Source: Burkholderiaceae bacterium
GTDB taxonomy: Bacteria > Pseudomonadota > Gammaproteobacteria > Burkholderiales > Burkholderiaceae_B
Length of the DNA stretch: 64,000 nt
Direction: 5' to 3'
NCBI GenBank assembly: GCA_017983955.1
Contig: JAGOAJ010000011.1
Span: 49,619-113,618, forward strand
Shown: piece by piece, positions 1 to 64,000 of the stretch
How the letters are laid out: the number at the start of each line of letters is the position of its first letter
Position numbering within the stretch: the stretch's first letter is position 1
Notes under the pieces: generated by a model
The model's input: only the letters and a program-made list of their open reading frames with translations
What the model was told of the DNA's origin: nothing
The model's database searches: none
Program-made: the position numbers and the translations under genes

Positions 1-372
1 CGACACGGCGCTGATCGAAAAGCCCACCGCCACGGTACACACCACCACCGCAACCACCGCCATCATCAGAATGGGGCCAATTTCGTCCAGCAGACGCCGT
101 ACATTCATGGACAGCGACGCTTCAAACAGCAGTATGGGTAAAAAAACAAACAAAAAGGTTTCGGACGACACCTCGAAGTTCTGCAAGGAATCCAGAAAAT
201 CGGACATGACCATGGGCGCCCAGCTATGGACATGAATAATCAGCCCCAGCACCATGCCGACTATGGCCAGCAATACAGAGTAAGGCAGTCGCAAACGACC
301 AGCAAGCGCAGGCATGAATGACACCAGGGCCAATAGCCCCGCCAAGCCGAACACCAGGTGTTCTATTTGCAT
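1..372 (-). CDS. CPA1-family Na+/H+ antiporter, N-terminal part
   Basis: The first 124 codons of a cation:proton antiporter on the minus strand; the gene runs off the left edge of the window. The translation starts MQIEHLVFGLAGLLALVSF and goes on with hydrophobic segments separated by LRLPYSVLLAIVGMVLG and by FLFVFLPILLFEASLSM. The last block is typical of the NhaP/CPA1 family, where the ILLFEA-type motif lies in an early membrane helix. It would exchange Na+ or K+ for H+ across the inner membrane. The ATG at 370-372 is the first start in frame. No obvious regulator lies beside it; rpoH lies upstream on the same strand, beyond a terminator. The family is clear, but ion specificity cannot be judged from this part. 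Confidence 0.8.
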   Translation of the reverse strand, partial: MQIEHLVFGLAGLLALVSFMPALAGRLRLPYSVLLAIVGMVLGLIIHVHSWAPMVMSDFLDSLQNFEVSSETFLFVFLPILLFEASLSMNVRRLLDEIGPILMMAVVAVVVCTVAVGFSISAVS

Positions 373-727
373 GTTTACTTTCCCTAGCTGCGTGCCCGCC
401 CAACCATCGTGGCGAGCATCCCCTGGAAGATGAATGCCTGGCTACCGGCTAAACACAGTTCGTACTGAACCAGCCTCTAGGATATCGCTTTTTATTCGCC
501 CAGCTCATGACGAACTGTATTTTTCTGAAAAAGACATAAAAAATGGGACACCATGAAGGTGTCCCATAAACATCCGCTTCAAAAGGGAGGGGAAGAGGAG
601 AAGCCGAAGCGGACGATAAGAGCATTAACCGTGCATTACAGCAGCAGATCAACGTCTATAAGGATTAGGGTCGTGTCGTCGCAATAAGTTCTGAAAACCG
701 CACAGTAATAAGCAAGAGGATGTAACC
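373..727. other. Intergenic region between antiporter gene and rpoH
   Basis: About 355 bases with no convincing gene. It holds the rpoH terminator (538-567) and presumably the antiporter promoter. A 67-codon open frame at 449-652 (minus) runs through the terminator hairpin and has no recognisable protein features, so I leave it out. Confidence 0.6.
538..567 (-). terminator. Rho-independent terminator of rpoH
   Basis: Perfect 10-bp inverted repeat, ATGGGACACC (543-552) and GGTGTCCCAT (558-567), with a 5-nt loop. Read on the minus strand the stem is followed by a run of T (the complement of the A-run 538-543). It lies about 160 bases beyond the rpoH stop codon and separates rpoH from the antiporter gene. 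Confidence 0.85.
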
Positions 728-1612
728 TTAGTTGGCTAGGGCGACACGCAGCTTCTTAAACGCAGCGGCTTCTACCTGACGAACGCGTTCAGCGGAAATA
801 CCCAATTCTGCAGCGAGTTCATGCAAAGTCGCACCACCCTCGTCTTGCAGCCAGCGCGCCTGAACGATACGCCGTGAGCGTGGGTCCAGATCTTCGATGG
901 CGTTGCTAAGACCTGAGCCATGCAAAACATCTGTAGCACGGCGATCCAACACCTGCATTGGGTCCTGCTCACCCTCATCAGACAGCCACGCAATAGGCGC
1001 CCAAGAGTTTTCCTCGTCGTCGCCAGCGCCTTCCAGCGCCATTTCGCGGCCCGACATGCGGATTTCCATTTCACTGACGTCCTGAGGACGTACATTCAAT
1101 TCCGTGGCGATATCATCAACCTGTTCGGGGTTGAGCGTAGTGCCATCGGGACGCATGCGGCGCAAGTTAAAAAACAGTTTGCGCTGCGCTTTAGTGGTGG
1201 CAACCTTCACCAAGCGCCAGTTACGCACGATATATTCGTGAATTTCGGCCTTGATCCAGTGCACGGCAAACGACACCAAACGTACACCGCGTTCGGGATC
1301 GAAACGCTTCACTGCCTTCATCAGGCCAATATTGCCTTCCTGGATAAGATCGGCGTGCGCCAAGCCATAGCCCAGATACTGGCGGGAAATAGACACCACC
1401 AATCGCAAATGCGAAAGTATCAGTTTACGGGCGGCCTCAAGGTCGGATTCATTACGCAAACGCTGACCCAGCTCCTGCTCCTGTTCGGGGCTTAGCATGG
1501 GCAGACGATTGACAGCGCTAATGTAGGCTTCTATCGTGCCTAAAGCACCAGGATTGGAAACTGCCAAGGCCAACTGTTGGTTGGACAAGGCCAAAGATTG
1601 GGTTTGAGTCAT
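728..1612 (-). CDS. rpoH: RNA polymerase sigma-32 (heat shock sigma factor)
   Basis: Encodes the alternative sigma factor that directs RNA polymerase to heat-shock promoters. The 294-residue protein has the normal length of RpoH. Region 2 includes DLIQEGNIGLMKAVKRFDP (about residues 88-106), and the diagnostic RpoH box QRKLFFNLRR lies near residues 143-152. The C-terminal region 4 helix-turn-helix contains LHELAAELGISAERVRQVE. The start is the ATG at 1610-1612, with an AAGGA-type ribosome site about 11 bases upstream, slightly far. The promoter region carries a CIRCE operator (1658-1684), so transcription is probably repressed by HrcA. The transcript ends at the terminator at 538-567, which makes rpoH monocistronic. 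Confidence 0.97.
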   Translation of the reverse strand: MTQTQSLALSNQQLALAVSNPGALGTIEAYISAVNRLPMLSPEQEQELGQRLRNESDLEAARKLILSHLRLVVSISRQYLGYGLAHADLIQEGNIGLMKAVKRFDPERGVRLVSFAVHWIKAEIHEYIVRNWRLVKVATTKAQRKLFFNLRRMRPDGTTLNPEQVDDIATELNVRPQDVSEMEIRMSGREMALEGAGDDEENSWAPIAWLSDEGEQDPMQVLDRRATDVLHGSGLSNAIEDLDPRSRRIVQARWLQDEGGATLHELAAELGISAERVRQVEAAAFKKLRVALAN

Positions 1613-1654
1613 CGGCGATGGGATCCTTTTAAAGAAAACAAATGTCGAACTACT

Positions 1655-1684
1655 ATATTAGCACTGTGACATGCAGAGTGCTAA
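1655..1684 (-). promoter_or_regulatory. rpoH promoter overlapped by a CIRCE operator
   Basis: An inverted repeat TTAGCACTG-N9-GAGTGCTAA (arms 1658-1666 and 1676-1684) matches the CIRCE consensus bound by HrcA, TTAGCACTC-N9-GAGTGCTAA, with one substitution. On the minus strand a promoter can be drawn through it: -35 TTAGCA (1679-1684), 18-bp spacer, -10 TAATAT (1655-1660). Bound repressor would therefore cover both promoter hexamers. It lies 46 bp upstream of the rpoH start codon. Confidence 0.88.
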
Positions 1685-1894
1685 TACGCCATATGCATGT
1701 AGAAAGCAAATGACGACATAAGTTCCACACCACCGACCGCCTAGGGCTTCGGCATATTTCACTTTGCCGGGTTTCTGCCCATCCCCAGCCGCAACAATCT
1801 GCACTAGACTAGCCTTTTACGTAACAAAAATTATCAATAGCTGTGATTTTGCAAAAAAGAGGAATGGGCTGGCATATGAGTGCAAGGAGGTGAA

Positions 1895-2350
1895 TTGAAC
1901 GATATTCCTGAGCAAGAGGCCAGAGCACTTCTACAGTTAAGATACATATGCGAAGACTACGGTGAATGGGCTCCCGCAAAGGCATCTCCAGAGTCTCATC
2001 GACTCACGTGTGGACTGCTCGATGAGAGCGGTTCATCCGTCAGGATGTATGTAGAGCTTTTGGTGAAGGAGTCGCAGAAAACCAACATCCATCACTATAA
2101 GTTTTCGGTCTTGCGACATAAGCCCTTTGAGAGCAGAATCTACCAACTAGAGATTCGCACATCTCCAAAGTCGCTAAAAGACCTACATCAGCGCCCCCAC
2201 GAACATATAGGTAATGCCAGGATTATTGGTGGCCCTGCATGGAGTAATTGGAGCTTTTATGATGTCTTGGCTCATTTCAGCAAACGGACTAATATAGAAT
2301 TCAACCCCGACCTTGAAAGCCCACTGGACTTTAGGCTAAGGCCATCATGA
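1895..2350 (+). CDS. Hypothetical protein, first gene of an unknown two-gene cassette
   Basis: A soluble protein of about 151 residues that I do not recognise with certainty; it may belong to the small DUF6978-type family seen beside DUF1828 proteins. No signal peptide or membrane segment. A GTG at 1880 is also in frame, but AAGGAGGTGA at 1884-1893, a perfect complement to the 16S rRNA 3' end, stands just before TTG at 1895, so the TTG start is preferred. The stop overlaps the ATG of the next gene (ATGA, 2347-2350), which indicates translational coupling. The stretch is visibly richer in A+T than its neighbours, suggesting acquisition by transfer. An 8-bp palindrome TTACGTAA (1817-1824) in the upstream region could be an operator. 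Confidence 0.7.
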   Translation: MNDIPEQEARALLQLRYICEDYGEWAPAKASPESHRLTCGLLDESGSSVRMYVELLVKESQKTNIHHYKFSVLRHKPFESRIYQLEIRTSPKSLKDLHQRPHEHIGNARIIGGPAWSNWSFYDVLAHFSKRTNIEFNPDLESPLDFRLRPS

Positions 2351-3096
2351 TCTGCACAGACATTTCCACTCTTCTCGGTTTCGCTTGCCATCCGCTGAGC
2401 AATGACGGTAGCGTAGCAATGATTCAAACTTCTTTCACCTTCCAAGATGGTGATCGGTTGCCTGTGTTCGTCGAAAAGGTTGGCAATAATGTTAGATTTT
2501 TTGATGACAATGAAGTTGTTTTTCATTTTCTAGGCAGAGGTCTAGGAGACTCGAAAGGTGGGCTTCGGACAAAATTCATTCAAAACGCCATTGCTCCTTA
2601 CGGTCTATCCTTGACTGACGCAAATGTCATAGAGATTTGGGCAAACCAAAATCATTCCCAAGAGGCTTTCGCCAGATATATTAGTGGCCTTCTGGCCATC
2701 GCCCAGTGGGAGCATGAAAATCAAGGTGTAAGCACGGACTCCAGCTATCTTGTGGAAGAGGTCGCACTGTGCCTCGCCTCCTGGAAAAAAAACCACAAAA
2801 TCACGCCATCTCCTTCGTTCGTTGGTATGTCAAAAACTAAATATTTACTCGATTTCGAAGTAGACGGAGAGGCTGTAATCGCAATCAAGCCACATCCTTA
2901 CTCTGTGGGAAATGCATTAAAAAAGATGGTCGATATTGCCGGGCACGATCATGACGTAGTATTTAGAGTAATTATTGATGATAGGGCTGATTATGACGCC
3001 GCAAAAACACAAGGGGTAATTTTGTCTAGCATGGCAACCATCATGCCCATGAGCAAGCTGATCGAAGTTTCGCACGTATCCGAAGCGGTAAATTAG
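2347..3096 (+). CDS. DUF1828/DUF1829 domain protein
   Basis: A 249-residue soluble protein. The N-terminal half, with features such as LPVFVEKVGNNVRFFDDNE, resembles DUF1828; the C-terminal half, with KYLLDFEVDGEAVIAIKPH, resembles the DUF1829 domain that usually follows it. No biochemical role is known to me. It is translationally coupled to the preceding gene through an ATGA overlap, and the pair ends at a strong terminator at 3118-3139, so the two form an isolated bicistronic unit between rpoH and a nitroreductase gene. Base composition is AT-rich like that of its partner. A toxin-antitoxin or defence role is possible from the architecture but is only inference; no nuclease or protease motif is visible. 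Confidence 0.75.
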   Translation: MICTDISTLLGFACHPLSNDGSVAMIQTSFTFQDGDRLPVFVEKVGNNVRFFDDNEVVFHFLGRGLGDSKGGLRTKFIQNAIAPYGLSLTDANVIEIWANQNHSQEAFARYISGLLAIAQWEHENQGVSTDSSYLVEEVALCLASWKKNHKITPSPSFVGMSKTKYLLDFEVDGEAVIAIKPHPYSVGNALKKMVDIAGHDHDVVFRVIIDDRADYDAAKTQGVILSSMATIMPMSKLIEVSHVSEAVN

Positions 3097-3117
3097 TAGC
3101 GACTCAATGCTTAGCTC

Positions 3118-3139
3118 AGCCCTCGCCGAGGGCTTTTTT
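3118..3139 (+). terminator. Terminator of the DUF1828 cassette
   Basis: Stem AGCCCTC (3118-3124), loop GCC, AGCCCTC complement GAGGGCT (3128-3134), then a T-run to 3139. It lies 22 bases after the stop codon of the DUF1828 gene on the plus strand. Confidence 0.9.
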
Positions 3140-3197
3140 GTGCCCAAACAGGGCATGGCCTTCGCCCCTGAACTTACCGAACTTTTCAAAACACACT

Positions 3198-3899
3198 ATG
3201 CGCAACCAGCAAACCAGCCGCCATCAGGTCAGCAACGTCATGCAGGCCCGTCGATCCATACGAGCTTACTTGCCCACCCCTGTCGCTGCGGACATCATCG
3301 AACAGATATTGCAAGATGCGGCGCGAGCTCCATCCGGCAGCAATATCCAACCCTGGAAGGTGCATGTACTGCAAGGCGCTACGCTGGAAAAACTAACGGG
3401 ACTGACCTGCCAGGCGTTTGACGAAGCCAACGCCAACGCCCAGCAGCATAAGCCCGAGTACGACTACTACCCGCCCTCCCTGTTCGAGCCCTACCTGGCC
3501 AGACGGCGTAAGGTAGGCTGGGATCTGTATAGCCTGCTAGAGATCACCAAAGGCGACAAACGAAAAATGCAGGCTCAGCATCGCAAGAACTTTGCCTTCT
3601 TTGGCGCGCCTGTGGGTTTGCTGTTCACCATCAACCGGGCGCTTAGTCAGGGCAGTTGGCTGGACTATGGGATGTTTTTGCAAAATGTGATGCTGGCTGC
3701 ACAAGCTCAGGGCTTATCAACTTGCCCGCAAGCCGCTTGGATAGACTACCACCGCATCATTGCCGACGTGCTGGACTTGCCGCCCGAAGAGCAACTGGTC
3801 TGCGGCATTGCCCTGGGTTATGGCGACCCCAATGCCGTAGAAAACTCCCTGGTCAGCGAACGGGCTGATTTACAGGAATTCGTGACCTGGCACGTGTAG
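3198..3899 (+). CDS. Nitroreductase family FMN-dependent oxidoreductase
   Basis: A 233-residue member of the nitroreductase superfamily, cytosolic homodimers that use FMN and NAD(P)H to reduce nitro groups, quinones or other substrates. The start of the fold is clear: VMQARRSIRAYLPTPV followed by APSGSNIQPWKVHVL, which contact FMN, and further on GLSTCPQAAW and LVCGIALGYGDP. An upstream in-frame GTG at 3138 would lie in the terminator of the preceding cassette, so the ATG at 3198 is chosen; an ATG at 3240 directly before QARRSIRAY is also possible, since no strong ribosome site supports 3198. The gene stands alone. The true substrate cannot be read from the sequence. Confidence 0.85.
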   Translation: MRNQQTSRHQVSNVMQARRSIRAYLPTPVAADIIEQILQDAARAPSGSNIQPWKVHVLQGATLEKLTGLTCQAFDEANANAQQHKPEYDYYPPSLFEPYLARRRKVGWDLYSLLEITKGDKRKMQAQHRKNFAFFGAPVGLLFTINRALSQGSWLDYGMFLQNVMLAAQAQGLSTCPQAAWIDYHRIIADVLDLPPEEQLVCGIALGYGDPNAVENSLVSERADLQEFVTWHV

Positions 3900-4045
3900 C
3901 CCTGCCGCATTCAACAATTGAACAAACTTCTAACAATAATAAATAAGACATTCTGATTTTTACCGCTTTTTCTGTAAAAGCAGACCAGGCAATAACCTCT
4001 CCACAAACTCGTCGGACGTGCCCGGCGGAAAATTTAAGGAATCAA

Positions 4046-4432
4046 ATGTTTAGTCATATCATGGTTGGATCGAACGATTTAGAACTATCAAAAAAATTCT
4101 ATGATGCCCTATTTATCGCAGCCGGCGGCACTGCAGGTCGATGCGACTCAAAGGGTCGTATCACCTATGTCAAAGATGGGCGGCTATTTATGGTCACAAA
4201 ACCCATTGATGGTCAGGCTGCATCTTTCGCAAACGGTGGCACCATTGGTTTTTCAATACCCAGCTCCGACGTGGTCGACGCCTGGCACGCTATTGGTATT
4301 GCCAATGGCGGTACTTCAATCGAAAATCCACCAGGTATACGTGATCATGAAGGGACGAAAATCTACCTCGCCTATCTGCGTGACCCCGATGGAAACAAGC
4401 TTTGTGCGATAGCACCTGCTAATGCTCAATAA
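4046..4432 (+). CDS. VOC (glyoxalase/dioxygenase-fold) family protein
   Basis: A 128-residue protein of the vicinal oxygen chelate fold. It opens with FSHIMVGSNDLELSKKFYDAL and ends with YLAYLRDPDGNKLCAI, the two halves of the fold, with metal-ligand candidates His4 and a glutamate or similar residue that I did not pin down. Members include glyoxalase-like enzymes, small-molecule binding proteins and resistance proteins, so no substrate is assigned. It converges with the MarR gene, and the two reading frames overlap by 14 bases at their 3' ends (4419-4432). Confidence 0.8.
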   Translation: MFSHIMVGSNDLELSKKFYDALFIAAGGTAGRCDSKGRITYVKDGRLFMVTKPIDGQAASFANGGTIGFSIPSSDVVDAWHAIGIANGGTSIENPPGIRDHEGTKIYLAYLRDPDGNKLCAIAPANAQ

Positions 4433-4853
4433 TCGCGTGCAGCATATCCACTAAGCGATCTGCATGATCCGGGTCCAGGTTGGCCAGCACACGGCGCTGA
4501 TGTTCCATGGCGCGGTCGCATAGACCGCTGATCAGCCGCGCCCCCTTGGGCGTAATCTGGACGACTGTCTGGCGGCGGTCGGCACGGGCTGTCTGCAAAC
4601 TAATGTACCCCTGGGCTTCCAGGCGAGGCAGTACCTTGCTTAAGGTGGGCTGCTTGGTTACCGCTAGTTCAGCCAGCGCCCCCACGGTTTCACCATCGCC
4701 TTCGACCAAGCTGCCTAGCACCCGCCACTCAGTGACGGTAAGACCGGCCTTTTTGACTTCGACATGAAATTCAGCAGAAATCTTATGGCTAGCCTGCGCC
4801 AGCACGGAGGCCAAATAACGGTGCACAAAGCGAGTGGGTGTAGCAGTCAGCAT
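4419..4853 (-). CDS. MarR-family transcriptional regulator, probable regulator of the adjacent catabolic operon
   Basis: A 144-residue winged-helix regulator. The recognition region runs through LAELAVTKQPTLSKVLPRLE (about residues 61-80), and the wing contains ARADRRQTVVQITPKGARL. MarR proteins are dimers that usually repress and are released by aromatic ligands. It is transcribed divergently from the catabolic operon beginning at 5067, with a 213-bp gap holding several inverted repeats, the standard layout for a local repressor. In iad-like auxin degradation loci the operon is controlled by an adjacent MarR repressor that binds indole-3-acetate; this gene sits in the matching place. That assignment is inference from context. 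Confidence 0.9.
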   Translation of the reverse strand: MLTATPTRFVHRYLASVLAQASHKISAEFHVEVKKAGLTVTEWRVLGSLVEGDGETVGALAELAVTKQPTLSKVLPRLEAQGYISLQTARADRRQTVVQITPKGARLISGLCDRAMEHQRRVLANLDPDHADRLVDMLHAIIEH

Positions 4854-5008
4854 GACAGGTCTCGGATTAATAATCTTACTTATAGTAGCCGATACATCAT
4901 TAGAAAATAGCTAATAACTTAGCAGACTAATGGTAATCACTTATACCCAAGCAGCTGTTTTATCTATTAAATTTCGGTAATACATGAATTTTCATGCTTA
5001 TATTCGCC

Positions 5009-5036
5009 ATACTGTTGCTTGAAGCTTAAACAGTAT
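5009..5036. promoter_or_regulatory. Candidate operator of the catabolic operon
   Basis: Perfect 8-bp inverted repeat ATACTGTT (5009-5016) and AACAGTAT (5029-5036) with a 12-nt spacer, ending 30 bases before the first codon of the operon. The spacer overlaps TTGAAGCTTAAA (5019-5030), itself a near-palindrome of the form TTNAAGCTTNAA. The same 12-mer occurs at 17442-17453 before the substrate-binding protein gene. Weaker repeats nearby are ATTAG-N7-CTAAT (4899-4915) and CATGAA-TT-TTCATG (4983-4996). The MarR protein is the obvious candidate to bind here. Confidence 0.55.
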
Positions 5037-5066
5037 TGTTTGGCTGCAAGCGCCTCGGGAGACATC

Positions 5067-7388
5067 ATGGCAGAACGTTCCTTCAAAAAAGAAGTACAGC
5101 AGCTACGTATAGGCGCTGGCGAAGAGTTTCGCGGCGAGGGCATACTGGCAGTCACCAAAGGCCTGCTGCAATCCGGCGTGGGGTATGTGGCTGGCTACCA
5201 GGGCTCGCCCATTTCCCACCTGATGGATGTGTTGGCCGATGCTCAGGAAATTCTGGACGAACTAGGTGTGCATTTTGAAGCCAGCGCGTCCGAAGCCACG
5301 GCGGCCGCTACGCTGGCTGCCTCGGTCATGTACCCGATACGCGGCGCGGTCACCTGGAAGTCCACCGTGGGCACCAACGTGGCCTCGGATGCGCTGGCCA
5401 ATCTAGCATCGGGCGGGGTGACTGGCGGAGCACTGGTGATTGTGGGCGAGGATTACGGCGAAGGCTCGTCCATCATGCAGGAACGTACGCACGCTTTTGC
5501 GATGAAGTCGCAAATCTGGCTGCTGGACCCGCGTCCTAATCTGGAAAGCATGGTCAAGGCCGTCGAGGACGGTTTTCAGCTGTCTGAAGCCAGTAATACG
5601 CCGGTGATCCTACAGTTGCGCATACGCGGCTGCCATGTCCACGGGCGTTTTACGGCCAAAGACAATAAACGACCTGAGTTTTCCCTGCGCCATGCGCTGG
5701 AAAATCCCGTCCGTGACGTCAGCCGCATTGTGTTGCCGCCAGCGTCTTTCTTGCACGAACATGAAAAAATTAAAACCCGCTGGCCAGCGGCCGTTGATTT
5801 CATTAAAGAAAACAAACTGAATGAGTTCTTCGATGGCCAGTACAAAGATATAGGCCTGATTTTGCAGGGTGGCTTGTATAACGGCGTGATACGCGGCCTG
5901 CAACTGTTGGGACTGGCTGACCATTTTGGCAATAGCCTGATCCCGCTGTATGTGATGAACGTCACTTACCCGGTGATAGATGATGAAATCACCGAGTTTT
6001 GTCGCGACAAAAAAGCCGTGCTGTTGCTGGAAGAAGGACAGCCCAACTACATAGAGCAAAACCTACACAGCATATTGCGCCTGGCAGGCATAGATACCGT
6101 ATTGACGGGCAAAGGCCCCTTACCCATTGCTGGCGAATACACCACTGCCGTCATCCGCGATGGCCTGCAAGCTTTTCTGACGACGCATAGCCCGGAACTG
6201 CTGCCGGTCATTGAAACTCGACGCCCTACTGTCCGGCCCATGACAGTGAGCGAAACTGCGCGCCGCACCACAGCACCGGCCATGGGTGCTAGCGCACTGC
6301 TTGCCACAGCCCACATAGCCGATCAGCAGGAACAGCCAGCCGCAACACCCACCGCTGAAATCGTCAACCTGGCCACGGTTACGGAAGATCCTGTGCCTGA
6401 AGTTGCGCTTGACCCCGCCATACTGGCCAGACTGGGCCAGGTTGTGCCTCAGCGCCCTGCGGGTTTTTGCACTGGCTGTCCGGAACGACCGATTTTTTCA
6501 GCACTGACCCTGGCCCAGGAAAAGCTGGGCGATCATCACATTGCATGCGACATCGGTTGCCACCTGTTCTCCATCTTGCCGCCTTTTAACTTGGGCGCCA
6601 CCACCATGGGCTATGGCCTGGGCGCATCCAGCGTGGCAGCCTTTAATGTCGAATCATCCAAACGCCCCATCTCCATCATGGGTGATGGCGGTTTCTGGCA
6701 CAACGGTTTGGCTTCGGGCGTGGGCAACGCGGTCTTCAATAAATACGACGGCGTCATTATTATTATTGATAACTATTATTCAGCCGCCACAGGCGGGCAG
6801 GACATCTTGTCGTCGCGTGCCCGCAATAAACTGCGCTCTACCAACAACCCCATCGTTGATGCCGTCAAGGGCGTGGGGGTGAAGTGGGTACGCGAACTGA
6901 CACGTACCTACGATGTCAGCAAGATGCAAGCCACTATCGAAGAAGCACTGACCACATCCACCAAAGGCCCCAAGGTGATTATTGCGTCCTCGGAATGCAT
7001 GCTGAATAAGCAGCGCCGCGAACGCCCCATCGTCAACAAAGCCATCAGCAGCGGCAAACGGGTGGTCAAGGAACGGTTCGGCATAGATTCGGATGTCTGC
7101 ACTGGCGACCATGCCTGTATACGGCTGTCCGGCTGTCCTTCCCTAACCGTCAAAGACAGCGGCGATCCCTTAAAAGAGGACCCTATCGCCCACATAGACA
7201 ACACCTGTGTAGGCTGTGGCAACTGTGGCGAAGTGGCGCATGCCGCCGTGCTGTGCCCATCGTTCTATCGTGCAGACATCGTCCACAACCCTAGCCGCTG
7301 GGACTTATTCAGCGCCAAGCTGCGCCAGCGCGTGATTGGCTATCTGCAAGCTCGACGCACTAGCCGTCTGAATCAATTTTCTTTATAA
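5067..7388 (+). CDS. Indolepyruvate ferredoxin oxidoreductase-like alpha subunit (TPP enzyme)
   Basis: A 773-residue 2-oxoacid oxidoreductase subunit of the IorA type. The N-terminal pyrimidine-binding domain (FRGEGILAVTKGLLQSGV, GYQGSPISHLMDVL) is followed by the transketolase-like regions, the FCTGCPERP motif near residue 467, and the thiamine diphosphate/Mg site GDGGFWHNG near 538. The C-terminus holds iron-sulfur cysteines, CVGCGNCGEVAHAAVLC near 714-730. Such enzymes decarboxylate aryl 2-oxoacids to acyl-CoA with an electron carrier. The ATG at 5067 follows GGGAG at good spacing; an upstream in-frame TTG at 5019 lies inside the operator repeat and is rejected. The beta-type subunit follows 10 bases later. 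In this operon an arylglyoxylate such as isatinate is a better guess for the substrate than indolepyruvate, but that is inference. Confidence 0.88.
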   Translation: MAERSFKKEVQQLRIGAGEEFRGEGILAVTKGLLQSGVGYVAGYQGSPISHLMDVLADAQEILDELGVHFEASASEATAAATLAASVMYPIRGAVTWKSTVGTNVASDALANLASGGVTGGALVIVGEDYGEGSSIMQERTHAFAMKSQIWLLDPRPNLESMVKAVEDGFQLSEASNTPVILQLRIRGCHVHGRFTAKDNKRPEFSLRHALENPVRDVSRIVLPPASFLHEHEKIKTRWPAAVDFIKENKLNEFFDGQYKDIGLILQGGLYNGVIRGLQLLGLADHFGNSLIPLYVMNVTYPVIDDEITEFCRDKKAVLLLEEGQPNYIEQNLHSILRLAGIDTVLTGKGPLPIAGEYTTAVIRDGLQAFLTTHSPELLPVIETRRPTVRPMTVSETARRTTAPAMGASALLATAHIADQQEQPAATPTAEIVNLATVTEDPVPEVALDPAILARLGQVVPQRPAGFCTGCPERPIFSALTLAQEKLGDHHIACDIGCHLFSILPPFNLGATTMGYGLGASSVAAFNVESSKRPISIMGDGGFWHNGLASGVGNAVFNKYDGVIIIIDNYYSAATGGQDILSSRARNKLRSTNNPIVDAVKGVGVKWVRELTRTYDVSKMQATIEEALTTSTKGPKVIIASSECMLNKQRRERPIVNKAISSGKRVVKERFGIDSDVCTGDHACIRLSGCPSLTVKDSGDPLKEDPIAHIDNTCVGCGNCGEVAHAAVLCPSFYRADIVHNPSRWDLFSAKLRQRVIGYLQARRTSRLNQFSL

Positions 7389-7398
7389 GCAGGCCCGC

Positions 7399-8955
7399 AT
7401 GAGCACACCTATTACCTTGCACGCCGGCACCCCTCTGAAGATCGCCATCCTGGCCATGGGCGGCCAAGGCGGTGGCGTACTGGCAGACTGGATCGTTGAC
7501 CTGGCCGAACACTGTGGCTGGTGGGCGCAAACCACATCCGTGCCTGGGGTAGCCCAGCGCACCGGAGCGACCATTTATTATCTGGAACTATTGCCAGAAT
7601 CCGCGGTAAGCGCAGCTGGGCGCCAGCCGGCACTGGCCATGATGCCCACACCGGGCGATGTGGATCTGGTGGTGGCCGCCGAACTGATGGAAGGCGGCCG
7701 GGCCATACAGCGCGGTCTGGTGACGCCCGGACGTACCACCCTGATATCCTCATCGCACCGCAGCTATGCTGTGGCTGAAAAATCCGCTCATGGTAATGGC
7801 ATTGCCGATCCCAACACCGTGATTGCGGCTGGCAAGGCCGCCGCTCGGCGCTTTTACTGCTTCGACCTGCAAGCCCTGGCGGACCAGGGCGGCAGCGTGA
7901 TCAGCGCCAGCATGTTTGGCGCGGTAGCGGGCAGTGGCGTACTGCCGTTTCAGCGTGCCGACTTCGAGGCAACCATAGAACGGGCTGGCCTGGGCGTGCA
8001 GGCCAGCCTCAGGGCTTTTGGCTTAGGTTTTGATGCCACCCAGCAAGCACCCGACACCCCAGACTTGATAGATACCCGTCTAGCCATGCCCGACATTCCC
8101 GCACAAGCCGCCAGCTCGGCGGTACAGCACCTGCTGGACGACGTCACGCAAAATTTTCCCTTGCCCGCCCAGCCTCTGTTGATAGCAGGACTGCGACGCA
8201 CCTTGGACTTCCAGGACCTGCGCTACGCCGAAGAATACCTGGCCCATATGCGTGACATCCTGGCCTTAGACACCCAGTTTGGCGGCCCCGCCAAAGACTG
8301 GGCCTTAACCACGGCAGCAGCACGCTATGTGGCTGTGGCCATGTCTTACGACGACGTCATACGGGTTGCCGACCTGAAAACACGCGAAGCACGCTTTCAG
8401 CGGGTACGTGGCGAAGTGGGTGCGGCACAGGGCCAATTGGTGTACACCACCGAATATATGCATCCCCGCGTGGATGAAATTTGCGGCACCATGCCAGCAG
8501 CTCTAGGCCGTGCTGTAGAAAGCTCCGCCCGCCTAAGCCGCTTTATCAACCGCTTTTGCCGCAAAGGACGCTTCCTGAAAAGCGGCACGCTGCACGGTTT
8601 CTTGATGCTGTATGGACTGGCAGGCATGCGCCGCTTCCGGCGCTCTACCCTGCGCCATCAGGTCGAAGCTAAAAGCCTTAACCAATGGCTGAAGTTGATT
8701 TCCGATCTGGTCCATCACGATTACGACCTAGCGGTTGAAATGGTCAATTGCCGACGCCTGGTGAAGGGCTATAGCGATACCCATGAACGCGGCAACAGTA
8801 AATACCAGCGCCTTTGCCTGGCCGCCAGCCAGTTGCTGGGCCAGGCCCATGCCGCTAGCCGCCTGAAAGCCCTGCGCACCGCCGCGTTATCCGACGACAA
8901 AGGCAACAAACTGGATGAACTGATGGCCGCCACCTTAAACACCGCTGCCCACTGA
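7399..8955 (+). CDS. Indolepyruvate oxidoreductase subunit beta family protein
   Basis: A 518-residue partner of the preceding TPP enzyme. The first 200 residues form the gamma/beta-type domain of pyruvate:ferredoxin oxidoreductases, with ILAMGGQGGGVLADWIVDL near the start and TTSVPGVAQRTGATIYY soon after. The remaining 300 residues form the helical extension (DUF6537-like) found in this long form of the subunit, which is much longer than the about 200-residue archaeal IorB. It begins 10 bases after its partner with GCAGGC-type weak ribosome spacing and ends 14 bases before the reductase gene, so it is certainly cotranscribed. The function of the extension is unknown to me. Confidence 0.85.
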   Translation: MSTPITLHAGTPLKIAILAMGGQGGGVLADWIVDLAEHCGWWAQTTSVPGVAQRTGATIYYLELLPESAVSAAGRQPALAMMPTPGDVDLVVAAELMEGGRAIQRGLVTPGRTTLISSSHRSYAVAEKSAHGNGIADPNTVIAAGKAAARRFYCFDLQALADQGGSVISASMFGAVAGSGVLPFQRADFEATIERAGLGVQASLRAFGLGFDATQQAPDTPDLIDTRLAMPDIPAQAASSAVQHLLDDVTQNFPLPAQPLLIAGLRRTLDFQDLRYAEEYLAHMRDILALDTQFGGPAKDWALTTAAARYVAVAMSYDDVIRVADLKTREARFQRVRGEVGAAQGQLVYTTEYMHPRVDEICGTMPAALGRAVESSARLSRFINRFCRKGRFLKSGTLHGFLMLYGLAGMRRFRRSTLRHQVEAKSLNQWLKLISDLVHHDYDLAVEMVNCRRLVKGYSDTHERGNSKYQRLCLAASQLLGQAHAASRLKALRTAALSDDKGNKLDELMAATLNTAAH

Positions 8956-8969
8956 CCCTAGAGACCTCC

Positions 8970-9947
8970 ATGACGCCCCTGAAACTTACCGTCACCCATA
9001 TCCATGCGGAAACACCGCTGATACGGTCCTTGATCCTGGTCTGTGCCAACGGTCAGCCCCTGCCGTCCTATACGGCGGGCTCCCACCTGAAAGTCAGCAT
9101 ACCTGGCCAAGCAGAGCCGCGCTGCTATTCCCTGGTGTGCCTGGCCCCGGATAACAGCAGCTTCGATGCGCCTCAGACCTATCATCTGGGCGTGCGTCTT
9201 GAAGATCCCAGCACAGGGGGCTCACGCTATATGCACGACTTGGCGGTAGGCGACACCCTGGACGTGCTGGGTCCCAAGAACGACTTCGCCCTGCACCCAC
9301 CAGCCGCCGACGAGGCCACCAGCATCTTGGTCGCAGGCGGCATAGGCATCACCCCCATCGCCGCCATGGCTAGCACCTTGCAACAGGCCCAACGACCGTA
9401 TCAGCTGCACTACTATGGCCGCAGCACCGACCAAATGGCCTTCCTGGACGCCTTACGCTGCCAGCATGGCAGTGCGCTGCACATACACGCCGATGACGAG
9501 CCGGCCACCCACTGCCCGCTTAGCCAATTGCTGGATGGTTTGGGCAATCACCAGCATCTGTATGTGTGCGGACCCAAGGGCCTGATAGACACCGTGGTCG
9601 CAGAATCACACGGCAGGCACTGGCCACACTCGCATGTGCACTTCGAACTGTTCACTACCGCAGCACCACAACAGGGCGATCGTGGCTTCGAAATCGAATT
9701 GCGTCAGTCTGGCCTGACGCTGCAGGTACCGCCCGACAAAACCATACTGGAAGTATTAGAAGAGGCCGGTTGCGATCCCATGTACGATTGCAAACGCGGC
9801 GAGTGTGGCGTGTGTCAGGTCGATGTGCTGGAAGGCATACCTGATCATCGCGACTATTACTTGTCGGATGATGAGCGCGCGTCAGGCAAGACCATACAAG
9901 TCTGCATTTCGCGCAGTCATTCCGACCGTCTGGTTCTGGATCTTTAA
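8970..9947 (+). CDS. Phthalate dioxygenase reductase-type oxidoreductase (iadC-like)
   Basis: A 325-residue electron-transfer protein of the PDR/VanB family, carrying electrons from NAD(P)H to the oxygenase encoded next. Domain order is FMN-binding barrel (RCYSLV near residue 51), nucleotide-binding domain (LVAGGIGITPIAAMA near 119, YVCGPKGLID near 197), and C-terminal plant-type [2Fe-2S] ferredoxin (CKRGECGVC near 273-282, with a fourth Cys in IQVCISRS near 312). It is the second-shortest gap (14 bases) in the operon and directly precedes the Rieske alpha and beta genes. Position and type match the reductase of iad-like indole-3-acetate dioxygenases. Confidence 0.92.
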   Translation: MTPLKLTVTHIHAETPLIRSLILVCANGQPLPSYTAGSHLKVSIPGQAEPRCYSLVCLAPDNSSFDAPQTYHLGVRLEDPSTGGSRYMHDLAVGDTLDVLGPKNDFALHPPAADEATSILVAGGIGITPIAAMASTLQQAQRPYQLHYYGRSTDQMAFLDALRCQHGSALHIHADDEPATHCPLSQLLDGLGNHQHLYVCGPKGLIDTVVAESHGRHWPHSHVHFELFTTAAPQQGDRGFEIELRQSGLTLQVPPDKTILEVLEEAGCDPMYDCKRGECGVCQVDVLEGIPDHRDYYLSDDERASGKTIQVCISRSHSDRLVLDL

Positions 9948-9961
9948 CAGAAGGTGCCATC

Positions 9962-11284
9962 ATGAGCTATCGCAACAATCCCGCCGCCGTCGCCGCCTTG
10001 GTACGCCCCACCGAGGTGCATAAAGATCTGTATATAGATGACGAGATTTTCGACCTGGAAATGGAGCATTTATTTGCCAATACCTGGGTCTACGTAGGAC
10101 ACGCCAGTCAAATCCCCAATGTGGGTGATTTCTACACCACCACGGTGGGCAATCAGCCCGTGATCATGGTCAGGCACACCGACAAAACCGTCAAAGTACT
10201 GCACAACCGCTGTCCGCACAAAGGCGTGAAGGTTGCCGGTGAAACCTGTGGCAACACGGGCAAATTCTTCCGTTGCCCCTATCACGCCTGGACTTTCAAA
10301 ACCGATGGCAAGCTGCTGTCCATCCCCCTGAAGAAGGGCTATGAACCCGAGGTATTCAACGCCTGTGAAGCCAGCAAGGGCATGGCTGCCGTAGAAGATG
10401 TGCGCGACTACCGTGACTTTATTTTTTGCCGCCTGAATCCCGAAGGCCAGTCCTTCGAGGACTTCTTTGGCGAGTCGCTATCCACTCTAGACAACATGAT
10501 AGACCGCTCGCCCGAAGGCAAGCTGGAAATTGCCGGGGGCGTGCTGCGTTACAGCCACGACTGCAACTGGAAAATGCTGGTCGATAACCAGACCGACACT
10601 TGCCACCCCATGGTGGCGCACGAATCCTCCGCCGGCACTGCTGTTCGCGTATGGAATGAAGCCCCGGAAGGCACACCCAAACCCATGGCAGTCGAACAGT
10701 TCGCGCCGTTTATTTCGCCCTATGAGTTCTTTGAAGGCATGGGCATACGGGTATGGGAAAACGGTCACGGCCACACCGGTGTCAGCAATTCCATCCATGC
10801 TGCATATGCTGCCGTACCCGGTTATTACGAAGCCATGGTGGCATCCTACGGCGAAGAACGTGCCAAGAGCATATTGGGTGACACCCGCCACAACACCACC
10901 TACTTCCCCAACATCATGGTCAAGGGTCCTATACAGACCCTACGCATCTTCAAGCCCATAGCCGCCAATAAAACGCTGGTGGAGTCCTGGACCTTCCGGC
11001 TGGTGGGCGCGCCCGACAAGCTGCTGGAACGCACCCTAATGTACAACCGCCTGATTAATGCGCCTACGTCGGTGGTCGCCCATGACGACTACGAGCTGTA
11101 TGAACGTTCCCAACATGGGCTGCACAGCCGAGCCTTGCAATGGCTGAACCTGGCCCGCCTATACGAGGCTGGCGAAGAAGACCGCAAAAATGAAGTCACC
11201 AATGGCACCAATGAATGGCAGATGCGTAATCAGTATCACGCCTGGGCACGCTATATGACAGCCACCATGAAGGAATCCACATGA
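9962..11284 (+). CDS. Rieske ring-hydroxylating oxygenase, alpha subunit (iadD-like)
   Basis: A 440-residue large subunit of an aromatic ring-hydroxylating dioxygenase. The Rieske [2Fe-2S] ligands are Cys84 and His86 (NRCPHKG) and Cys105 and His108 (CPYHAW). The mononuclear iron site is NQTDTCHPMVAHESS, giving His215 and His220, with a preceding Asp likely to bridge electron transfer between subunits. The enzyme adds O2 to an aromatic substrate. The beta-subunit gene overlaps by an ATGA (11281-11284). With the MarR gene, the reductase and the downstream set, this corresponds to the oxygenase that iad-like loci use to convert indole-3-acetate into a dioxindole-acetate. Family certain, substrate inferred. 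Confidence 0.93.
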   Translation: MSYRNNPAAVAALVRPTEVHKDLYIDDEIFDLEMEHLFANTWVYVGHASQIPNVGDFYTTTVGNQPVIMVRHTDKTVKVLHNRCPHKGVKVAGETCGNTGKFFRCPYHAWTFKTDGKLLSIPLKKGYEPEVFNACEASKGMAAVEDVRDYRDFIFCRLNPEGQSFEDFFGESLSTLDNMIDRSPEGKLEIAGGVLRYSHDCNWKMLVDNQTDTCHPMVAHESSAGTAVRVWNEAPEGTPKPMAVEQFAPFISPYEFFEGMGIRVWENGHGHTGVSNSIHAAYAAVPGYYEAMVASYGEERAKSILGDTRHNTTYFPNIMVKGPIQTLRIFKPIAANKTLVESWTFRLVGAPDKLLERTLMYNRLINAPTSVVAHDDYELYERSQHGLHSRALQWLNLARLYEAGEEDRKNEVTNGTNEWQMRNQYHAWARYMTATMKEST

Positions 11285-11775
11285 GCTCATTTACCGATCA
11301 GCAACTTATCGAGTTCGCCTATACCGAAGCGCGCCTGCTGGACGATCTGGACTTGAATCGCTGGCTGGAGCTATTCAGCGATGACGGCTACTACTGGATG
11401 CCACTGTCGCATGGGCAAACCGACCCTGTGCTGCAAGGCTCGTTGATGTACGAAGACACCTTGCTGCTGAAAATACGCATAGAGCGCCTGCACGGCAACC
11501 GCACCTATTCACAACAGCCTAAAAGCCGTTGCCATCATTTGCTGCAACAGCCCACGGTAGAAACCGATCACGAATGGCATCGACCCGATGCAGGCCAATA
11601 TGTGGTGCGCTGCGCCTTTCATTATGTAGAAACACGCAGCGACACCCAGGCCATGTACGTGGGGTGGTCGACCTTCCAATTAGTTACCATAGACGGCCAG
11701 CTGCGCATACGTCAAAAACGTGTCGATCTGCTGAACTGCGATGCAGCGCTGGGCACTATCCAGCTGTTCATGTAA
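11281..11775 (+). CDS. Rieske ring-hydroxylating oxygenase, beta subunit (iadE-like)
   Basis: A 164-residue small subunit of the NTF2/scytalone dehydratase-like fold, which has a structural role in alpha3beta3 oxygenases. The N-terminal helix pattern IEFAYTEARLLDDLDLNRWL followed by LFSDDGYYWMPLSHG is characteristic, and the protein ends near the family's usual length, with LRIRQKRVDLLNCD before the C-terminus. Its ATG overlaps the alpha stop codon, so the two are translated together. In the iad-like loci of Variovorax the alpha and beta genes (iadDE) were reported as necessary and sufficient for auxin degradation. Confidence 0.92.
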   Translation: MSSFTDQQLIEFAYTEARLLDDLDLNRWLELFSDDGYYWMPLSHGQTDPVLQGSLMYEDTLLLKIRIERLHGNRTYSQQPKSRCHHLLQQPTVETDHEWHRPDAGQYVVRCAFHYVETRSDTQAMYVGWSTFQLVTIDGQLRIRQKRVDLLNCDAALGTIQLFM

Positions 11776-11784
11776 GGGGTATTT

Positions 11785-13422
11785 GTGTCAACATACAGCA
11801 CGGTTTATCAAGCGTTCACACGCGCTGCGGCGCAATGGCCGCAACATGCTTTTTTACACACCGTCGCCGAAACCGCGCAGCATTACGGTATTGCCGACGG
11901 CGAACTACAGTATCAACACGCCCTGGATCAGATTGAAGGCCTGAAAACTGCCTATCTGGCCGCTGGTTATGGCCATGGCCACCGCGTTGGTCTGCTGCTG
12001 GAAAATCGGCCATCCTTTTTGTTGCACTGGTTCGCCCTGAATTCCCTGGGTGCGTCAGTCGTACCCATCAATGCAGAGCTACGCGCCAGCGAACTGGAAT
12101 ACCTGACCGAGCACTCTGAAGTCGCCTTGGTGGTCGCCCTGATAGACCGCCACGCCTCGCTGGCGGCGGCTGCCAAAGCCACGTGCAGGCCTGTCATGCT
12201 GATGGGCCCCGACGAAGCACCACCACCGGCGCCCTTCCCGGCCCCACTTAGTGGCCAGCCCCTGACTGTAGATACCGAATGCGCCTTGTTGTATACCTCG
12301 GGCACTACTGGCAAACCCAAGGGCTGCATACTGTCCAACCAATATTTTCTGCATGCTGGTCACTGGTATGCCAACATTGGCGGACTAGCCACCCTACAGC
12401 CCGGCGTCGAACGCATGCTGACCCCACTACCCTTGGTGCACATGAACGCCATGGCGTATTCGGTGATGGCCATGGTGCTAACCGGTGGCTGCCTGATTGC
12501 ACTAGACCGTTTCCACCCGCGTAGTTGGTGGGACACCGTACGTAACTCACGCGCGACCGTAGTGCATTATCTGGGCGTAATGCCTGCGATATTGATGAAG
12601 GCTGAACCTAGCCCAAATGACCGCAACCATCAGGTACGCTTTGGCTTTGGTGCGGGTATAGACCGCTGTCTGCATCAACCCTTCGAGGAACGCTTCAACA
12701 TTCCCCTGTTGGAAGCCTGGGCCATGACAGAAACTGGCGCGGGCGCCGTCATTATCGCCAACAAAGAACCCCGCTATATAGGCAGCAGTTGCTTTGGCCG
12801 CGAGGAAGACGATGTCCAGGTCAAGCTGGTCAACGACGCTGGCCAGGAGGCCGCCATTGAAGAAAATGGCGAACTGTTGGTCAGACACGCAGGCCCAGAC
12901 CCTAAGTTTGGGTTCTTTACGGCTTACCTGAAAGACGAGGCCGCCACCCATGAAGCCTGGGCGAACGGCTGGTTTCACACCGGCGACATCGTAAGGCGCA
13001 ATGCACAAGGGCATCTGCACTTTGTCGATCGCAAGAAAAATGTCATACGGCGCAGCGGTGAAAACATTGCCGCCGTTGAAGTGGAAAGCGTGCTGCTACA
13101 ACACCCCGCGATTAAAACCGTAGCCGTCGCAGCCGTGCCCGACCCCGTACGCGGCGACGAGGTCCTGGCTTGCGTGGTTGCCCATACCTTGCCCGGCTCC
13201 AGCGAACAAGCCGCCATCCTGGCTCACGACATCGTCAACTGGTGCCTGACCCAACTGGCCTATTACAAGGTGCCGGGTTATGTGGCCTTCGTGGATGCCC
13301 TACCACTGACAGCCACCAACAAAATCCAACGGGGCGAGCTAAAAACCTTGGCGGCCACCTTGCCAGGCAGCGCCATGTGCGTCACCACTGGCCATCTGAA
13401 AAAACGCCAGGACCCCGCATGA
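11785..13422 (+). CDS. AMP-forming acyl-CoA ligase
   Basis: A 545-residue adenylate-forming enzyme that would activate a carboxylic acid to its CoA thioester. The P-loop-like motif YTSGTTGKPKG is near residue 170; MTETGAG lies near 315; GWFHTGDIV and FVDRKKNVIRRSGENI mark the hinge to the C-terminal domain; and TNKIQRGELK carries the catalytic lysine. The start is GTG at 11785, preceded by AAGGGG, nine bases after the beta-subunit stop. The stop overlaps the next start (ATGA). In the proposed pathway it would load the oxygenated indole-acetic acid onto CoA, but the sequence alone does not show the substrate. Confidence 0.9.
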   Translation: MSTYSTVYQAFTRAAAQWPQHAFLHTVAETAQHYGIADGELQYQHALDQIEGLKTAYLAAGYGHGHRVGLLLENRPSFLLHWFALNSLGASVVPINAELRASELEYLTEHSEVALVVALIDRHASLAAAAKATCRPVMLMGPDEAPPPAPFPAPLSGQPLTVDTECALLYTSGTTGKPKGCILSNQYFLHAGHWYANIGGLATLQPGVERMLTPLPLVHMNAMAYSVMAMVLTGGCLIALDRFHPRSWWDTVRNSRATVVHYLGVMPAILMKAEPSPNDRNHQVRFGFGAGIDRCLHQPFEERFNIPLLEAWAMTETGAGAVIIANKEPRYIGSSCFGREEDDVQVKLVNDAGQEAAIEENGELLVRHAGPDPKFGFFTAYLKDEAATHEAWANGWFHTGDIVRRNAQGHLHFVDRKKNVIRRSGENIAAVEVESVLLQHPAIKTVAVAAVPDPVRGDEVLACVVAHTLPGSSEQAAILAHDIVNWCLTQLAYYKVPGYVAFVDALPLTATNKIQRGELKTLAATLPGSAMCVTTGHLKKRQDPA

Positions 13423-14594
13423 ATCATCCCCGTCATAGTTACCACGGCGTAGTTGCCACCGTACCGGTCAGCATTCCCTATGTGCGCTACTCCACCCACA
13501 GCGCGCACTGGTGGCTGGGCAAGGCCTTAGGATCGCTGATACGCGGCGCAGGCATCGCCAAAGACGAGGTGGATGGCTTATGTGTATCCAGCTTCACCTT
13601 GGGGCCAGATACCGCCGTTGGCCTGGTTCAGCATCTAGGGCTAAGCCCACGCTGGTTGGATCATATCCCCATGGGCGGCGCCAGCGGCGTTGTGGCCCTG
13701 CGGCGCGCAGCCCGCGCCGTCCAGGCCGGCGACGCCGACATCATTGCCTGCGTCGCGGGCGACACCAACGAAGTCAGTTCTTTTCGCCACACCGTCAGTC
13801 AGTTTTCACGCTTCGCCCAGGACGCCGTCTACCCCTATGGCGCGGGTGGTCCCAATGCCAGCTTTGCCCTGCTGACCAAACACTATATGCAGGCCACAGG
13901 CGCAACACGCGAAGACTTTGGCAAGTTGTGCGTGGCACAGCGCGATAATGCCTTGCGCTACCCGCACGCCCTGATGAAAAAGCCCCTGACCTTACAGCAG
14001 TATATGGAGGCCCGTGAAATCACCGACCCCATACACTTATTCGATTGCGTCATGCCCTGCGCCGGCGCCGATGGCTTCCTGGTCATGAGCGAAGCAAAAG
14101 CCCTGGAACTGAACCTGCCATTTGTTCGCATTCTATCCACCATAGAACGGCACAACGCCTATATCGAAGACCCCATACAAATACGGGGCGGCTGGGCGCT
14201 AGACCGCGAAGCCTTTTATGAACATGCTGGCGTGGGTCCTGCCGATGTTGACTTCCTGCAAGCCTATGACGACTACCCGGTAATCAATATGATGCAGATA
14301 GAAGATCTGGGATTCTGTGCCAAGGGCGCGGCGCCGCAATTTGTGCGTGACCATAGCTTCACCATAGACGGCAGTTTCCCCTTCAACACCAATGGCGGGC
14401 AATTATCTGTGGGGCAAGCAGGCGCAGCGGGCGGCTACCTGGGCATGGTGGAAGCCTTGCGCCAGCTAACCGACCAGGCTGGCGACACCCAAGTCACTGA
14501 GGCCAATATCGGCATGGTCAGCGGCTTTGGCATGATCAACTACGACCGCGGCATCTGTACCGCCGCGGCGCTGCTAGCCAGGAGCCCATCATGA
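13419..14594 (+). CDS. Thiolase-fold protein lacking the thiolase nucleophile; possible retro-aldolase
   Basis: A 391-residue protein of the thiolase superfamily, closest in style to lipid-transfer (SCP-x/Ltp2) members that pair with DUF35 proteins. The ATG at 13419 overlaps the stop of the ligase gene; longer in-frame starts lie inside the ligase. The usual nucleophile motif C-A-S-G reads GASG here (residues 87-90, MGGASG), so the catalytic Cys is replaced by Gly. The usual G-H-P is GQA (332-334), so the His is Gln. YDDYPV (283-288) and NTNGGQLSVGQ are the motifs seen in DUF35-partner thiolases. In Ltp2-type proteins such changes go with retro-aldol cleavage of tertiary beta-hydroxyacyl-CoA rather than thiolysis, which fits this pathway. 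The enzyme activity is inference. Confidence 0.85.
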   Translation: MNHPRHSYHGVVATVPVSIPYVRYSTHSAHWWLGKALGSLIRGAGIAKDEVDGLCVSSFTLGPDTAVGLVQHLGLSPRWLDHIPMGGASGVVALRRAARAVQAGDADIIACVAGDTNEVSSFRHTVSQFSRFAQDAVYPYGAGGPNASFALLTKHYMQATGATREDFGKLCVAQRDNALRYPHALMKKPLTLQQYMEAREITDPIHLFDCVMPCAGADGFLVMSEAKALELNLPFVRILSTIERHNAYIEDPIQIRGGWALDREAFYEHAGVGPADVDFLQAYDDYPVINMMQIEDLGFCAKGAAPQFVRDHSFTIDGSFPFNTNGGQLSVGQAGAAGGYLGMVEALRQLTDQAGDTQVTEANIGMVSGFGMINYDRGICTAAALLARSPS

Positions 14595-15835
14595 CACTGC
14601 CATTGACACGCCCCCTGCCTAAAAACCCGGTAGCGCGCACGCGCAAACCCACCTTGCCGCCTGCCGCGCGTAGCCGCCAGGCACTGGGGTTGACCGCCGC
14701 CGCCGCCGCTGGCCGCTTTGATCTGCAGGTCTGCCAGGAATGCCAGGCCCTGCAGTACCCGCCACGCGAAGTCTGCCATCACTGCCTGTCCGACAGCCTG
14801 CGCTGGCAAGCCGTAAAGCCGCAGGGCAAGTTGTTGGCCTCGACCACCTTGCATCACAGCAACGACCTGTATTTCCGCGAACGCCTGCCCTGGCGGGCAG
14901 GTACTGTACAACTGGCGGACGGCCCAGTAGCCATCGCCCATATCCACGGCGATTGCCAGGATGGCGACCAGGTCAAACTGGCCCTGAAGCTGGACCGCAG
15001 CGGTCAGGCAGTGATGATAGCCCTACCTTTGAAGGCCACACCCAATATGGAAGACGACAAAACACTGCGTGAAACATCCTGCAGCCCCAAGTTTCGACGC
15101 GTGCTGGTCACCGACGGCAAATCACCGTTAGGGCTGGCGGTCATCAGCGCCCTGTTGGATGCTGGTGCCACCACCGTATTCGCCGGCGACCCTGATACCT
15201 GGAAAACTTCGGCGGCCTTCAATGCCTTGTGCGCCGACCCGCGCATCAAGGTGCAAGAACTCAATGTCAGCGATACCGACTCGGTGGAACGCGCTTCGCG
15301 CTCTATAGGCGGCAAAGTCGACATCTTGGTCAATACCGCTGGCTATGAACGCCAGGGTGGTGTTTTATTCAGTCGCGACGTCAACCAGGCTCGGGATGCG
15401 CTGGACGTGAACTGTATGGGCTTGATGCGCCTGGCCCAGCATTTTGGCCCAGGCATGACAGGACGCGCCGCTGACGGCATCAATAGCGCTGTGGCGTGGG
15501 TCAACGTCCTGTCCATTTACGCCCACATGAATCTGCCTTCTTATGGCATATGGTCAGCCTCTCAGGCCGCCGCGCTATCCGTGGCGCAATGCCTGCGCAA
15601 CGAATTCATGGCCTCGGGCATACGGGTGCTGAATGTATTCAGCGGTCCCATGGATCACGAATGGCAACAACTGACGCATCCGCCGCTGGTCAGCCCACGT
15701 GCCATCGCCAGCACGCTGGTGCGCGCACTGAACGAAGGCACAGAAGATGTCTATATAGGCGATATCGCCCAGGAATTCCTGACGCGACTTCACGACAACC
15801 CCAAAGGACTGGAGCGCGAACTGGGCAGGGGCTAA
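14591..15835 (+). CDS. DUF35 (zinc ribbon + OB fold) fused to a degenerate SDR domain
   Basis: A 414-residue two-domain fusion. Residues 1-150 are DUF35/ChsH2-like: a rubredoxin-type zinc ribbon with Cys48, Cys51, Cys62 and Cys65 (CQEC and CHHC) and then an OB fold ending near VMIALPLKAT. Residues 165-410 have the Rossmann fold of short-chain dehydrogenases: VLVTDGKSPLGLAV in place of the glycine-rich loop and LVNTAG at 247-251. After Ser308, the place of the catalytic YxxxK reads WSASQ, so Tyr is Trp321 and Lys is Gln325; redox activity is unlikely. The start overlaps the thiolase-fold gene (ATGA), as expected for its binding partner. The SDR part may be a structural or substrate-binding unit. 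Confidence 0.85.
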   Translation: MTLPLTRPLPKNPVARTRKPTLPPAARSRQALGLTAAAAAGRFDLQVCQECQALQYPPREVCHHCLSDSLRWQAVKPQGKLLASTTLHHSNDLYFRERLPWRAGTVQLADGPVAIAHIHGDCQDGDQVKLALKLDRSGQAVMIALPLKATPNMEDDKTLRETSCSPKFRRVLVTDGKSPLGLAVISALLDAGATTVFAGDPDTWKTSAAFNALCADPRIKVQELNVSDTDSVERASRSIGGKVDILVNTAGYERQGGVLFSRDVNQARDALDVNCMGLMRLAQHFGPGMTGRAADGINSAVAWVNVLSIYAHMNLPSYGIWSASQAAALSVAQCLRNEFMASGIRVLNVFSGPMDHEWQQLTHPPLVSPRAIASTLVRALNEGTEDVYIGDIAQEFLTRLHDNPKGLERELGRG

Positions 15836-15874
15836 CCCCTTAAGCAGTCGCCACCTACAGATTACGGAGCAACT

Positions 15875-16663
15875 ATGAGCACCACCGTTTTAACGCAATT
15901 CATGGCCGAATTAGTGTCGGGAAAAATTCGCATTATCGACCTGACTGAAACCCTGACGCCCGACTTCCCCACCATAGTGCTGCCTCCCGAATTCGGGCAA
16001 GCCTGGCCATTTCGCATCGAGGAAATTTCGCGCTACGACGAGCGCGGTCCGGCCTGGTACTGGAATAACTTTTCCTGCTCGGAACACACCGGCACCCACT
16101 TCGACGCGCCGGTGCATTGGATCAGCGGCAAAGACCAACCCGACAACACGGTAGACACCATCCCACTGGACGCCTTTATCGCTCAGGCCTGCGTCATCGA
16201 CTGTTCGGCCGAGTCCGCCGCCAACCCTGATTTCCTGCTGACCATAGACTTCGTCAAGCAATGGGAAAGCATCCACGGTGAAATTCCCGCCAGATCCTGG
16301 GTCTTTATGCGCACCGACTGGTCTAAACGCAGCAAACCCGGCGATTACCTGAATATGCAGGACGATGGCGCACACTCGCCTGGCCCGGATGCCGATGTCG
16401 TTCCCTGGATGATCAAGGAACGCGACGTGCATGGCTTTGGCACAGAGTCTGTAGGCACCGACGCCGGGCAGGCCCAACATCTGGACCCACCCTACCCCTG
16501 CCACTACTTTATGCACGGCAACAACCGCTATGGCCTGCAGTGCATGACGAACCTGGATCTGCTGCCTCCCACGGGCGCGGTGATTTTTTCCGCGCCTCTG
16601 AAAATACGTAGTGGCTCAGGCAGTCCATTGCGAGTCTTGGCCCTGGCGCCCAACGTCAAATGA
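15875..16663 (+). CDS. Cyclase-family hydrolase, candidate isatin hydrolase
   Basis: A 262-residue metal-dependent amidohydrolase of the cyclase family (PF04199), which includes kynurenine formamidase and isatin hydrolase. The metal-binding signature HTGTHFDAPVHW starts at residue 71, and the late motif HYFMHGNNRYGLQCMTNLD lies near residues 209-227. ATG at 15875 follows ACGGAGC with good spacing, 39 bases after the DUF35-SDR gene. The stop overlaps the following SDR gene. Because isatin is the expected product after acetyl-CoA is removed from dioxindole-acetyl-CoA, isatin ring opening is a reasonable role. Kynurenine formamidase-like activity on another substrate remains possible. Confidence 0.85.
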   Translation: MSTTVLTQFMAELVSGKIRIIDLTETLTPDFPTIVLPPEFGQAWPFRIEEISRYDERGPAWYWNNFSCSEHTGTHFDAPVHWISGKDQPDNTVDTIPLDAFIAQACVIDCSAESAANPDFLLTIDFVKQWESIHGEIPARSWVFMRTDWSKRSKPGDYLNMQDDGAHSPGPDADVVPWMIKERDVHGFGTESVGTDAGQAQHLDPPYPCHYFMHGNNRYGLQCMTNLDLLPPTGAVIFSAPLKIRSGSGSPLRVLALAPNVK

Positions 16664-17388
16664 GCACCACCCCTACCGCCGTCGTTACCGGAGGCAGCGC
16701 CGGCATAGGCGCTGAAATCTGTCGCCACATGTTGGATGCGGGTTATGACGTGATTTCCATGGCCCGACGCGCACCCGACTTCAAGCACCCCCGTCTACAC
16801 AGCGTACAGGTTGATCTGCTGGACGCCAGCGCCACCGCACAAGCCAGTCAGGAAATGGCCGCGCAATACCCAATTAGTCATGTTGTCCATAACGCAGGCG
16901 TCATCTGGCCCAATCTACTGGCCGATGTCACCCTGGACGAGCTTCAGGGCTTGACTCAAATCCACCTGGGTTCCGCCATATCGCTGGTACAGGCTGTGCT
17001 GCCGGGTATGCAGACCGCCAATTTCGGACGCATCGTGCTGATGTCATCACGCGGGGCGCTGGGCCTGCCCACCCGCACCGCCTATTCAGCCACCAAGGCA
17101 GGCATGATAGGGATGGCTCGCACCTGGGCGCTGGAACTGGCGCCCAAAGGCATTACGGTGAACGTGGTGGCCCCAGGTCCCATACAAACCGATATGTTTT
17201 ATGACGTGATTCCAGCAGGCAGCGAACGCGAAAGCAATATCGCTAAGGGCATACCTGTGCAACGGCTGGGTCGCGCCGACGACGTGGCCCGCGCCGTGAT
17301 GTTTTTTTCCGATCCAGCCAATAGTTTCATCACCGGACAAACCCTGTATGTATGCGGCGGAGCCAGTGTCAGCTCCGTCACCATTTAG
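16660..17388 (+). CDS. Short-chain dehydrogenase/reductase
   Basis: A 242-residue classical SDR with intact motifs: VVTGGSAGIGAEI at the N-terminus for NAD(P), VVHNAG near residues 77-82, Ser128 in LMSSRG, and the catalytic YSATKAG near 142. Length and the C-terminal ITGQTLYVCGGASVSS are typical of the FabG-like group. It overlaps the cyclase-family gene by ATGA and is the last gene of the tight operon; 119 bases with a promoter follow. It is a contrast to the SDR domain of the DUF35 fusion two genes upstream, which lacks the catalytic pair. Its substrate is not evident; it may process an oxidised indole intermediate. Confidence 0.88.
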   Translation: MSTTPTAVVTGGSAGIGAEICRHMLDAGYDVISMARRAPDFKHPRLHSVQVDLLDASATAQASQEMAAQYPISHVVHNAGVIWPNLLADVTLDELQGLTQIHLGSAISLVQAVLPGMQTANFGRIVLMSSRGALGLPTRTAYSATKAGMIGMARTWALELAPKGITVNVVAPGPIQTDMFYDVIPAGSERESNIAKGIPVQRLGRADDVARAVMFFSDPANSFITGQTLYVCGGASVSSVTI

Positions 17389-17441
17389 TCTCATAGTATT
17401 CTCGTGTTTACAACATCTGTCACAACACCTTGCCGTAGTAA

Positions 17442-17470
17442 TTGAAGCTTAAAGTTTTTTCAAGTACAAC
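17442..17470 (+). promoter_or_regulatory. Probable promoter of the substrate-binding protein gene with shared operator motif
   Basis: TTGAAG (17442-17447) and TACAAC (17465-17470) with a 17-bp spacer form a plausible sigma-70 promoter 38 bases upstream of the start codon at 17508. The -35 region lies in TTGAAGCTTAAA (17442-17453), the same 12-mer as at 5019-5030 upstream of the catabolic operon. TTGAA-N12-TTCAA (17442-17463) forms an inverted repeat around it. Confidence 0.5.
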
Positions 17471-17507
17471 TAAACCGTAGCCATACTTATTAATAACGGA
17501 GACAACC

Positions 17508-18656
17508 ATGCTATACAAAACCCTGGCCACTACCCTAGTCCTAGCCGCCTTAGGCGCCACCCCAGCGCTGGCTCAAGTCAAGATCGGCGTAGTCACATCC
17601 TCGACCGGTCCTACCGCCCTGATAGGCATACCGCAAAAGAACACAGTCGCGTTATTGCCCAAGAAAATTGGCGACCTGACTGTAGAATATATCTCCCTGG
17701 ATGACGCCAGCGACCTCAATCAGACCGTCACCAGCTTCAAAAAACTGATCACCGAAGAGAAAGTGGATGCCCTGATCGGCCCCTCAGGTTCACCCAACTC
17801 CATGGGAGTGATTCAATTCGCTGCCGAATCCGGCACACCCATGTTGGCCCCCGTGGGTACGGCCGCCGTGGTGCTGCCCATGACTCCAGAAAAAAAATGG
17901 GTCTTCAAAACCACTCAGAACGACGACATCATTGCTCGCGCTCTGGTTGGCCATATGACCACCCACAACATCAAAACCCTGGGTTTTATCGGTTTGAATG
18001 ATGCCTACGGCGAAAACTGGCTTAAGGTCATGACCGCGCTGGCGCAGGAAAACAATATCAAGCTAATCGCCGTGGAACGCTATCAACGCTCCGACAGCTC
18101 GGTCACGGGTCAGGCGCTAAAACTACTGTCCGCCAAGCCTGATGCCGTCATCGTCGTAGGTACTGGCGCTGCCGCCGTCCTGCCCCAGGCCACGCTGGCC
18201 AAACAGGGTTACAAAGGTCAGTTCTACCAGACTCACGGCGCGGCCCTAGATGCCTTCCTGTCGCTGGGTGGCAAAGAAGTAGAAAACACCATTTTGGCCG
18301 CCAGCCTGATGCTGGTCTTGCCTGAAATCGACGACGCCAACCCGTCCAAGAAAATGGCGACCGACTACATTGCCCAGTACAAGAAAGCCTATGACGTCAA
18401 CCCCGCCACCTTTGGCGCCAACGTCTACGATGCCGGTCTATTGTTGCAGCATGCCATTCCTGCCGCAGCCAAAGCTGGCAAGCCAGGCACCAAGGAATTC
18501 CGTAGCGCCTTGCGCGACGAACTGGAAAAAACCACGGAATTGGTTGCCACTCAGGGCGTCTACAACATTACCCCCGAGGACCATAGCGGATTCGACGATA
18601 GGGGTCGTGAGCTGATCACGGTCAAAAACGGCCAATGGCGTCTGCTTAAGGACTAA
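17508..18656 (+). CDS. Periplasmic substrate-binding protein, LivJ type (ABC transporter)
   Basis: A 382-residue type I periplasmic binding protein of the branched-chain amino acid/aromatic acid group. Residues 1-22 form a signal peptide ending ATPALAQ, and the mature protein opens VKIGVVTSSTGPTALIG. The fold continues with LIGPSGSPNSMGVIQFAAES and GFIGLNDAYGENW. ATG follows ACGGAG at good spacing. No permease or ATPase gene is nearby, so it must use components encoded elsewhere or have another role. The shared promoter motif ties it to the catabolic operon; capture of indole-3-acetate or a related aromatic acid is likely but unproven. Similar binding proteins accompany iad-like loci. Confidence 0.9.
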   Translation: MLYKTLATTLVLAALGATPALAQVKIGVVTSSTGPTALIGIPQKNTVALLPKKIGDLTVEYISLDDASDLNQTVTSFKKLITEEKVDALIGPSGSPNSMGVIQFAAESGTPMLAPVGTAAVVLPMTPEKKWVFKTTQNDDIIARALVGHMTTHNIKTLGFIGLNDAYGENWLKVMTALAQENNIKLIAVERYQRSDSSVTGQALKLLSAKPDAVIVVGTGAAAVLPQATLAKQGYKGQFYQTHGAALDAFLSLGGKEVENTILAASLMLVLPEIDDANPSKKMATDYIAQYKKAYDVNPATFGANVYDAGLLLQHAIPAAAKAGKPGTKEFRSALRDELEKTTELVATQGVYNITPEDHSGFDDRGRELITVKNGQWRLLKD

Positions 18657-18686
18657 GACAGCAGCCTAGGCTGATCAGCAAATCTG

Positions 18687-18723
18687 CTGTTCTGGTGGGT
18701 ACATCAAGCACCCGCCGGAACAG
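18687..18723. repeat. Imperfect inverted repeat between convergent genes
   Basis: CTGTTC (18687-18692) pairs with GAACAG (18718-18723), and inside it GG-T-GGGT pairs with ACCC-G-CC. It lies between the convergent substrate-binding protein and fghA genes. No T-run follows on either strand, so a terminator role is uncertain. Confidence 0.4.
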
Positions 18724-18734
18724 CCCACCGGATA

Positions 18735-19583
18735 TTACTTACACAGGTTTTTGGCGTGAAATGCCACGTGATCCTGCATAAAGGTGGAAATAAAATAATA
18801 GCCGTGGTCATAGCCAGTATGACGGCGCAAAGTCAGTGGCTGTTCCGCTGCCGCGCACGCCGCTTCAAAAGCCTCTGGGTAGAGCTGCTGCTCTAAAAAG
18901 TTATCGGCCAGGCCTTGGTCTACCAGGATCCCTTGCGGAAAAGGCTGATGCGACTTTTCCATTAGCGCACTGGCGTCATACGCTGCCCAAGTCTGTTGGT
19001 CCTGACCCAGATAAGCGCTAAATGCCTTCTGACCCCATGGACACTGCAATGGCGCGGCAACTGGCGCAAACGCCGATACCGAATGGAAATACTGCGGATA
19101 ACGCTGCGCCAATACCAAGGCGCCGTGACCACCCATGGAATGCCCAAAAATACCCACTTTGTCAGCATTGCCAGGTAAGGCCGTGGTCACTATGTTGCGC
19201 AATTCCCGCACAATATAACTTTCCATGCGGTAGTGCTTGTTCCAGGGAGCTTCGGTAGCGTCCAGGTAAAAGCCTGCGCCCGTCCCAAAATCCCAGTGAT
19301 CATCTTCACCCGGGGCGCCTGCCCCACGCGGGCTGGTATCGGGCGTTACCAGCATCAAGCCATGCTGGGCTGCATACTGCTGTGCACCCGCCTTGATCAT
19401 GAAGGTTTCTTCGGTACAAGTCAGCCCGGCCAAGAAGAACAACACGGGCACTGGCCCTTGCTGGGCCTGGGGCGGTATGAAAACCGAAAACCGCATGGGC
19501 AGGCCAATTTCTGCCGAGTCATGACGATAAAAACGTTGGACACCTTCAAAACAGCGATGCTCGCTAAGTAATTCCAGAGACAC
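18735..19583 (-). CDS. fghA: S-formylglutathione hydrolase
   Basis: A 282-residue serine esterase of the esterase D family that hydrolyses S-formylglutathione to formate and glutathione, the second step of glutathione-dependent formaldehyde detoxification. The nucleophile elbow is GHSMGGHGAL; acid and His residues are expected in LVDQGLADNF and RHTGYDHGYYF. The oxyanion region PVLFFLAGLTCTEE is also present, and the length is normal for the family. It lies downstream of the dehydrogenase gene for the first step, on the same strand, separated by 80 bases that contain a 9-bp hairpin. Confidence 0.95.
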   Translation of the reverse strand: MSLELLSEHRCFEGVQRFYRHDSAEIGLPMRFSVFIPPQAQQGPVPVLFFLAGLTCTEETFMIKAGAQQYAAQHGLMLVTPDTSPRGAGAPGEDDHWDFGTGAGFYLDATEAPWNKHYRMESYIVRELRNIVTTALPGNADKVGIFGHSMGGHGALVLAQRYPQYFHSVSAFAPVAAPLQCPWGQKAFSAYLGQDQQTWAAYDASALMEKSHQPFPQGILVDQGLADNFLEQQLYPEAFEAACAAAEQPLTLRRHTGYDHGYYFISTFMQDHVAFHAKNLCK

Positions 19584-19606
19584 ATCTTCCCCTAATCAAA
19601 ATACCG

Positions 19607-19631
19607 CTCTGGCGCCTTACCAGCGCCAGAG
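19607..19631 (-). terminator. Hairpin between the formaldehyde dehydrogenase and hydrolase genes
   Basis: Perfect 9-bp inverted repeat CTCTGGCGC (19607-19615) and GCGCCAGAG (19623-19631), 7-nt loop. On the minus strand it is followed by GCGGTATTTTG, only mildly T-rich. It could attenuate transcription between the two genes, or stabilise the upstream transcript. Confidence 0.5.
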
Positions 19632-19663
19632 ATTGAACAGTTCTAGTCGGTGCTAGTTTCGGT

Positions 19664-20773
19664 CTAATCGAAAACAATGACCGAGCGTATGGACTCGCCG
19701 CTTTTCATCAGATCAAAACCGCGGTTGATGTCTTCCAAAGGCAATAAATGCGTAATCAAGGAATCAATATCCAGCTTGCCGTCCATGTACCAGTCGACAA
19801 TCATGGGGACATCTGTACGTCCGCGTGCACCGCCAAAGGCCGACCCCTTCCATTCCCGACCAGTCACCAGCTGGAAAGGTCGAGTAGAGATTTCAGCACC
19901 AGCTTCGGCCACGCCTATGATGATGGACTTGCCCCAGCCCTTATGGCAGCATTCCAGAGCCTGGCGCATGACCTCGGTATTGCCTATGCATTCGAAGGAA
20001 TAATCCGCACCGCCATCCGTTAGCTGAATAATGTGATCGACCACATTTTCCACGTCTTTAGGATTGATGAAATCCGTCATGCCAAACTGACGTGCCAGCG
20101 CTTCGCGATCCGGGTTCAGGTCCACGCCTATGATTTTATTGGCGCCCACCATCTTGGCGCCCTGGATCACGTTCAAGCCTATACCGCCCAGCCCAAACAC
20201 CACCACGTTGGCACCCGCTTCGACCTTGGCGGTAAACACCACGGCACCCACCCCAGTAGTCACGCCACAACCGATGTAGCAAACTTTCTCGAAGGGCGCA
20301 TCGGAACGAATTTTCGCCAACGCAATCTCAGGCACCACAATGTGGTTGGAGAAGGTTGATGTGCCCATGTAGTGATGCACAGGCTTGCCGCCCACCTTGA
20401 AGCGCGATGTGCCGTCTGGCATCAAGCCCTTGCCTTGCGTAGCCCGTATGGCCTGACACAGGTTGGTCTTGCGCGACAGGCAGTACTTGCACTGACGACA
20501 TTCAGGGGTATACAAAGGAATAACGTGATCGCCCGCCTTCAGGCTAGTAACACCCGGCCCGGCTTCCAGCACAATACCTGCGCCTTCATGACCCAAAATA
20601 GACGGAAATATCCCTTCGGGATCAGCGCCCGACAAGGTGTAGTAATCAGTATGACAAATGCCAGTGGCCTTGATTTCAACCAATACCTCTCCGGCCTTAG
20701 GGCCTTCAAGTTCAACCTCTTCGATGGTCAGAGGTGCGCCGGCCTTCCAGGCAATCGCTGCTTTTGTTTTCAT
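19664..20773 (-). CDS. frmA: S-(hydroxymethyl)glutathione dehydrogenase (class III alcohol dehydrogenase)
   Basis: A 369-residue zinc alcohol dehydrogenase (also called adhC or flhA) that oxidises the spontaneous adduct of formaldehyde and glutathione with NAD+. Zinc ligands are visible in [14 protein letters not shown] and in the structural set [15 protein letters not shown]. The class III marker GHEGAGIV is present, as is the nucleotide-binding [16 protein letters not shown]. The start [15 protein letters not shown] at 20771-20773, follows AACGGAG with a 6-base gap; longer in-frame starts (for example MSTVTES) would read through this ribosome site. A strong hairpin at 20792-20829 lies in the leader. 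fghA follows, completing the detoxification pair. Confidence 0.95.
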
Positions 20774-20791
20774 AATTGACTCCGTTACTGT

Positions 20792-20829
20792 GGACATAGC
20801 TTGCGGCCTTTCAGTAGGCCGCGATGTCC
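20792..20829 (-). promoter_or_regulatory. Two-part hairpin in the frmA leader
   Basis: An inner perfect 7-bp stem GCGGCCT (20803-20809) and AGGCCGC (20816-20822) is enclosed by GGACAT (20792-20797) and ATGTCC (20824-20829). It lies 19 bases upstream of the frmA start codon, just before the ribosome site. It could be an operator or an RNA leader structure; no T-run follows, so it is not an ordinary terminator. Confidence 0.5.
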
Positions 20830-20845
20830 TTATGGTAAACCACAA

Positions 20846-20955
20846 TGCCGTCCTGGGAATACCGGTGATAGATGATTCGGTTTGTAAGTAGCTGAGATGG
20901 TTGTTGAAGGAGAGGTGGTTACTTAAGTGGTATCGGTCATTAATTTAGTGACATT
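20846..20955. other. Intergenic stretch upstream of the structured element
   Basis: No gene seen. It contains the presumed frmA promoter region and the first copy of an imperfect direct repeat, GGTTACTTAAGTGGTATCGG (20917-20936), which recurs at 20959-20978 as GGTTACTTAACTTGCATCGG at the start of the structured element. Confidence 0.5.
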
Positions 20956-21323
20956 GATGGTTACTTAACTTGCATCGGCCGTCAACCGTCGCACTCACTC
21001 TGCACCCCCGCTTCGCAAAGGGTGCTGCCGTGAGCGCAACGTTTGCCTGCCTGGTGGGCTGCAGAAAGATCTCACTGGCGATGCCCCATTGTTAACTCAA
21101 CGGTTGTTAGCAACCCATTCTGAACTCGCGACTAGCCCGTAGCGGTGGGTCCTTACGTCAGTGCCTTCGCGTAGCGGGGCACCGAGTAAGGAGCCCACCG
21201 CGAAAGGGCGGGCGGACCCAAAAGACCAACCAAGCGACAAGTAAAGGCGGATGGACCTAAAAGACCAGCAACGCTACACGTAAAGACGAACGTACTTAAA
21301 AAATCAGCAACCTGACACGTAAA
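20956..21323 (+). ncRNA. Composite structured intergenic element, copy A (candidate RNA)
   Basis: Homologous to 38185-38537. Order of parts: (1) a 113-nt domain closed by GCATCG (20972-20977) and CGATGC (21079-21084), with an internal hairpin CTCAC-TCT-GCACCC ... GGGTGC-TGCC-GTGAG (20994-21034); (2) a small stem around 21088-21104; (3) a long hairpin, GCGGTGGG-T-CCTTAC ... GTAAGG-AG-CCCACCGC (21142-21201) with inner GTGCC/GGCAC; (4) three 39-nt tandem repeats. Compared with copy B the arms differ by compensatory changes (GCACCC/GGGTGC against GGACCC/GGGTCC; CTCAC/GTGAG against TTCAC/GTGAA; GTGCC/GGCAC against GCGCC/GGCGC). T:G oppositions in the stems pair only if the plus strand is the RNA. 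I know no family name for it. Confidence 0.65.
21207..21323. repeat. Three 39-nt tandem repeats (copy A)
   Basis: Three imperfect units at 21207-21245, 21246-21284 and 21285-21323, sharing the core CCTAAAAGACCAGCAACGC and the end ACACGTAAA. The same three-unit array follows the hairpin in copy B. Because 39 is a multiple of three, the minus strand stays open as 13-residue repeats (consensus-like FTCSVAGLLGPSA), but no credible start or ribosome site is present. Confidence 0.75.
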
Positions 21324-21338
21324 ACACGGAGCCACCCC

Positions 21339-22184
21339 TTATGGCAGCTCTAACTCCGTCAACAACGGCGCGTGATCAGACAACTGCTTCCAGGGCGGCC
21401 CATGCAACACCCGGGCCTGTCGGACAGCAAACCCGCGTTGATAGATACGATCCAGCCGCAACCAGGGGAAAGCCGATGGGAAAGTGCGTGGCGGCAAGGT
21501 CAGCCGCGCCGCACCTTGGTTGCCTAGTTCGTGGACTTTATGCGCCAAAGGCTTGGGCCTATACAAACCACGTAAACTATTACGCAATCGCACCGCCGCC
21601 GATTCCCGCAAACCTGACTGCGGTGCCACGGCGAATACCTCGTACAGGCCCAGTTGCTTAACAAACATAGGCGCCAGACGATTGTTCCAGTCGTTGAAGT
21701 CACCCGCGATCAGCAAAGGCTCGTCATCAGGCACCCATAGCTTAATGCGCTTAACCAGTGCTGCGACCTGTCGCAAGCGGCCGCCGCCAAACAGACCCAG
21801 ATGGACCACCAGGCAATGCACAGGCGTGCCGCCGACATCAACCACCACATGCAACAGCCCACGCTGCTCCATCTTGTGATCGGAAATATCCTGATTTTCT
21901 TGCAACAGTATGGGGTAGCGCGACAACAGCGCATTGCCATGGTCGGTCTGCGGACGCACAGCATTACATCCGTAGGCCGTGTTCATGCTCAGGGCGGCGC
22001 CTAACGATTCATGCTGGGCATGCAGGCTGGAATGTCGTTCGTTGCGACCCTGAACCTCTTGCAAGAACAGTAAATCCGGTCGTAAACCATATAAGCCTAG
22101 GCGCAAATCAGCCAGGGATTCCCGGCTACCCGTTGCCGAGCGGCCTTTATGGATGTTGTAGCTTACGACCCGGATTATCGACAC
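21339..22184 (-). CDS. Endonuclease/exonuclease/phosphatase family protein
   Basis: A 281-residue metal-dependent phosphodiesterase of the EEP superfamily (DNase I/AP endonuclease/inositol phosphatase fold). Motifs in order: VVSYNIHKG, LLFLQEVQG, LIAGDFNDW and LSDHAPLLTE, which carry the catalytic Asn, Glu, Asp and His. GTG at 22182-22184 is preferred because GAGG stands just upstream, and because the longer frame, up to 22265, would run inside aspS. It starts 16 bases after the aspS stop codon, so it is probably cotranscribed with it. The substrate is unknown; bacterial relatives include sphingomyelinase-like and DNA-processing enzymes. The structured element follows its 3' end immediately. 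Confidence 0.88.
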   Translation of the reverse strand: MSIIRVVSYNIHKGRSATGSRESLADLRLGLYGLRPDLLFLQEVQGRNERHSSLHAQHESLGAALSMNTAYGCNAVRPQTDHGNALLSRYPILLQENQDISDHKMEQRGLLHVVVDVGGTPVHCLVVHLGLFGGGRLRQVAALVKRIKLWVPDDEPLLIAGDFNDWNNRLAPMFVKQLGLYEVFAVAPQSGLRESAAVRLRNSLRGLYRPKPLAHKVHELGNQGAARLTLPPRTFPSAFPWLRLDRIYQRGFAVRQARVLHGPPWKQLSDHAPLLTELELP

Positions 22185-22200
22185 GGCGTCCTCGTGTGCA

Positions 22201-24000
22201 TTAAGCCCCAGGCTTGATTTCAGCAGGCCGCAGACGAATATGCAATTCGCGCAGCTGCTTTTCATCTACCGTGGATGGCGCCTGAGTCAGCAGGCATTGC
22301 GCCCGCTGGGTTTTGGGGAAAGCAATCACATCGCGTATGGATTCAGCGCCAGCCATCATGGTAACCAGACGATCCAAACCGAAAGCCACGCCACCATGCG
22401 GAGGCGCGCCATACTGCAGTGCATCCAGCAGGAAGCCAAACTTGCTCTGTGCTTCTTCGGGACCAATATTTAGTGCGCTAAATACCTTGCTTTGGATCTC
22501 GGCACGGTGGATACGTACCGAACCGCCGCCAATTTCCCAACCATTCAACACCATGTCGTAGGCTTTAGCCAGGGCGCGACCGGGGTCATTGCCCAGGAAA
22601 TCCTCGTGGCCATCTTTGGGGCTGGTAAAGGGGTGGTGAGCGGCAAAATAACGGCCCTCTTCCTCGTCGTATTCAAACATGGGGAAATCCACCACCCACA
22701 AGGGCTTCCAGGCGGTTTCCATAAGCCCACTTTCTTTACCGAAGTCGCTATGACCGATTTTGACGCGCAAGGCGCCAATGGCGTCGTTAACCACTTTGGT
22801 TTTATCGGCACCAAAGAAAATCAGGTCGCCACTTTTAGCGCCGGTGCGCTCAATTAATTGCGTCAACACCTGGGTATTGATGTTTTTAACGATGGGTGAC
22901 TGCAGGCCTTCGGGGATGGCAGCCGCATCATTGATCTTGATATAGGCCAGGCCCTTGGCGCCATAGATACCTACGTATTTGGTGTAGGCATCAATTTCGC
23001 TACGGGGCATGCTGCCGCCACCAGGAATACGCAAAGCCACGACGCGGCTGGCGGGATCATTGGCGGGTGCGGAAAACACCTTGAAGTCAACGTCGCGCAT
23101 CAAGTCGCCAACATCGGTGAATTCCAGCTTGACACGCAGGTCGGGCTTGTCCGAGCCAAAGCGGCGCATGGCCTCTGCCCAGCTCATGGTTGGGAAGACG
23201 GCGGGCAGCTCAACCTGCTGAACAGTCGCAAATACATGACGTATCATGCCTTCAAACATCTCGCGGATTTGCTCTTCATTCAAGAATGAAGTTTCGCAAT
23301 CTATCTGGGTAAATTCGGGCTGGCGATCGGCGCGCAAGTCTTCGTCACGGAAGCACTTGGTGATTTGATAGTAACGGTCAAAGCCTGACACCATCAACAT
23401 TTGCTTGAACAACTGGGGCGATTGCGGCAAGGCAAAGAAATGCCCCGCGTTAACCCGCGACGGAACCAGATAGTCGCGCGCGCCTTCAGGCGTGCTTTTG
23501 GTCAACATGGGTGTTTCGATATCTATAAAACCCAGGTTATCCAGGTATTTACGGACTTCGATAGACACGCGATAGCGCAGCATCAGGTTTTGCTGCATTT
23601 GCGGGCGACGCAAATCCAGCACACGGTGAGTTAAGCGCGTGGTTTCCGACAGATTATCGTCATCCAACTGGAAAGGCGGCGTCACGGAAGCATTCAGAAT
23701 TTCAATGTCCTGACACACGACTTCTATCTCGCCCGAGGCCAGATCAGTATTCACCGTGCCGTCTGGACGGGCCTGAACCAGGCCGGTGACACTGACGCAG
23801 AACTCGTTACGCAGGCGTTCAGCAATCGCAAACGCCTGAGCGTTCTCTGGATTGACCACGATTTGCGCCAAACCTGCCCGATCACGCAGGTCGATAAAAA
23901 TAACCCCTCCGTGATCACGACGACGGTGAACCCAGCCAAACAAGGTGACAGTCTGGTTCAGGTGGCTTTTATTGACCTCGCCGGTGTAGCAGGTACGCAT
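22201..24000 (-). CDS. aspS: Aspartyl-tRNA synthetase, probably non-discriminating
   Basis: A 599-residue class IIb synthetase that charges tRNA(Asp) in the cytosol. The N-terminal OB fold ([19 protein letters not shown]) is followed by the catalytic domain with motif 2 in [20 protein letters not shown] and motif 3 in [13 protein letters not shown]; the bacterial GAD insertion lies between. In the anticodon-binding fold, His30 and Gly81 match the residues of the non-discriminating Pseudomonas-type enzyme rather than the Leu of the E. coli enzyme. This suggests it also charges tRNA(Asn), to be corrected by GatCAB. That point is inference. The EEP nuclease gene follows closely on the same strand. 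Confidence 0.97.
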
Positions 24001-24037
24001 CAGGAGTTACTCCGTATAGAAAATATTTGGTATGAAT

Positions 24038-24691
24038 TCAAGGGCGATCGAAATCGCTGTCAATGGCGGAAGTGGCCGCGGCATCTGCCGCTGACGACCT
24101 CGCCACAGCGGGTACGACCACACCCATAGAAACGATGTACTTCAAGGCCGCGTCCACGCTCATGTCCAAGATCTGAACTTCGCTGCGCGGCATCATTAGA
24201 AAAAATCCCGACGTAGGATTAGGCGTGGTGGGCACATAGACGCTGACATAGTCGCCCATCAGCTTGTTGGCAACTTCACCGCTGGGTGCGCCCGTCAGAA
24301 AGGCGATGGTCCACGCGCCTTCACGTGGATACTGCACCAATACAGCTTCACGAAACGCCTGGCCGCCTGGCCCTAATACCGTATCGCTGACCTGTTTAAC
24401 CGAGTGATAAATAGACCGCACCAATGGAATGCGGCCTAATAAGTCTTCCCAACGGGAAACCACGGCCTGGCCGATAAAGTTACCGCCCACCATGCCCGAC
24501 AACAACACCACCGCCAAGACCAGTAGCAGCTGGAAACCGGGTATGGGCACACCAAAAAGTGATTGTGACGACAAGAATGCCGGCACAAAACTTTCCAGCG
24601 TGCTGATCAGCAAGCTAATGACCCAAACTGTAATGACCAGAGGAATCCAGATCAACAGCCCGGTGATGAAATATCGTTTAAAAAAACGCAT
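24038..24691 (-). CDS. DUF502 family membrane protein
   Basis: A 217-residue inner-membrane protein. Two N-terminal hydrophobic segments, residues about 5-30 (TGLLIWIPLVITVWVISLLI) and 50-75 (LLLVLAVVLLSGMVGGNFIG), are followed by a soluble domain with the family motif RIPLVRSIYHSVKQVSDTV and by VYVPTTPNPTSGFF, both typical of DUF502. Function is unknown. It lies 37 bases upstream of aspS and 17 bases downstream of the FmdB gene on the same strand, a common arrangement in Burkholderiales, so the three are likely cotranscribed. Confidence 0.9.
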   Translation of the reverse strand: MRFFKRYFITGLLIWIPLVITVWVISLLISTLESFVPAFLSSQSLFGVPIPGFQLLLVLAVVLLSGMVGGNFIGQAVVSRWEDLLGRIPLVRSIYHSVKQVSDTVLGPGGQAFREAVLVQYPREGAWTIAFLTGAPSGEVANKLMGDYVSVYVPTTPNPTSGFFLMMPRSEVQILDMSVDAALKYIVSMGVVVPAVARSSAADAAATSAIDSDFDRP

Positions 24692-24708
24692 GTGGGCTTA
24701 AAAAAGCA

Positions 24709-25020
24709 TCAGGAAGAGGGGCTAGACGCTGCCGGACTAGCGGCGGGCGCTGCCGCAGCACTGCTGGATGGCGCACTTGCCGACGACGAGTCGCCAGAGG
24801 TCGTAGATGGAGCAACAGCACCAGTGGCACCACTTTTATTATCACGAAAATCAGTCACATACCAACCTGTGCCCTTAAGCTGAAAACCAGCGGTGGTCAC
24901 TTGTTTAACATAGGTATCCTGTTCACATTCAGGGCATACCGTCAGAATAGGATCGGACATTTTTTGCAGAACATCCTGCGCATGATCACAGGAACTGCAT
25001 TTATAAGCATAAATAGGCAC
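24709..25020 (-). CDS. FmdB-type zinc ribbon protein
   Basis: A 103-residue protein of the FmdB regulatory family. The zinc ribbon is formed by CSSC at residues 8-11 and CPEC about 25 residues later, after the start PIYAYKCSSCDHAQ. The family start is M-P-I-Y-A-Y, which here corresponds to GTG at 25018-25020; longer frames up to 25101 have no family support. After the ribbon comes the usual FTDFR-like segment (GWYVTDFRDN) and then a low-complexity Ser/Ala/Pro tail of about 45 residues. Role unknown; it is found upstream of DUF502 and aspS in related bacteria. Confidence 0.88.
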   Translation of the reverse strand: MPIYAYKCSSCDHAQDVLQKMSDPILTVCPECEQDTYVKQVTTAGFQLKGTGWYVTDFRDNKSGATGAVAPSTTSGDSSSASAPSSSAAAAPAASPAASSPSS

Positions 25021-25202
25021 GACAACATCCCAGGAGAGTTTGTTTTGAAACCCGCTTGAAGCCGCCACACCGTGTAGGAACGGGTACACGCAGCAAAGCA
25101 TTGAAAAATATGATTTTAGCTGTTTTTCCCAGTGGCTACCGTTTATCGCTATGTAACCAACTGGATGGCGGGAAATTCAGACCCCCCGCCACCCCTTAAA
25201 GC

Positions 25203-26483
25203 CTAGAAGGTTTTAGGCAATAAAAAGAAGAATGCGGCGACCAATGTGGGTACCAAGGCCGACAACAACAGCTTCAGTGGAGAAATAGCCCCATCGGGGA
25301 AGCAGCCTTTCAGGATAGAAAAGCCTGCGGGGTTAGGCGCATTGGCAATCACCGTCAGGCCGCCACCGGTCACAGCGCCAGCCACCAACATGTAGCGCCA
25401 GGCTTCGCTAGTACCTTCAACCAAGGACCCAAGATAGGTCAACGCCGCATTATCCGTTACTGCCGTCAACACGGTTGACCCCCAATACAGGACCATGGGT
25501 GACAGACCGGCCAGCAGATCCTGCAACCACCATTTCTGCAGCCCGCCCAGTATCACCAAACCCGCCAGAAAGAAGCCCACCATCAAGCCCTCACGTATCA
25601 GCAACGGATTCTGATACCGCTTATAAGCATGCGCGTAGCCTATGAACAGCATCAGGTAGCCCAAGAAAATAATGGGATGATGGGCCGACAGCACTATGCC
25701 AATCAGAAACACCGTATGAATAGCGATCACTGACAAAGGAACAGGCGGGCGACGCTCACTTTCACTGGTTTCGCCCTTGCCGCCAATAGAACCATCCAGT
25801 AAATAAGGACGACAAATGAAGGTCAAGACAGCCGCATTGATAATGACTGCTGCGGCAGCGCGCCAGCCAAAGTGGGTCGCCATATAGGCGGTATCCCAGT
25901 CAAACGTTTGGGCGACCATTAGCACAGGCGGCGCAGCATAGGCAGTTAAAACGCCACCAATCGACACGTTCACAAACAAGACGCCCAAGGTCATGTATTT
26001 GAAACCTGCCTGCCCGGTACGATAGAAATACGCATCGCGCAGCAACAAAGCGGCCAGCGTCATGGCTGCAGGTTCGGTAATAAACGACCCAGCCAATGGC
26101 ACAAACGACATGGTCACAAAGAACATGGCCAGCTCGTTACGCAGGGGCATAACGCGGGCCAAGGCCTTGACCATCATGTTGACCAGCTCAATAATGGGAC
26201 GACTGGCCGCCACCACCATAATGGCAAAAACAAACGCCGGTTCAGTGAAGTTGCGGGTGTCGATGTAGCCTACGGTGTCACCCACGCCCGACAGCAGCGC
26301 CATACACGCCAACAGTACACAGGCCCAAACACCAAATACCGCCTCGACCTCGGACAGCAAATGCCATAGGCCTGAATGCGCCCCGCCCTTGTTTGCCAAT
26401 CGGGCAAACACTGGAACAGAAAACGTGTGAATGATGGCAATCGCAAATAATGCGGTTGCCAAGTACTCGAGAAAACCGGGCAT
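25203..26483 (-). CDS. Putative Na+/H+ antiporter (DUF1504-like)
   Basis: A 426-residue polytopic membrane protein with about eleven hydrophobic segments. It begins LEYLATALFAIAIIHTFSVP and contains EVEAVFGVWACVLL, SFITEPAAMTLAALLLRD and TVLTAVTDNAALTYLGSLV, motifs of the PF07399 group annotated as putative Na+/H+ antiporters. Paired half-repeats with conserved polar residues (TEPAAM and TDNAAL) recall the ion-transporter superfamily. It would exchange cations for protons across the inner membrane, but no member known to me is well studied. It stands alone on the minus strand. Confidence 0.85.
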   Translation of the reverse strand: MPGFLEYLATALFAIAIIHTFSVPVFARLANKGGAHSGLWHLLSEVEAVFGVWACVLLACMALLSGVGDTVGYIDTRNFTEPAFVFAIMVVAASRPIIELVNMMVKALARVMPLRNELAMFFVTMSFVPLAGSFITEPAAMTLAALLLRDAYFYRTGQAGFKYMTLGVLFVNVSIGGVLTAYAAPPVLMVAQTFDWDTAYMATHFGWRAAAAVIINAAVLTFICRPYLLDGSIGGKGETSESERRPPVPLSVIAIHTVFLIGIVLSAHHPIIFLGYLMLFIGYAHAYKRYQNPLLIREGLMVGFFLAGLVILGGLQKWWLQDLLAGLSPMVLYWGSTVLTAVTDNAALTYLGSLVEGTSEAWRYMLVAGAVTGGGLTVIANAPNPAGFSILKGCFPDGAISPLKLLLSALVPTLVAAFFFLLPKTF

Positions 26484-26596
26484 AACTTTACCTATCTAAA
26501 ATACTGAAGCACGCAAATTGTCTCACGAGATGACAAATCGCGTCATGGACAGTGGGTACAGACCACATGCTTTGCACGCGATACTAGTCTTCGCTA

Positions 26597-28201
26597 TCAG
26601 GTGCCTTGATCTTGCAGCACCATGGCTGCCCCTTTTTCGGCAATCATAATCGTTGGTGAGTTGGTGTTTCCCGAGGTGATCGTGGGCATGATGGATGCAT
26701 CTATTACCCTTAAGCCCTGGACGCCATGTACCCGTAACCTATCATCTACCACGGCCAGCGCATCGTGGCCCATTTTACAAGTGCCTACCGGATGGAAAAT
26801 AGTGGTTCCAATTTCCCCTGCTGCCCGTTCCAGCTCATCCTGGGTCTGGCAGGACAGGCCAGGCTTATATTCTTCAGGCCGATACGCGGCCAGCGCAGAC
26901 TGGGACATAATGCGCCGAGTCAGTCGCACGCTATCGGCAGCGACGTACTTATCTTCAGGCGTACTTAAGTAGTTGCACTGTATCGCAGGCGCGACGCTGG
27001 CGTCCGGGGACACTATGGTCACATGCCCACGGCTGCCCGGCCTAAGATTGCACACTGACGCCGTAATCGCCGGAAAGTCATGCAACGCGTCGCCAAACTT
27101 TTCCAGCGACAAGGGCTGTACATGGTATTCCAAATTGGCCCGCTGCTGCCCAGGATCAGAACGGGCAAAGGCCCCCAATTGCGAAGGTGCCATCGCCAGC
27201 GGCCCGGTTTTTTTAGTGGCATATTCCAGCCCCATCAAGGCCTTTCCCCACCACGACGATGCCATCGTGTTTAAGGTCTTGGCGCCAGCAACCTTATAGA
27301 TCAACCTAAGCTGCAAATGATCCTGCAAATTCTGCCCTACGCCGGGTAGATCATGCACCAGCGGTATATTCAGGGACTGCAGTAAATGGCCTGGTCCTAT
27401 GCCAGAAACCTGTAGTAATTGTGCCGACCCTATGGACCCCGCCGCCAATATAATTTCTACACGCGCCCGGGCCTGTTGCTGATGCCCATCGTGATGATAA
27501 CTAACAGCATCGGCCTTACGTTCCTGAAAAACTATCCGCTGAGCCTGGGCACCCGTTAGCACGGTCAGGTTGGAGCGATGGGCTACCGGGTGCAAGAACG
27601 CTTTGGCCGCTGTCCAGCGCACACCACGTTTCTGATTGACTTCGAAGTAAGAACAGCCCTCGTTGTTGCCGGTATTGAAATCATCCACCGACGGTATGCC
27701 AGCCTGACTTGCTGCCTGACGAAATGCATCTAATATGGACCAGGACAAGCGTTGACGCTCTACCCGCCACGTCCCCTGACTGCCATGCAGATCGCTGGCG
27801 CCGCCATGATAGTCTTCAGTCTGTTTGAAAATAGGCAATACGTCCTGCCAAGACCAGCCCGCATTACCCTGCGCCGCCCAACCATCGTAGTCAGCGGCCT
27901 GGCCGCGCATGTAAATCATGCCATTAATGGCTGAACTACCGCCCAGCACCCGACCGCGCGGATAACCTAAGCGTCTATTGTTAATGCCTGGATCAGGCTG
28001 GGTCTGATAACACCAGTCAGTGCGCGGATTGCCTATGCAATACAAATACCCCACGGGGATATGTATCCAGTGCCAGTTGTCACGCCCCCCAGCTTCCAGC
28101 AGCAATACCTTATGTGCCGGGTTAGCCGACAAGCGATTCGCCAGCAGACAGCCCGCCGAACCTGCGCCCACAATGATGTAATCATATTCGGGCGCCGTCA
28201 T
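26597..28201 (-). CDS. GMC family FAD-dependent oxidoreductase (choline dehydrogenase-like)
   Basis: A 534-residue flavoprotein. The FAD site [19 protein letters not shown] is at the N-terminus, the GMC signature 1 is [18 protein letters not shown], and [16 protein letters not shown] is signature 2. The C-terminal catalytic region has [10 protein letters not shown] with the active-site His. Such enzymes oxidise alcohols; BetA-like sequences of this length often act on choline, polyethylene glycol or other alcohols, so the substrate stays open. The ATG at 28199-28201 shares one base with the ubiA stop codon (TAATG), which suggests coupling, although the functions look unrelated. Confidence 0.9.
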
Positions 28202-29160
28202 TAGATCAGGGTCCCGCCAAGTGCAGCTATTATCATTAATACCCCCACCCAAATATTGGCCCGGAACAACATGAAGTTCAAATCCGGCCTGGTCAAATTA
28301 AACACCCACATCTGCCAGGCAAAGTGCAAGCCTATAAGCACCATGACCAGGTAATAAGGCCAAGACATACCCAGCGCGACACCCGCATACAGCCATAGCA
28401 CCATGGTAGCGACATAAAACCCGCTAATCCAGGCTTTGCCCTTATCGCGAAACTTTAGCGCCGTGGAGCGCAAGCCCAGTTGGGTGTCATCGCGCACATC
28501 CACATACGCGTAGATAGAGTCGTAGCCCACTTGCCACAGTACCGCACCAGCCCACATGGCAATGGCTGCCAGCGGCACCGCGTTCTGGGTGTCGGACCAG
28601 GCCATTAGCATGCCCCAATTGAAACCTATCCCCAGCACGACTTGAGGCCAATACGTAAATCGCTTACAGAGCGGATATACGATCACGATAGGCAGCAAAG
28701 CCACTGCCAGCCAACGACTATAGGAATTGATGGCAAACATTAGCAGACCGCACAGCACTAGCTGCGCCAGCACGAAATACAAGGCTTGCTTCAGACTGAT
28801 CTGACCGCTGGTCAAAGGACGAAAACGGGTACGCTCAACCTGATGGTCAAAGTTGCGATCAAAGATATCGTTGAAGGTGCAACCTACGCCACGCATCAAT
28901 AAGGCGCCCAGCGAAAAGATAATCAGGCGAAATAAAGTAGGCCAACCGTCGGCCGCTTGTACCAAGGCCGCCAGACAAGGCAACAGCGTCAACCAGGTGC
29001 CAACCGGACGGTCTAGTCGGCACAAGCGCGCATACGGCCCCCAGGACCGCGGCAACCAGCGTTCAGGCCAGTCGTCTGGCCGCATATCCGACAAATCTGG
29101 CAGGCTGGCAGCATGTGCCGATACAGGCTGGCGTTCAATATCCGAAAAAGCAGACGTCAT
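28201..29160 (-). CDS. ubiA: 4-hydroxybenzoate octaprenyltransferase
   Basis: A 319-residue inner-membrane enzyme that prenylates 4-hydroxybenzoate, an early step in ubiquinone synthesis. It has the two Asp-rich motifs of the family: NDIFDRNFDHQVERTRFRPL and, in the second half, YAYVDVRDDTQLGLRSTALK. About eight hydrophobic segments are visible. The N-terminal tail of about 30 residues is longer than in the E. coli enzyme. It ends at 28201 and touches the GMC oxidoreductase gene. The upstream aminotransferase gene ends six bases before it, so the three form one transcription unit. Confidence 0.95.
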   Translation of the reverse strand: MTSAFSDIERQPVSAHAASLPDLSDMRPDDWPERWLPRSWGPYARLCRLDRPVGTWLTLLPCLAALVQAADGWPTLFRLIIFSLGALLMRGVGCTFNDIFDRNFDHQVERTRFRPLTSGQISLKQALYFVLAQLVLCGLLMFAINSYSRWLAVALLPIVIVYPLCKRFTYWPQVVLGIGFNWGMLMAWSDTQNAVPLAAIAMWAGAVLWQVGYDSIYAYVDVRDDTQLGLRSTALKFRDKGKAWISGFYVATMVLWLYAGVALGMSWPYYLVMVLIGLHFAWQMWVFNLTRPDLNFMLFRANIWVGVLMIIAALGGTLI

Positions 29161-29166
29161 AGAGAA

Positions 29167-30375
29167 TTAGAGGCTATCTTTAATCAACTGCCCCAAGATG
29201 GCAATACCTTCGCGTATCCGGGCTTCAGATACCGTGACGAAGCTAAGCCGCAAGGTATTGGCCTGGGCATGCTTGCCAATGAAAAACGGCGCGCCGGGAA
29301 CAAAAGCCACATGCTTGGCCACGGCCCTGTCCAGCAATTCAGTGGCATCAATATGGGCAGGCAAGGTAACCCAGATGAACATGCCGCCTTCGGGTCGAGT
29401 CCAGGTCACGGAGTCCGGGAAAGACTGATCCATGGCATCCAGCATAAAGCCGCACTGCTCTTTGTACAGATCCCTGACCCGGGGCAAATGGGTGGTTAAA
29501 AAGCCATCCTTGATGGTTTCGTAGACCGCCATCTGCGTCAATGACGAGGTATGTAGATCCGTTGCCTGCTTAATTTGCGCCAACTTGGCAATAATCGGCT
29601 TGGGCGCCACGATATAACCCAGACGAAGACCTGGCGCAAACACCTTGGAAAATGACCCCAGACGCACCACGGTCGCGCCCACCTCGCGCCCCAGCCCTAA
29701 CAAACCAGGCTGCGCGGTACCGGCGTAACGTAAATCCCCGTAAGGATCATCTTCAATAATGGGCACGCCCACATCGGCACAACGCTGCACCAGCGCCTTG
29801 CGTCGTTCCAAATTTAACGTCAAGCCAGTGGGATTCTGAAAGTTAGGCAAGGCATACAGAAAACGGGCGCCTGCCACCACATCATCGGTCAGCCCTTCGG
29901 GTATCAAGCCACCTTCATCAGTAGGCACTGGCGCATATACAGGCTCGAACAGCGAAAACGACTGTATCGCCCCCAGGTAGCTAGGGGACTCAAGCAATAT
30001 CTTGCTGCCAGGATCAATAAACAGCTTGCCCAACATATCCAGCGCCTGCTGGGAGCCCGATACGATCAACACTTCGTCAGGCGTAATGTCTGCCCCAACC
30101 CGTTGCATATCCTGGGCCACCCAGGCGCGCAATGGCGCATAACCTTCAGTGGGTCCGTACTGCAGCGCGGACTCGCCGGACTGCTCCAGGACGCGGTTCA
30201 GCGCCGCTTGCAACTGGGCCGTGGGGAAGCCCTTGGGCGACGGTAAGCCACCCGCGAAGGAAATGATTTCAGGGCGTACCGTAATCTTCAGGATTTCCCG
30301 AATCGTGGAGCTGGTAAGCAGCCTAGCCCGTTTTGAAAACGTATAAGGCGTGACAGTTTGGGTAGACGAGTCCAT
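29167..30375 (-). CDS. PLP-dependent aminotransferase, class I/II
   Basis: A 402-residue fold-type I aminotransferase of the group that includes 2-aminoadipate and valine-type transaminases (MocR-related catalytic domains without a DNA-binding domain). Motifs: FAGGLPSPKGFP near residue 40, QYGPTEGYAPLRAWVAQDM, PNFQNPTGLTL, IIEDDPYGDLRY, and LGSFSKVFAPGLRLGY, which carries the lysine that binds PLP. The substrate is not evident. It is the first gene of the minus-strand unit with ubiA and the GMC oxidoreductase. Upstream, after a short gap, lies a tiny membrane protein gene. Confidence 0.9.
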   Translation of the reverse strand: MDSSTQTVTPYTFSKRARLLTSSTIREILKITVRPEIISFAGGLPSPKGFPTAQLQAALNRVLEQSGESALQYGPTEGYAPLRAWVAQDMQRVGADITPDEVLIVSGSQQALDMLGKLFIDPGSKILLESPSYLGAIQSFSLFEPVYAPVPTDEGGLIPEGLTDDVVAGARFLYALPNFQNPTGLTLNLERRKALVQRCADVGVPIIEDDPYGDLRYAGTAQPGLLGLGREVGATVVRLGSFSKVFAPGLRLGYIVAPKPIIAKLAQIKQATDLHTSSLTQMAVYETIKDGFLTTHLPRVRDLYKEQCGFMLDAMDQSFPDSVTWTRPEGGMFIWVTLPAHIDATELLDRAVAKHVAFVPGAPFFIGKHAQANTLRLSFVTVSEARIREGIAILGQLIKDSL

Positions 30376-30450
30376 GATCCTGAATTTCCCCGAAAGTAGG
30401 CTAGCGATAGCCCCTAGATTACCGCAAGTTACCTATGGTTAGCCCGGCTA

Positions 30451-30564
30451 TTATTTTTTCTGGCGATCTTTTCGGACAATACGCAACAGAAACCAGAAAA
30501 GCGACAGAGAACACAACAATCCCCCCGCAAAAATAGCGACCGCTATCCATTCACCCGTAGTCAT
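30451..30564 (-). CDS. Small single-span membrane protein (37 residues)
   Basis: A short open frame with good coding signs. The ATG at 30562-30564 follows AGAAGGGG with a 6-base gap. The product starts MTTGEWIAVAIFAGGLLCSL, continues with a hydrophobic run to about residue 28, and ends in a strongly basic tail (RIVRKDRQKK). That is a single transmembrane helix with a positively charged cytoplasmic end. I do not recognise a family. It lies between the aminotransferase gene and a metallo-hydrolase gene, all on the minus strand. Confidence 0.65.
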   Translation of the reverse strand: MTTGEWIAVAIFAGGLLCSLSLFWFLLRIVRKDRQKK

Positions 30565-30612
30565 TGCGCACCCCTTCTGTCCGGAAAAACTCTATTCTAA
30601 GACGTAATAATT

Positions 30613-31587
30613 TTACTGACCGCCCAGGCTTTCCTTTTCCATCAACAAATACGTACCGTAGGCATTCAAACGATTCGCGTCCTTGAAGGCAGGGTAGTTT
30701 TCATACGCAGACCAATCGGTTTGCGCGTAAGCCTCTTCAAAGTCGACCATATCGTCCACGGCAGCGCCCATTTCCTTACGCAAATACAACAGGTACTCGC
30801 GTGTCAGCTGGATATCGGCCTTGGGGTCTGTTGATGCCTTGCCATGTCCTGGCACCACCACTGCAGGTTGGGTATCGGCGATGCGCTCTAGAGCCGCCAG
30901 CCAAGCCTTGCTATCGGCGCTGCCCACGAACGGCACGCGACCGGTAAAAAACAGATCGCCCGCAAACAAGACGGACTCTTCCTGAACAAACAGCATAACG
31001 TCGCCGTCCGAGTGTCCGCCGCTAGCGTCAATCAACTGAAAGTGCATGCCGCCCATCTCGAAAGGCTGGGGTTTGCCGTCAGCAAAACTTAGCCAGCGAT
31101 CAGCGCCCAGCACCTGGGTGTTCTCATCCACCCAAGGAGCCAAATCGGCCTTGCGTTGTTCTAAACGTTCCTGGGCTTCGCCCGAGTTGAAATATGCTTG
31201 GCCTGCTTCATGCGCCAAAATTTCTGCGCCCAGCGCTTTAAATGCCTGCAAACCATACAGGTGATCTGCATGATAATGACTGACAATCACCCGTTTTATA
31301 GGCTGATCCGTGACTTTAGCGATAGCCGCCACCATAGCCTGCCCCAACACTGGCGTCCCCAGCGCGTCAAACACCACCACACCGTCCTGGGTCACCACAA
31401 AACCGGCGTTCGACATAAACCCCTGGTTCTCGGCAGCAGCCATCCCCGAATGGCCAGCAAAATAATACACATGCGGACTAAGCTGGGTAGGTTCCAGAAC
31501 AATATCAGTAGCCTGCGCAGCCCCTGTAGCCAATAAGCCCGCCATAGCGGCAAGTCCCGTCAACAACTGACGAACTGTATGCAACAT
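30613..31587 (-). CDS. Periplasmic MBL-fold metallo-hydrolase
   Basis: A 324-residue exported metallo-beta-lactamase-fold protein. Residues 1-23 are a signal peptide (ending TGAAQA). The metal site HYHADHLYG matches HxHxDH, with further ligands in SGGHSDGD and VPGHGKAS. ATG at 31585-31587 follows ACGGAG with 5 bases between, so longer frames are rejected. Relatives of this type are annotated as SoxH-like or quinoprotein relay hydrolases. Function is not fixed. It is divergent from a GlcG/HbpS-like exported protein gene, with 119 bp between starts. Confidence 0.88.
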   Translation of the reverse strand: MLHTVRQLLTGLAAMAGLLATGAAQATDIVLEPTQLSPHVYYFAGHSGMAAAENQGFMSNAGFVVTQDGVVVFDALGTPVLGQAMVAAIAKVTDQPIKRVIVSHYHADHLYGLQAFKALGAEILAHEAGQAYFNSGEAQERLEQRKADLAPWVDENTQVLGADRWLSFADGKPQPFEMGGMHFQLIDASGGHSDGDVMLFVQEESVLFAGDLFFTGRVPFVGSADSKAWLAALERIADTQPAVVVPGHGKASTDPKADIQLTREYLLYLRKEMGAAVDDMVDFEEAYAQTDWSAYENYPAFKDANRLNAYGTYLLMEKESLGGQ

Positions 31588-31706
31588 AGTATCTCCGTAA
31601 CGTAGGTATTTATATAGAGCTAGTCTAGCAGGCCCAGGATGGCAGACTCGGTTATGCTGGCAGCCTTGAGGCACTTACGTCGCCGTTTCTTACCTAGGAG
31701 ATCATC

Positions 31707-32204
31707 ATGATAATCAAAAAAACCACCCTTGCACTGACCTTGGCACTTTGCGCCAGCGGCGTCATGGCTCAAGAAGCCACCTTTGAAACCCGCTCGCTAA
31801 CTCCCGAGGCTGCACTGGTCGCCGCCCAAGCCGCCCTGAAAAGCTGTCGCGACAGCGGCTACCAAGTTGCCGTAGCCGTTACTGACCGCACCGGCCTGCC
31901 CATCGCCATGTTGCGTGATCGTTACGCAGGCGCCCACACCCCAGAAACCGCTACCCGCAAAGCCTACACCGCAGCCAGCTTCAAAATGGACACCACCAGC
32001 CTGGGCAAAGTATCCCAGCCCGGCGAACCCACCTCTGGGATACGCCACGTGTCGCACATATTGGCACTGGGTGGCGGCCTGCATATTGAAGCGGCTGGTT
32101 CGCTGGTAGGCGCTATCGGTGTATCTGGTGCGCCCGGTGCAGATGCCGATGATGCTTGCTCGCAAGCTGGTATAGACGCCATACAGGACGACCTGGATTT
32201 TTAA
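31707..32204 (+). CDS. GlcG/HbpS family exported protein
   Basis: A 165-residue protein of the GlcG/HbpS fold, some members of which bind haem or corrinoids. Residues 1-22 form a signal peptide with a hydrophobic core and end SGVMAQ. The domain is recognisable by SLTPEAALVAAQAAL, VAVAVTDRTGLPIAMLRDRYAG, TRKAYTAASFKMDT and GAIGVSGAPGADADDACSQAGID. ATG follows CTAGGAG with good spacing. It is divergent from the periplasmic metallo-hydrolase, and both products are exported, so a shared periplasmic role is possible but unproven. Confidence 0.9.
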   Translation: MIIKKTTLALTLALCASGVMAQEATFETRSLTPEAALVAAQAALKSCRDSGYQVAVAVTDRTGLPIAMLRDRYAGAHTPETATRKAYTAASFKMDTTSLGKVSQPGEPTSGIRHVSHILALGGGLHIEAAGSLVGAIGVSGAPGADADDACSQAGIDAIQDDLDF

Positions 32205-32209
32205 GCTGT

Positions 32210-33007
32210 TTACAGCAAAGACAACAGCATTTTCGTAGCCACGGCAAGCAACAGGAAGGCAAACAGCGTCCTAAGCTTGCTGACCGGCAAGGCATGCGCC
32301 ATTCTGGCCCCCAAAGGTGCGGTAAATACGCTGATAATGGCCATGCCCAATAACGCCGGCAAATAAACAAACCCCAGGCTCATGGCGGGCAAACTGGCAT
32401 TGCCATAGCCGCTGCCAATAAACCCTATGGTGCCCGCCACCGCAATCGGAAAGCCCAGCGCTGCCGATGTCCCTATCACCACGCGTAGCGGCACATTACA
32501 CGCCGTCATGAAGGGCACCAGCAATGTGCCCCCGCCTATACCTACAAAGCTGGAAAACACACCTATCAGGCCGCCGCCCGTCAACATACCCGCACGACCA
32601 GGCAAGGCTCGGGTAGGCTTAGGCTTGATGTTGAACAACATCTGCACGGCAACGCAATACACAAACACCACAAAAATCATCTTCAAGATGTCGCTGGACA
32701 ACCGAGACGCCAGCCAGGCCCCTAACAAGGTTCCCAGTATTAGCCAGGGCGTCATGGCTTTCACTATGGACCAGTTCACCGCGCCACGGGCATGATGGGC
32801 ACGTAGACTTGCCAACGATGTAAATACTATCAACGACATTGATGTCCCCAACGCCAGGTGCTGAATATAGTCAGACGCCATGCCTTGGGCTGTAAACAGG
32901 AATACCAAAACTGGCACAGTCACCGTACCACCGCCGATACCCAAAAGGCCTGCCAGTATTCCTATACCTGCCCCCAGGGCCAAGTAGGAAAGTATTTCTA
33001 TCATCAT
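32210..33007 (-). CDS. TauE/SafE family membrane transporter
   Basis: A 265-residue polytopic protein of the sulfite exporter TauE/SafE family, believed to export small sulfur or carboxylate anions. Two homologous halves each start with a glycine-rich helix: LAGLLGIGGGTVTVPVLVFL near the N-terminus and FSSFVGIGGGTLLVPFMTA in the middle. The start is one of two adjacent ATG codons (33005-33007 or 33002-33004); longer frames lack support. The stop lies five bases from that of the convergent GlcG-like gene. Substrate not determined. Confidence 0.9.
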   Translation of the reverse strand: MMIEILSYLALGAGIGILAGLLGIGGGTVTVPVLVFLFTAQGMASDYIQHLALGTSMSLIVFTSLASLRAHHARGAVNWSIVKAMTPWLILGTLLGAWLASRLSSDILKMIFVVFVYCVAVQMLFNIKPKPTRALPGRAGMLTGGGLIGVFSSFVGIGGGTLLVPFMTACNVPLRVVIGTSAALGFPIAVAGTIGFIGSGYGNASLPAMSLGFVYLPALLGMAIISVFTAPLGARMAHALPVSKLRTLFAFLLLAVATKMLLSLL

Positions 33008-33103
33008 AAGAAAACCTAGTAGAAAGCCAGAAAAAACGGGGAGCATACTCCGTCTATTGACCATGTGCCCACGACGATACCGCCGATAACCTGCCTCACC
33101 AAT

Positions 33104-33132
33104 GAAAACACCCCAATGATTGGGGTGTTTTC
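33104..33132. terminator. Terminator downstream of ssb
   Basis: Perfect 13-bp inverted repeat GAAAACACCCCAA (33104-33116) and TTGGGGTGTTTTC (33120-33132) with a 3-nt loop. The arms end in A and T runs, so it can work in both directions. It closes ssb on the minus strand. Confidence 0.9.
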
Positions 33133-33174
33133 AAGAGCGTCGTGCTTTGTACTTACAGGGTGTTTAAAGACCCA

Positions 33175-33669
33175 TTAGAACGGTACGTCATCATCCATAT
33201 CAGCCAGATTCACGCCGGGCGAGGCCTGGGGTGCTGCTGGACGTGGCTGTGGCGGACGCTGCTGCTGACGCTGAGGCGCTGGCGCCTGGTTGTATTCACC
33301 ACCGCCCATGCCACCACCTTCACCACCGCCTTCGCGGCCACCCAGCATTTGCATCTGGTCAGCGACGATGTCGGTGCTGTAGCGGTCGGCGCCAGTGTCC
33401 TTATCCTGCCATTTACGAGTTTTCAGGCGGCCTTCCACATAGACGGGACGGCCCTTTTTCAGGTATTCACCGGCAATTTCGGCCAGGCGGTTGTAGAACA
33501 CCACGCGGTGCCATTCGGTTTCTTCGCGGCGTTCGCCCGTAGCTTTGTCTTTCCATTGCGAGGTGGTGGCGATGGACACATTGCAAATGGCTGCGCCGTC
33601 GGGGCTGTAGCGGACTTCTGGATCACGGCCCAGGTTGCCGATAAGAATAACTTTATTAACTGATGCCAT
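33175..33669 (-). CDS. ssb: Single-stranded DNA-binding protein
   Basis: A 164-residue homotetrameric SSB that coats single-stranded DNA in replication, recombination and repair. The OB fold opens with [20 protein letters not shown] and includes [20 protein letters not shown] and [20 protein letters not shown] Gly/Gln/Pro-rich linker follows, and the protein ends with the acidic tip DDDVPF that binds partner proteins. The arrangement uvrA, MFS transporter, ssb is typical of related genomes. A strong terminator follows. Confidence 0.97.
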
Positions 33670-33800
33670 GAGCTGACCTTTATCTGGAAAAATTGCACAT
33701 ACTTGCCATTATCGGTCATAAACCGCTGGCAAAGAAGCTGATTGCGTATTCCTACGCGGGGGAATTTTGTCCCGCCCTTGGTTCTGTCCTTTGCGACGTG

Positions 33801-35009
33801 CTACGCGGGCGATTTGAAGCCGCGCGCGGTAATCAACCATAACAGAGCCAGGGCGGCCGACATGAAAAATACGGTAGAGGGCTGACCACGCGACACCATC
33901 AGGCCACCACCTACGGCCCCCATAAACACGCCTAGCGACTGGGCAGTGTTGTAAAAGCCCAGGGCCAGTCCTTTGTATTCAGGCGGTGCAACGCGCGACA
34001 CTAGCGATGGCTGCAAGGCCTCCAGAATATTGAAGGCGATAAAGAAACCAACCAAGGCCGCAACCAGGGCGACGAAATTGTCGCTAAGCAAGGGCATCAG
34101 CGCCAACACAACGACCAGGCCAGCAATAGAGTAGTCCATGGCACGTTTGTGAGCGCGACGCGTTTCGGTGTAGAACACAGCGGGCACCATCAATACAAAC
34201 GACAGCAAGATCACCGGTAGATAGACCTTCCACAGGCTGGCCGTGGTGTAGCCGCCCACATTCTCCAACATGCCTGGCGCAACAATAAACAAGGCCATCA
34301 AGATGAAGTGCAGGCAAAACACACCGAAATTCAAACGTAGCAGGTCGATATGCCCCAGAACGTCACGCGGACTGGCCTGAACAATGGGAGCCTGTGCCTG
34401 GGGAACAGCAGGCACGACAAAGCTGGCAATCAGCAAGCACACAAATCCCAACAAGCTAATGGCCCAGAATAGGCCAGACAAGCCAAACTCGCCCACCAGC
34501 ACAGGCGACAGCACCAACGATACGGCAAATGAAATGCCTATGGACCCGCCCACCATCGCCATGGCGCGGGTACGCACTTCGGGGCGAGTGGCATCAGCCA
34601 CCCAAGCGGTAATGGCTGCAGATACAGCTCCCAGCCCTTGTATGATGCGACCCGCAATGATCCAGTTAACGTCCGAGGCCAGCGCGCACACCACGCCGCC
34701 GATAATAAACAACAGCATGCCAAACACGATGACGGGACGCCGGCCATAACGGTCCGATGCCATCCCTAAGGGTATTTGCATAATGGCCTGGGTCAAGCCG
34801 TAGGCGCCCAGCGCCAGGCCGACCTTGGCCGCGTTATTGCCACCCGGTATGGTTTGGGCCGCCACAGCAAATATGGGTGTCAGCATGAACAGCCCCAGCA
34901 TGCGGGACGCAAACAGCAGCGCCAGCGCGATACTGGCGCGGCGTTCCGTTTGCGTCAGCCTTAGCTTGACTCGCGTAGCGCTTTGGGGATGGACAACAGC
35001 GTCAGACAT
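33801..35009 (-). CDS. MFS transporter (YajR-like)
   Basis: A 402-residue major facilitator superfamily carrier with twelve hydrophobic segments. The loop between helices 2 and 3, GMASDRYGRRPVIVFGML, carries the family signature D-R-x-G-R-R. Other features are LFMLTPIFAVAAQTIPGG in helix 1 and GRIIQGLGAVSAAITAWVAD in helix 4. The ATG at 35007-35009 (MSDAVVHPQ) is preferred to an upstream ATG ten codons earlier that would add a run of Phe. Drug or metabolite efflux is likely; the substrate is unknown. It is divergent from uvrA and lies upstream of ssb. Confidence 0.92.
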   Translation of the reverse strand: MSDAVVHPQSATRVKLRLTQTERRASIALALLFASRMLGLFMLTPIFAVAAQTIPGGNNAAKVGLALGAYGLTQAIMQIPLGMASDRYGRRPVIVFGMLLFIIGGVVCALASDVNWIIAGRIIQGLGAVSAAITAWVADATRPEVRTRAMAMVGGSIGISFAVSLVLSPVLVGEFGLSGLFWAISLLGFVCLLIASFVVPAVPQAQAPIVQASPRDVLGHIDLLRLNFGVFCLHFILMALFIVAPGMLENVGGYTTASLWKVYLPVILLSFVLMVPAVFYTETRRAHKRAMDYSIAGLVVVLALMPLLSDNFVALVAALVGFFIAFNILEALQPSLVSRVAPPEYKGLALGFYNTAQSLGVFMGAVGGGLMVSRGQPSTVFFMSAALALLWLITARGFKSPA

Positions 35010-35153
35010 GAAAAACTCTACAAAAAAGAAAAATGGCACTACGCCTAAACAGCAGCGCTAGAGACACACATATACAGATCAAGTACCGCACGCCAAGGCA
35101 CTGCGCGTTATAGTAGCAAGTTAGCCTGATGAAAGACCTTGAACTTGAAGCTG

Positions 35154-37997
35154 ATGGAAGCAATTCGCATCCGGGGCGCCCGTACGCACAACCTTAAAAA
35201 CATCTCGGTAGACCTGCCCAGGCATAAACTGGTGGTGGTTACCGGTTTGTCGGGATCAGGCAAGTCGTCGCTGGCCTTCGACACTTTATACGCCGAGGGT
35301 CAACGCCGCTACGTAGAAAGCTTATCGGCCTACGCGCGGCAATTTCTGCAACTGATGGACAAGCCTGACGTGGACCTGATCGAAGGTCTATCGCCTGCTA
35401 TTTCCATAGAACAGAAGTCTGCCGGGCATAATCCGCGCTCTACGGTAGGCACTATTACCGAGATCCACGATTACCTGCGCCTATTGTACGCGCGGGTGGG
35501 TACCCCTTACTGTCCCGAGCACGCCCTGCCCTTGCAGGCTCAAAGCGTTAGCCAGATGGTAGACAAAGTGCTTAGCTGGGCGCCTGATACCCGGCTATCC
35601 ATACTGGCCCCTGTGGCCCGCTCGCGTAAAGGCAGCTTCGAAGACGAATGCGCCAGTTTACAGGCTCAGGGTTTTGTGCGCCTGCGTGTCAATGGCACCA
35701 TGGTGTCCATAGACGATCTGGAACCACTGAATAAAAACGAAAAACACGATTTCGATGTGGTGATAGACCGCCTGCGGGTGCGCCCCGACAGCCAGCAGCG
35801 CCTGGCCGAGAGCTTTGAAACAGCACTAAAGCTGGCGCAAGGCCGGGCTATAGCCATAAATATGGACAACGACGAAGAACATACGTTTTCCAGCCATTAT
35901 GCTTGCCCCATTTGTCAGCATAGCCTGACCGAACTAGAACCGCGCCTGTTCAGCTTCAATAATCCTGTGGGTGCCTGTCCTGTATGTGATGGGCTAGGTA
36001 ATGTGGATGTCTTCGACCCCAAACGCGTGGTCGCTTTTCCTGACCTTAGCCTGCCCAGCGGCGCCATACGCGGCTGGGATCGTCGTAACGCCTTTACCTA
36101 CACACTGCTGACTAGTTTGGCAGCCCATTACGACTTCGATATCGAATTGCCGTTCAACCAGCTACCTGACGATATACAGCAATGTGTTCTGTACGGATCA
36201 GGGGACGAAGAAATCGCCTTTCTGTACCTGAATGAAAAAGGCGCCACTACCGTCAAGCAACATAGTTTTGAAGGTGTCATCCCCAACTTGGAACGGCGCT
36301 GGCGCGAAACCGACTCCAACGCGGTACGCGAAGAACTGGGCAAATATCGCCATAGCCAAAAATGTTCCTCATGCCAGGGCTCACGACTGCGCACCGAAGC
36401 CCGCCACGTCCTGATCGGTAGCGAAGTGGGCCTGGGCGAGCGGCGCGGCCGCGCCATTTTTGAAGTCGAAGCCCTGTCGCTGTCCGATTGCCTGGCCTGG
36501 TTTCAGGCATTGACACTGACGGGTGCAAAAAAGGAAATTGCCGATCGCATCGTGCGCGAGATAGAAGCCCGCCTGCAGTTTCTGAACAATGTCGGCCTGA
36601 ATTATCTGTCTCTGGACCGCAGCGCGGACACCATTTCAGGCGGCGAGGCGCAACGTATCCGTCTGGCCAGCCAGATAGGCTCTGGGCTGACTGGTGTCAT
36701 GTATGTGCTGGATGAGCCATCCATAGGACTGCATCAGCGCGACAATGACCGTTTAATCGGCACCTTGATGCATTTGCGCGACCTGGGCAACAGCGTCATC
36801 GTGGTCGAACACGATGAAGACATGATACGGTCCGCCGACTTTGTCATCGACATGGGGCCAGGCGCAGGCGAACATGGCGGGGATATCGTGGCTCAGGGCA
36901 CGCCGCAAGACATTCTGGACAACCCTGCGTCGCTAACGGGGCAGTACCTAAGCGGCAGCCGCCGCATCGCCATCCCGGAACACCGCGCCATTACCGACGA
37001 CCTTCCTCGCTTGCTGCTTAAAGGCTGTCGGGGCAACAACCTGAAATCAGTGGATCTGGCCATACCGGCCGGCCGCCTGGTCTGCATCTCGGGAGTATCC
37101 GGCTCAGGGAAGTCCACCCTGATCAATGACACCCTGGCCACCGTGGTGTCCCAAAAGCTGCACCGTGCCCAGACCGAACCTGCGCCTTACGACACCCTGG
37201 AAGGACTAGAGCATTTCGACAAAATCATTAACGTCGATCAAAGCCCCATAGGACGTACACCGCGCAGCAACCCAGCCACGTATACCGGCATGTTCACGCC
37301 CATACGCGAGCTGTTCGCGGGGGTGCCAGAATCACGCACCCGAGGTTACGACCCAGGCCGCTTCTCCTTCAACGTCAAAGGCGGACGTTGCGAAGCCTGC
37401 CAAGGCGACGGCGTGGTCAAAGTGGAAATGCACTTCCTACCCGACATGTATGTGCCCTGCGATGTATGCGCAGGCCAGCGCTATAACCGCGAGACCCTGG
37501 AAATCCGCTATCGCGGGCGCAATGTCAGTGAAGTATTAGGCCTGACCGTAGAGCAAGCGCTGGACTACTTCGACGCCGTGCCTACCGTGGCGCGCAAACT
37601 GCATACCCTGATGGATGTAGGCTTATCGTATATACGACTGGGCCAAAGCGCGACCACGCTATCCGGCGGCGAGGCCCAACGCGTCAAACTATCGCTGGAA
37701 CTGTCCAAACGCAGCACCGGACGCACGCTATACATTCTGGACGAACCCACCACTGGCCTGCATTTTCACGACATCGCCCTGCTGCTGGATGTGCTGCGCA
37801 AACTGGTCGACGCCGGCAACACCGTGGTCGTGATCGAACACAATCTGGATGTCATAAAGACAGCTGACTGGGTAGTGGACATGGGGCCGGAAGGCGGTAA
37901 CGGCGGTGGGCGCATCGTGGTTCAAGGCACACCAGATGATATTGCTGCTTGCGAAGCCAGTCATACAGGGCGCTATCTGAAGCAAATGCGGTCTTAG
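35154..37997 (+). CDS. uvrA: Excinuclease ABC subunit A
   Basis: A 947-residue ATPase that finds damaged DNA and loads UvrB in nucleotide excision repair. Two ABC modules are visible: Walker A motifs [15 protein letters not shown] (near residue 32) and [14 protein letters not shown] (near 645), and signatures [14 protein letters not shown] and [14 protein letters not shown]. Zinc sites include CPICQ ... CPVC in the first half and CEACQGDG ... CDVC in the second. The ATG at 35154 ([15 protein letters not shown]) is the conserved start; the earlier in-frame TTG at 35139 is less likely. The gene is monocistronic and is followed by intergenic structured elements. Confidence 0.98.
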
Positions 37998-38053
37998 TTC
38001 TTATGACCTACAGCGCCTCCCCCTCTAGAGGCCCTGTTCTGAAGCGGTGCCTA

Positions 38054-38130
38054 GCCCGCAGTGGCGAGTCCTTACGGGAGTGATTTTCCGCGTAGCGGGA
38101 TCACAGAGTAAGGAGCTCGGCACTACGGGC
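38054..38130 (+). ncRNA. Structured hairpin, copy C (partial element)
   Basis: Long hairpin related to part 3 of elements A and B. Outer arms GCCCG (38054-38058) and CGGGC (38126-38130), then GTG-G-CGAG and CTCG-G-CAC, then CCTTAC (38070-38075) and GTAAGG (38108-38113), then GTGAT (38080-38084) and ATCAC (38100-38104), and a tip CCGC-GTA-GCGG. The inner arm pair differs from GTGCC/GGCAC of copy A and GCGCC/GGCGC of copy B at both partners, so pairing is kept. It lies 56 bases after the uvrA stop and could also serve to end that transcript, though no T-run follows. Confidence 0.65.
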
Positions 38131-38184
38131 GGAGGTACTTAATGTACCGACAGTGCCGCACCACACTCTTAGGTTTCTTCAGTA

Positions 38185-38537
38185 GCATCGGCCGTCAACC
38201 GTCGGGCTTCACTCTGGACCCCGCTTCGCAAAGGGTCCTGCCGTGAACTCAACGTTTGCCTGCCTAGTGGGCTGCCACAAGACTTCACTGACGATGCCAC
38301 ACCGTTAATTCAACGGGTGTTAGTAACCCATTCTGAATATGCGACGAGCACGTAGTGGCGAGGCCTTACGGGAGCGCCTTTCGCGAAGCGGGGGCGCAGA
38401 GTAAGGAGCTCGGCACAGCGGGCGAACGTACCTACAAGACCAACGACGCCACTCGTAAATGCAAACGCACCCAAGAAACCAACAACGCCACACATAAACA
38501 CAACCCTACCTAAAAGACGAAGAACCTTGCACCAAAC
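38185..38537 (+). ncRNA. Composite structured intergenic element, copy B (candidate RNA)
   Basis: Second full copy of the element at 20956-21323, with the same order and nearly the same spacing. The first domain, GCATCG (38185-38190) to CGATGC (38292-38297), is exactly 113 nt in both copies. Its hairpin is TTCAC-TCT-GGACCC ... GGGTCC-TGCC-GTGAA (38208-38247). A small stem CCGTT-N5-AACGG follows near 38302-38316; in copy A the first two pairs become T:G. The long hairpin spans 38355-38416 (CCTTAC/GTAAGG, GCGCC/GGCGC, tip CGC-GAA-GCG), and three 39-nt repeats end the element 51 bases before the TetR start codon. Function unknown. Confidence 0.65.
38421..38537. repeat. Three 39-nt tandem repeats (copy B)
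   Basis: Units at 38421-38459, 38460-38498 and a degenerate third at 38499-38537, with cores such as AAGACCAACGACGCCACTCG. They match the array at 21207-21323 in unit length, number and place. Confidence 0.7.
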
Positions 38538-38587
38538 CAAGCAATGATTTAAGATTCATTTCATTATGAATCCGAGTTCATTCCTTC

Positions 38588-39241
38588 ATGGCTTACCGCA
38601 AAACCCAGAACGTCGAAGCTAGACTGGCCGACAACCGCAACAAAATACTGTCGTCCGCCCGGGCGCTGGTCAGCGAAGGCGGCTGGCGCGAAGCACAGGT
38701 CAGCAGCGTCGCTGCCATGGCCGGACTAGCCACTGGCACCGTCTACCTGTATTTCCCCTCCAAAGCTGATTTATTCGTCGAAGTACTGTCCGCTGTTTCA
38801 CAACGTGAAGTAGATGTCCTGCAGGCCATTACAAAAAGCGATGCTTCCCCCACAGAACGGCTGCGCATGGCCGTGTCAACCTTTGTAGAGCGGGCCATGC
38901 GTAACCGACGTCTGGCTTACGCCCTGATCGCCGAACCCTGCCAACGCGAAATCGACGAAGCTCGACTTACCTACCGCTTCCAAATCAGTAAGCAAATTAT
39001 GCGCATAGTGCGCGACGGCCAGGTCAGCGGCGACTTCCGTCACGATATGGATGCCAGCATCGCCGCCACCGTCATCGTCGGCGGCTTCATGGAAAGCCTG
39101 ATAGGGCCGCTGTCGCCATTTGATGCAGACTTTAACAACGACAGCCACGACACCGCTGCCGTGCGCACACTAGCCGGCCAGATTGCCGAAGTCTGTTGCT
39201 GTGCCGTCATGACATTACCTAAAAAAATCACCACTATTTAA
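38588..39241 (+). CDS. TetR/AcrR family transcriptional regulator
   Basis: A 217-residue repressor-type regulator. The N-terminal helix-turn-helix covers about residues 13-60: RNKILSSARALVSEGGW, QVSSVAAMAGLATGTVYLYF and PSKADLFVEVLS, which is the standard TetR pattern. The C-terminal ligand domain is helical (VEILREMRs-like stretch IRIVRDGQVSGDF in this protein reads RIVRDGQVSGDF). The acyl-CoA dehydrogenase gene starts 14 bases downstream on the same strand, so the regulator is the first gene of a two-gene operon and probably controls it. The ligand is likely an acyl-CoA or a related molecule, by analogy only. Confidence 0.9.
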   Translation: MAYRKTQNVEARLADNRNKILSSARALVSEGGWREAQVSSVAAMAGLATGTVYLYFPSKADLFVEVLSAVSQREVDVLQAITKSDASPTERLRMAVSTFVERAMRNRRLAYALIAEPCQREIDEARLTYRFQISKQIMRIVRDGQVSGDFRHDMDASIAATVIVGGFMESLIGPLSPFDADFNNDSHDTAAVRTLAGQIAEVCCCAVMTLPKKITTI

Positions 39242-39255
39242 TTCTGGAGACAACC

Positions 39256-40974
39256 ATGAACTCACCTGCCAACCGCCTTAAGCTGATGCCTGCCCAAGCA
39301 GGCGCTGGCCACTATGACACTCACATCGTAAAAAACCAGGCGGCTGAACTGGTGGGATTCAATGCTTTTCAAGGCGATGCCGTGCTGTCTGCCGCGGTGC
39401 AACGCGAAGCACCCTGGGCTGCCGCACGCTGCCATGCGCTAGGCGAACTGCCAGGCAGTGCCTATGTGCAGGAACTGGCCAGGCTGGCCAATCGACACAT
39501 TCCCGAGCTTAAAACACACGATAGATACGGCAACCGCATAGACTGGGTGGAGTTTCATCCCAGTTGGCACGAACTGATGGCCTTGGCCTGGAAACACGAA
39601 GTCCATTCCTTAGCCTGGACAGCCAAGCAAGCCCAGCCACACTTTGCGCGCGCTGCTCTGTCTTACCTATGGAATCAGGTCGAACACGGTACTGCTTGTC
39701 CCATGGGTATGGCCTATGCCTCTTATGCGGGTTTCCAAGCCGAACCCAGCCTGAAAATCTGGGCTGACAAGGTATGTGGCACAGAATACGAATTCAGCCG
39801 TCGCGAAGTCGCTGACAAGCCCTCGGTCGTCATCGGTTATGCAATGACCGAAAAACAAGGTGGTTCCGACCTGCGCGAAACCCAGACCACGGCACGCTTT
39901 TCTCATAGCGCCGACTACCACGGCGGACTGGCCCATTGGTATGAACTAACCGGCCATAAATGGTTTTGTTCTGTGCCCCAGTCAGATGGTTTTTTCACAC
40001 TGGCCAAGGTCAATGGCGAGGTAACCTGCTTCTTTCTACCCCGCACCTTGTCTGACGGCAGCTTCAATCCATTTTTCATTCAGCGCCTGAAGGACAAATC
40101 CGGTAATAAATCCAACGCTTCCAGTGAAATTGAATATTCAGGCACTTGGGCGATACGCGTGGGCGAAGAAGGCAAGGGACTGCGTGAAATCCTTTCGCAT
40201 GCCCACCTGACTCGCCTGGATTTTGCCGTCGGCTCGGCAGGCTTAATGCGCCAATCGCTGACTTTGGCGCTAAATCACGCCAGCACCCGCAAAGGCTTTG
40301 GTTCATCGTTGGCAGCGCAGCCCATGATGGCTAATGTGCTGGCCGATATGGCCATAGAGGTCGAGGCAGCCACTTTGTTTGCCTTGCGCGTAGCCAAGGC
40401 CACCGACCACATAGACAGTAACGAACAAGAAAAAGCCTTCGCCCGCATTGCCACGCCCATGGCCAAGTTCTTCAACTGCTCGCGAGCACCCGCTGTGGCT
40501 TATGAAGCCCTGCAATGCCATGGCGGCAATGGTTTCATCGAAGAAAACCCTATGGCACGCGTCTACCGCGAATCCCCATTGAACAGCGTCTGGGAAGGCA
40601 CGGCCAATATGATGTGCATGGATGTGCGTCGCTCTCTGCTACGAGTACCCGCCGCTCTGGATGCCTTCATGACCGAAGTCAGCGCTGTGAAAGGCATGGA
40701 TAGCCGCTTTGATGCCTACCTAAGCACACTAGAACCACTGATCAGGCAAGCAATGAACGATGAATTCCTAGCCAGACCCGCCAGCGAAGCCATGGCCTTG
40801 GCAATACAGGGTTCAGAGCTACTGCAGCATTCCACCACTGACGTCATCGACGCATTCATCAGCACGCGCTTGGGCACAGCCAGCCGATCCTGGGGCTCCA
40901 CCATGGGATCTATGGGTACCAGCGTATCGCAAGAACAGGCCAACCGTATCGTCGACAGGGCTCGCGTGGCCTAA
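39256..40974 (+). CDS. aidB: AidB-like acyl-CoA dehydrogenase family protein
   Basis: A 572-residue flavoprotein of the acyl-CoA dehydrogenase fold, closely similar in its motifs to E. coli AidB: an N-terminal AidB domain (VEFHPSWHELMALAW), GMTEKQGG-like AMTEKQGGSDLRETQT, GHKWFCSVPQSD, RLKDKSGNKSNASSEIEY, and NSVWEGTANMMCMDVRRSL. AidB binds DNA and FAD and is part of the alkylation response in E. coli, with weak isovaleryl-CoA dehydrogenase activity. Here it sits behind a TetR regulator rather than Ada, so a lipid- or leucine-related role is also possible. ATG follows TGGAGAC at good spacing. The 3' end is followed by a strong nested inverted repeat. Confidence 0.88.
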   Translation: MNSPANRLKLMPAQAGAGHYDTHIVKNQAAELVGFNAFQGDAVLSAAVQREAPWAAARCHALGELPGSAYVQELARLANRHIPELKTHDRYGNRIDWVEFHPSWHELMALAWKHEVHSLAWTAKQAQPHFARAALSYLWNQVEHGTACPMGMAYASYAGFQAEPSLKIWADKVCGTEYEFSRREVADKPSVVIGYAMTEKQGGSDLRETQTTARFSHSADYHGGLAHWYELTGHKWFCSVPQSDGFFTLAKVNGEVTCFFLPRTLSDGSFNPFFIQRLKDKSGNKSNASSEIEYSGTWAIRVGEEGKGLREILSHAHLTRLDFAVGSAGLMRQSLTLALNHASTRKGFGSSLAAQPMMANVLADMAIEVEAATLFALRVAKATDHIDSNEQEKAFARIATPMAKFFNCSRAPAVAYEALQCHGGNGFIEENPMARVYRESPLNSVWEGTANMMCMDVRRSLLRVPAALDAFMTEVSAVKGMDSRFDAYLSTLEPLIRQAMNDEFLARPASEAMALAIQGSELLQHSTTDVIDAFISTRLGTASRSWGSTMGSMGTSVSQEQANRIVDRARVA

Positions 40975-40985
40975 GTCACTAAGCC

Positions 40986-41029
40986 CCACCTATTCCCTGT
41001 CTGGAATTTATTCCATGAGGAATAGGTGG
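40986..41029. terminator. Nested inverted repeat between aidB and dgt
   Basis: Perfect 11-bp arms CCACCTATTCC (40986-40996) and GGAATAGGTGG (41019-41029) enclose a second hairpin TGGAAT-TT-ATTCCA (41002-41015). It lies between convergent genes, and the right half, including the dgt stop codon at 41008-41010, is the end of the dgt coding sequence. No T-run follows on either strand, so it may block or stabilise 3' ends rather than act as a classic terminator. Confidence 0.6.
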
Positions 41030-42135
41030 CGGTGCTCGCGCATCGCATAACGGTCTGTCATGCCCGCAATATAGTCAGCAATGGCACGCGCTTGTGCCAC
41101 CTCGTCATCACGACGGTATTCGTCGGCCAGCAAGCGCGGATTATTCAAAAATGCGTGAAACAGTTCTCGCACTATGGCACGCGCCTTGGTCGTCATGCGC
41201 ATGACTCGATAATGACGATACAAATTGCTTAATAAAAAAGCTTTCAGCTCATCTGCCTGACGCCGCATGGATACAGAAAAGGCCGCCAGTGGTGCGGCCT
41301 GCCTGACATCATCCACACTACCGGGCTGCGCGCTCAGGATATTGGCCTGAGTCGTGTGCGTCATATCCAGCACCAGGGTGTTAATCATGGCGCGAATAAT
41401 TTCGGCAATAAGGCGACGTCCGTCCAGATTTGGATATTGACGCTTAACCTGGTCATGGTGGGTAGAGAATATTTCCAGCACCATTAGCTGGTCAATGGTG
41501 ATCAGCCCGGAACGCAAACCATCGTCAATATCGTGATTATTGTAAGCAATTTCATCCGCCAGATTGGCGATCTGAGCTTCTAGCGAAGGCTGGGTACGAT
41601 TGATAAAGCGCTCGCCCACATCGCCCAGTTGACGCGCATGTTTGGCCGAACAATGCTTCAGTATGCCCTCGCGGGTTTCAAAACACAGGTTCAGCCCATC
41701 GAAGCTGGCATAACGCTCTTCCAGCTCATCCACCACGCGCAAGCTTTGTAGATTGTGCTCAAAACCGCCAGCGCCAGGCGCCAATTCGCGCATGCAGGCG
41801 TTCAGTTGGTCTTGGCCGGCATGGCCAAACGGCGTATGACCCAGATCGTGGGCTAGGGATATGGCCTCGACCAAGTCTTCATGTACCTGCAAATTACGCG
41901 CCAGCGTGCGCCCTATCTGGGCCACTTCTATGCTGTGGGTCAGGCGAGTACGAAACAAATCACCTTCGTGATTGATGAAAACCTGGGTTTTATATTCCAA
42001 CAAGCGAAAGGCGTTGCAGTGAATGATGCGATCACGGTCGCGTTGAAATTGATTGCGGCCAGTGGGCGGCGCTTCGGCATATCGACGCCCCCGACTATAT
42101 TCGGGATGGCAGGCGTAAGGCGCCAGCGCCGTCAT
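41008..42135 (-). CDS. dgt: Deoxyguanosinetriphosphate triphosphohydrolase-like protein
   Basis: A 375-residue HD-domain phosphohydrolase related to dGTPase, which splits dNTPs into the nucleoside and triphosphate. Metal ligands lie in [18 protein letters not shown] and in [20 protein letters not shown] (the His-Asp pair), with another Asp in [35 protein letters not shown] near the N-terminus is typical of the dGTPase-like group. Start ATG (42133-42135) overlaps the aroB stop, so translation is coupled. The order aroK-aroB-dgt is common in Burkholderiales. Substrate range is not known for this shorter type. Confidence 0.93.
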
Positions 42136-43235
42136 GCCGACGCCGTGGCGCTGGCAGATCCAGCTTCTGCCAGCGCCAGCACCTGTAGTAAGGCGGCAGT
42201 CGGTACTGGCTTGAAGCGCGCCACGCCTATTTCGGGCAGGACAATAAAGCGCAGTTCACCGCCTTGGGTTTTTTTATCCACTTGCATCAGATCCAGCCAG
42301 CGCTGGGTGCCCAGGTCTGGGGGTAAATCAGGGCAACCGCTGGCCTGAACAAGGGCCTGTACGCGTTGCACGCTGTCTGCCGACAAGCCTTCGCTAAGCG
42401 CCGACAACTGCGCCGCCTGTATCATCCCGCAACCCACGGCTTCGCCATGCAACCACTGCCCATAGCCCAAGCCGGCTTCAATGGCATGGCCAAAGGTGTG
42501 GCCAAAGTTCAAGATGGCCCGCAATCCGGATTCCCGTTCGTCTTGCGACACCACATAGGCCTTGAGCTCGCAGGAGCGCTGTATGGCATAGCTGATGGCC
42601 TTGGCGTCCAGGGCCCGTAAGCCAGCCATATTGTTTTCACACCAGTCGAAAAAATCAGCATCAATGATCATGCCGTACTTGATGACTTCGGCCAAGCCGG
42701 CCGAAATTTCACGTGCAGGCAGGCTGGCCAGGACATCGGTATCAATTTCCACGGCGATAGGTTGATAAAACGCCCCTATCATGTTCTTGCCCAAAGGGTG
42801 GTTAATGCCGGTTTTACCGCCTACCGACGAATCCACCTGGGACAGCAAGGTCGTAGGCACCTGCACAAACCGTACGCCGCGCATATAGCTAGCTGCCGCA
42901 TAGCCGCACATATCACCCACTACGCCACCGCCCAGCGCCACCAGCACGGCCTTACGGTCCAGCCGGTGTTGTAACAAAGCATCAAAAATCAGGTTCAGCG
43001 TTTCCCAATTCTTGTAGGATTCGCCATCGGGCAAAGTAATGCGTATTACACGACGCCCAGAGGCTTCCAGAGCCTGTTGGGCACGGTCACCATACAAAGC
43101 CCCCACGGTATCGTTAGTGACCAGGGCAATGGCTGTAGCGTCATCAGGGATGCTATCTGCCAAATGATCCAGACGCCCAGGCCCTATATGTATGGGATAA
43201 GCGCCACCGGGGGTATCAACCTGAACTGTAATCAC
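42132..43235 (-). CDS. aroB: 3-dehydroquinate synthase
   Basis: A 367-residue NAD+- and metal-dependent enzyme for the second step of the shikimate pathway, converting DAHP to 3-dehydroquinate. Motifs: [13 protein letters not shown]-like [56 protein letters not shown] and [18 protein letters not shown], the last with zinc-binding His. The start is GTG at 43233-43235, which shares a base with the aroK stop codon (TAGTG). Tight packing with aroK and dgt shows one operon. Confidence 0.97.
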
Positions 43236-43843
43236 TATGGCTTCCTATGTTGCTGAAGTAAGGGAATAAGAGTGCGCACCAATTGCGACACGGGGGCCGG
43301 GCCAGTGTCAAACACCAAATCAGCCACTTCTTCGTATAGCGGCGCGCGATGTTCCAGCAGCTCGCCTATGCGCCCGCGTGGATCTGCCGTTTGCAACAAA
43401 GGCCGGTTACGGTCACGGGCTACCCGTTTATACAGTTCGTCGGCACTGGCGCGCAAGTACACAACCACGCCACGCTGGCGCAAATAGTCACGGTTTTCAG
43501 GTGCAAGCACAGCTCCGCCGCCTGTTGCCAGTACGATATCCTGTCGCTGTGAGCACTGGTCCAGCGCCAGGGTTTCACGTTTACGGAACCCTTCCTCGCC
43601 TTCGATGTCGAAAATTAACGACACCCTTACACCGCAGCGTGCTTCCAGCTCGTGGTCCAGATCCAGAAAATCGCGGCCCAGCAAACGCGCTAAAGCACGA
43701 CCTATCGTGGTCTTTCCTGCCCCCATCATACCCACTAGGAACACTGGCTTATGATATGGTAAAGCCTGTATTTCTATAGGTTCAGCAGCATTTGCCACTA
43801 TAAGTTCCGGGGCAGTGGCACCCGTAGATATAAAGTCATTCAT
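43235..43843 (-). CDS. aroK: Shikimate kinase
   Basis: A 202-residue kinase that phosphorylates shikimate with ATP. The P-loop [18 protein letters not shown] follows a roughly 30-residue N-terminal extension not present in E. coli AroK. Shikimate-binding residues lie in [22 protein letters not shown] and LATGGGAVL, and the lid is in [11 protein letters not shown]. First gene of the aroK-aroB-dgt operon, divergent from the PBP1A gene with 115 bp between the starts. Confidence 0.97.
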
Positions 43844-43958
43844 TTGTGTATTATCCTACTTGCATTCCCGGTCTACACCGCTACACTGCTTTATTCGGTT
43901 ACATAAACCTGCTGCGTAAATCATAGTCTGGTCATTATCGGACTTAAAATCGCCCCCA

Positions 43959-46391
43959 ATGAGTTCTTCTGACACCACCCAATCTTCATCCGGCAACCCC
44001 ACTTCGTGGCTAGGCCGCTTCTTCCTTAAATCAGCCATTTTTATGGCTGGGCTAGGGGTGTGCGGCGCCTTGCTGGTTTCGCTTGCCCTGGCCCTGGCTT
44101 GGCCCAATTTGCCCGACCTGGGTGCCATGATAGATTATCGGCCCAGGGTACCCTTGCGGATTTATACCGCCGACAAGGTCCTGATCGGCGAATTCGGCGA
44201 AGAACGCCGCAACGTCCTGCGCTTTCATGAAATCCCCGATGTCATGAAGCTGGCTATTTTATCAGCCGAGGACGACAGGTTTTATCAGCATGGCGGGATA
44301 GACTGGGCCGGCGTAGCACGCGCCAGCCTGGCTAACCTTACCCATATGTCCAAGACGCAGGGCGCCAGTACCATCACGATGCAGGTAGCACGCAACTTCT
44401 ACCTATCGTCTGAAAAAACCTACACCCGCAAGTTCTACGAACTTCTGCTGACGTTTAAAATCGAGGCCACGCTTAGCAAAGACCAGATCCTGGACCTATA
44501 CATGAACCAGATCTATCTGGGCCATAGGTCCTATGGCTTTGCAGCGGCCTCACGGGCTTATTTCGGTAAACCCCTAGGTGAAATAACCCTGGCCGAAGCC
44601 GCTATGCTGGCTGGCATTCCCAAAGCGCCTTCACGCTTTAACCCTATCGCCAACTACGAACGCGCCAGATCGCGCCAAATGTATGTGTTGGGACGCATGA
44701 AAGGCCTGGGCTACGTCACCGACACCGAATACCAGCAAGCCGTAGACCAGCCTATCGTCCTGAAGTCGGCGCTGGGCACCCCGGCGGGCGGCTACGCGAT
44801 ACACGGCGACTACGTGGCTGAGCTTGCCCGTCAACTGCTTTATGGTGTCTATCAGGACAATATCTACTCGCGCGGATTCAATGTATATACCACCGTACAG
44901 TCTGCTGACCAGGAGGCTGCCTACCATGCCGTGCGCGACGGCATACTGGCTTACACGCGACGCGCGCCCTATCCCGGCCCCGAAGAAACCTTGAGCCTGC
45001 CTGCTGGCGTAGAAAACACGCCTGCCCAGTTGGACGCCTTGCTGGACGGCCTGCAGGAAAAATACCCAGACCGTGACGACATGCTTACCGCAGTGGTGCT
45101 CGAAGCCAGCCCCACCAAAGTGACCGTCGCCAGGACTGCGAACGAAATTATAGAAATCACAGACAAAAGCGCCTTGCGCGTTATTGCCCGCGCTCTGGTG
45201 CCAAAAGCTACTGCCAAGGTCAAAATCCAGCGTGGCTCAGTCGTCTATATTCATAAAAATAACGATGCCTGGGAAATTCTGAACATGCCGGCTGTGCAAG
45301 CGGCCTTTGTTTCGCTGCGGGCACAGGATGGCGCCATACAAGCCTTGGTAGGCGGCTTTCAGTTTGTCGAAGGCAAATTTAACCGCGCTACCCAGGCCTG
45401 GCGACAGCCTGGCTCGGCCTTCAAGCCGTTTATCTACGCCTCCGCGCTGGAGCGCGGCCTGACTCCAGCTACGCAAATATCTGACGAGCCCTTCGTTCTA
45501 ACCGCCGCCCAAACCGGCTCCAAGGCCTGGGCGCCCAAAAATTACGGTCGCAACTACGAACCCATGCTGACCATGCGTCAAGGCTTGTACAAGTCCAAGA
45601 ACATGGTGTCCATACGCATCATGCAGGCGGTAGGTCCAAAATATGTGCAGGACTACATCACTCGCTTTGGTTTCGACCGTGAACGTCAACCCCCCGTCTT
45701 GCCTTTGGCGTTAGGCGCGGGTAGCGTGACACCACTACAACTAGCCAGCGGCTTCACGGTTTTCGCCAATGGCGGCTATCGCGTCCCGCCCTACTTGATC
45801 GACCACGTCACCGATAGCGAAGGCAAAGTCATTATGCAGTCCAGGCCTACAATGGCTGGTGACTCCGCCGCGCGCGCCATCGACCCCCGTACTGTGTACG
45901 TCATGAACGACATGATGCGTGGCGTGGCTACCTCTGGTACTGGCGCCCGCGCCAGTCGCGAATTGAAGCGCAACGACATCGGCGGCAAAACAGGTACCAC
46001 TAACGACTCCGTGGACGCCTGGTTTGCTGGCTTTACACCCAAACTGGTGGGCGTGGCCTGGATGGGCTTCGACCAGCCCCGTTCATTGGGTTCCGGCGAG
46101 ACCGGTGGTGGCGTCTCCCTGCCCATCTGGCTGGACTATATGCGCGTCGCCCTCAAGGACCAGCCGCAAACTCCGCCTGGCCCCATGCCTGATGGTCTAA
46201 GCAAAATTGATGGGGACTACTACTTTGCTGAATTTCCACCCGGACAGGCTATCGCACGCGTCGGCTTGCCCTCGCCCTTCGATCCGATTCTTGACAATCC
46301 ATCGGAATCCGATGGCATAGGCAATCTGTTGAACCAGCTAAGTCACGATGGCGCCAGCAACAACAGGCCAACCGACCTAGTCCCCTTTTAA
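43959..46391 (+). CDS. mrcA: Penicillin-binding protein 1A (bifunctional peptidoglycan synthase)
   Basis: An 810-residue class A PBP with a short cytoplasmic tail and one membrane span at about residues 25-50. The glycosyltransferase domain shows AILSAEDDRFYQHGGIDWAG, GASTITMQVARNFYLSSEK and YLGHRSYGFAAASRAYFGK. The transpeptidase domain shows SAFK (SxxK) in QPGSAFKPFIYAS, SKN in YKSKNMVSIRIM, and GGKTGTTNDSVDAWFAGF (KTG). It polymerises and cross-links peptidoglycan on the periplasmic side of the inner membrane. Followed after two bases by the lipoprotein gene. Confidence 0.97.
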   Translation: MSSSDTTQSSSGNPTSWLGRFFLKSAIFMAGLGVCGALLVSLALALAWPNLPDLGAMIDYRPRVPLRIYTADKVLIGEFGEERRNVLRFHEIPDVMKLAILSAEDDRFYQHGGIDWAGVARASLANLTHMSKTQGASTITMQVARNFYLSSEKTYTRKFYELLLTFKIEATLSKDQILDLYMNQIYLGHRSYGFAAASRAYFGKPLGEITLAEAAMLAGIPKAPSRFNPIANYERARSRQMYVLGRMKGLGYVTDTEYQQAVDQPIVLKSALGTPAGGYAIHGDYVAELARQLLYGVYQDNIYSRGFNVYTTVQSADQEAAYHAVRDGILAYTRRAPYPGPEETLSLPAGVENTPAQLDALLDGLQEKYPDRDDMLTAVVLEASPTKVTVARTANEIIEITDKSALRVIARALVPKATAKVKIQRGSVVYIHKNNDAWEILNMPAVQAAFVSLRAQDGAIQALVGGFQFVEGKFNRATQAWRQPGSAFKPFIYASALERGLTPATQISDEPFVLTAAQTGSKAWAPKNYGRNYEPMLTMRQGLYKSKNMVSIRIMQAVGPKYVQDYITRFGFDRERQPPVLPLALGAGSVTPLQLASGFTVFANGGYRVPPYLIDHVTDSEGKVIMQSRPTMAGDSAARAIDPRTVYVMNDMMRGVATSGTGARASRELKRNDIGGKTGTTNDSVDAWFAGFTPKLVGVAWMGFDQPRSLGSGETGGGVSLPIWLDYMRVALKDQPQTPPGPMPDGLSKIDGDYYFAEFPPGQAIARVGLPSPFDPILDNPSESDGIGNLLNQLSHDGASNNRPTDLVPF

Positions 46392-46393
46392 CC

Positions 46394-46600
46394 ATGTCCA
46401 TTAAGGCTACTCATCTTATGCGCCCTGCCATCCAGCATACGCCCGCCCTTGCCCGCATTGTGGCGGGCATAGCCCTAGTGGCCAGCTTGACCGCTTGCGG
46501 CTATAAGGGGCCGCTATACATGCCTCCGCCCCCTGAACCCGATGCTGCCCTAACCGTGCCGCCTGCACCACAGCAACCGCTGACCGAATCAGCAAATTAA
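46394..46600 (+). CDS. lptM: LptM-type small lipoprotein
   Basis: A 68-residue outer-membrane lipoprotein. After a hydrophobic signal segment the lipobox LTAC is followed by GYKGPLYMPPPPEP, the conserved start of mature LptM (YifL), which assists assembly of the LptDE lipopolysaccharide translocon. The first in-frame ATG is used; one eight codons later would still give a full signal sequence. It lies between the PBP1A gene (two-base gap) and lysA (42-base gap), the usual arrangement, since lptM precedes lysA in many proteobacteria. Confidence 0.93.
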   Translation: MSIKATHLMRPAIQHTPALARIVAGIALVASLTACGYKGPLYMPPPPEPDAALTVPPAPQQPLTESAN

Positions 46601-46642
46601 GCCGTACTCCCCTTTAACACTGTTTACTTAGACGTTGAAACC

Positions 46643-47929
46643 ATGACAGTTGCCCCTCACTTCCAGTTTAAAGATGGCGTCCTGCACGCTGAAGACATTT
46701 CCCTGGCTGAGCTGGCTCGCGACCATGGCACACCCTTATATGTCTATTCCCGCCAAGCGCTGCACGATGCCTGGGAGGCCTATCGCAGTGCCGCCGGGGA
46801 CCGTGACGTGCTGGTGTGCTTCGGCATGAAGGCGAACTCCAACCTGGCGGTACTGAATGAATTCCGCCAGTTGGGTTCCGGCTTTGACATCGTTTCAGGC
46901 GGTGAGCTGGCCCGTGTCCTGGCCATAGGCGGCGACCCCGCCCGCGTAGTGTTTTCTGGCGTGGGTAAACAGACCTGGGAACTAGAAGCAGCGCTACAAG
47001 CCGGTGTAAAGTGTTTCAACGTTGAATCCGAGTCCGAGCTGTTACGTCTATCCAAAGTAGCAGTGGCCTTGAACCTGACCGCGCCGGTCTCCTTGCGGGT
47101 CAATCCCGATGTGGATGCCCACACCCACCCTTATATTTCCACGGGCCTCAAAGAAAACAAATTTGGCATAGACATAGACGACGCCTTGCGTATCTATGCG
47201 CTGGCTGCCACGCTGCCCGGACTGAATGTGGTCGGTGTGGATTGCCATATAGGCTCGCAAATCACCGAGGTCGCGCCCTACCTGGACGCCCTGGACAAGC
47301 TCATCGTTCTTATCAAAGCACTACATGCCGACGGCATCGCGCTAAAACATCTGGATCTGGGCGGCGGCATAGGTATACGCTACACCGACGAAACCCTGTT
47401 GGCACCGTCCGTACTGCTGGCCAAAGTCTTTGCCGCCTTGGACCACCACGAACTAGGCCATCTGCAACTGGTATTAGAACCAGGCCGTTCCCTGGTAGGC
47501 AATGCCGGAGTACTGCTAACCACCGTGGAATACCTGAAACATGCGCCCGCCAAAAATTTCGCCATTGTCGATGCGGCCATGAATGACTTGATACGCCCCA
47601 CGCTATACGACGCGTGGCACAGCGTAGAAGCAGTTACGCCACGCCCTCAGGAAACGACTAAGACTTACGATCTCGTCGGCCCCATCTGCGAAAGTGGTGA
47701 CTGGTTGGCCCGTGATCGTGATTTCGCACTCGTAGAAGGCGATCTGCTGGCCATTATGTCAGCTGGCGCATATGCCTTTACCATGTCCAGCCAGTACAAC
47801 ACACGCCCAAGAGCCGCCGAAGTCATGGTTGATGGCACCCAGGCCCATGTAGTACGTCCCCGCGAAACCCTGGCTAGCCTGTTTGCTTCGGAAACGGTAC
47901 TGCCAGACTCAGTAACACCTTCGTTATAA
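46643..47929 (+). CDS. lysA: Diaminopimelate decarboxylase
   Basis: A 428-residue PLP enzyme that makes L-lysine from meso-diaminopimelate, the last step of the lysine pathway. The PLP lysine is in CFGMKANSNLAVL; GSGFDIVSGGELARVLAIGG and VDCHIGSQITEVAPY are family motifs; the phosphate-binding and dimer-contact segment is LDLGGGIGIRY; and GPICESGDWLARDRD carries the catalytic Cys near the C-terminus. The length is typical. Probably cotranscribed with the lptM gene. Confidence 0.97.
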   Translation: MTVAPHFQFKDGVLHAEDISLAELARDHGTPLYVYSRQALHDAWEAYRSAAGDRDVLVCFGMKANSNLAVLNEFRQLGSGFDIVSGGELARVLAIGGDPARVVFSGVGKQTWELEAALQAGVKCFNVESESELLRLSKVAVALNLTAPVSLRVNPDVDAHTHPYISTGLKENKFGIDIDDALRIYALAATLPGLNVVGVDCHIGSQITEVAPYLDALDKLIVLIKALHADGIALKHLDLGGGIGIRYTDETLLAPSVLLAKVFAALDHHELGHLQLVLEPGRSLVGNAGVLLTTVEYLKHAPAKNFAIVDAAMNDLIRPTLYDAWHSVEAVTPRPQETTKTYDLVGPICESGDWLARDRDFALVEGDLLAIMSAGAYAFTMSSQYNTRPRAAEVMVDGTQAHVVRPRETLASLFASETVLPDSVTPSL

Positions 47930-48012
47930 AGAAAGTAGTAAGACAGACGTTAACTTTTAAGATCTATTGCGCCAAACACTCGCGGCCTCTAGATAGCAGT
48001 AATAGACGTTAA

Positions 48013-48071
48013 TGTGACAACATTGTGGTTTCCTTTGGTTATAAAACAACGCGGACTGTCACAAATTTGTG
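48013..48071. promoter_or_regulatory. Pair of similar palindromic motifs upstream of the GGDEF-EAL gene
   Basis: TGTGACAACATTGTG (48013-48027) and TGTCACAAATTTGTG (48057-48071) agree at 12 of 15 positions, and both are built around ACAA-NN-TTGT. The second contains the perfect palindrome CACAAATTTGTG (48060-48071). They start 44 bp apart, about four helical turns, and the second ends four bases before the -35 hexamer. This looks like a double site for one dimeric regulator. Confidence 0.55.
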
Positions 48072-48075
48072 TATA

Positions 48076-48105
48076 TTGATTTGAATTAACTATCCACGGT
48101 ATATA
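48076..48105 (+). promoter_or_regulatory. Probable promoter of the GGDEF-EAL gene
   Basis: TTGATT (48076-48081), 18-bp spacer, TATATA (48100-48105), 31 bases before the start codon at 48137. Both hexamers are close to the sigma-70 consensus. Confidence 0.55.
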
Positions 48106-48136
48106 CATACCAACTGGTGTCCCCTACAAGGAATCC

Positions 48137-51115
48137 ATGACGTCGTTGCAAGCATTACGCCAGTTCCTGTCTGCTACCTCAGCAGCGGCATCGGGTCGTC
48201 TTGTCTACGTTATCGCTTTGTATCTGATTCCTGCCGGGATAGTCCTCTTATCCATACTGGCAGTGCTTAACCTGCCCAACTACTATCCACTTGAAAAAGG
48301 CCAACCTTTGGCCTTCCAGGCGCTGGCCGATGACATAGCGCCAAGTACCCCTGAGCAGGCCTTACAGCAGTTATCCATGCTGGCTCCGGTATCCTCCGCG
48401 CAGGTCTCTGAGCACGCCTGGTTATTATTTACTATTCCTGCTCAGCCCAGCAACGGGCACACCGCCATAGATATTCCTTCTGCACCCACCCAAAGCCTGC
48501 AGTGCTGGAACGGCACCGACCTGACCTCTATGGGCAAAGCTTACCGTGGTGGCTCTGACGGCGCCCTACGAGCCAGCAAGCTAGGCTTCGCCATTATTCT
48601 GGGGGCTATGCACTCCCCACGTTCAGTGCTGTGCCAGATCTCTCTGGCTCACCCCACCGTTATTACGTCCGAACTTTGGCCTGTCATCAATCTACATAAG
48701 GCCTCCAAGCGTCATGCACGCGGCACCGGACTACTTGAAGGTGGTCTGATGACCATCGCCTTGTTCACTCTGGTCATTGCCATCACCAACCGCGAATGGA
48801 TCTACCTGCTGCTATCAGCCTGGCTGGTGGGTAATCTACGCTTGGGTGCTTACGCCATGGGCTGGGATACCCAGTGGCTGGGCTATCTGATCCCTCTGGA
48901 GTGGATGCCCCAGATTCGACAGCTGACCATAGCCGGCTACTATTTGCTGACTTACACGCTATTCACCCAACTATTCCGTAACAACTACCGGCTAAATTAC
49001 CCGCGTCTGCTGCGCGTCACCCAATACGCGGGCTTGGTGTTACTGGTAGGCGCCCTGGCACTGCCGCATAACGCATTTCAACCCCTGATGTGGGTGATTA
49101 CCGCCTTTGGCATTTCAGTGGCTGCATTTCTGCTGTCGCGCGTCCTGTACCGCAATCGATCTCGTGTCTGGCTGTGGCATATCGTGTCCTTAAGTATGGC
49201 GCTATGTGTGCTGCTGTCGGGTGCTTCCCTGGCCTTCTTTGGCCGCACCGACTTCCTGGATATCTTCAATAGCGTCATTGCGCTGCTGTTATCCAGCGTA
49301 ATGGTGGCCCTGGCCGTAGCCGAACGCATACGTGAAGAACGCAACGAACGCCTCAGGGTTCAAACCGAACTCGTCAGCAACTACGCTATTTCACCGGTCG
49401 GCATGTTCACCCTGGATAGCGATGGCGTATTTTTGCGCGCCAATCACGTCATCGAACAAATGCTGGGCTTTTCCATGGACGACCATCAGGCGCCAGAATG
49501 GACAGACTACTTTCTGGATCAAAACTGGAGCGCACTGGCCAAGCAAACACTAGCGGGCGCTGATATTGACATTGGTCGCTACCACGCAGCGAATGACCCC
49601 ACGCTACCTAAGCATTTCGTCATACGCGTGGCTGTAGCCGATGGTTTGATCGAAGGCTCACTGCAAGACGTCACTGCGCGCACGGAAATCATACAGAAAC
49701 TACGTAACCAGCTTGATCAAGACCCGTTGACCGAAGTCCTGAATCGCAATGGCATAGAGAAAGCACTGGACCAATCACTAGAAAAGCTCGCCGATGGCGA
49801 ACCCTGCGCCCTGGCCTATCTGGACTTGGATCATTTCAAACGCATCAATGGCATGTTCGGCCATACAGCTGGCGACGAGGTCCTGAAGCAGGTCTGTCAG
49901 CGCATTAAAATCGCGCTTAGCGGACAGCAGCAACTGGGACGTATAGGCGGCGATGAATTTATCATCTTGTTCCCCAACACCAAGGCCAGCAATGTCGAGC
50001 CGGTAGCACAACAAATAGCCACCTCGTTGAATTCGGTAAGCTTTCAAGTCGAAGGACGCGCTTTTCACATGAAGGCCGCTGTAGGCGTCATAGACGTCAA
50101 CAGCCAAATGCTGGCCAAAGACGCCATTTCTGCCGCCAGTCGGGCCTGTCGCGACGCTCGCAAGCAACACGCCGACGTGAAAATTTACGAACACAACTCC
50201 CCAGAACTCATAGAGCACAGCGAAGAACTGCGGCTATTCGACCAGCTTGAAGGCGGCGATTCGCCACGCGGCCTGTACCTGGAAATGCAGCCCATCATGT
50301 CGTTGCACCAGCCTTTGAATACCTTGGACTTCGAGGTTCTGCTACGGGTGCGTGATTCCAGCGGAACCTTGATCCCCACCGACCGCATAGTCAGAGCCGC
50401 TGAAGCCAGCGGCACCATCACCACCATAGACAAATGGGTGTTCCTGGCCACGTTGGAATGGCTGGCAAAACACGAACAGCGCCTGAATAAAACCCAATTG
50501 GTCAGCATTAACCTTAGTGGCGTCTCGCTGAACGATGAAAAGTTCATGGAGTCGCTATTCGGGATACTTGCCACCTATGGGCACCTAGCGCGTCGCCTGT
50601 TGGTAGAAATCACTGAAGGCGTAGCCTTGCAAGACCTGAACCGTACGCGTCGCCTGATGGGCCGCCTACAGGCTATGGGCATACGTATCGCACTGGATGA
50701 CTTTGGCGCGGGCTACACCTCGTTTTCCTACCTGAAGGAACTCCCTGCCGACGCCATCAAAATTGACGGAGCACTGGTCAAGGACATGTTGGCCAACGAA
50801 ACCAATATTGCCATCGTCAAGGCGATCGTGGAGCTTGCGCGCAACCTGGGCATGAAAATCATCGCTGAATGGGTAGAAGACTGTGCCACCCTGCAGGCCT
50901 TGCAGGAGCTGGGGGTAGATTACGTACAAGGATGGGCTATTTCACGCGCTCAGGCGCCTGCAGACATATTGAATGCGTTGACCATTAATGATCTGGTGAA
51001 CAACGCCGAAACCCGCGAGCTTATCCTACATGCTCAACATCAGCCCCGCCGCAACGCCCCAGTACGCAAAAAAAACCCAGCTCTGGCCTTAGACCAGCAA
51101 ACATCCGGGACCTAG
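48137..51115 (+). CDS. Membrane GGDEF-EAL protein (c-di-GMP signalling)
   Basis: A 992-residue inner-membrane protein. A first span lies at about residues 22-45, then a periplasmic stretch to about 190, then a block of about seven hydrophobic helices to about 395. A PAS-like region (ISPVGMFTLDSDGVFLRANH) follows, then a GGDEF domain with intact RIGGDEFIILF and an EAL domain with EVLLRV in place of EAL, DDFGAGYTSFSYLKEL and IKIDGALVKDM. Catalytic residues of both domains appear present, but no RxxD inhibitory site precedes GGDEF. The protein may make or degrade c-di-GMP. ATG follows AAGGAA. It ends two bases from the stop of a convergent diguanylate cyclase gene. Confidence 0.9.
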   Translation: MTSLQALRQFLSATSAAASGRLVYVIALYLIPAGIVLLSILAVLNLPNYYPLEKGQPLAFQALADDIAPSTPEQALQQLSMLAPVSSAQVSEHAWLLFTIPAQPSNGHTAIDIPSAPTQSLQCWNGTDLTSMGKAYRGGSDGALRASKLGFAIILGAMHSPRSVLCQISLAHPTVITSELWPVINLHKASKRHARGTGLLEGGLMTIALFTLVIAITNREWIYLLLSAWLVGNLRLGAYAMGWDTQWLGYLIPLEWMPQIRQLTIAGYYLLTYTLFTQLFRNNYRLNYPRLLRVTQYAGLVLLVGALALPHNAFQPLMWVITAFGISVAAFLLSRVLYRNRSRVWLWHIVSLSMALCVLLSGASLAFFGRTDFLDIFNSVIALLLSSVMVALAVAERIREERNERLRVQTELVSNYAISPVGMFTLDSDGVFLRANHVIEQMLGFSMDDHQAPEWTDYFLDQNWSALAKQTLAGADIDIGRYHAANDPTLPKHFVIRVAVADGLIEGSLQDVTARTEIIQKLRNQLDQDPLTEVLNRNGIEKALDQSLEKLADGEPCALAYLDLDHFKRINGMFGHTAGDEVLKQVCQRIKIALSGQQQLGRIGGDEFIILFPNTKASNVEPVAQQIATSLNSVSFQVEGRAFHMKAAVGVIDVNSQMLAKDAISAASRACRDARKQHADVKIYEHNSPELIEHSEELRLFDQLEGGDSPRGLYLEMQPIMSLHQPLNTLDFEVLLRVRDSSGTLIPTDRIVRAAEASGTITTIDKWVFLATLEWLAKHEQRLNKTQLVSINLSGVSLNDEKFMESLFGILATYGHLARRLLVEITEGVALQDLNRTRRLMGRLQAMGIRIALDDFGAGYTSFSYLKELPADAIKIDGALVKDMLANETNIAIVKAIVELARNLGMKIIAEWVEDCATLQALQELGVDYVQGWAISRAQAPADILNALTINDLVNNAETRELILHAQHQPRRNAPVRKKNPALALDQQTSGT

Positions 51116-51117
51116 GC

Positions 51118-52164
51118 TTAGGTGTTCAAAGGATGATTTGCACGACCTAACATCCAATCCAGATAGTGCTTTCCACTAGCAGGTTTAGTGCGCTTGTCGG
51201 CGTACATGCGCTTGTCCGCCATTTGTACGGTGACTTGCAAGCTATTGCCGGCTTCTGATTGCATAGCCGCCCCCATGGATATGCCTATCTTGACCTTGTC
51301 AAAGGCAACCTTAAGGCGCTGCATTAATAGGATGGCACTGTCAGGCGTAGCGCTTTTAACAATAATACCGAATTCATCACCGCCCAGACGGGCGACAATA
51401 TCCCCACTGCGCAACACGGACGTAATGGTATGGGCGGTCAGGCACAGCAAGTCGTCCCCAGCACTATGCCCTTGACTATCGTTAACTTCCTTGAGCAGGT
51501 CCAGGTCCAGCATGATGATGGCGGCCCCGGTAGCTGTTGTGGCCTCTAGGGTTTCCAGCTCTAGTAAGGAGTGGTTCCAGCCTGAACGATTCATGACCAT
51601 GGTCAGCGGGTCAATAAAGGCATCGCGTTGAATTTCGGTGGCCCGTTGGCTAAGTGCGGTAAGTTCGGTGCATAACGCCACGATCAGACCCATGGCATCC
51701 AGACACTGCATTACCTGGTCTTTTACACTATTCAGGGTAGTGCAAGGACAAGAGTCCGATAGGCCAAATAAATACGCCTGATTAGTGCTATCCAGACTAT
51801 TCAGTGTCATGCGCACCAAATGTACATTACCGGGACTGCTCGATGTCCCCATTAGTGCGGGGCACCCCCCCATAAGATCAAGGCTATGGAGTTTGTCGAG
51901 ATCCACCATACGGTGGCAAACTGCGGCACATTCTGTCTGTAGCGACCATAGACCGTCGGTCATGGCGGTTAAAACTGCCTGGGACGTGCCAACAAATCCA
52001 CCGGTTGAGGCTACTACGGAAAAATGACCACCACTGTCATAGCCCAGCAACCACCCCTTAAGCGGAAGAAAAGACTGCAGAATTTCAAGTTGGGTCGCAA
52101 ACACCTGATCAACCAGACGGTTAGCTCTGGCTTTGATGTTTGGACCCTCATCAGTGTGTAACAT
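51118..52164 (-). CDS. Diguanylate cyclase (GGDEF) with N-terminal sensor region
   Basis: A 348-residue soluble protein. The N-terminal 150 residues look like a GAF-type sensor, with several Cys (for example CPCTTL) that might bind a ligand or metal. The GGDEF domain starts at DAFIDPLTMVMNRSGW; the active site is RLGGDEFGIIV, and RSGD five residues before it is a complete inhibitory I-site. It should therefore be a product-inhibited cyclase. The ATG at 52162-52164 is chosen; a TTG four codons earlier is possible. It is downstream of the cytochrome c maturation genes and converges on the GGDEF-EAL gene with a 2-base gap. Confidence 0.9.
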   Translation of the reverse strand: MLHTDEGPNIKARANRLVDQVFATQLEILQSFLPLKGWLLGYDSGGHFSVVASTGGFVGTSQAVLTAMTDGLWSLQTECAAVCHRMVDLDKLHSLDLMGGCPALMGTSSSPGNVHLVRMTLNSLDSTNQAYLFGLSDSCPCTTLNSVKDQVMQCLDAMGLIVALCTELTALSQRATEIQRDAFIDPLTMVMNRSGWNHSLLELETLEATTATGAAIIMLDLDLLKEVNDSQGHSAGDDLLCLTAHTITSVLRSGDIVARLGGDEFGIIVKSATPDSAILLMQRLKVAFDKVKIGISMGAAMQSEAGNSLQVTVQMADKRMYADKRTKPASGKHYLDWMLGRANHPLNT

Positions 52165-52225
52165 GGCGCCTATCAACGGAGATGGTTATTTTTGTTACGT
52201 TTAAGACAACCATCTACCGTAAGTG

Positions 52226-52260
52226 AATAAAATGGCGCTGTCAATTGGCGCCAACGCCAT
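52226..52260 (-). terminator. Probable terminator of the cytochrome c maturation operon
   Basis: ATGGCG (52232-52237) and CGCCAT (52255-52260) form a stem around an inner palindrome TTGGCGCCAA. On the minus strand the stem is followed by TTTTATTC. It lies six bases past the ccsA stop codon. Confidence 0.6.
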
Positions 52261-52265
52261 GTTCT

Positions 52266-53624
52266 TTAGATTTCGCCGTAAGAGTGCAAGCCTGACAAAA
52301 ACATATTGACCCCTAGGAAAGCAAAGCTCGTGATCAGCAAGCCAGCCAACGCCCAGTAGGCTGCCATAGAGCCGCGCAGCCCCTTGATAAGACGCATGTG
52401 CAGCCAGGCCGCATAATTCAGCCAAACAATTAGCGCCCAGGTCTCTTTGGGATCCCACTGCCAGTAGGTACCCCATGCATCGGCTGCCCACAAAGCGCCC
52501 AGTATCGTGGCCACAGTAAAGAAGGCAAAGCCTACCGCTATGGCCCGGTACATGATGTCGTCCAGGATCTCCAGTGACGGCAACTTAGCTGAAATAGGGC
52601 CACGAAATGCCAATATGGTGCCCACCACTAAAGCACCGATACCGAAATACAGCATCCAGGTAGCGGACAGTTCGCCTGAACCGAAGATCATAGGTTCGGC
52701 GCACAAGACCGCACCCAGCAGGAAAACTGGCGCCAGCTTTATCCAAGAACGGGTTTGGCCATTTTCCTTGACCAGATAGGCAAAGCCCACCATCGCGGCT
52801 AGGGAAAACGTGCCATAGCCGATAAAGTTGGCAGGTACGTGCAGTTTCATCCACCAGCTTTTCAAAGCAGGAACTAAGGGCTGTATCTGGAACGCATCAC
52901 GCGTAAAGGAATACCACAACAAAAAGACCACGACTGACGTAATCACCAGCAACACAAAGCCGCCTAGGGCCCGGGTGGCGTAACGGCGCTCGTAGTACAA
53001 GTAGAACAACGCAGTGATCAAAGCAAACAGCACGAATACTTCATACAGGTTGCTGACTGGGATGTGACCAATATCGGGGCCCAATAAATGGCCTTCACGC
53101 CAGCGCACCAGTAAGCCAACTATGCCTGCATACACCGCGCTCCAGGTCAGCACCGTACCCAGCCACGCAGCGGTCGTGCTGAATATACCTATCCAGTAGG
53201 TAATGGTAGCCAGGACAAATAAGGCACACATCCACAGAATGGCAGACTGTGATGAAAATAAGTATTTAAGAAAAAACACCGTCTCTGCACGCGTAATATC
53301 GCCGTTGGCCAGACCCTGACCATTGCTATACAGCCAGACAGCAAACAACGCTGTTAGACCGCTAAGCACCATGACTGTACGCAAAGGACGCCATAACCAC
53401 GCCATCCAGCTGAAGCCCAGTACGGCTCCGCCCAGGATCAGCTGTTCGTAATAGTCCATGGCGTTGTTGTACGTGAATAACGCATACACCGCCCCAGCCG
53501 AAAGCAACAGAAAAAAGACGACATCCGTCCAGTCGGGTTTGCCTCGACGGCCACGCGAATCGCCGCTGGCTGTCATTGCGTCGTCCCATAAAGGCGTGTG
53601 CGAAGGATTAAGGGTCTGTGACAT
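52266..53624 (-). CDS. ccsA: Cytochrome c biogenesis protein CcsA/ResC (system II)
   Basis: A 452-residue inner-membrane haem-handling protein that works with ResB to deliver and attach haem to apocytochromes c in the periplasm. About eight or more hydrophobic helices are visible, and the tryptophan-rich motif WGTYWQWDPKETWALIVW, the haem-binding WWD signature, lies near residue 390. HVPANFIGYG and the His in WMKLHVP contribute expected axial ligands. ATG at 53622-53624 (MSQTLNP) follows AAAGGCAC; longer frames are rejected. The resB gene ends 13 bases upstream on the same strand. Confidence 0.93.
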   Translation of the reverse strand: MSQTLNPSHTPLWDDAMTASGDSRGRRGKPDWTDVVFFLLLSAGAVYALFTYNNAMDYYEQLILGGAVLGFSWMAWLWRPLRTVMVLSGLTALFAVWLYSNGQGLANGDITRAETVFFLKYLFSSQSAILWMCALFVLATITYWIGIFSTTAAWLGTVLTWSAVYAGIVGLLVRWREGHLLGPDIGHIPVSNLYEVFVLFALITALFYLYYERRYATRALGGFVLLVITSVVVFLLWYSFTRDAFQIQPLVPALKSWWMKLHVPANFIGYGTFSLAAMVGFAYLVKENGQTRSWIKLAPVFLLGAVLCAEPMIFGSGELSATWMLYFGIGALVVGTILAFRGPISAKLPSLEILDDIMYRAIAVGFAFFTVATILGALWAADAWGTYWQWDPKETWALIVWLNYAAWLHMRLIKGLRGSMAAYWALAGLLITSFAFLGVNMFLSGLHSYGEI

Positions 53625-53637
53625 AGAGTGTGCCTTT

Positions 53638-55683
53638 TTACGTAGACAAGCGCGTGAACGCCTGTTTGAAACGCTCGAATTCATGGTTGAAATCAAGAGT
53701 ACGACGTTGGGATGTCATGGCAGCCAAGATATCGCTGCCATTTTCACGAGGTCTGATCCATACCCAAATTCTGCGATCGCGAATATAGAACATGGAAAAC
53801 ACCCCGATAATCAGGAATAAACACCCGATGTAAACCGTATTTTTGCCTGGGCTGCGCGCGATCTGAAACACACTGGCCTGGACATGCTCAAAGCTTTTTA
53901 GCGATAAGAATACCGGCGCTGGGTAGTCTGGCAAGTTTGCAAACGCCAACAGCGACAATTGCAACCAGCTATCAGCTTCCTGGCCTTCCGGGCCCATGGT
54001 TTCCACTGGTGGCAAGCCCGAGTGTTCGCGCATGACATTGCGCAACTCACCCAGCGACACTTGTATCATGGGCACCGCGAAACCCAGTACTTTTTCGCGG
54101 TCTATTTCAGGTACGTTTTCTATAATGCCATTAAAACCGGCTCGCGCAAAGGTATCTAGTGCGCCCTTTGCGGCTTTAAGCAATAACGGCTCCTGGATGG
54201 CATCATTAGCGTTTTTAGCCGCAAAGCGACCTACCGCTTCATTGACCATCACCTGATCCGACAGCGCTGCCCGTAAATTCATAAATTCAGTCATGGTGCC
54301 GTCAGGATCGGCCGGTATCCTGACGTAGCGATACGGCACAGCGGCGGACTCACGCATACCCGCCAAAAACACCCGACTACCATCCAGCAAAACCGGCAAC
54401 ATATAGTTGGTGTACTCGATCGCCTGACCATCAGCCCCAATAATGCGGTACTGCACACTGGGGCCTACATTTTGCAAATGATCATTTTTTGCACCCGCAG
54501 CACTGCCCGTAACGGCTGCCACGTGCTCGGTGAATGCCTTGGGCTGTGGATCCAGATCGCCCTTCATGTTTTCAACGTTAATGACTCGCAGGCCAGAAAC
54601 ATCCACCTGTAGGGTTTCACTAGTCGCGCCATTGCCTACCGTCAGTTCAGTCGCCTTGCCTACCGTAGCTTTCACTGGGAAGGGCTTATTGAGGGGACCG
54701 CGCAAGGGATAACCCAAGAGTTCCACCGTGCTGCCGCCATCATCAAAACTGGACTGGTAGACGGTAACGCCCTTGAATCTTAGGGGCTCGTTCACCTCTA
54801 TGGTCTGGCTAAACGTTTTACCCGTATCAGGATCGGTAATTTCGACTTCGCTCTTGAAAGAACTGGGCATCCCTGTGGAGTAGTAGTCCACCAGAAACCG
54901 GTTGAGCTTCAAGGTAAACGGCAGCGGTTGCACCAAAACGCCGTTATCAACGCTAATAATACCGCTGCTGCTTTGGCCACCATCCGGCACCAGCATATTG
55001 GCTCGGAAACTGGGGTTAGCAGGCGACAAGCGCCCCGAGGCAGGCACTTCAGAGATCAGCATATTGTCGGTAATGGGCTGCTTGCCCCCTAACCAAACCT
55101 GCATGCGCACAGGCAGCTCACTGTCCAGCAGCCCACCAATACAAATCACCACAATGGCGGCATGCGTAAAAATATAGCCCAGACGGTTGGTGCTGCCTTT
55201 TTTGGCCGCCACCAGGATGGCGTCGCCATCCTGGCGTAATTTGTATTTATAACGCTGGGAATCCAGCCATTGCTGGGTTTGTTGCAAGCTTTCCTGTAGC
55301 GACAGCGCACTGGTGACTTCTACCCGATTGGGGAAAGCACGCAAACTGTTACCACGCACGTATTCGCGAAAAGTGCGCATGTCGCGCAACATTTTGGGGG
55401 TATTGCGTATCAGACACAAGCTGGTGGATAGCACCAGAAATGCCATGATCAGTACAAACCACCACGTGTTGTAAATGCTCCAGATGGAAAACTTGTCAAA
55501 GACAGAAAACCAAAAGGGGCCGAATTGGTCGATATACGCGTTAGGCGCCTGGTTTTGTTGTAGCACCGTACCTATCAGGCTGGCGATGCAAATAAACATC
55601 AACAGGCTGACAGCAAAACGCATGGAGCCCAACAGCTCAAAGATATCGGCGCCCCAACGGCGACCTGGAGTAGAGACGTTCAC
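53638..55683 (-). CDS. resB: Cytochrome c biogenesis protein ResB (Ccs1, system II)
   Basis: A 681-residue partner of CcsA. It has about four membrane helices: two near the N-terminus (LLMFICIASLIGTVLQQNQ, FVLIMAFLVLSTSLCLIRN), one near residue 170 (IFTHAAIVVICIGGLLDS), and one near the C-terminus (NTVYIGCLFLIIGVFSMFYI). A large periplasmic domain lies between the third and fourth. The GSTNRLGYIFTHAA segment contains the conserved His. Together with ccsA and the neighbouring cytochrome c4 gene it forms a cytochrome maturation cluster. Confidence 0.93.
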   Translation of the reverse strand: MNVSTPGRRWGADIFELLGSMRFAVSLLMFICIASLIGTVLQQNQAPNAYIDQFGPFWFSVFDKFSIWSIYNTWWFVLIMAFLVLSTSLCLIRNTPKMLRDMRTFREYVRGNSLRAFPNRVEVTSALSLQESLQQTQQWLDSQRYKYKLRQDGDAILVAAKKGSTNRLGYIFTHAAIVVICIGGLLDSELPVRMQVWLGGKQPITDNMLISEVPASGRLSPANPSFRANMLVPDGGQSSSGIISVDNGVLVQPLPFTLKLNRFLVDYYSTGMPSSFKSEVEITDPDTGKTFSQTIEVNEPLRFKGVTVYQSSFDDGGSTVELLGYPLRGPLNKPFPVKATVGKATELTVGNGATSETLQVDVSGLRVINVENMKGDLDPQPKAFTEHVAAVTGSAAGAKNDHLQNVGPSVQYRIIGADGQAIEYTNYMLPVLLDGSRVFLAGMRESAAVPYRYVRIPADPDGTMTEFMNLRAALSDQVMVNEAVGRFAAKNANDAIQEPLLLKAAKGALDTFARAGFNGIIENVPEIDREKVLGFAVPMIQVSLGELRNVMREHSGLPPVETMGPEGQEADSWLQLSLLAFANLPDYPAPVFLSLKSFEHVQASVFQIARSPGKNTVYIGCLFLIIGVFSMFYIRDRRIWVWIRPRENGSDILAAMTSQRRTLDFNHEFERFKQAFTRLST

Positions 55684-55712
55684 AAGAGGTGTTTCACCAA
55701 GAAAACTGCATG

Positions 55713-55741
55713 AAAAAAGGGGGCCACCCGTTAGTGCCCCC
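55713..55741 (-). terminator. Terminator of the cytochrome c4 gene
   Basis: GGGGGC (55719-55724) and GCCCCC (55736-55741) with an 11-nt loop. On the minus strand the stem is followed by six T (complement of 55713-55718). It separates the cytochrome c4 gene from resB. Confidence 0.9.
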
Positions 55742-55786
55742 TCGTCTTAGACCCGTCGGTACAGAAACGTTCCGTAAAAGACGTAC

Positions 55787-56485
55787 TTAGCGCAATCCGG
55801 CTGCGTAATCAGATACCGCAGCGATATCGGAATCTGACATGCGGTCAGCGATATCATGCATCATAGGTCCGTTAGCACGGTCACCACTACGGAACAACTT
55901 CATTTGTTCAGCAATGTAGGACGGGAACTGGCCACCTATGCGGGGATACACGCCAGGAAGACCTGCGCCATTAGCCGAGTGACAGGCTGCACAAGCAGGT
56001 ACTTTGCGATCAGGCAGACCACCGCGCCAGATGCTCTGACCACGTTCCATGGTTGCTTCGTTGCTCGCATTGCCGGCTGTTTCTGGATCCAGGGGCTGCT
56101 GCGCCAAGTAGTAAGCCACGTTGGCCATGTCTTCCGCAGTCAACTGGCTGACAAACATGGTCATGACAGTATCAGCGCCACCAGCACCACGACGCGCAGC
56201 GGGCTTATCAGCCTGTGCTTTGAAGTCCTGGAGTTGCTTAAGGATATATTCGTGGGGCTGCGCCGCCAGATTCGGATTAGCCGGTATCGTGCTGTTACCC
56301 GCGGCACCGTGGCAGCTGGCACAGGCCAGTACACCCCTAGCAGCATCGCCATTGGCGTATAACTGTTCGCCCTTAGCAAGGTCGGGCTTGGCAACCGCCA
56401 CAGCCGCGGCGGACGCGAAAGATATGACGGAAGACCCCAGCACAATACCGCTGGCAATAATAATTCTGGAAAGCACACGCTTCAT
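55787..56485 (-). CDS. Cytochrome c4-type dihaem protein
   Basis: A 232-residue periplasmic dihaem cytochrome c. The signal peptide covers about residues 1-27 and ends ASAAA. The two haem sites are CASCH in GVLACASCHGAAG and CAACH in VPACAACHSANG, one in each half of the duplicated fold. Late Met ligands are expected in the TVMTMFVSQL and NGPMMHDIADRM segments. It shuttles electrons to a terminal oxidase. ATG at 56483-56485 follows GAGGTC; longer frames are unlikely. It lies upstream of resB and has its own terminator. Confidence 0.93.
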   Translation of the reverse strand: MKRVLSRIIIASGIVLGSSVISFASAAAVAVAKPDLAKGEQLYANGDAARGVLACASCHGAAGNSTIPANPNLAAQPHEYILKQLQDFKAQADKPAARRGAGGADTVMTMFVSQLTAEDMANVAYYLAQQPLDPETAGNASNEATMERGQSIWRGGLPDRKVPACAACHSANGAGLPGVYPRIGGQFPSYIAEQMKLFRSGDRANGPMMHDIADRMSDSDIAAVSDYAAGLR

Positions 56486-56640
56486 GAAGACCTCGACGAT
56501 CGCTATTCGATCCAGGCGCTTTAAGCGCCATGATGACAACGCCATTTTCACTTAAAGCACGGCTTAAGAAAAATGGCGCAACAGTTCTAAACAAGCGATT
56601 ATACAATAGCGAATAACTTAACCTGAACCAGGCCTATCAC

Positions 56641-58274
<1,634 letters not shown>

Positions 58275-58287
58275 CGGCCCTAATTCA

Positions 58288-60231
58288 CTAGCGCGCCTTA
58301 TCCAGCGCCTGGGTGAATTTAGCAGCGTTCTGAAACCCCACCACGCGGGGATCAGAACGCTGTTTGCCTTGGGCATCAAAGAAAATGATGCCAGGCGGCC
58401 CGAACAAACTAAACCGCTTCAGCAGTTCCCTGTCTGCAGGCGTGTTCTTAGTGACATCGGCCTGCAACAGCAAGAACTCTGACATGCGTTGCGCCACGCC
58501 AGCATCGCTAAAGGTGAATTTTTCCATTTCTAAGCAAGACACGCACCAGTCAGCATAAAAATCCAATATCACCGGCTGGCTGGTAGTAGCCAATAGGCTA
58601 TCCAATTCCTGGACCGTGGCCACCTTGGAAAACGTAGGCGCTGCCACGCTGGAAGTCTGCCCTGGCTGAGCGCTAGCAACACCACCCACCGTCAACGCCG
58701 GTACAGGCCGCGTAAAGGCCTCTAGGGGCTGGAAAACATCACGCCCACCCGCAGACACCCCTACCACCAGCAATACCGCCCACAAGGCTAACAGCAGCCC
58801 CAGGGTCTTGTTCAGCAAGCGGCCCAAGCCAGCGTCATTTGCTATGGGCGCAAAAGCGCCCATCATGACGGCGCTAAGCAGGGCCAGCACCGCCCAGCCC
58901 ATAATCATGACACTATCTGGCAACACCGAATTGACCATCCACCAGGCCGTAGCCAACAGCAAGATACCAAACAGTTGCTTGATGCCATTCATCCAGGGAC
59001 CAGCCTTGGGCATAAGCGCACCCGATGACGCGCCTACGGCCAATAGCAACAGCCCTTCGCCCCACGCCATGGAAAACAATGCCGTGCCGCCCAGGGTCAG
59101 GTCACCAGTCTGAGAGATAAACAACAAGACGCCGGCCAAAGGCGCGGCTACGCATGGCCCAACAATCAAGGCTGACACCATGCCCATCAGGAAAACGCCG
59201 CTATATTTGCCGCCTGGCAATTTGGACAGCCAGTTATTCATGGCGCTTTGCATGCCTGTAGGCGCTTGCAAGGTAAACACGTCAAACATGGCCAGTGCCA
59301 ACAAGGCCAGCAGCACAGCGAACAGGGTCAACACCCAAGGTGTTTGCAACCACACCGCCATGCTGGCACCTACCAGACCGGCGGCCACGCCCAGCACTGT
59401 GTACACCAGCGACATCCCAAGTACGAACGCCGCGGCCAGTGTCAGCCCACGCCAGCGACTAAGCTTGCCCTTCCCGCCCTGATCGCCCGCCAATATGGCC
59501 AGCAAAATAGGCACCATGGGCAACACGCAAGGGGTGAAAGATAGCAACATGCCCAGCAAGAAACATAACAGAACAATTTCCATCCAGCCAGCACCTGCCA
59601 AGTAGGCGGCAAAACCAGTATCGCCCATGGACAGCACACTGCCTATGCTGGTAGTGGAATTGGTCGCCAGGACGTTGTCGCTGGGCGCGGGCACACTATC
59701 GACTACCCCAGACCCAGATGCTGCATACCCATTAGCCACAGGCGTCAGGGTAATGACGGAATCCATGGGTGGATAGCATAAACCGGCATCCGCGCACCCT
59801 TGACTGACTACCGTCAGCGTTAAGGGCAAGCCAGATCCCGCAGCCAACGGCAGGCGTACGGTTACCTGCTGGTAATAGACCTCCATGTCTTTTTCAAACG
59901 TAGGGTCGTAGGTAACGGTGCCTGGAGGATAAATAGCTTCGCCCAGTACAGCCTGATTTTCTGCCGGGGCTACAGAAAACTCAAAGCGCTCGCGATACAT
60001 ATAGTATTCAGGCGCGACCTTGAAGTGGACATGAACTTCAGTTGGATTGGCCATGGCGGCCGAAAAGACAAAGGCTTTTTCAGGATCCAGGAAGTCGTCT
60101 TGGGCGTGAGCCAAAGCCCCCATCATCATCGCCATTATCAGCAATAGCAGCCCTGACATTCGTAATGCAGCGCTACGAAGGACACGCACCCACCCAGAAG
60201 CCACGACGACCTCTTGCCTATACAACAACAT
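58288..60231 (-). CDS. dsbD: Thiol:disulfide interchange protein DsbD
   Basis: A 647-residue inner-membrane protein that passes electrons from cytosolic thioredoxin to the periplasm. A signal segment is followed by the N-terminal domain with SQGCADAGLCYPPMDS (Cys pair), a block of eight helices containing SFTPCVLPMVPILLAI and GPCVAAPLAGVLLF (the membrane Cys pair), and a C-terminal thioredoxin-like domain with DWCVSCLEME. All three redox pairs are intact. An in-frame ATG at 60159 would also give a signal peptide, and is a fair alternative start. It lies next to cutA, as in relatives. Confidence 0.94.
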   Translation of the reverse strand: MLLYRQEVVVASGWVRVLRSAALRMSGLLLLIMAMMMGALAHAQDDFLDPEKAFVFSAAMANPTEVHVHFKVAPEYYMYRERFEFSVAPAENQAVLGEAIYPPGTVTYDPTFEKDMEVYYQQVTVRLPLAAGSGLPLTLTVVSQGCADAGLCYPPMDSVITLTPVANGYAASGSGVVDSVPAPSDNVLATNSTTSIGSVLSMGDTGFAAYLAGAGWMEIVLLCFLLGMLLSFTPCVLPMVPILLAILAGDQGGKGKLSRWRGLTLAAAFVLGMSLVYTVLGVAAGLVGASMAVWLQTPWVLTLFAVLLALLALAMFDVFTLQAPTGMQSAMNNWLSKLPGGKYSGVFLMGMVSALIVGPCVAAPLAGVLLFISQTGDLTLGGTALFSMAWGEGLLLLAVGASSGALMPKAGPWMNGIKQLFGILLLATAWWMVNSVLPDSVMIMGWAVLALLSAVMMGAFAPIANDAGLGRLLNKTLGLLLALWAVLLVVGVSAGGRDVFQPLEAFTRPVPALTVGGVASAQPGQTSSVAAPTFSKVATVQELDSLLATTSQPVILDFYADWCVSCLEMEKFTFSDAGVAQRMSEFLLLQADVTKNTPADRELLKRFSLFGPPGIIFFDAQGKQRSDPRVVGFQNAAKFTQALDKAR

Positions 60232-60273
60232 CCCTTACCCCTTATTGCCTGGCGACCAACGCCCGTGTTTCAT

Positions 60274-60627
60274 TTATTCTGGTGTTGTTTGTTGCACAAC
60301 CCAGTTTAGGTAATCCCTGGTTCCGCCCAGCACCGGCAAGATCAGTACCTCAGGCACGTCATGCGGATGCAATTCCGTATAACGCCGTATCAACGCGTGC
60401 ACACGCGCCCCACTGGTTTTCATGGTCAGGGGAATTTCGTCAGAACCTTGCAGCTCTCCCTGCCACATGTACATAGACAACCCGCCTGCACCAAGGTTCA
60501 CACAAGCGGCCAAGTGTTCTTCGACCAACATGTGAGCTATCCGTTTAGCCAGTAATTGGTCGGGTGCATTACCCAGCACAATTACGACATCTGATGCAGA
60601 GAAATCAGGCGCGGAAATCATGGACAT
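60274..60627 (-). CDS. cutA: Divalent-cation tolerance protein CutA
   Basis: A 117-residue trimeric protein of the CutA1 family. Motifs: IVLGNAPDQLLAKRIAHMLV, EEHLAACVNLGAGGLSMYMW and PEVLILPVLGGTRDYLNWV, with the conserved TMKTSGARVHALIRRYTELH between. It was linked to copper tolerance in E. coli, but its real function is unclear. It sits 43 bases upstream of dsbD on the same strand, an arrangement that recurs in proteobacteria. Confidence 0.94.
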   Translation of the reverse strand: MSMISAPDFSASDVVIVLGNAPDQLLAKRIAHMLVEEHLAACVNLGAGGLSMYMWQGELQGSDEIPLTMKTSGARVHALIRRYTELHPHDVPEVLILPVLGGTRDYLNWVVQQTTPE

Positions 60628-60639
60628 CCCCTAAAAGAC

Positions 60640-60661
60640 AAAAACGGGCCTAGGGCCCGTT
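60640..60661 (-). terminator. Terminator of the alpha ribosomal operon
   Basis: Perfect 8-bp inverted repeat AACGGGCC (60643-60650) and GGCCCGTT (60654-60661), 3-nt loop. On the minus strand it is followed by TTTTTGTCTTTT. It lies just past the rplQ stop codon. Confidence 0.88.
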
Positions 60662-60685
60662 CTGTATTGCATTGCTTCAGCGTGC

Positions 60686-61072
60686 TTATTCGACGTCTTC
60701 GGCTTCGGTCACTTCTGGACGGTCAACCAATTCCATGAAGGCCATAGGCGCGTTATCGCCCTGACGGAAACCCATTTTCAGCACACGAGTGTAGCCGCCA
60801 TTGCGTTCCAGGTAACGAGGACCGATTTCACCAAACAGCTTAACCACGGCGTCGCGGTCACGCAGACGGGCAAATGCCAAGCGCTTGTTAGCCAGTGTTG
60901 GGTTCTTGGTCAATGTGATCAAGGGCTCGATAACACGACGCAGTTCCTTAGCTTTTGGCAAGGTGGTCTTGATGGCTTCGTGCATGATCAACGACACTGA
61001 CATGTTGCGGAACATGGCAAGACGGTGACTGCTGGTGCGGTTTAATTTACGTAATCCACTGCGGTGACGCAT
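60686..61072 (-). CDS. rplQ: 50S ribosomal protein L17
   Basis: A 128-residue ribosomal protein, last gene of the alpha operon. It starts [21 protein letters not shown], the conserved L17 beginning, and includes [14 protein letters not shown] and [20 protein letters not shown]. The C-terminal tail [12 protein letters not shown] is acidic and variable. A ribosome-site-containing gap of 170 bases separates it from rpoA, and a terminator follows its stop codon. Confidence 0.98.
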
Positions 61073-61244
61073 GATGTTTTCCTATTGAATCTTAATAACG
61101 GAACATTCCGTTGGTTAACCGGCTCTTCTATCAGCTAAGCTGCGGGCCAGATGGGGCAAAATTATACCCGGTTTTTACAACTATGTGATTACTACCAGGG
61201 GGCAAGACCTGCCGCCCCCCTTTGCTACTTAACTAAACTACAAA

Positions 61245-62228
61245 TTAAGGACGTTCCAGACCCAGGGGAGGCCAGTTTTCCAGCTTCATGCCCAGTGTCA
61301 GGCCGCGTGCAGCCAGAACTTCCTTGATTTCATTCAACGATTTGCGGCCCAGGTTAGGCGTTTTCAGCAATTCGTTTTCGGTGCGCTGTATCAGGTCGCC
61401 GATGTAGTAGATATTTTCGGCTTTCAGACAGTTGGCCGAACGTACGGTCAATTCCAGATCGTCGACTGGGCGCAACAGCACGGGGTCGATTTGCGGAGCA
61501 CCGCGTGTTGGCGCTTCGTAAGACTCGCCTGCGCCTTCCAGTGCAGCAAACACCGAGATTTGATCCATCAGAATACGGGCCGACTGGCGTACCGCTTCTT
61601 CAGGCGAAATCACGCCGTTGGTTTCAATATCCAGAACCAGCTTGTCCAAGTCGGTGCGCTGCTCGACACGGGCGCTTTCGACCGTGTAGCTAACGCGGCG
61701 AACCGGACTGTACGAAGCGTCCAGAACGATGCGACCTATGGTGTGAGTGCGATCATCGGCCAAAGCACGAATGTTGCCTGGCACATAACCACGACCTTGC
61801 TCGACCTTGATTTGCATTTCCAGCTTGCCCGCTTCGGTCAAGGACGCGATCAGGTGCTCTGGATTAACGATTTCGACATCGTGAGGCAATTCAATATCGC
61901 TAGCCAACACAGCGCCTGCGCCTTCTTTGCGCAAGATCAGTGTGACTTCTTCGCGGTTATGCAGCTTGAATACCACGCCTTTGAGGTTCAACAAGATATC
62001 AACCACGTCTTCGCGCACACCAGTGACAGTGGAGTACTCGTGTACAACACCAGTCATCTGCACTTCGGTGGGCGCGTAACCCGTCATGGACGACAACAGG
62101 ATGCGGCGCAAGGCGTTACCCAGAGTGTGTCCGAAGCCGCGTTCAAAAGGCTCCATGACGATTTTTGCGTGATTCTTGCTGATAGGTTCGACTTCAATCG
62201 AACGTGGTTTCAAAAAACCTTGAGACAT
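61245..62228 (-). CDS. rpoA: DNA-directed RNA polymerase subunit alpha
   Basis: A 327-residue subunit that forms the dimer on which core polymerase assembles. The N-terminal dimerisation domain has [23 protein letters not shown], and the C-terminal DNA- and activator-binding domain (about 245-327) has [20 protein letters not shown] and [18 protein letters not shown]. The length is that of the E. coli protein. It lies between rpsD and rplQ in the conserved order. Confidence 0.99.
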
Positions 62229-62283
62229 GCTTAATCCTTTTCAATACCCTCGGCTCGTTACACCGATAAGGCTGACGAATAAT

Positions 62284-62345
62284 GCCGAAGCAGGAGATAT
62301 CCGGCTTCGGCTAATTGGTAGGTTGGCCTGTAGGCCGCCCTACCA
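62284..62345 (-). promoter_or_regulatory. Two hairpins in the rpsD-rpoA gap
   Basis: First hairpin GCCGAAGC (62284-62291) and GCTTCGGC (62304-62311); second hairpin TGGTAGG (62316-62322) and CCTACCA (62339-62345), with an inner stem GGCCT-GT-AGGCC. They occupy most of the gap between rpsD and rpoA on the minus strand. Neither is followed by a T-run, so they look like attenuation, processing or protein-binding structures rather than a full terminator. Confidence 0.5.
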
Positions 62346-62354
62346 CTCACGTGA

Positions 62355-62978
62355 TTAACGTGAGTACAGTTCCACAACCATGGATTCGTTGACGTCACGA
62401 GCGACTTCAGCGCGATCTGGAACCTGTTTAAAGGTACCGACCAGCTTAGTTGCATCGACTTCAACCCACTGGGGAAAGCCCTGACCAGCGGCCAGATCCA
62501 GTGATTCACGAATACGCAGTTGTGCTTTGGCTTTTTCGCGGATGGCGACAACGTCACCAGCCTTGACCATCATCGAAGCGATGTCCGCTGTGCGGCCATT
62601 GATCTCGATAGCGCGGTGGGTAACCAGCTGACGTGCTTCGGCGCGTGTCGAGCCAAAACCCATGCGGTACACCACGTTGTCCAGGCGCGATTCCAGCAAT
62701 TGAATCAGCGTTTCACCAGTGTTGCCACGGCGACGATCTGCTTCAACAAAGTATTTGCGGAACTGCTTCTCAAGTATGCCGTACATACGTTTGAGCTTTT
62801 GCTTTTCGCGCAGCTGCAAACCGTAGTCTGAAGTACGGGCGCCCGAAGTACGACCATGCTGACCGGGCTTGGATTCAAGTTTGCACTTAGAATCCAGCGA
62901 GCGGCGCGAGCTTTTCAAGAATAAATCAGTACCCTCGCGACGCGAGAGTTTGCATGTAGGACCAATATAACGTGCCAA
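62355..62978 (-). CDS. rpsD: 30S ribosomal protein S4
   Basis: A 207-residue primary 16S rRNA binding protein, which in E. coli also represses the alpha operon. It starts [20 protein letters not shown] and includes [19 protein letters not shown] and the S4 RNA-binding domain [20 protein letters not shown]. Four hallmark regions are all in place, and length is normal. Followed downstream by a gap with two hairpins and by rpoA. Confidence 0.99.
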
Positions 62979-62989
62979 GATGCTTCCCC

Positions 62990-63391
62990 TTAGATGCGAC
63001 GGCGCTTAGGCGGACGGCAGCCATTGTGCGGCACCGGCGTGATGTCTGAAATGCTGGAAATTTTGATACCCAGGGCATTCAGTGCGCGCACGGATGACTC
63101 ACGGCCAGGACCGGGGCCCTTGATACGAATTTCTAGCGTTTTAATACCGTATTCCTGAGCCAAGCGGCCTGCGGATTCGGCGGCTACCTGCGCTGCAAAT
63201 GGAGTGGATTTACGCGAGCCCTTAAAGCCAGCGCCACCCGATGTTGCCCACGACAAGGCATTGCCCTGACGATCAGTAATCGTAATGATCGTGTTGTTGA
63301 AAGAAGCATGAACGTGCGCAATGCCGTCCGATACGTTCTTTTTGACCTTTTTGCGGGCGCGGGACGCGCCGCTATTGGAAGCTTTCGCCAT
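62990..63391 (-). CDS. rpsK: 30S ribosomal protein S11
   Basis: A 133-residue ribosomal protein. Motifs include [39 protein letters not shown] and the C-terminal [20 protein letters not shown], all highly conserved in S11. Located 12 bases before rpsM ends and 11 bases ahead of rpsD in the conserved operon order. Confidence 0.99.
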
Positions 63392-63403
63392 CTTCTATTC
63401 CTT

Positions 63404-63769
63404 TTATTTCTTCAGGGAAGCAGCAGCGCGACGCGGCCCTTTACGGGTACGAGCGTTGGTGCGGGTGCGCTGACCACGCACGGGCAGACCACGCTTGTGA
63501 CGTGCGCCCCGGTAGGTTCCCAGATCGACCAAACGTTTGATCGACAGTTGTACTTCGCGACGCAGATCGCCTTCTACCGTGAGCACGCCAATGTGTTCGC
63601 GGATACGCTCGAGTTCGGCGTCAGTCAGATCTTTCACTTTTTTCGAGTATTCAATACCTGATGCTTCGCAAATTTTACGAGCACGGGTACGTCCAATACC
63701 AAAAATAGCGGTAAGTCCGATTTCGGCGTGTTGATGCGGCGGGATATTAATGCCAGCAATACGGGCCAT
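63404..63769 (-). CDS. rpsM: 30S ribosomal protein S13
   Basis: A 121-residue ribosomal protein of the small-subunit head. It starts [20 protein letters not shown], includes [20 protein letters not shown], and ends in the basic segment [12 protein letters not shown]. Normal length. Preceded by rpmJ with a gap of 35 bases. Confidence 0.99.
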
Positions 63770-63804
63770 GACTGTTCCTTGTTAAATCCGTTGCGTTTCG
63801 GCCA

Positions 63805-63918
63805 TTAGCCTTGACGCTGCTTATGACGTGGGTCAGTGCAGATGACGCGCACCACCCCGTGACGTTTAATGATCTTGCAGTTGCGACAAATTCGCTTTAC
63901 CGATGCCATTACCTTCAT
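63805..63918 (-). CDS. rpmJ: 50S ribosomal protein L36
   Basis: A 37-residue protein, read from ATG at 63916-63918 to the stop at 63805-63807. It starts [20 protein letters not shown] and ends [10 protein letters not shown]. The zinc ligands CRNC, the later Cys in VICTDP and the His in DPRHK are all present, so it is the zinc-containing (C+) form. It lies between infA and rpsM, the normal place at the head of the alpha operon. Confidence 0.96.
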
Positions 63919-63950
63919 GGTTGACTCCTGTGTTTCCTGTAACCGGCCGC

Positions 63951-64000
63951 TTATTTAGAGCGGAAAACAATTCTGGCGCGTGAAAGATCGTAGGGGGTTA
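63951..64000 (-). CDS. infA: Translation initiation factor IF-1, C-terminal end
   Basis: The last 15 codons and stop of infA, cut by the right edge of the window. The translation [15 protein letters not shown] is the typical IF-1 C-terminus. It precedes rpmJ in the alpha operon of beta- and other proteobacteria. Confidence 0.88.

Follow-up and report, generated by a model that had tools for sequence, protein, structure and literature searches.

A window of 64,000 nucleotides from a Burkholderiaceae bacterium, the whole stretch of DNA analysed here, carries two full copies (A and B) and one partial copy (C) of a hairpin-rich repeat, which raises the question of whether such a repeat represents a structured RNA or a piece of mobile DNA. 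A sequence-only reading had described it as a composite element; this description was borne out, and all three copies were present in the sequence where that reading had placed them (Table 1). The features are named after two long-hairpin modules, H1 and H2, for which two search models were used, R1 for H2 and R2 for H1 on the minus strand. The window's own genome (G000) comprises 3.32 Mb in 62 contigs and is 94.5% complete, and its sister G001 is the sole other genome of the same genus returned by the searches. In copy C, one tail-type unit, recognized by eye, follows H2 and continues into the copy B head.

Table 1. Parts of copies A, B and C in the window; for the modules, the strand is the one that folds.
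Feature	Position in window	Strand	Basis
Copy A with arrays	20849..21336	+	Stretch missing in G001 (22 nt between the same flanks)
Copy A, H1 module	20961..21084	- (folded strand)	R2 match C43:70579-70702, E 8e-34
Copy A, H2 module	21122..21214	+ (folded strand)	R1 match C43:70740-70832, E 1.9e-25
Copy A tail, three 39-nt units after H2	21206..21322	+	Sequence and 39-nt spacing; end set from the period
Copy C, H2 without H1 match	38041..38135	+	R1 match C43:87659-87753, E 2.5e-19
Copy B, H1 module and head unit	38174..38297	- (folded strand)	R2 match C43:87792-87915, E 1.2e-30
Copy B, H2 module	38335..38428	+ (folded strand)	R1 match C43:87953-88046, E 1.1e-19
Copy B tail, three 39-nt units after H2	38420..38536	+	Sequence and 39-nt spacing; end set from the period

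The covariance-model search that had been proposed as a check turned up more copies with more paired changes, and the family proved to be spread across G000 as 36 H2-type and 33 H1-type hairpins. R1, built from H2 alone, found the 36 H2 modules together with 26 H1 modules on the opposite strand, 2 places in G001 and nothing in 29 other genomes, while R2 found the 33 H1 modules, 15 H2 modules on the H2 strand, 4 places in G001 and nothing in 59 other genomes. With copy B as query, 55 matching pieces were obtained in G000 (E up to 0.01), as well as four weaker places in G001, and no match among 99 further relatives; G001 holds six element sites in total. Pairing the G000 matches by position yields 31 short copies with both modules and two loci with an rpn-like gene, one on contig C2 with both arms and one on C50 with the left arm only. 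A further four H2 modules have no H1 match, copy C included; at another of them, C26:48961, the copy B query shows that part of H1 is retained. A distant blastn search of copy B against phages and plasmids gave no match, and one head-H1 pattern had 0 matches over viral contigs. Over a genome collection that may omit records near the window's genome, the same pattern hit four loci, three of them in Alcaligenaceae bacterium CGII-43 and 100% identical to G001 where they overlap, which places the host near that organism; the fourth, in Polyangium, was taken as chance. The sequence-only reading knew of no matching family, and the whole window indeed has 0 matches to Rfam at the gathering score, the copy B region (E up to 1) giving one chance-level match with an E value of 0.5, far under the gathering score. 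No published description of the element was found within the limited literature searched.

The anatomy of the element was described from 30 loci (L001-L030), in which spacing gives the order 41-nt head units, H1, a middle of variable length, H2 and 39-nt tail units, with an overall size of about 260-490 nt. Each module is a long hairpin, capped in most cases by GNA or GNNA, in which a conserved internal loop sets G-N-N-A against A/C-G-A; tandem units of about 40 nt lie outward of each hairpin. H1 and H2 are inverted homologues whose best folds are on opposite strands; from the mismatch bias described below and the finding of H1 by R1 on the opposite strand, it follows that a single strand-specific hairpin module occurs twice in the element, in inverted orientation. 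Homology extends only partly to the outer units: after reversal, one tail variant scores against the head consensus well beyond shuffled sequences (0 of 2000 as high), the common reversed tail consensus is marginal (0.049), and the second tail unit gives no alignment above shuffles (0.58). The reversed tail outscores the unreversed tail in 17 of 28 copies.

The note's claim that paired changes preserve the structure withstood a comparison with shuffled alignments. Of the H2 stem cells in 29 of the 30 loci (28 distinct rows, L018 being left out), 98.7% are paired, and 12 of the 25 pairs and 63 cells are changed on both sides, against shuffle means of 6.4 pairs and 13.0 cells; none of 500 shuffles was as high, and versions slid along the alignment reached at most 3 pairs and 4 cells. 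For H1 in its minus-strand reading, the paired share is 99.1% of cells (26 of the 30 loci, leaving out L007, L012, L028 and L029), with 7 of 26 pairs and 41 cells changed on both sides. Its shuffle means were 4.0 pairs and 10.5 cells, values as high arose in 3 and 0 of 500 shuffles, and slid versions reached at most 3 pairs and 11 cells. These double-change counts are inflated, as the structures were derived from the same alignments and the copies are related, and on one of five measures, further pair types, neither module was above shuffles (179 and 201 of 500 as high). The GCATCG/CGATGC closing stem is present in copies A and B as had been reported; it is not a structure of the family, being 82.7% paired with 0 two-sided changes and no better than shuffles. 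GNA or GNNA motifs occur on the folded strand in 27 of 29 H2 and 22 of 26 H1 modules, as compared with 16 of 29 H2 (not necessarily in the loop) and 0 of 26 H1 on the other strand. Three of the four H1 GNNA matches lie outside the loop, the loop itself reading GCGCAAGC in the alignment of these copies. Both modules retain the asymmetric internal loop, which, judged by eye, also persists between species.

The two modules differ in the strand that they favour. Mismatch letters were counted on hand-set pairs and read on the plus strand, where the 27 H1 copies comprise 524 Watson-Crick cells, 47 A.C, 3 G.T, 38 other and 9 gaps, and the 29 H2 copies 668 Watson-Crick cells, 1 A.C, 20 G.T and 7 other. 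One H1 pair alone holds 19 of the 47 A.C cells and one H2 pair 9 of the 20 G.T cells; counted as distinct pair types, the bias is smaller and in the same sense, with A.C:G.T ratios of 7:3 in H1 and 1:8 in H2. The earlier claim that T:G oppositions pair only in plus-strand RNA therefore holds for H2 and fails for H1, where the excess of A.C over G.T indicates the minus strand. Folding energies agree in direction. The H1 consensus gives -10.7 on the plus and -41.1 on the minus strand, and the H2 consensus -35.5 and -27.5; per-copy means, with smaller gaps than the consensus, are -52.1 (minus) and -43.7 (plus) kcal/mol for H1, and -47.9 (plus) and -41.9 (minus) kcal/mol for H2. The expected strand is lower in energy in 26/26 H1 and 29/29 H2 modules with RNA parameters, and in 26/26 and 22/29 with DNA parameters.

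These data bear directly on the proposal of one plus-strand non-coding RNA that holds all the hairpins. Its covariation is real, H2 favours the plus strand, and H1 can also fold there, less well than on the minus strand; against it stand the minus-strand optimum of all 26 H1 copies, the wide consensus gap, and the 4 of 36 H2 modules without an H1 match. The opposite folded strands, together with the dispersal of the family and its absence from two sister sites described below, argue for mobile-like DNA instead, and a single plus-strand RNA, which is not supported, is hardly credible.

The same observations weigh on another explanation, namely that the hairpins are neutral palindromes in which template switching copies one arm onto the other, generating paired changes without selection. 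Mutation by template switching is known for imperfect palindromes, and one H1 loop variant resembles a local rearrangement. Such a process would be expected to remove mismatches; the asymmetric internal loop nevertheless persists, which weakens this reading, and by itself it would yield no excess of G.T over A.C on one strand; we regard it as very improbable.

Comparison with G001 shows that the element varies in presence between the two genomes. Four short-copy sites (copy A, copy B, L006 and L007) were queried, and at two of them, copy A and L006, both flanks were found together and the element was missing: the flanks of copy A lie 22 nt apart in G001 versus 488 in G000, and those of L006 9 nt versus 421. 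At copy B and L007, one flank only was found in place. Over 429 nt, the separate loci L006 and L007 are 92% alike, and this stretch begins and ends no more than 6 nt from the L006 insertion borders; its left end may partly be flank, since it resembles the empty site of G001. No target-site duplication is visible at these diverged sites, L006 included, and the absences could reflect deletion in G001 instead of insertion in G000. Five of the six G001 sites have one or both flanks in common with element loci of G000, so several copies are old and inherited; the sixth, C1:231646, has no match among the 33 loci compared, a set smaller than all G000 sites. Two shared G001 sites keep a single module, a solo H1 (L102) and a solo H2 (L042), in which, by eye, stem and internal loop are retained although both arms have changed together; the folding energy of the solo H1 is -51.3 kcal/mol for the minus strand, compared with -41.5 for the plus strand. 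Folds kept at shared sites despite two-arm changes argue that, upon insertion or later, the fold came under selection, an outcome not expected from mobility alone.

A role in place is thus possible, and the kept folds at shared sites are the best evidence for it. On such an account, the modules would be transcribed outwards (H1 on the minus and H2 on the plus strand) as structured RNA, acting for example on mRNA ends, after having once spread as mobile DNA. RNA accounts no less well than DNA for the excess of G.T over A.C on the folded strand, the energetic strand preference is fuller with RNA than with DNA parameters, and L102 and L042 keep stem and internal loop at orthologous sites. The lack of an Rfam match counts against it, as does the finding that, in raw counts at 30 loci, the element has no clear orientation relative to its neighbouring genes (11 convergent, 7 with both genes forward, 7 divergent, 4 with both reverse, 1 unassigned). 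ORFs overlapping the element were left out of these gene calls by construction, for which reason the view that every copy is intergenic was abandoned. We consider an RNA function in place unlikely, though worth keeping in view.

On balance, the element probably belongs to a MITE/REPIN-like mobile DNA family whose members are small, have structured ends and are related to an rpn-bearing element. A dispersed family with a gene-bearing relative suggests mobile DNA more than one RNA gene. Inverted hairpin homology, opposite folded strands, dispersal, two empty sister sites and the rpn-bearing version were counted for mobility, and the absence of a visible target-site duplication, a possible deletion in G001, an apparently decayed arm at the C50 site of G001 and the old inherited copies against it. 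The likeness to REPIN/REP-RAYT systems, as far as an excerpt of Bertels and Rainey (2011; PMC3116915) describes them, lies in two inverted hairpins with a spacer, many copies and paired changes; paired changes are common in REPIN hairpins according to that excerpt, and hence are not proof of RNA. The excerpt also proposes folding in single strands, to which the present hairpins may be likened. Two inverted hairpin-forming repeats with a spacer were found here, whereas REPs of about 20-40 bp tagged GTAG or CGTC were not, the paired span being about 75 nt and the tag having been sought by eye. The layout is that of a REPIN, but larger: the hairpins are about two to four times longer than in REPINs, contain an internal loop and are flanked by arrays of ~40-nt units, a conserved GTAG tag is lacking by eye, and no Y1 transposase was found in the genome.

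An ordinary REPIN or REP family, mobilized by a RAYT, would account for two inverted hairpins in many dispersed copies and for paired changes such as those reported in the excerpt of PMC3116915. The search for RAYT (Y1_Tnp, PF01797), the sole transposase family sought, gave 0 matches in G000, whereas 5 of 14 control genomes were positive; as the assembly is incomplete, a gene may have been missed. As the span also exceeds the 20-40 bp that a portion of PMC3733652 gives for REPs, this explanation appears improbable. The same paper describes bacterial MITEs, which the element resembles in being short, non-coding and dispersed, with inverted ends and a longer gene-bearing relative, and it is missing at related sites; it differs in that no target duplication was seen here and in having hairpin modules and arrays, not 15-30 bp terminal repeats.

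The gene-bearing relative is best seen at C2:34925-36364, where H1 and H2 enclose an intact 393-aa ORF; at C50, an intact 405-aa ORF follows H1, with a tail-like stretch and no H2 behind it. From a starting point within a head, 1658 nt of the two loci align at 94%, and their genes differ by a four-residue gap in a repeat-like stretch, as is seen among rpn genes. The C-terminus of the protein matches DUF4351 above the Pfam cut-off, as do all 10 aligned homologues, and homologues occur in 23 of 101 genomes, G000 included. The residues D99, E119 and Q121 are invariant in all 10 aligned homologues and may correspond to the core residues of Rpn proteins (YhgA-like, COG5464; PMC5350276 and PMC10327210, both in part): a profile comparison, formally weak (probability 1.8%, E 0.028), pairs E119/Q121 and the region around D99 with RpnA, in which D63, E82 and Q84 are among the residues mutated according to part of PMC5350276. 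Unlike E. coli RpnA, which matches PF04754, the element's protein does not; neither PF04754 nor the Pfam PD-(D/E)XK families matched any of the 10 homologues, NCBIfam had no Rpn model for the DUF4351 protein, and searches in NCBIfam, PADLOC, PHROGs and PDB sequences named no Rpn. At ten loci with rpn homologues in seven other genomes (G017, G059, G030, G056, G050, G026 and G022), a scan of folded flanks and inverted repeats found no arms judged alike, the scan being weak because its inverted-repeat part was blank on the control L071 of G000 and high G+C folds many flanks. G001 carries rpn fragments at the C2 site between a head-like unit, seen by eye, and a hairpin, so the association of gene and element predates the split of the two genomes. 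The C50 site of G001 measures 154 nt against 1729 and looks, by eye, like a decayed arm, and so this rpn copy may derive from recombination into a resident element, not from transposition.

In the proposed mechanism, the two inverted copies of one hairpin module, with their unit arrays pointing outward, would be recognized in single-stranded form by a mobilizing enzyme, the strand differing between the arms, by analogy with the single-strand recognition proposed for REPINs; the short copies would move in trans, with the rpn-like gene as a candidate for the engine or as cargo. According to the part of PMC10327210 considered, rpn genes have no defined ends, are unlikely transposases with no sign of moving autonomously, and function in phage defence, an argument that makes a carried defence gene a fair reading here; in difference to those genes, the present one lies between shared structured arms. 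That an Rpn-like nuclease itself mobilizes the element through its strand-specific end hairpins, with the short copies as its non-autonomous offspring, is a tentative idea that we think doubtful; the loci concerned are one old locus and one derived copy.

If this idea is true, a PD-(D/E)XK protein would drive an autonomous transposon here, whereas the same part of PMC10327210 is aware of no autonomous transposase with that fold. Shared structured ends around an rpn-like gene make it directly testable whether Rpn moves DNA or is only carried. In addition, the count of G.T against A.C in each arm provides a simple test that distinguishes a strand-specific inverted pair from one RNA, and it is of use for other structured repeats.

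The inverted hairpin modules of this dispersed repeat family, H1 (folding on the minus strand) and H2 (on the plus strand), differ among copies in the loop of H1, of which a rarer version was found in four of the 27 aligned copies (L016, L025, L026 and L030). Two loci on the same contig (C49) of the window's own genome, L022 and L025, are 92.6% alike across 351 nt, yet their entire H1 loops are different.

By eye, at sites shared by both species, the solo H1 (L102) and solo H2 (L042) of the sister genome, G001, keep the fold and internal loop of L026 and L029, respectively, while both arms are altered. G001 also has short forms (L032, L033) in which, again by eye, the first half of H1 seems to be fused with the second half of H2 and a tail unit. 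The DNA following uvrA in G001 differs from that in the window.

Gene adjoining the repeat copies in the window
Feature	Position	Location
uvrA	35139-37997	immediately upstream of copies C and B

In a genome of another genus (G030), two DUF4351 (rpn-like) genes, L074 and L096, are 90% alike across 1246 nt, and on one side the likeness continues for about 175 nt past the part of the coding sequence that was matched. This pair is another rpn duplication, and no flanking arms were seen around it.
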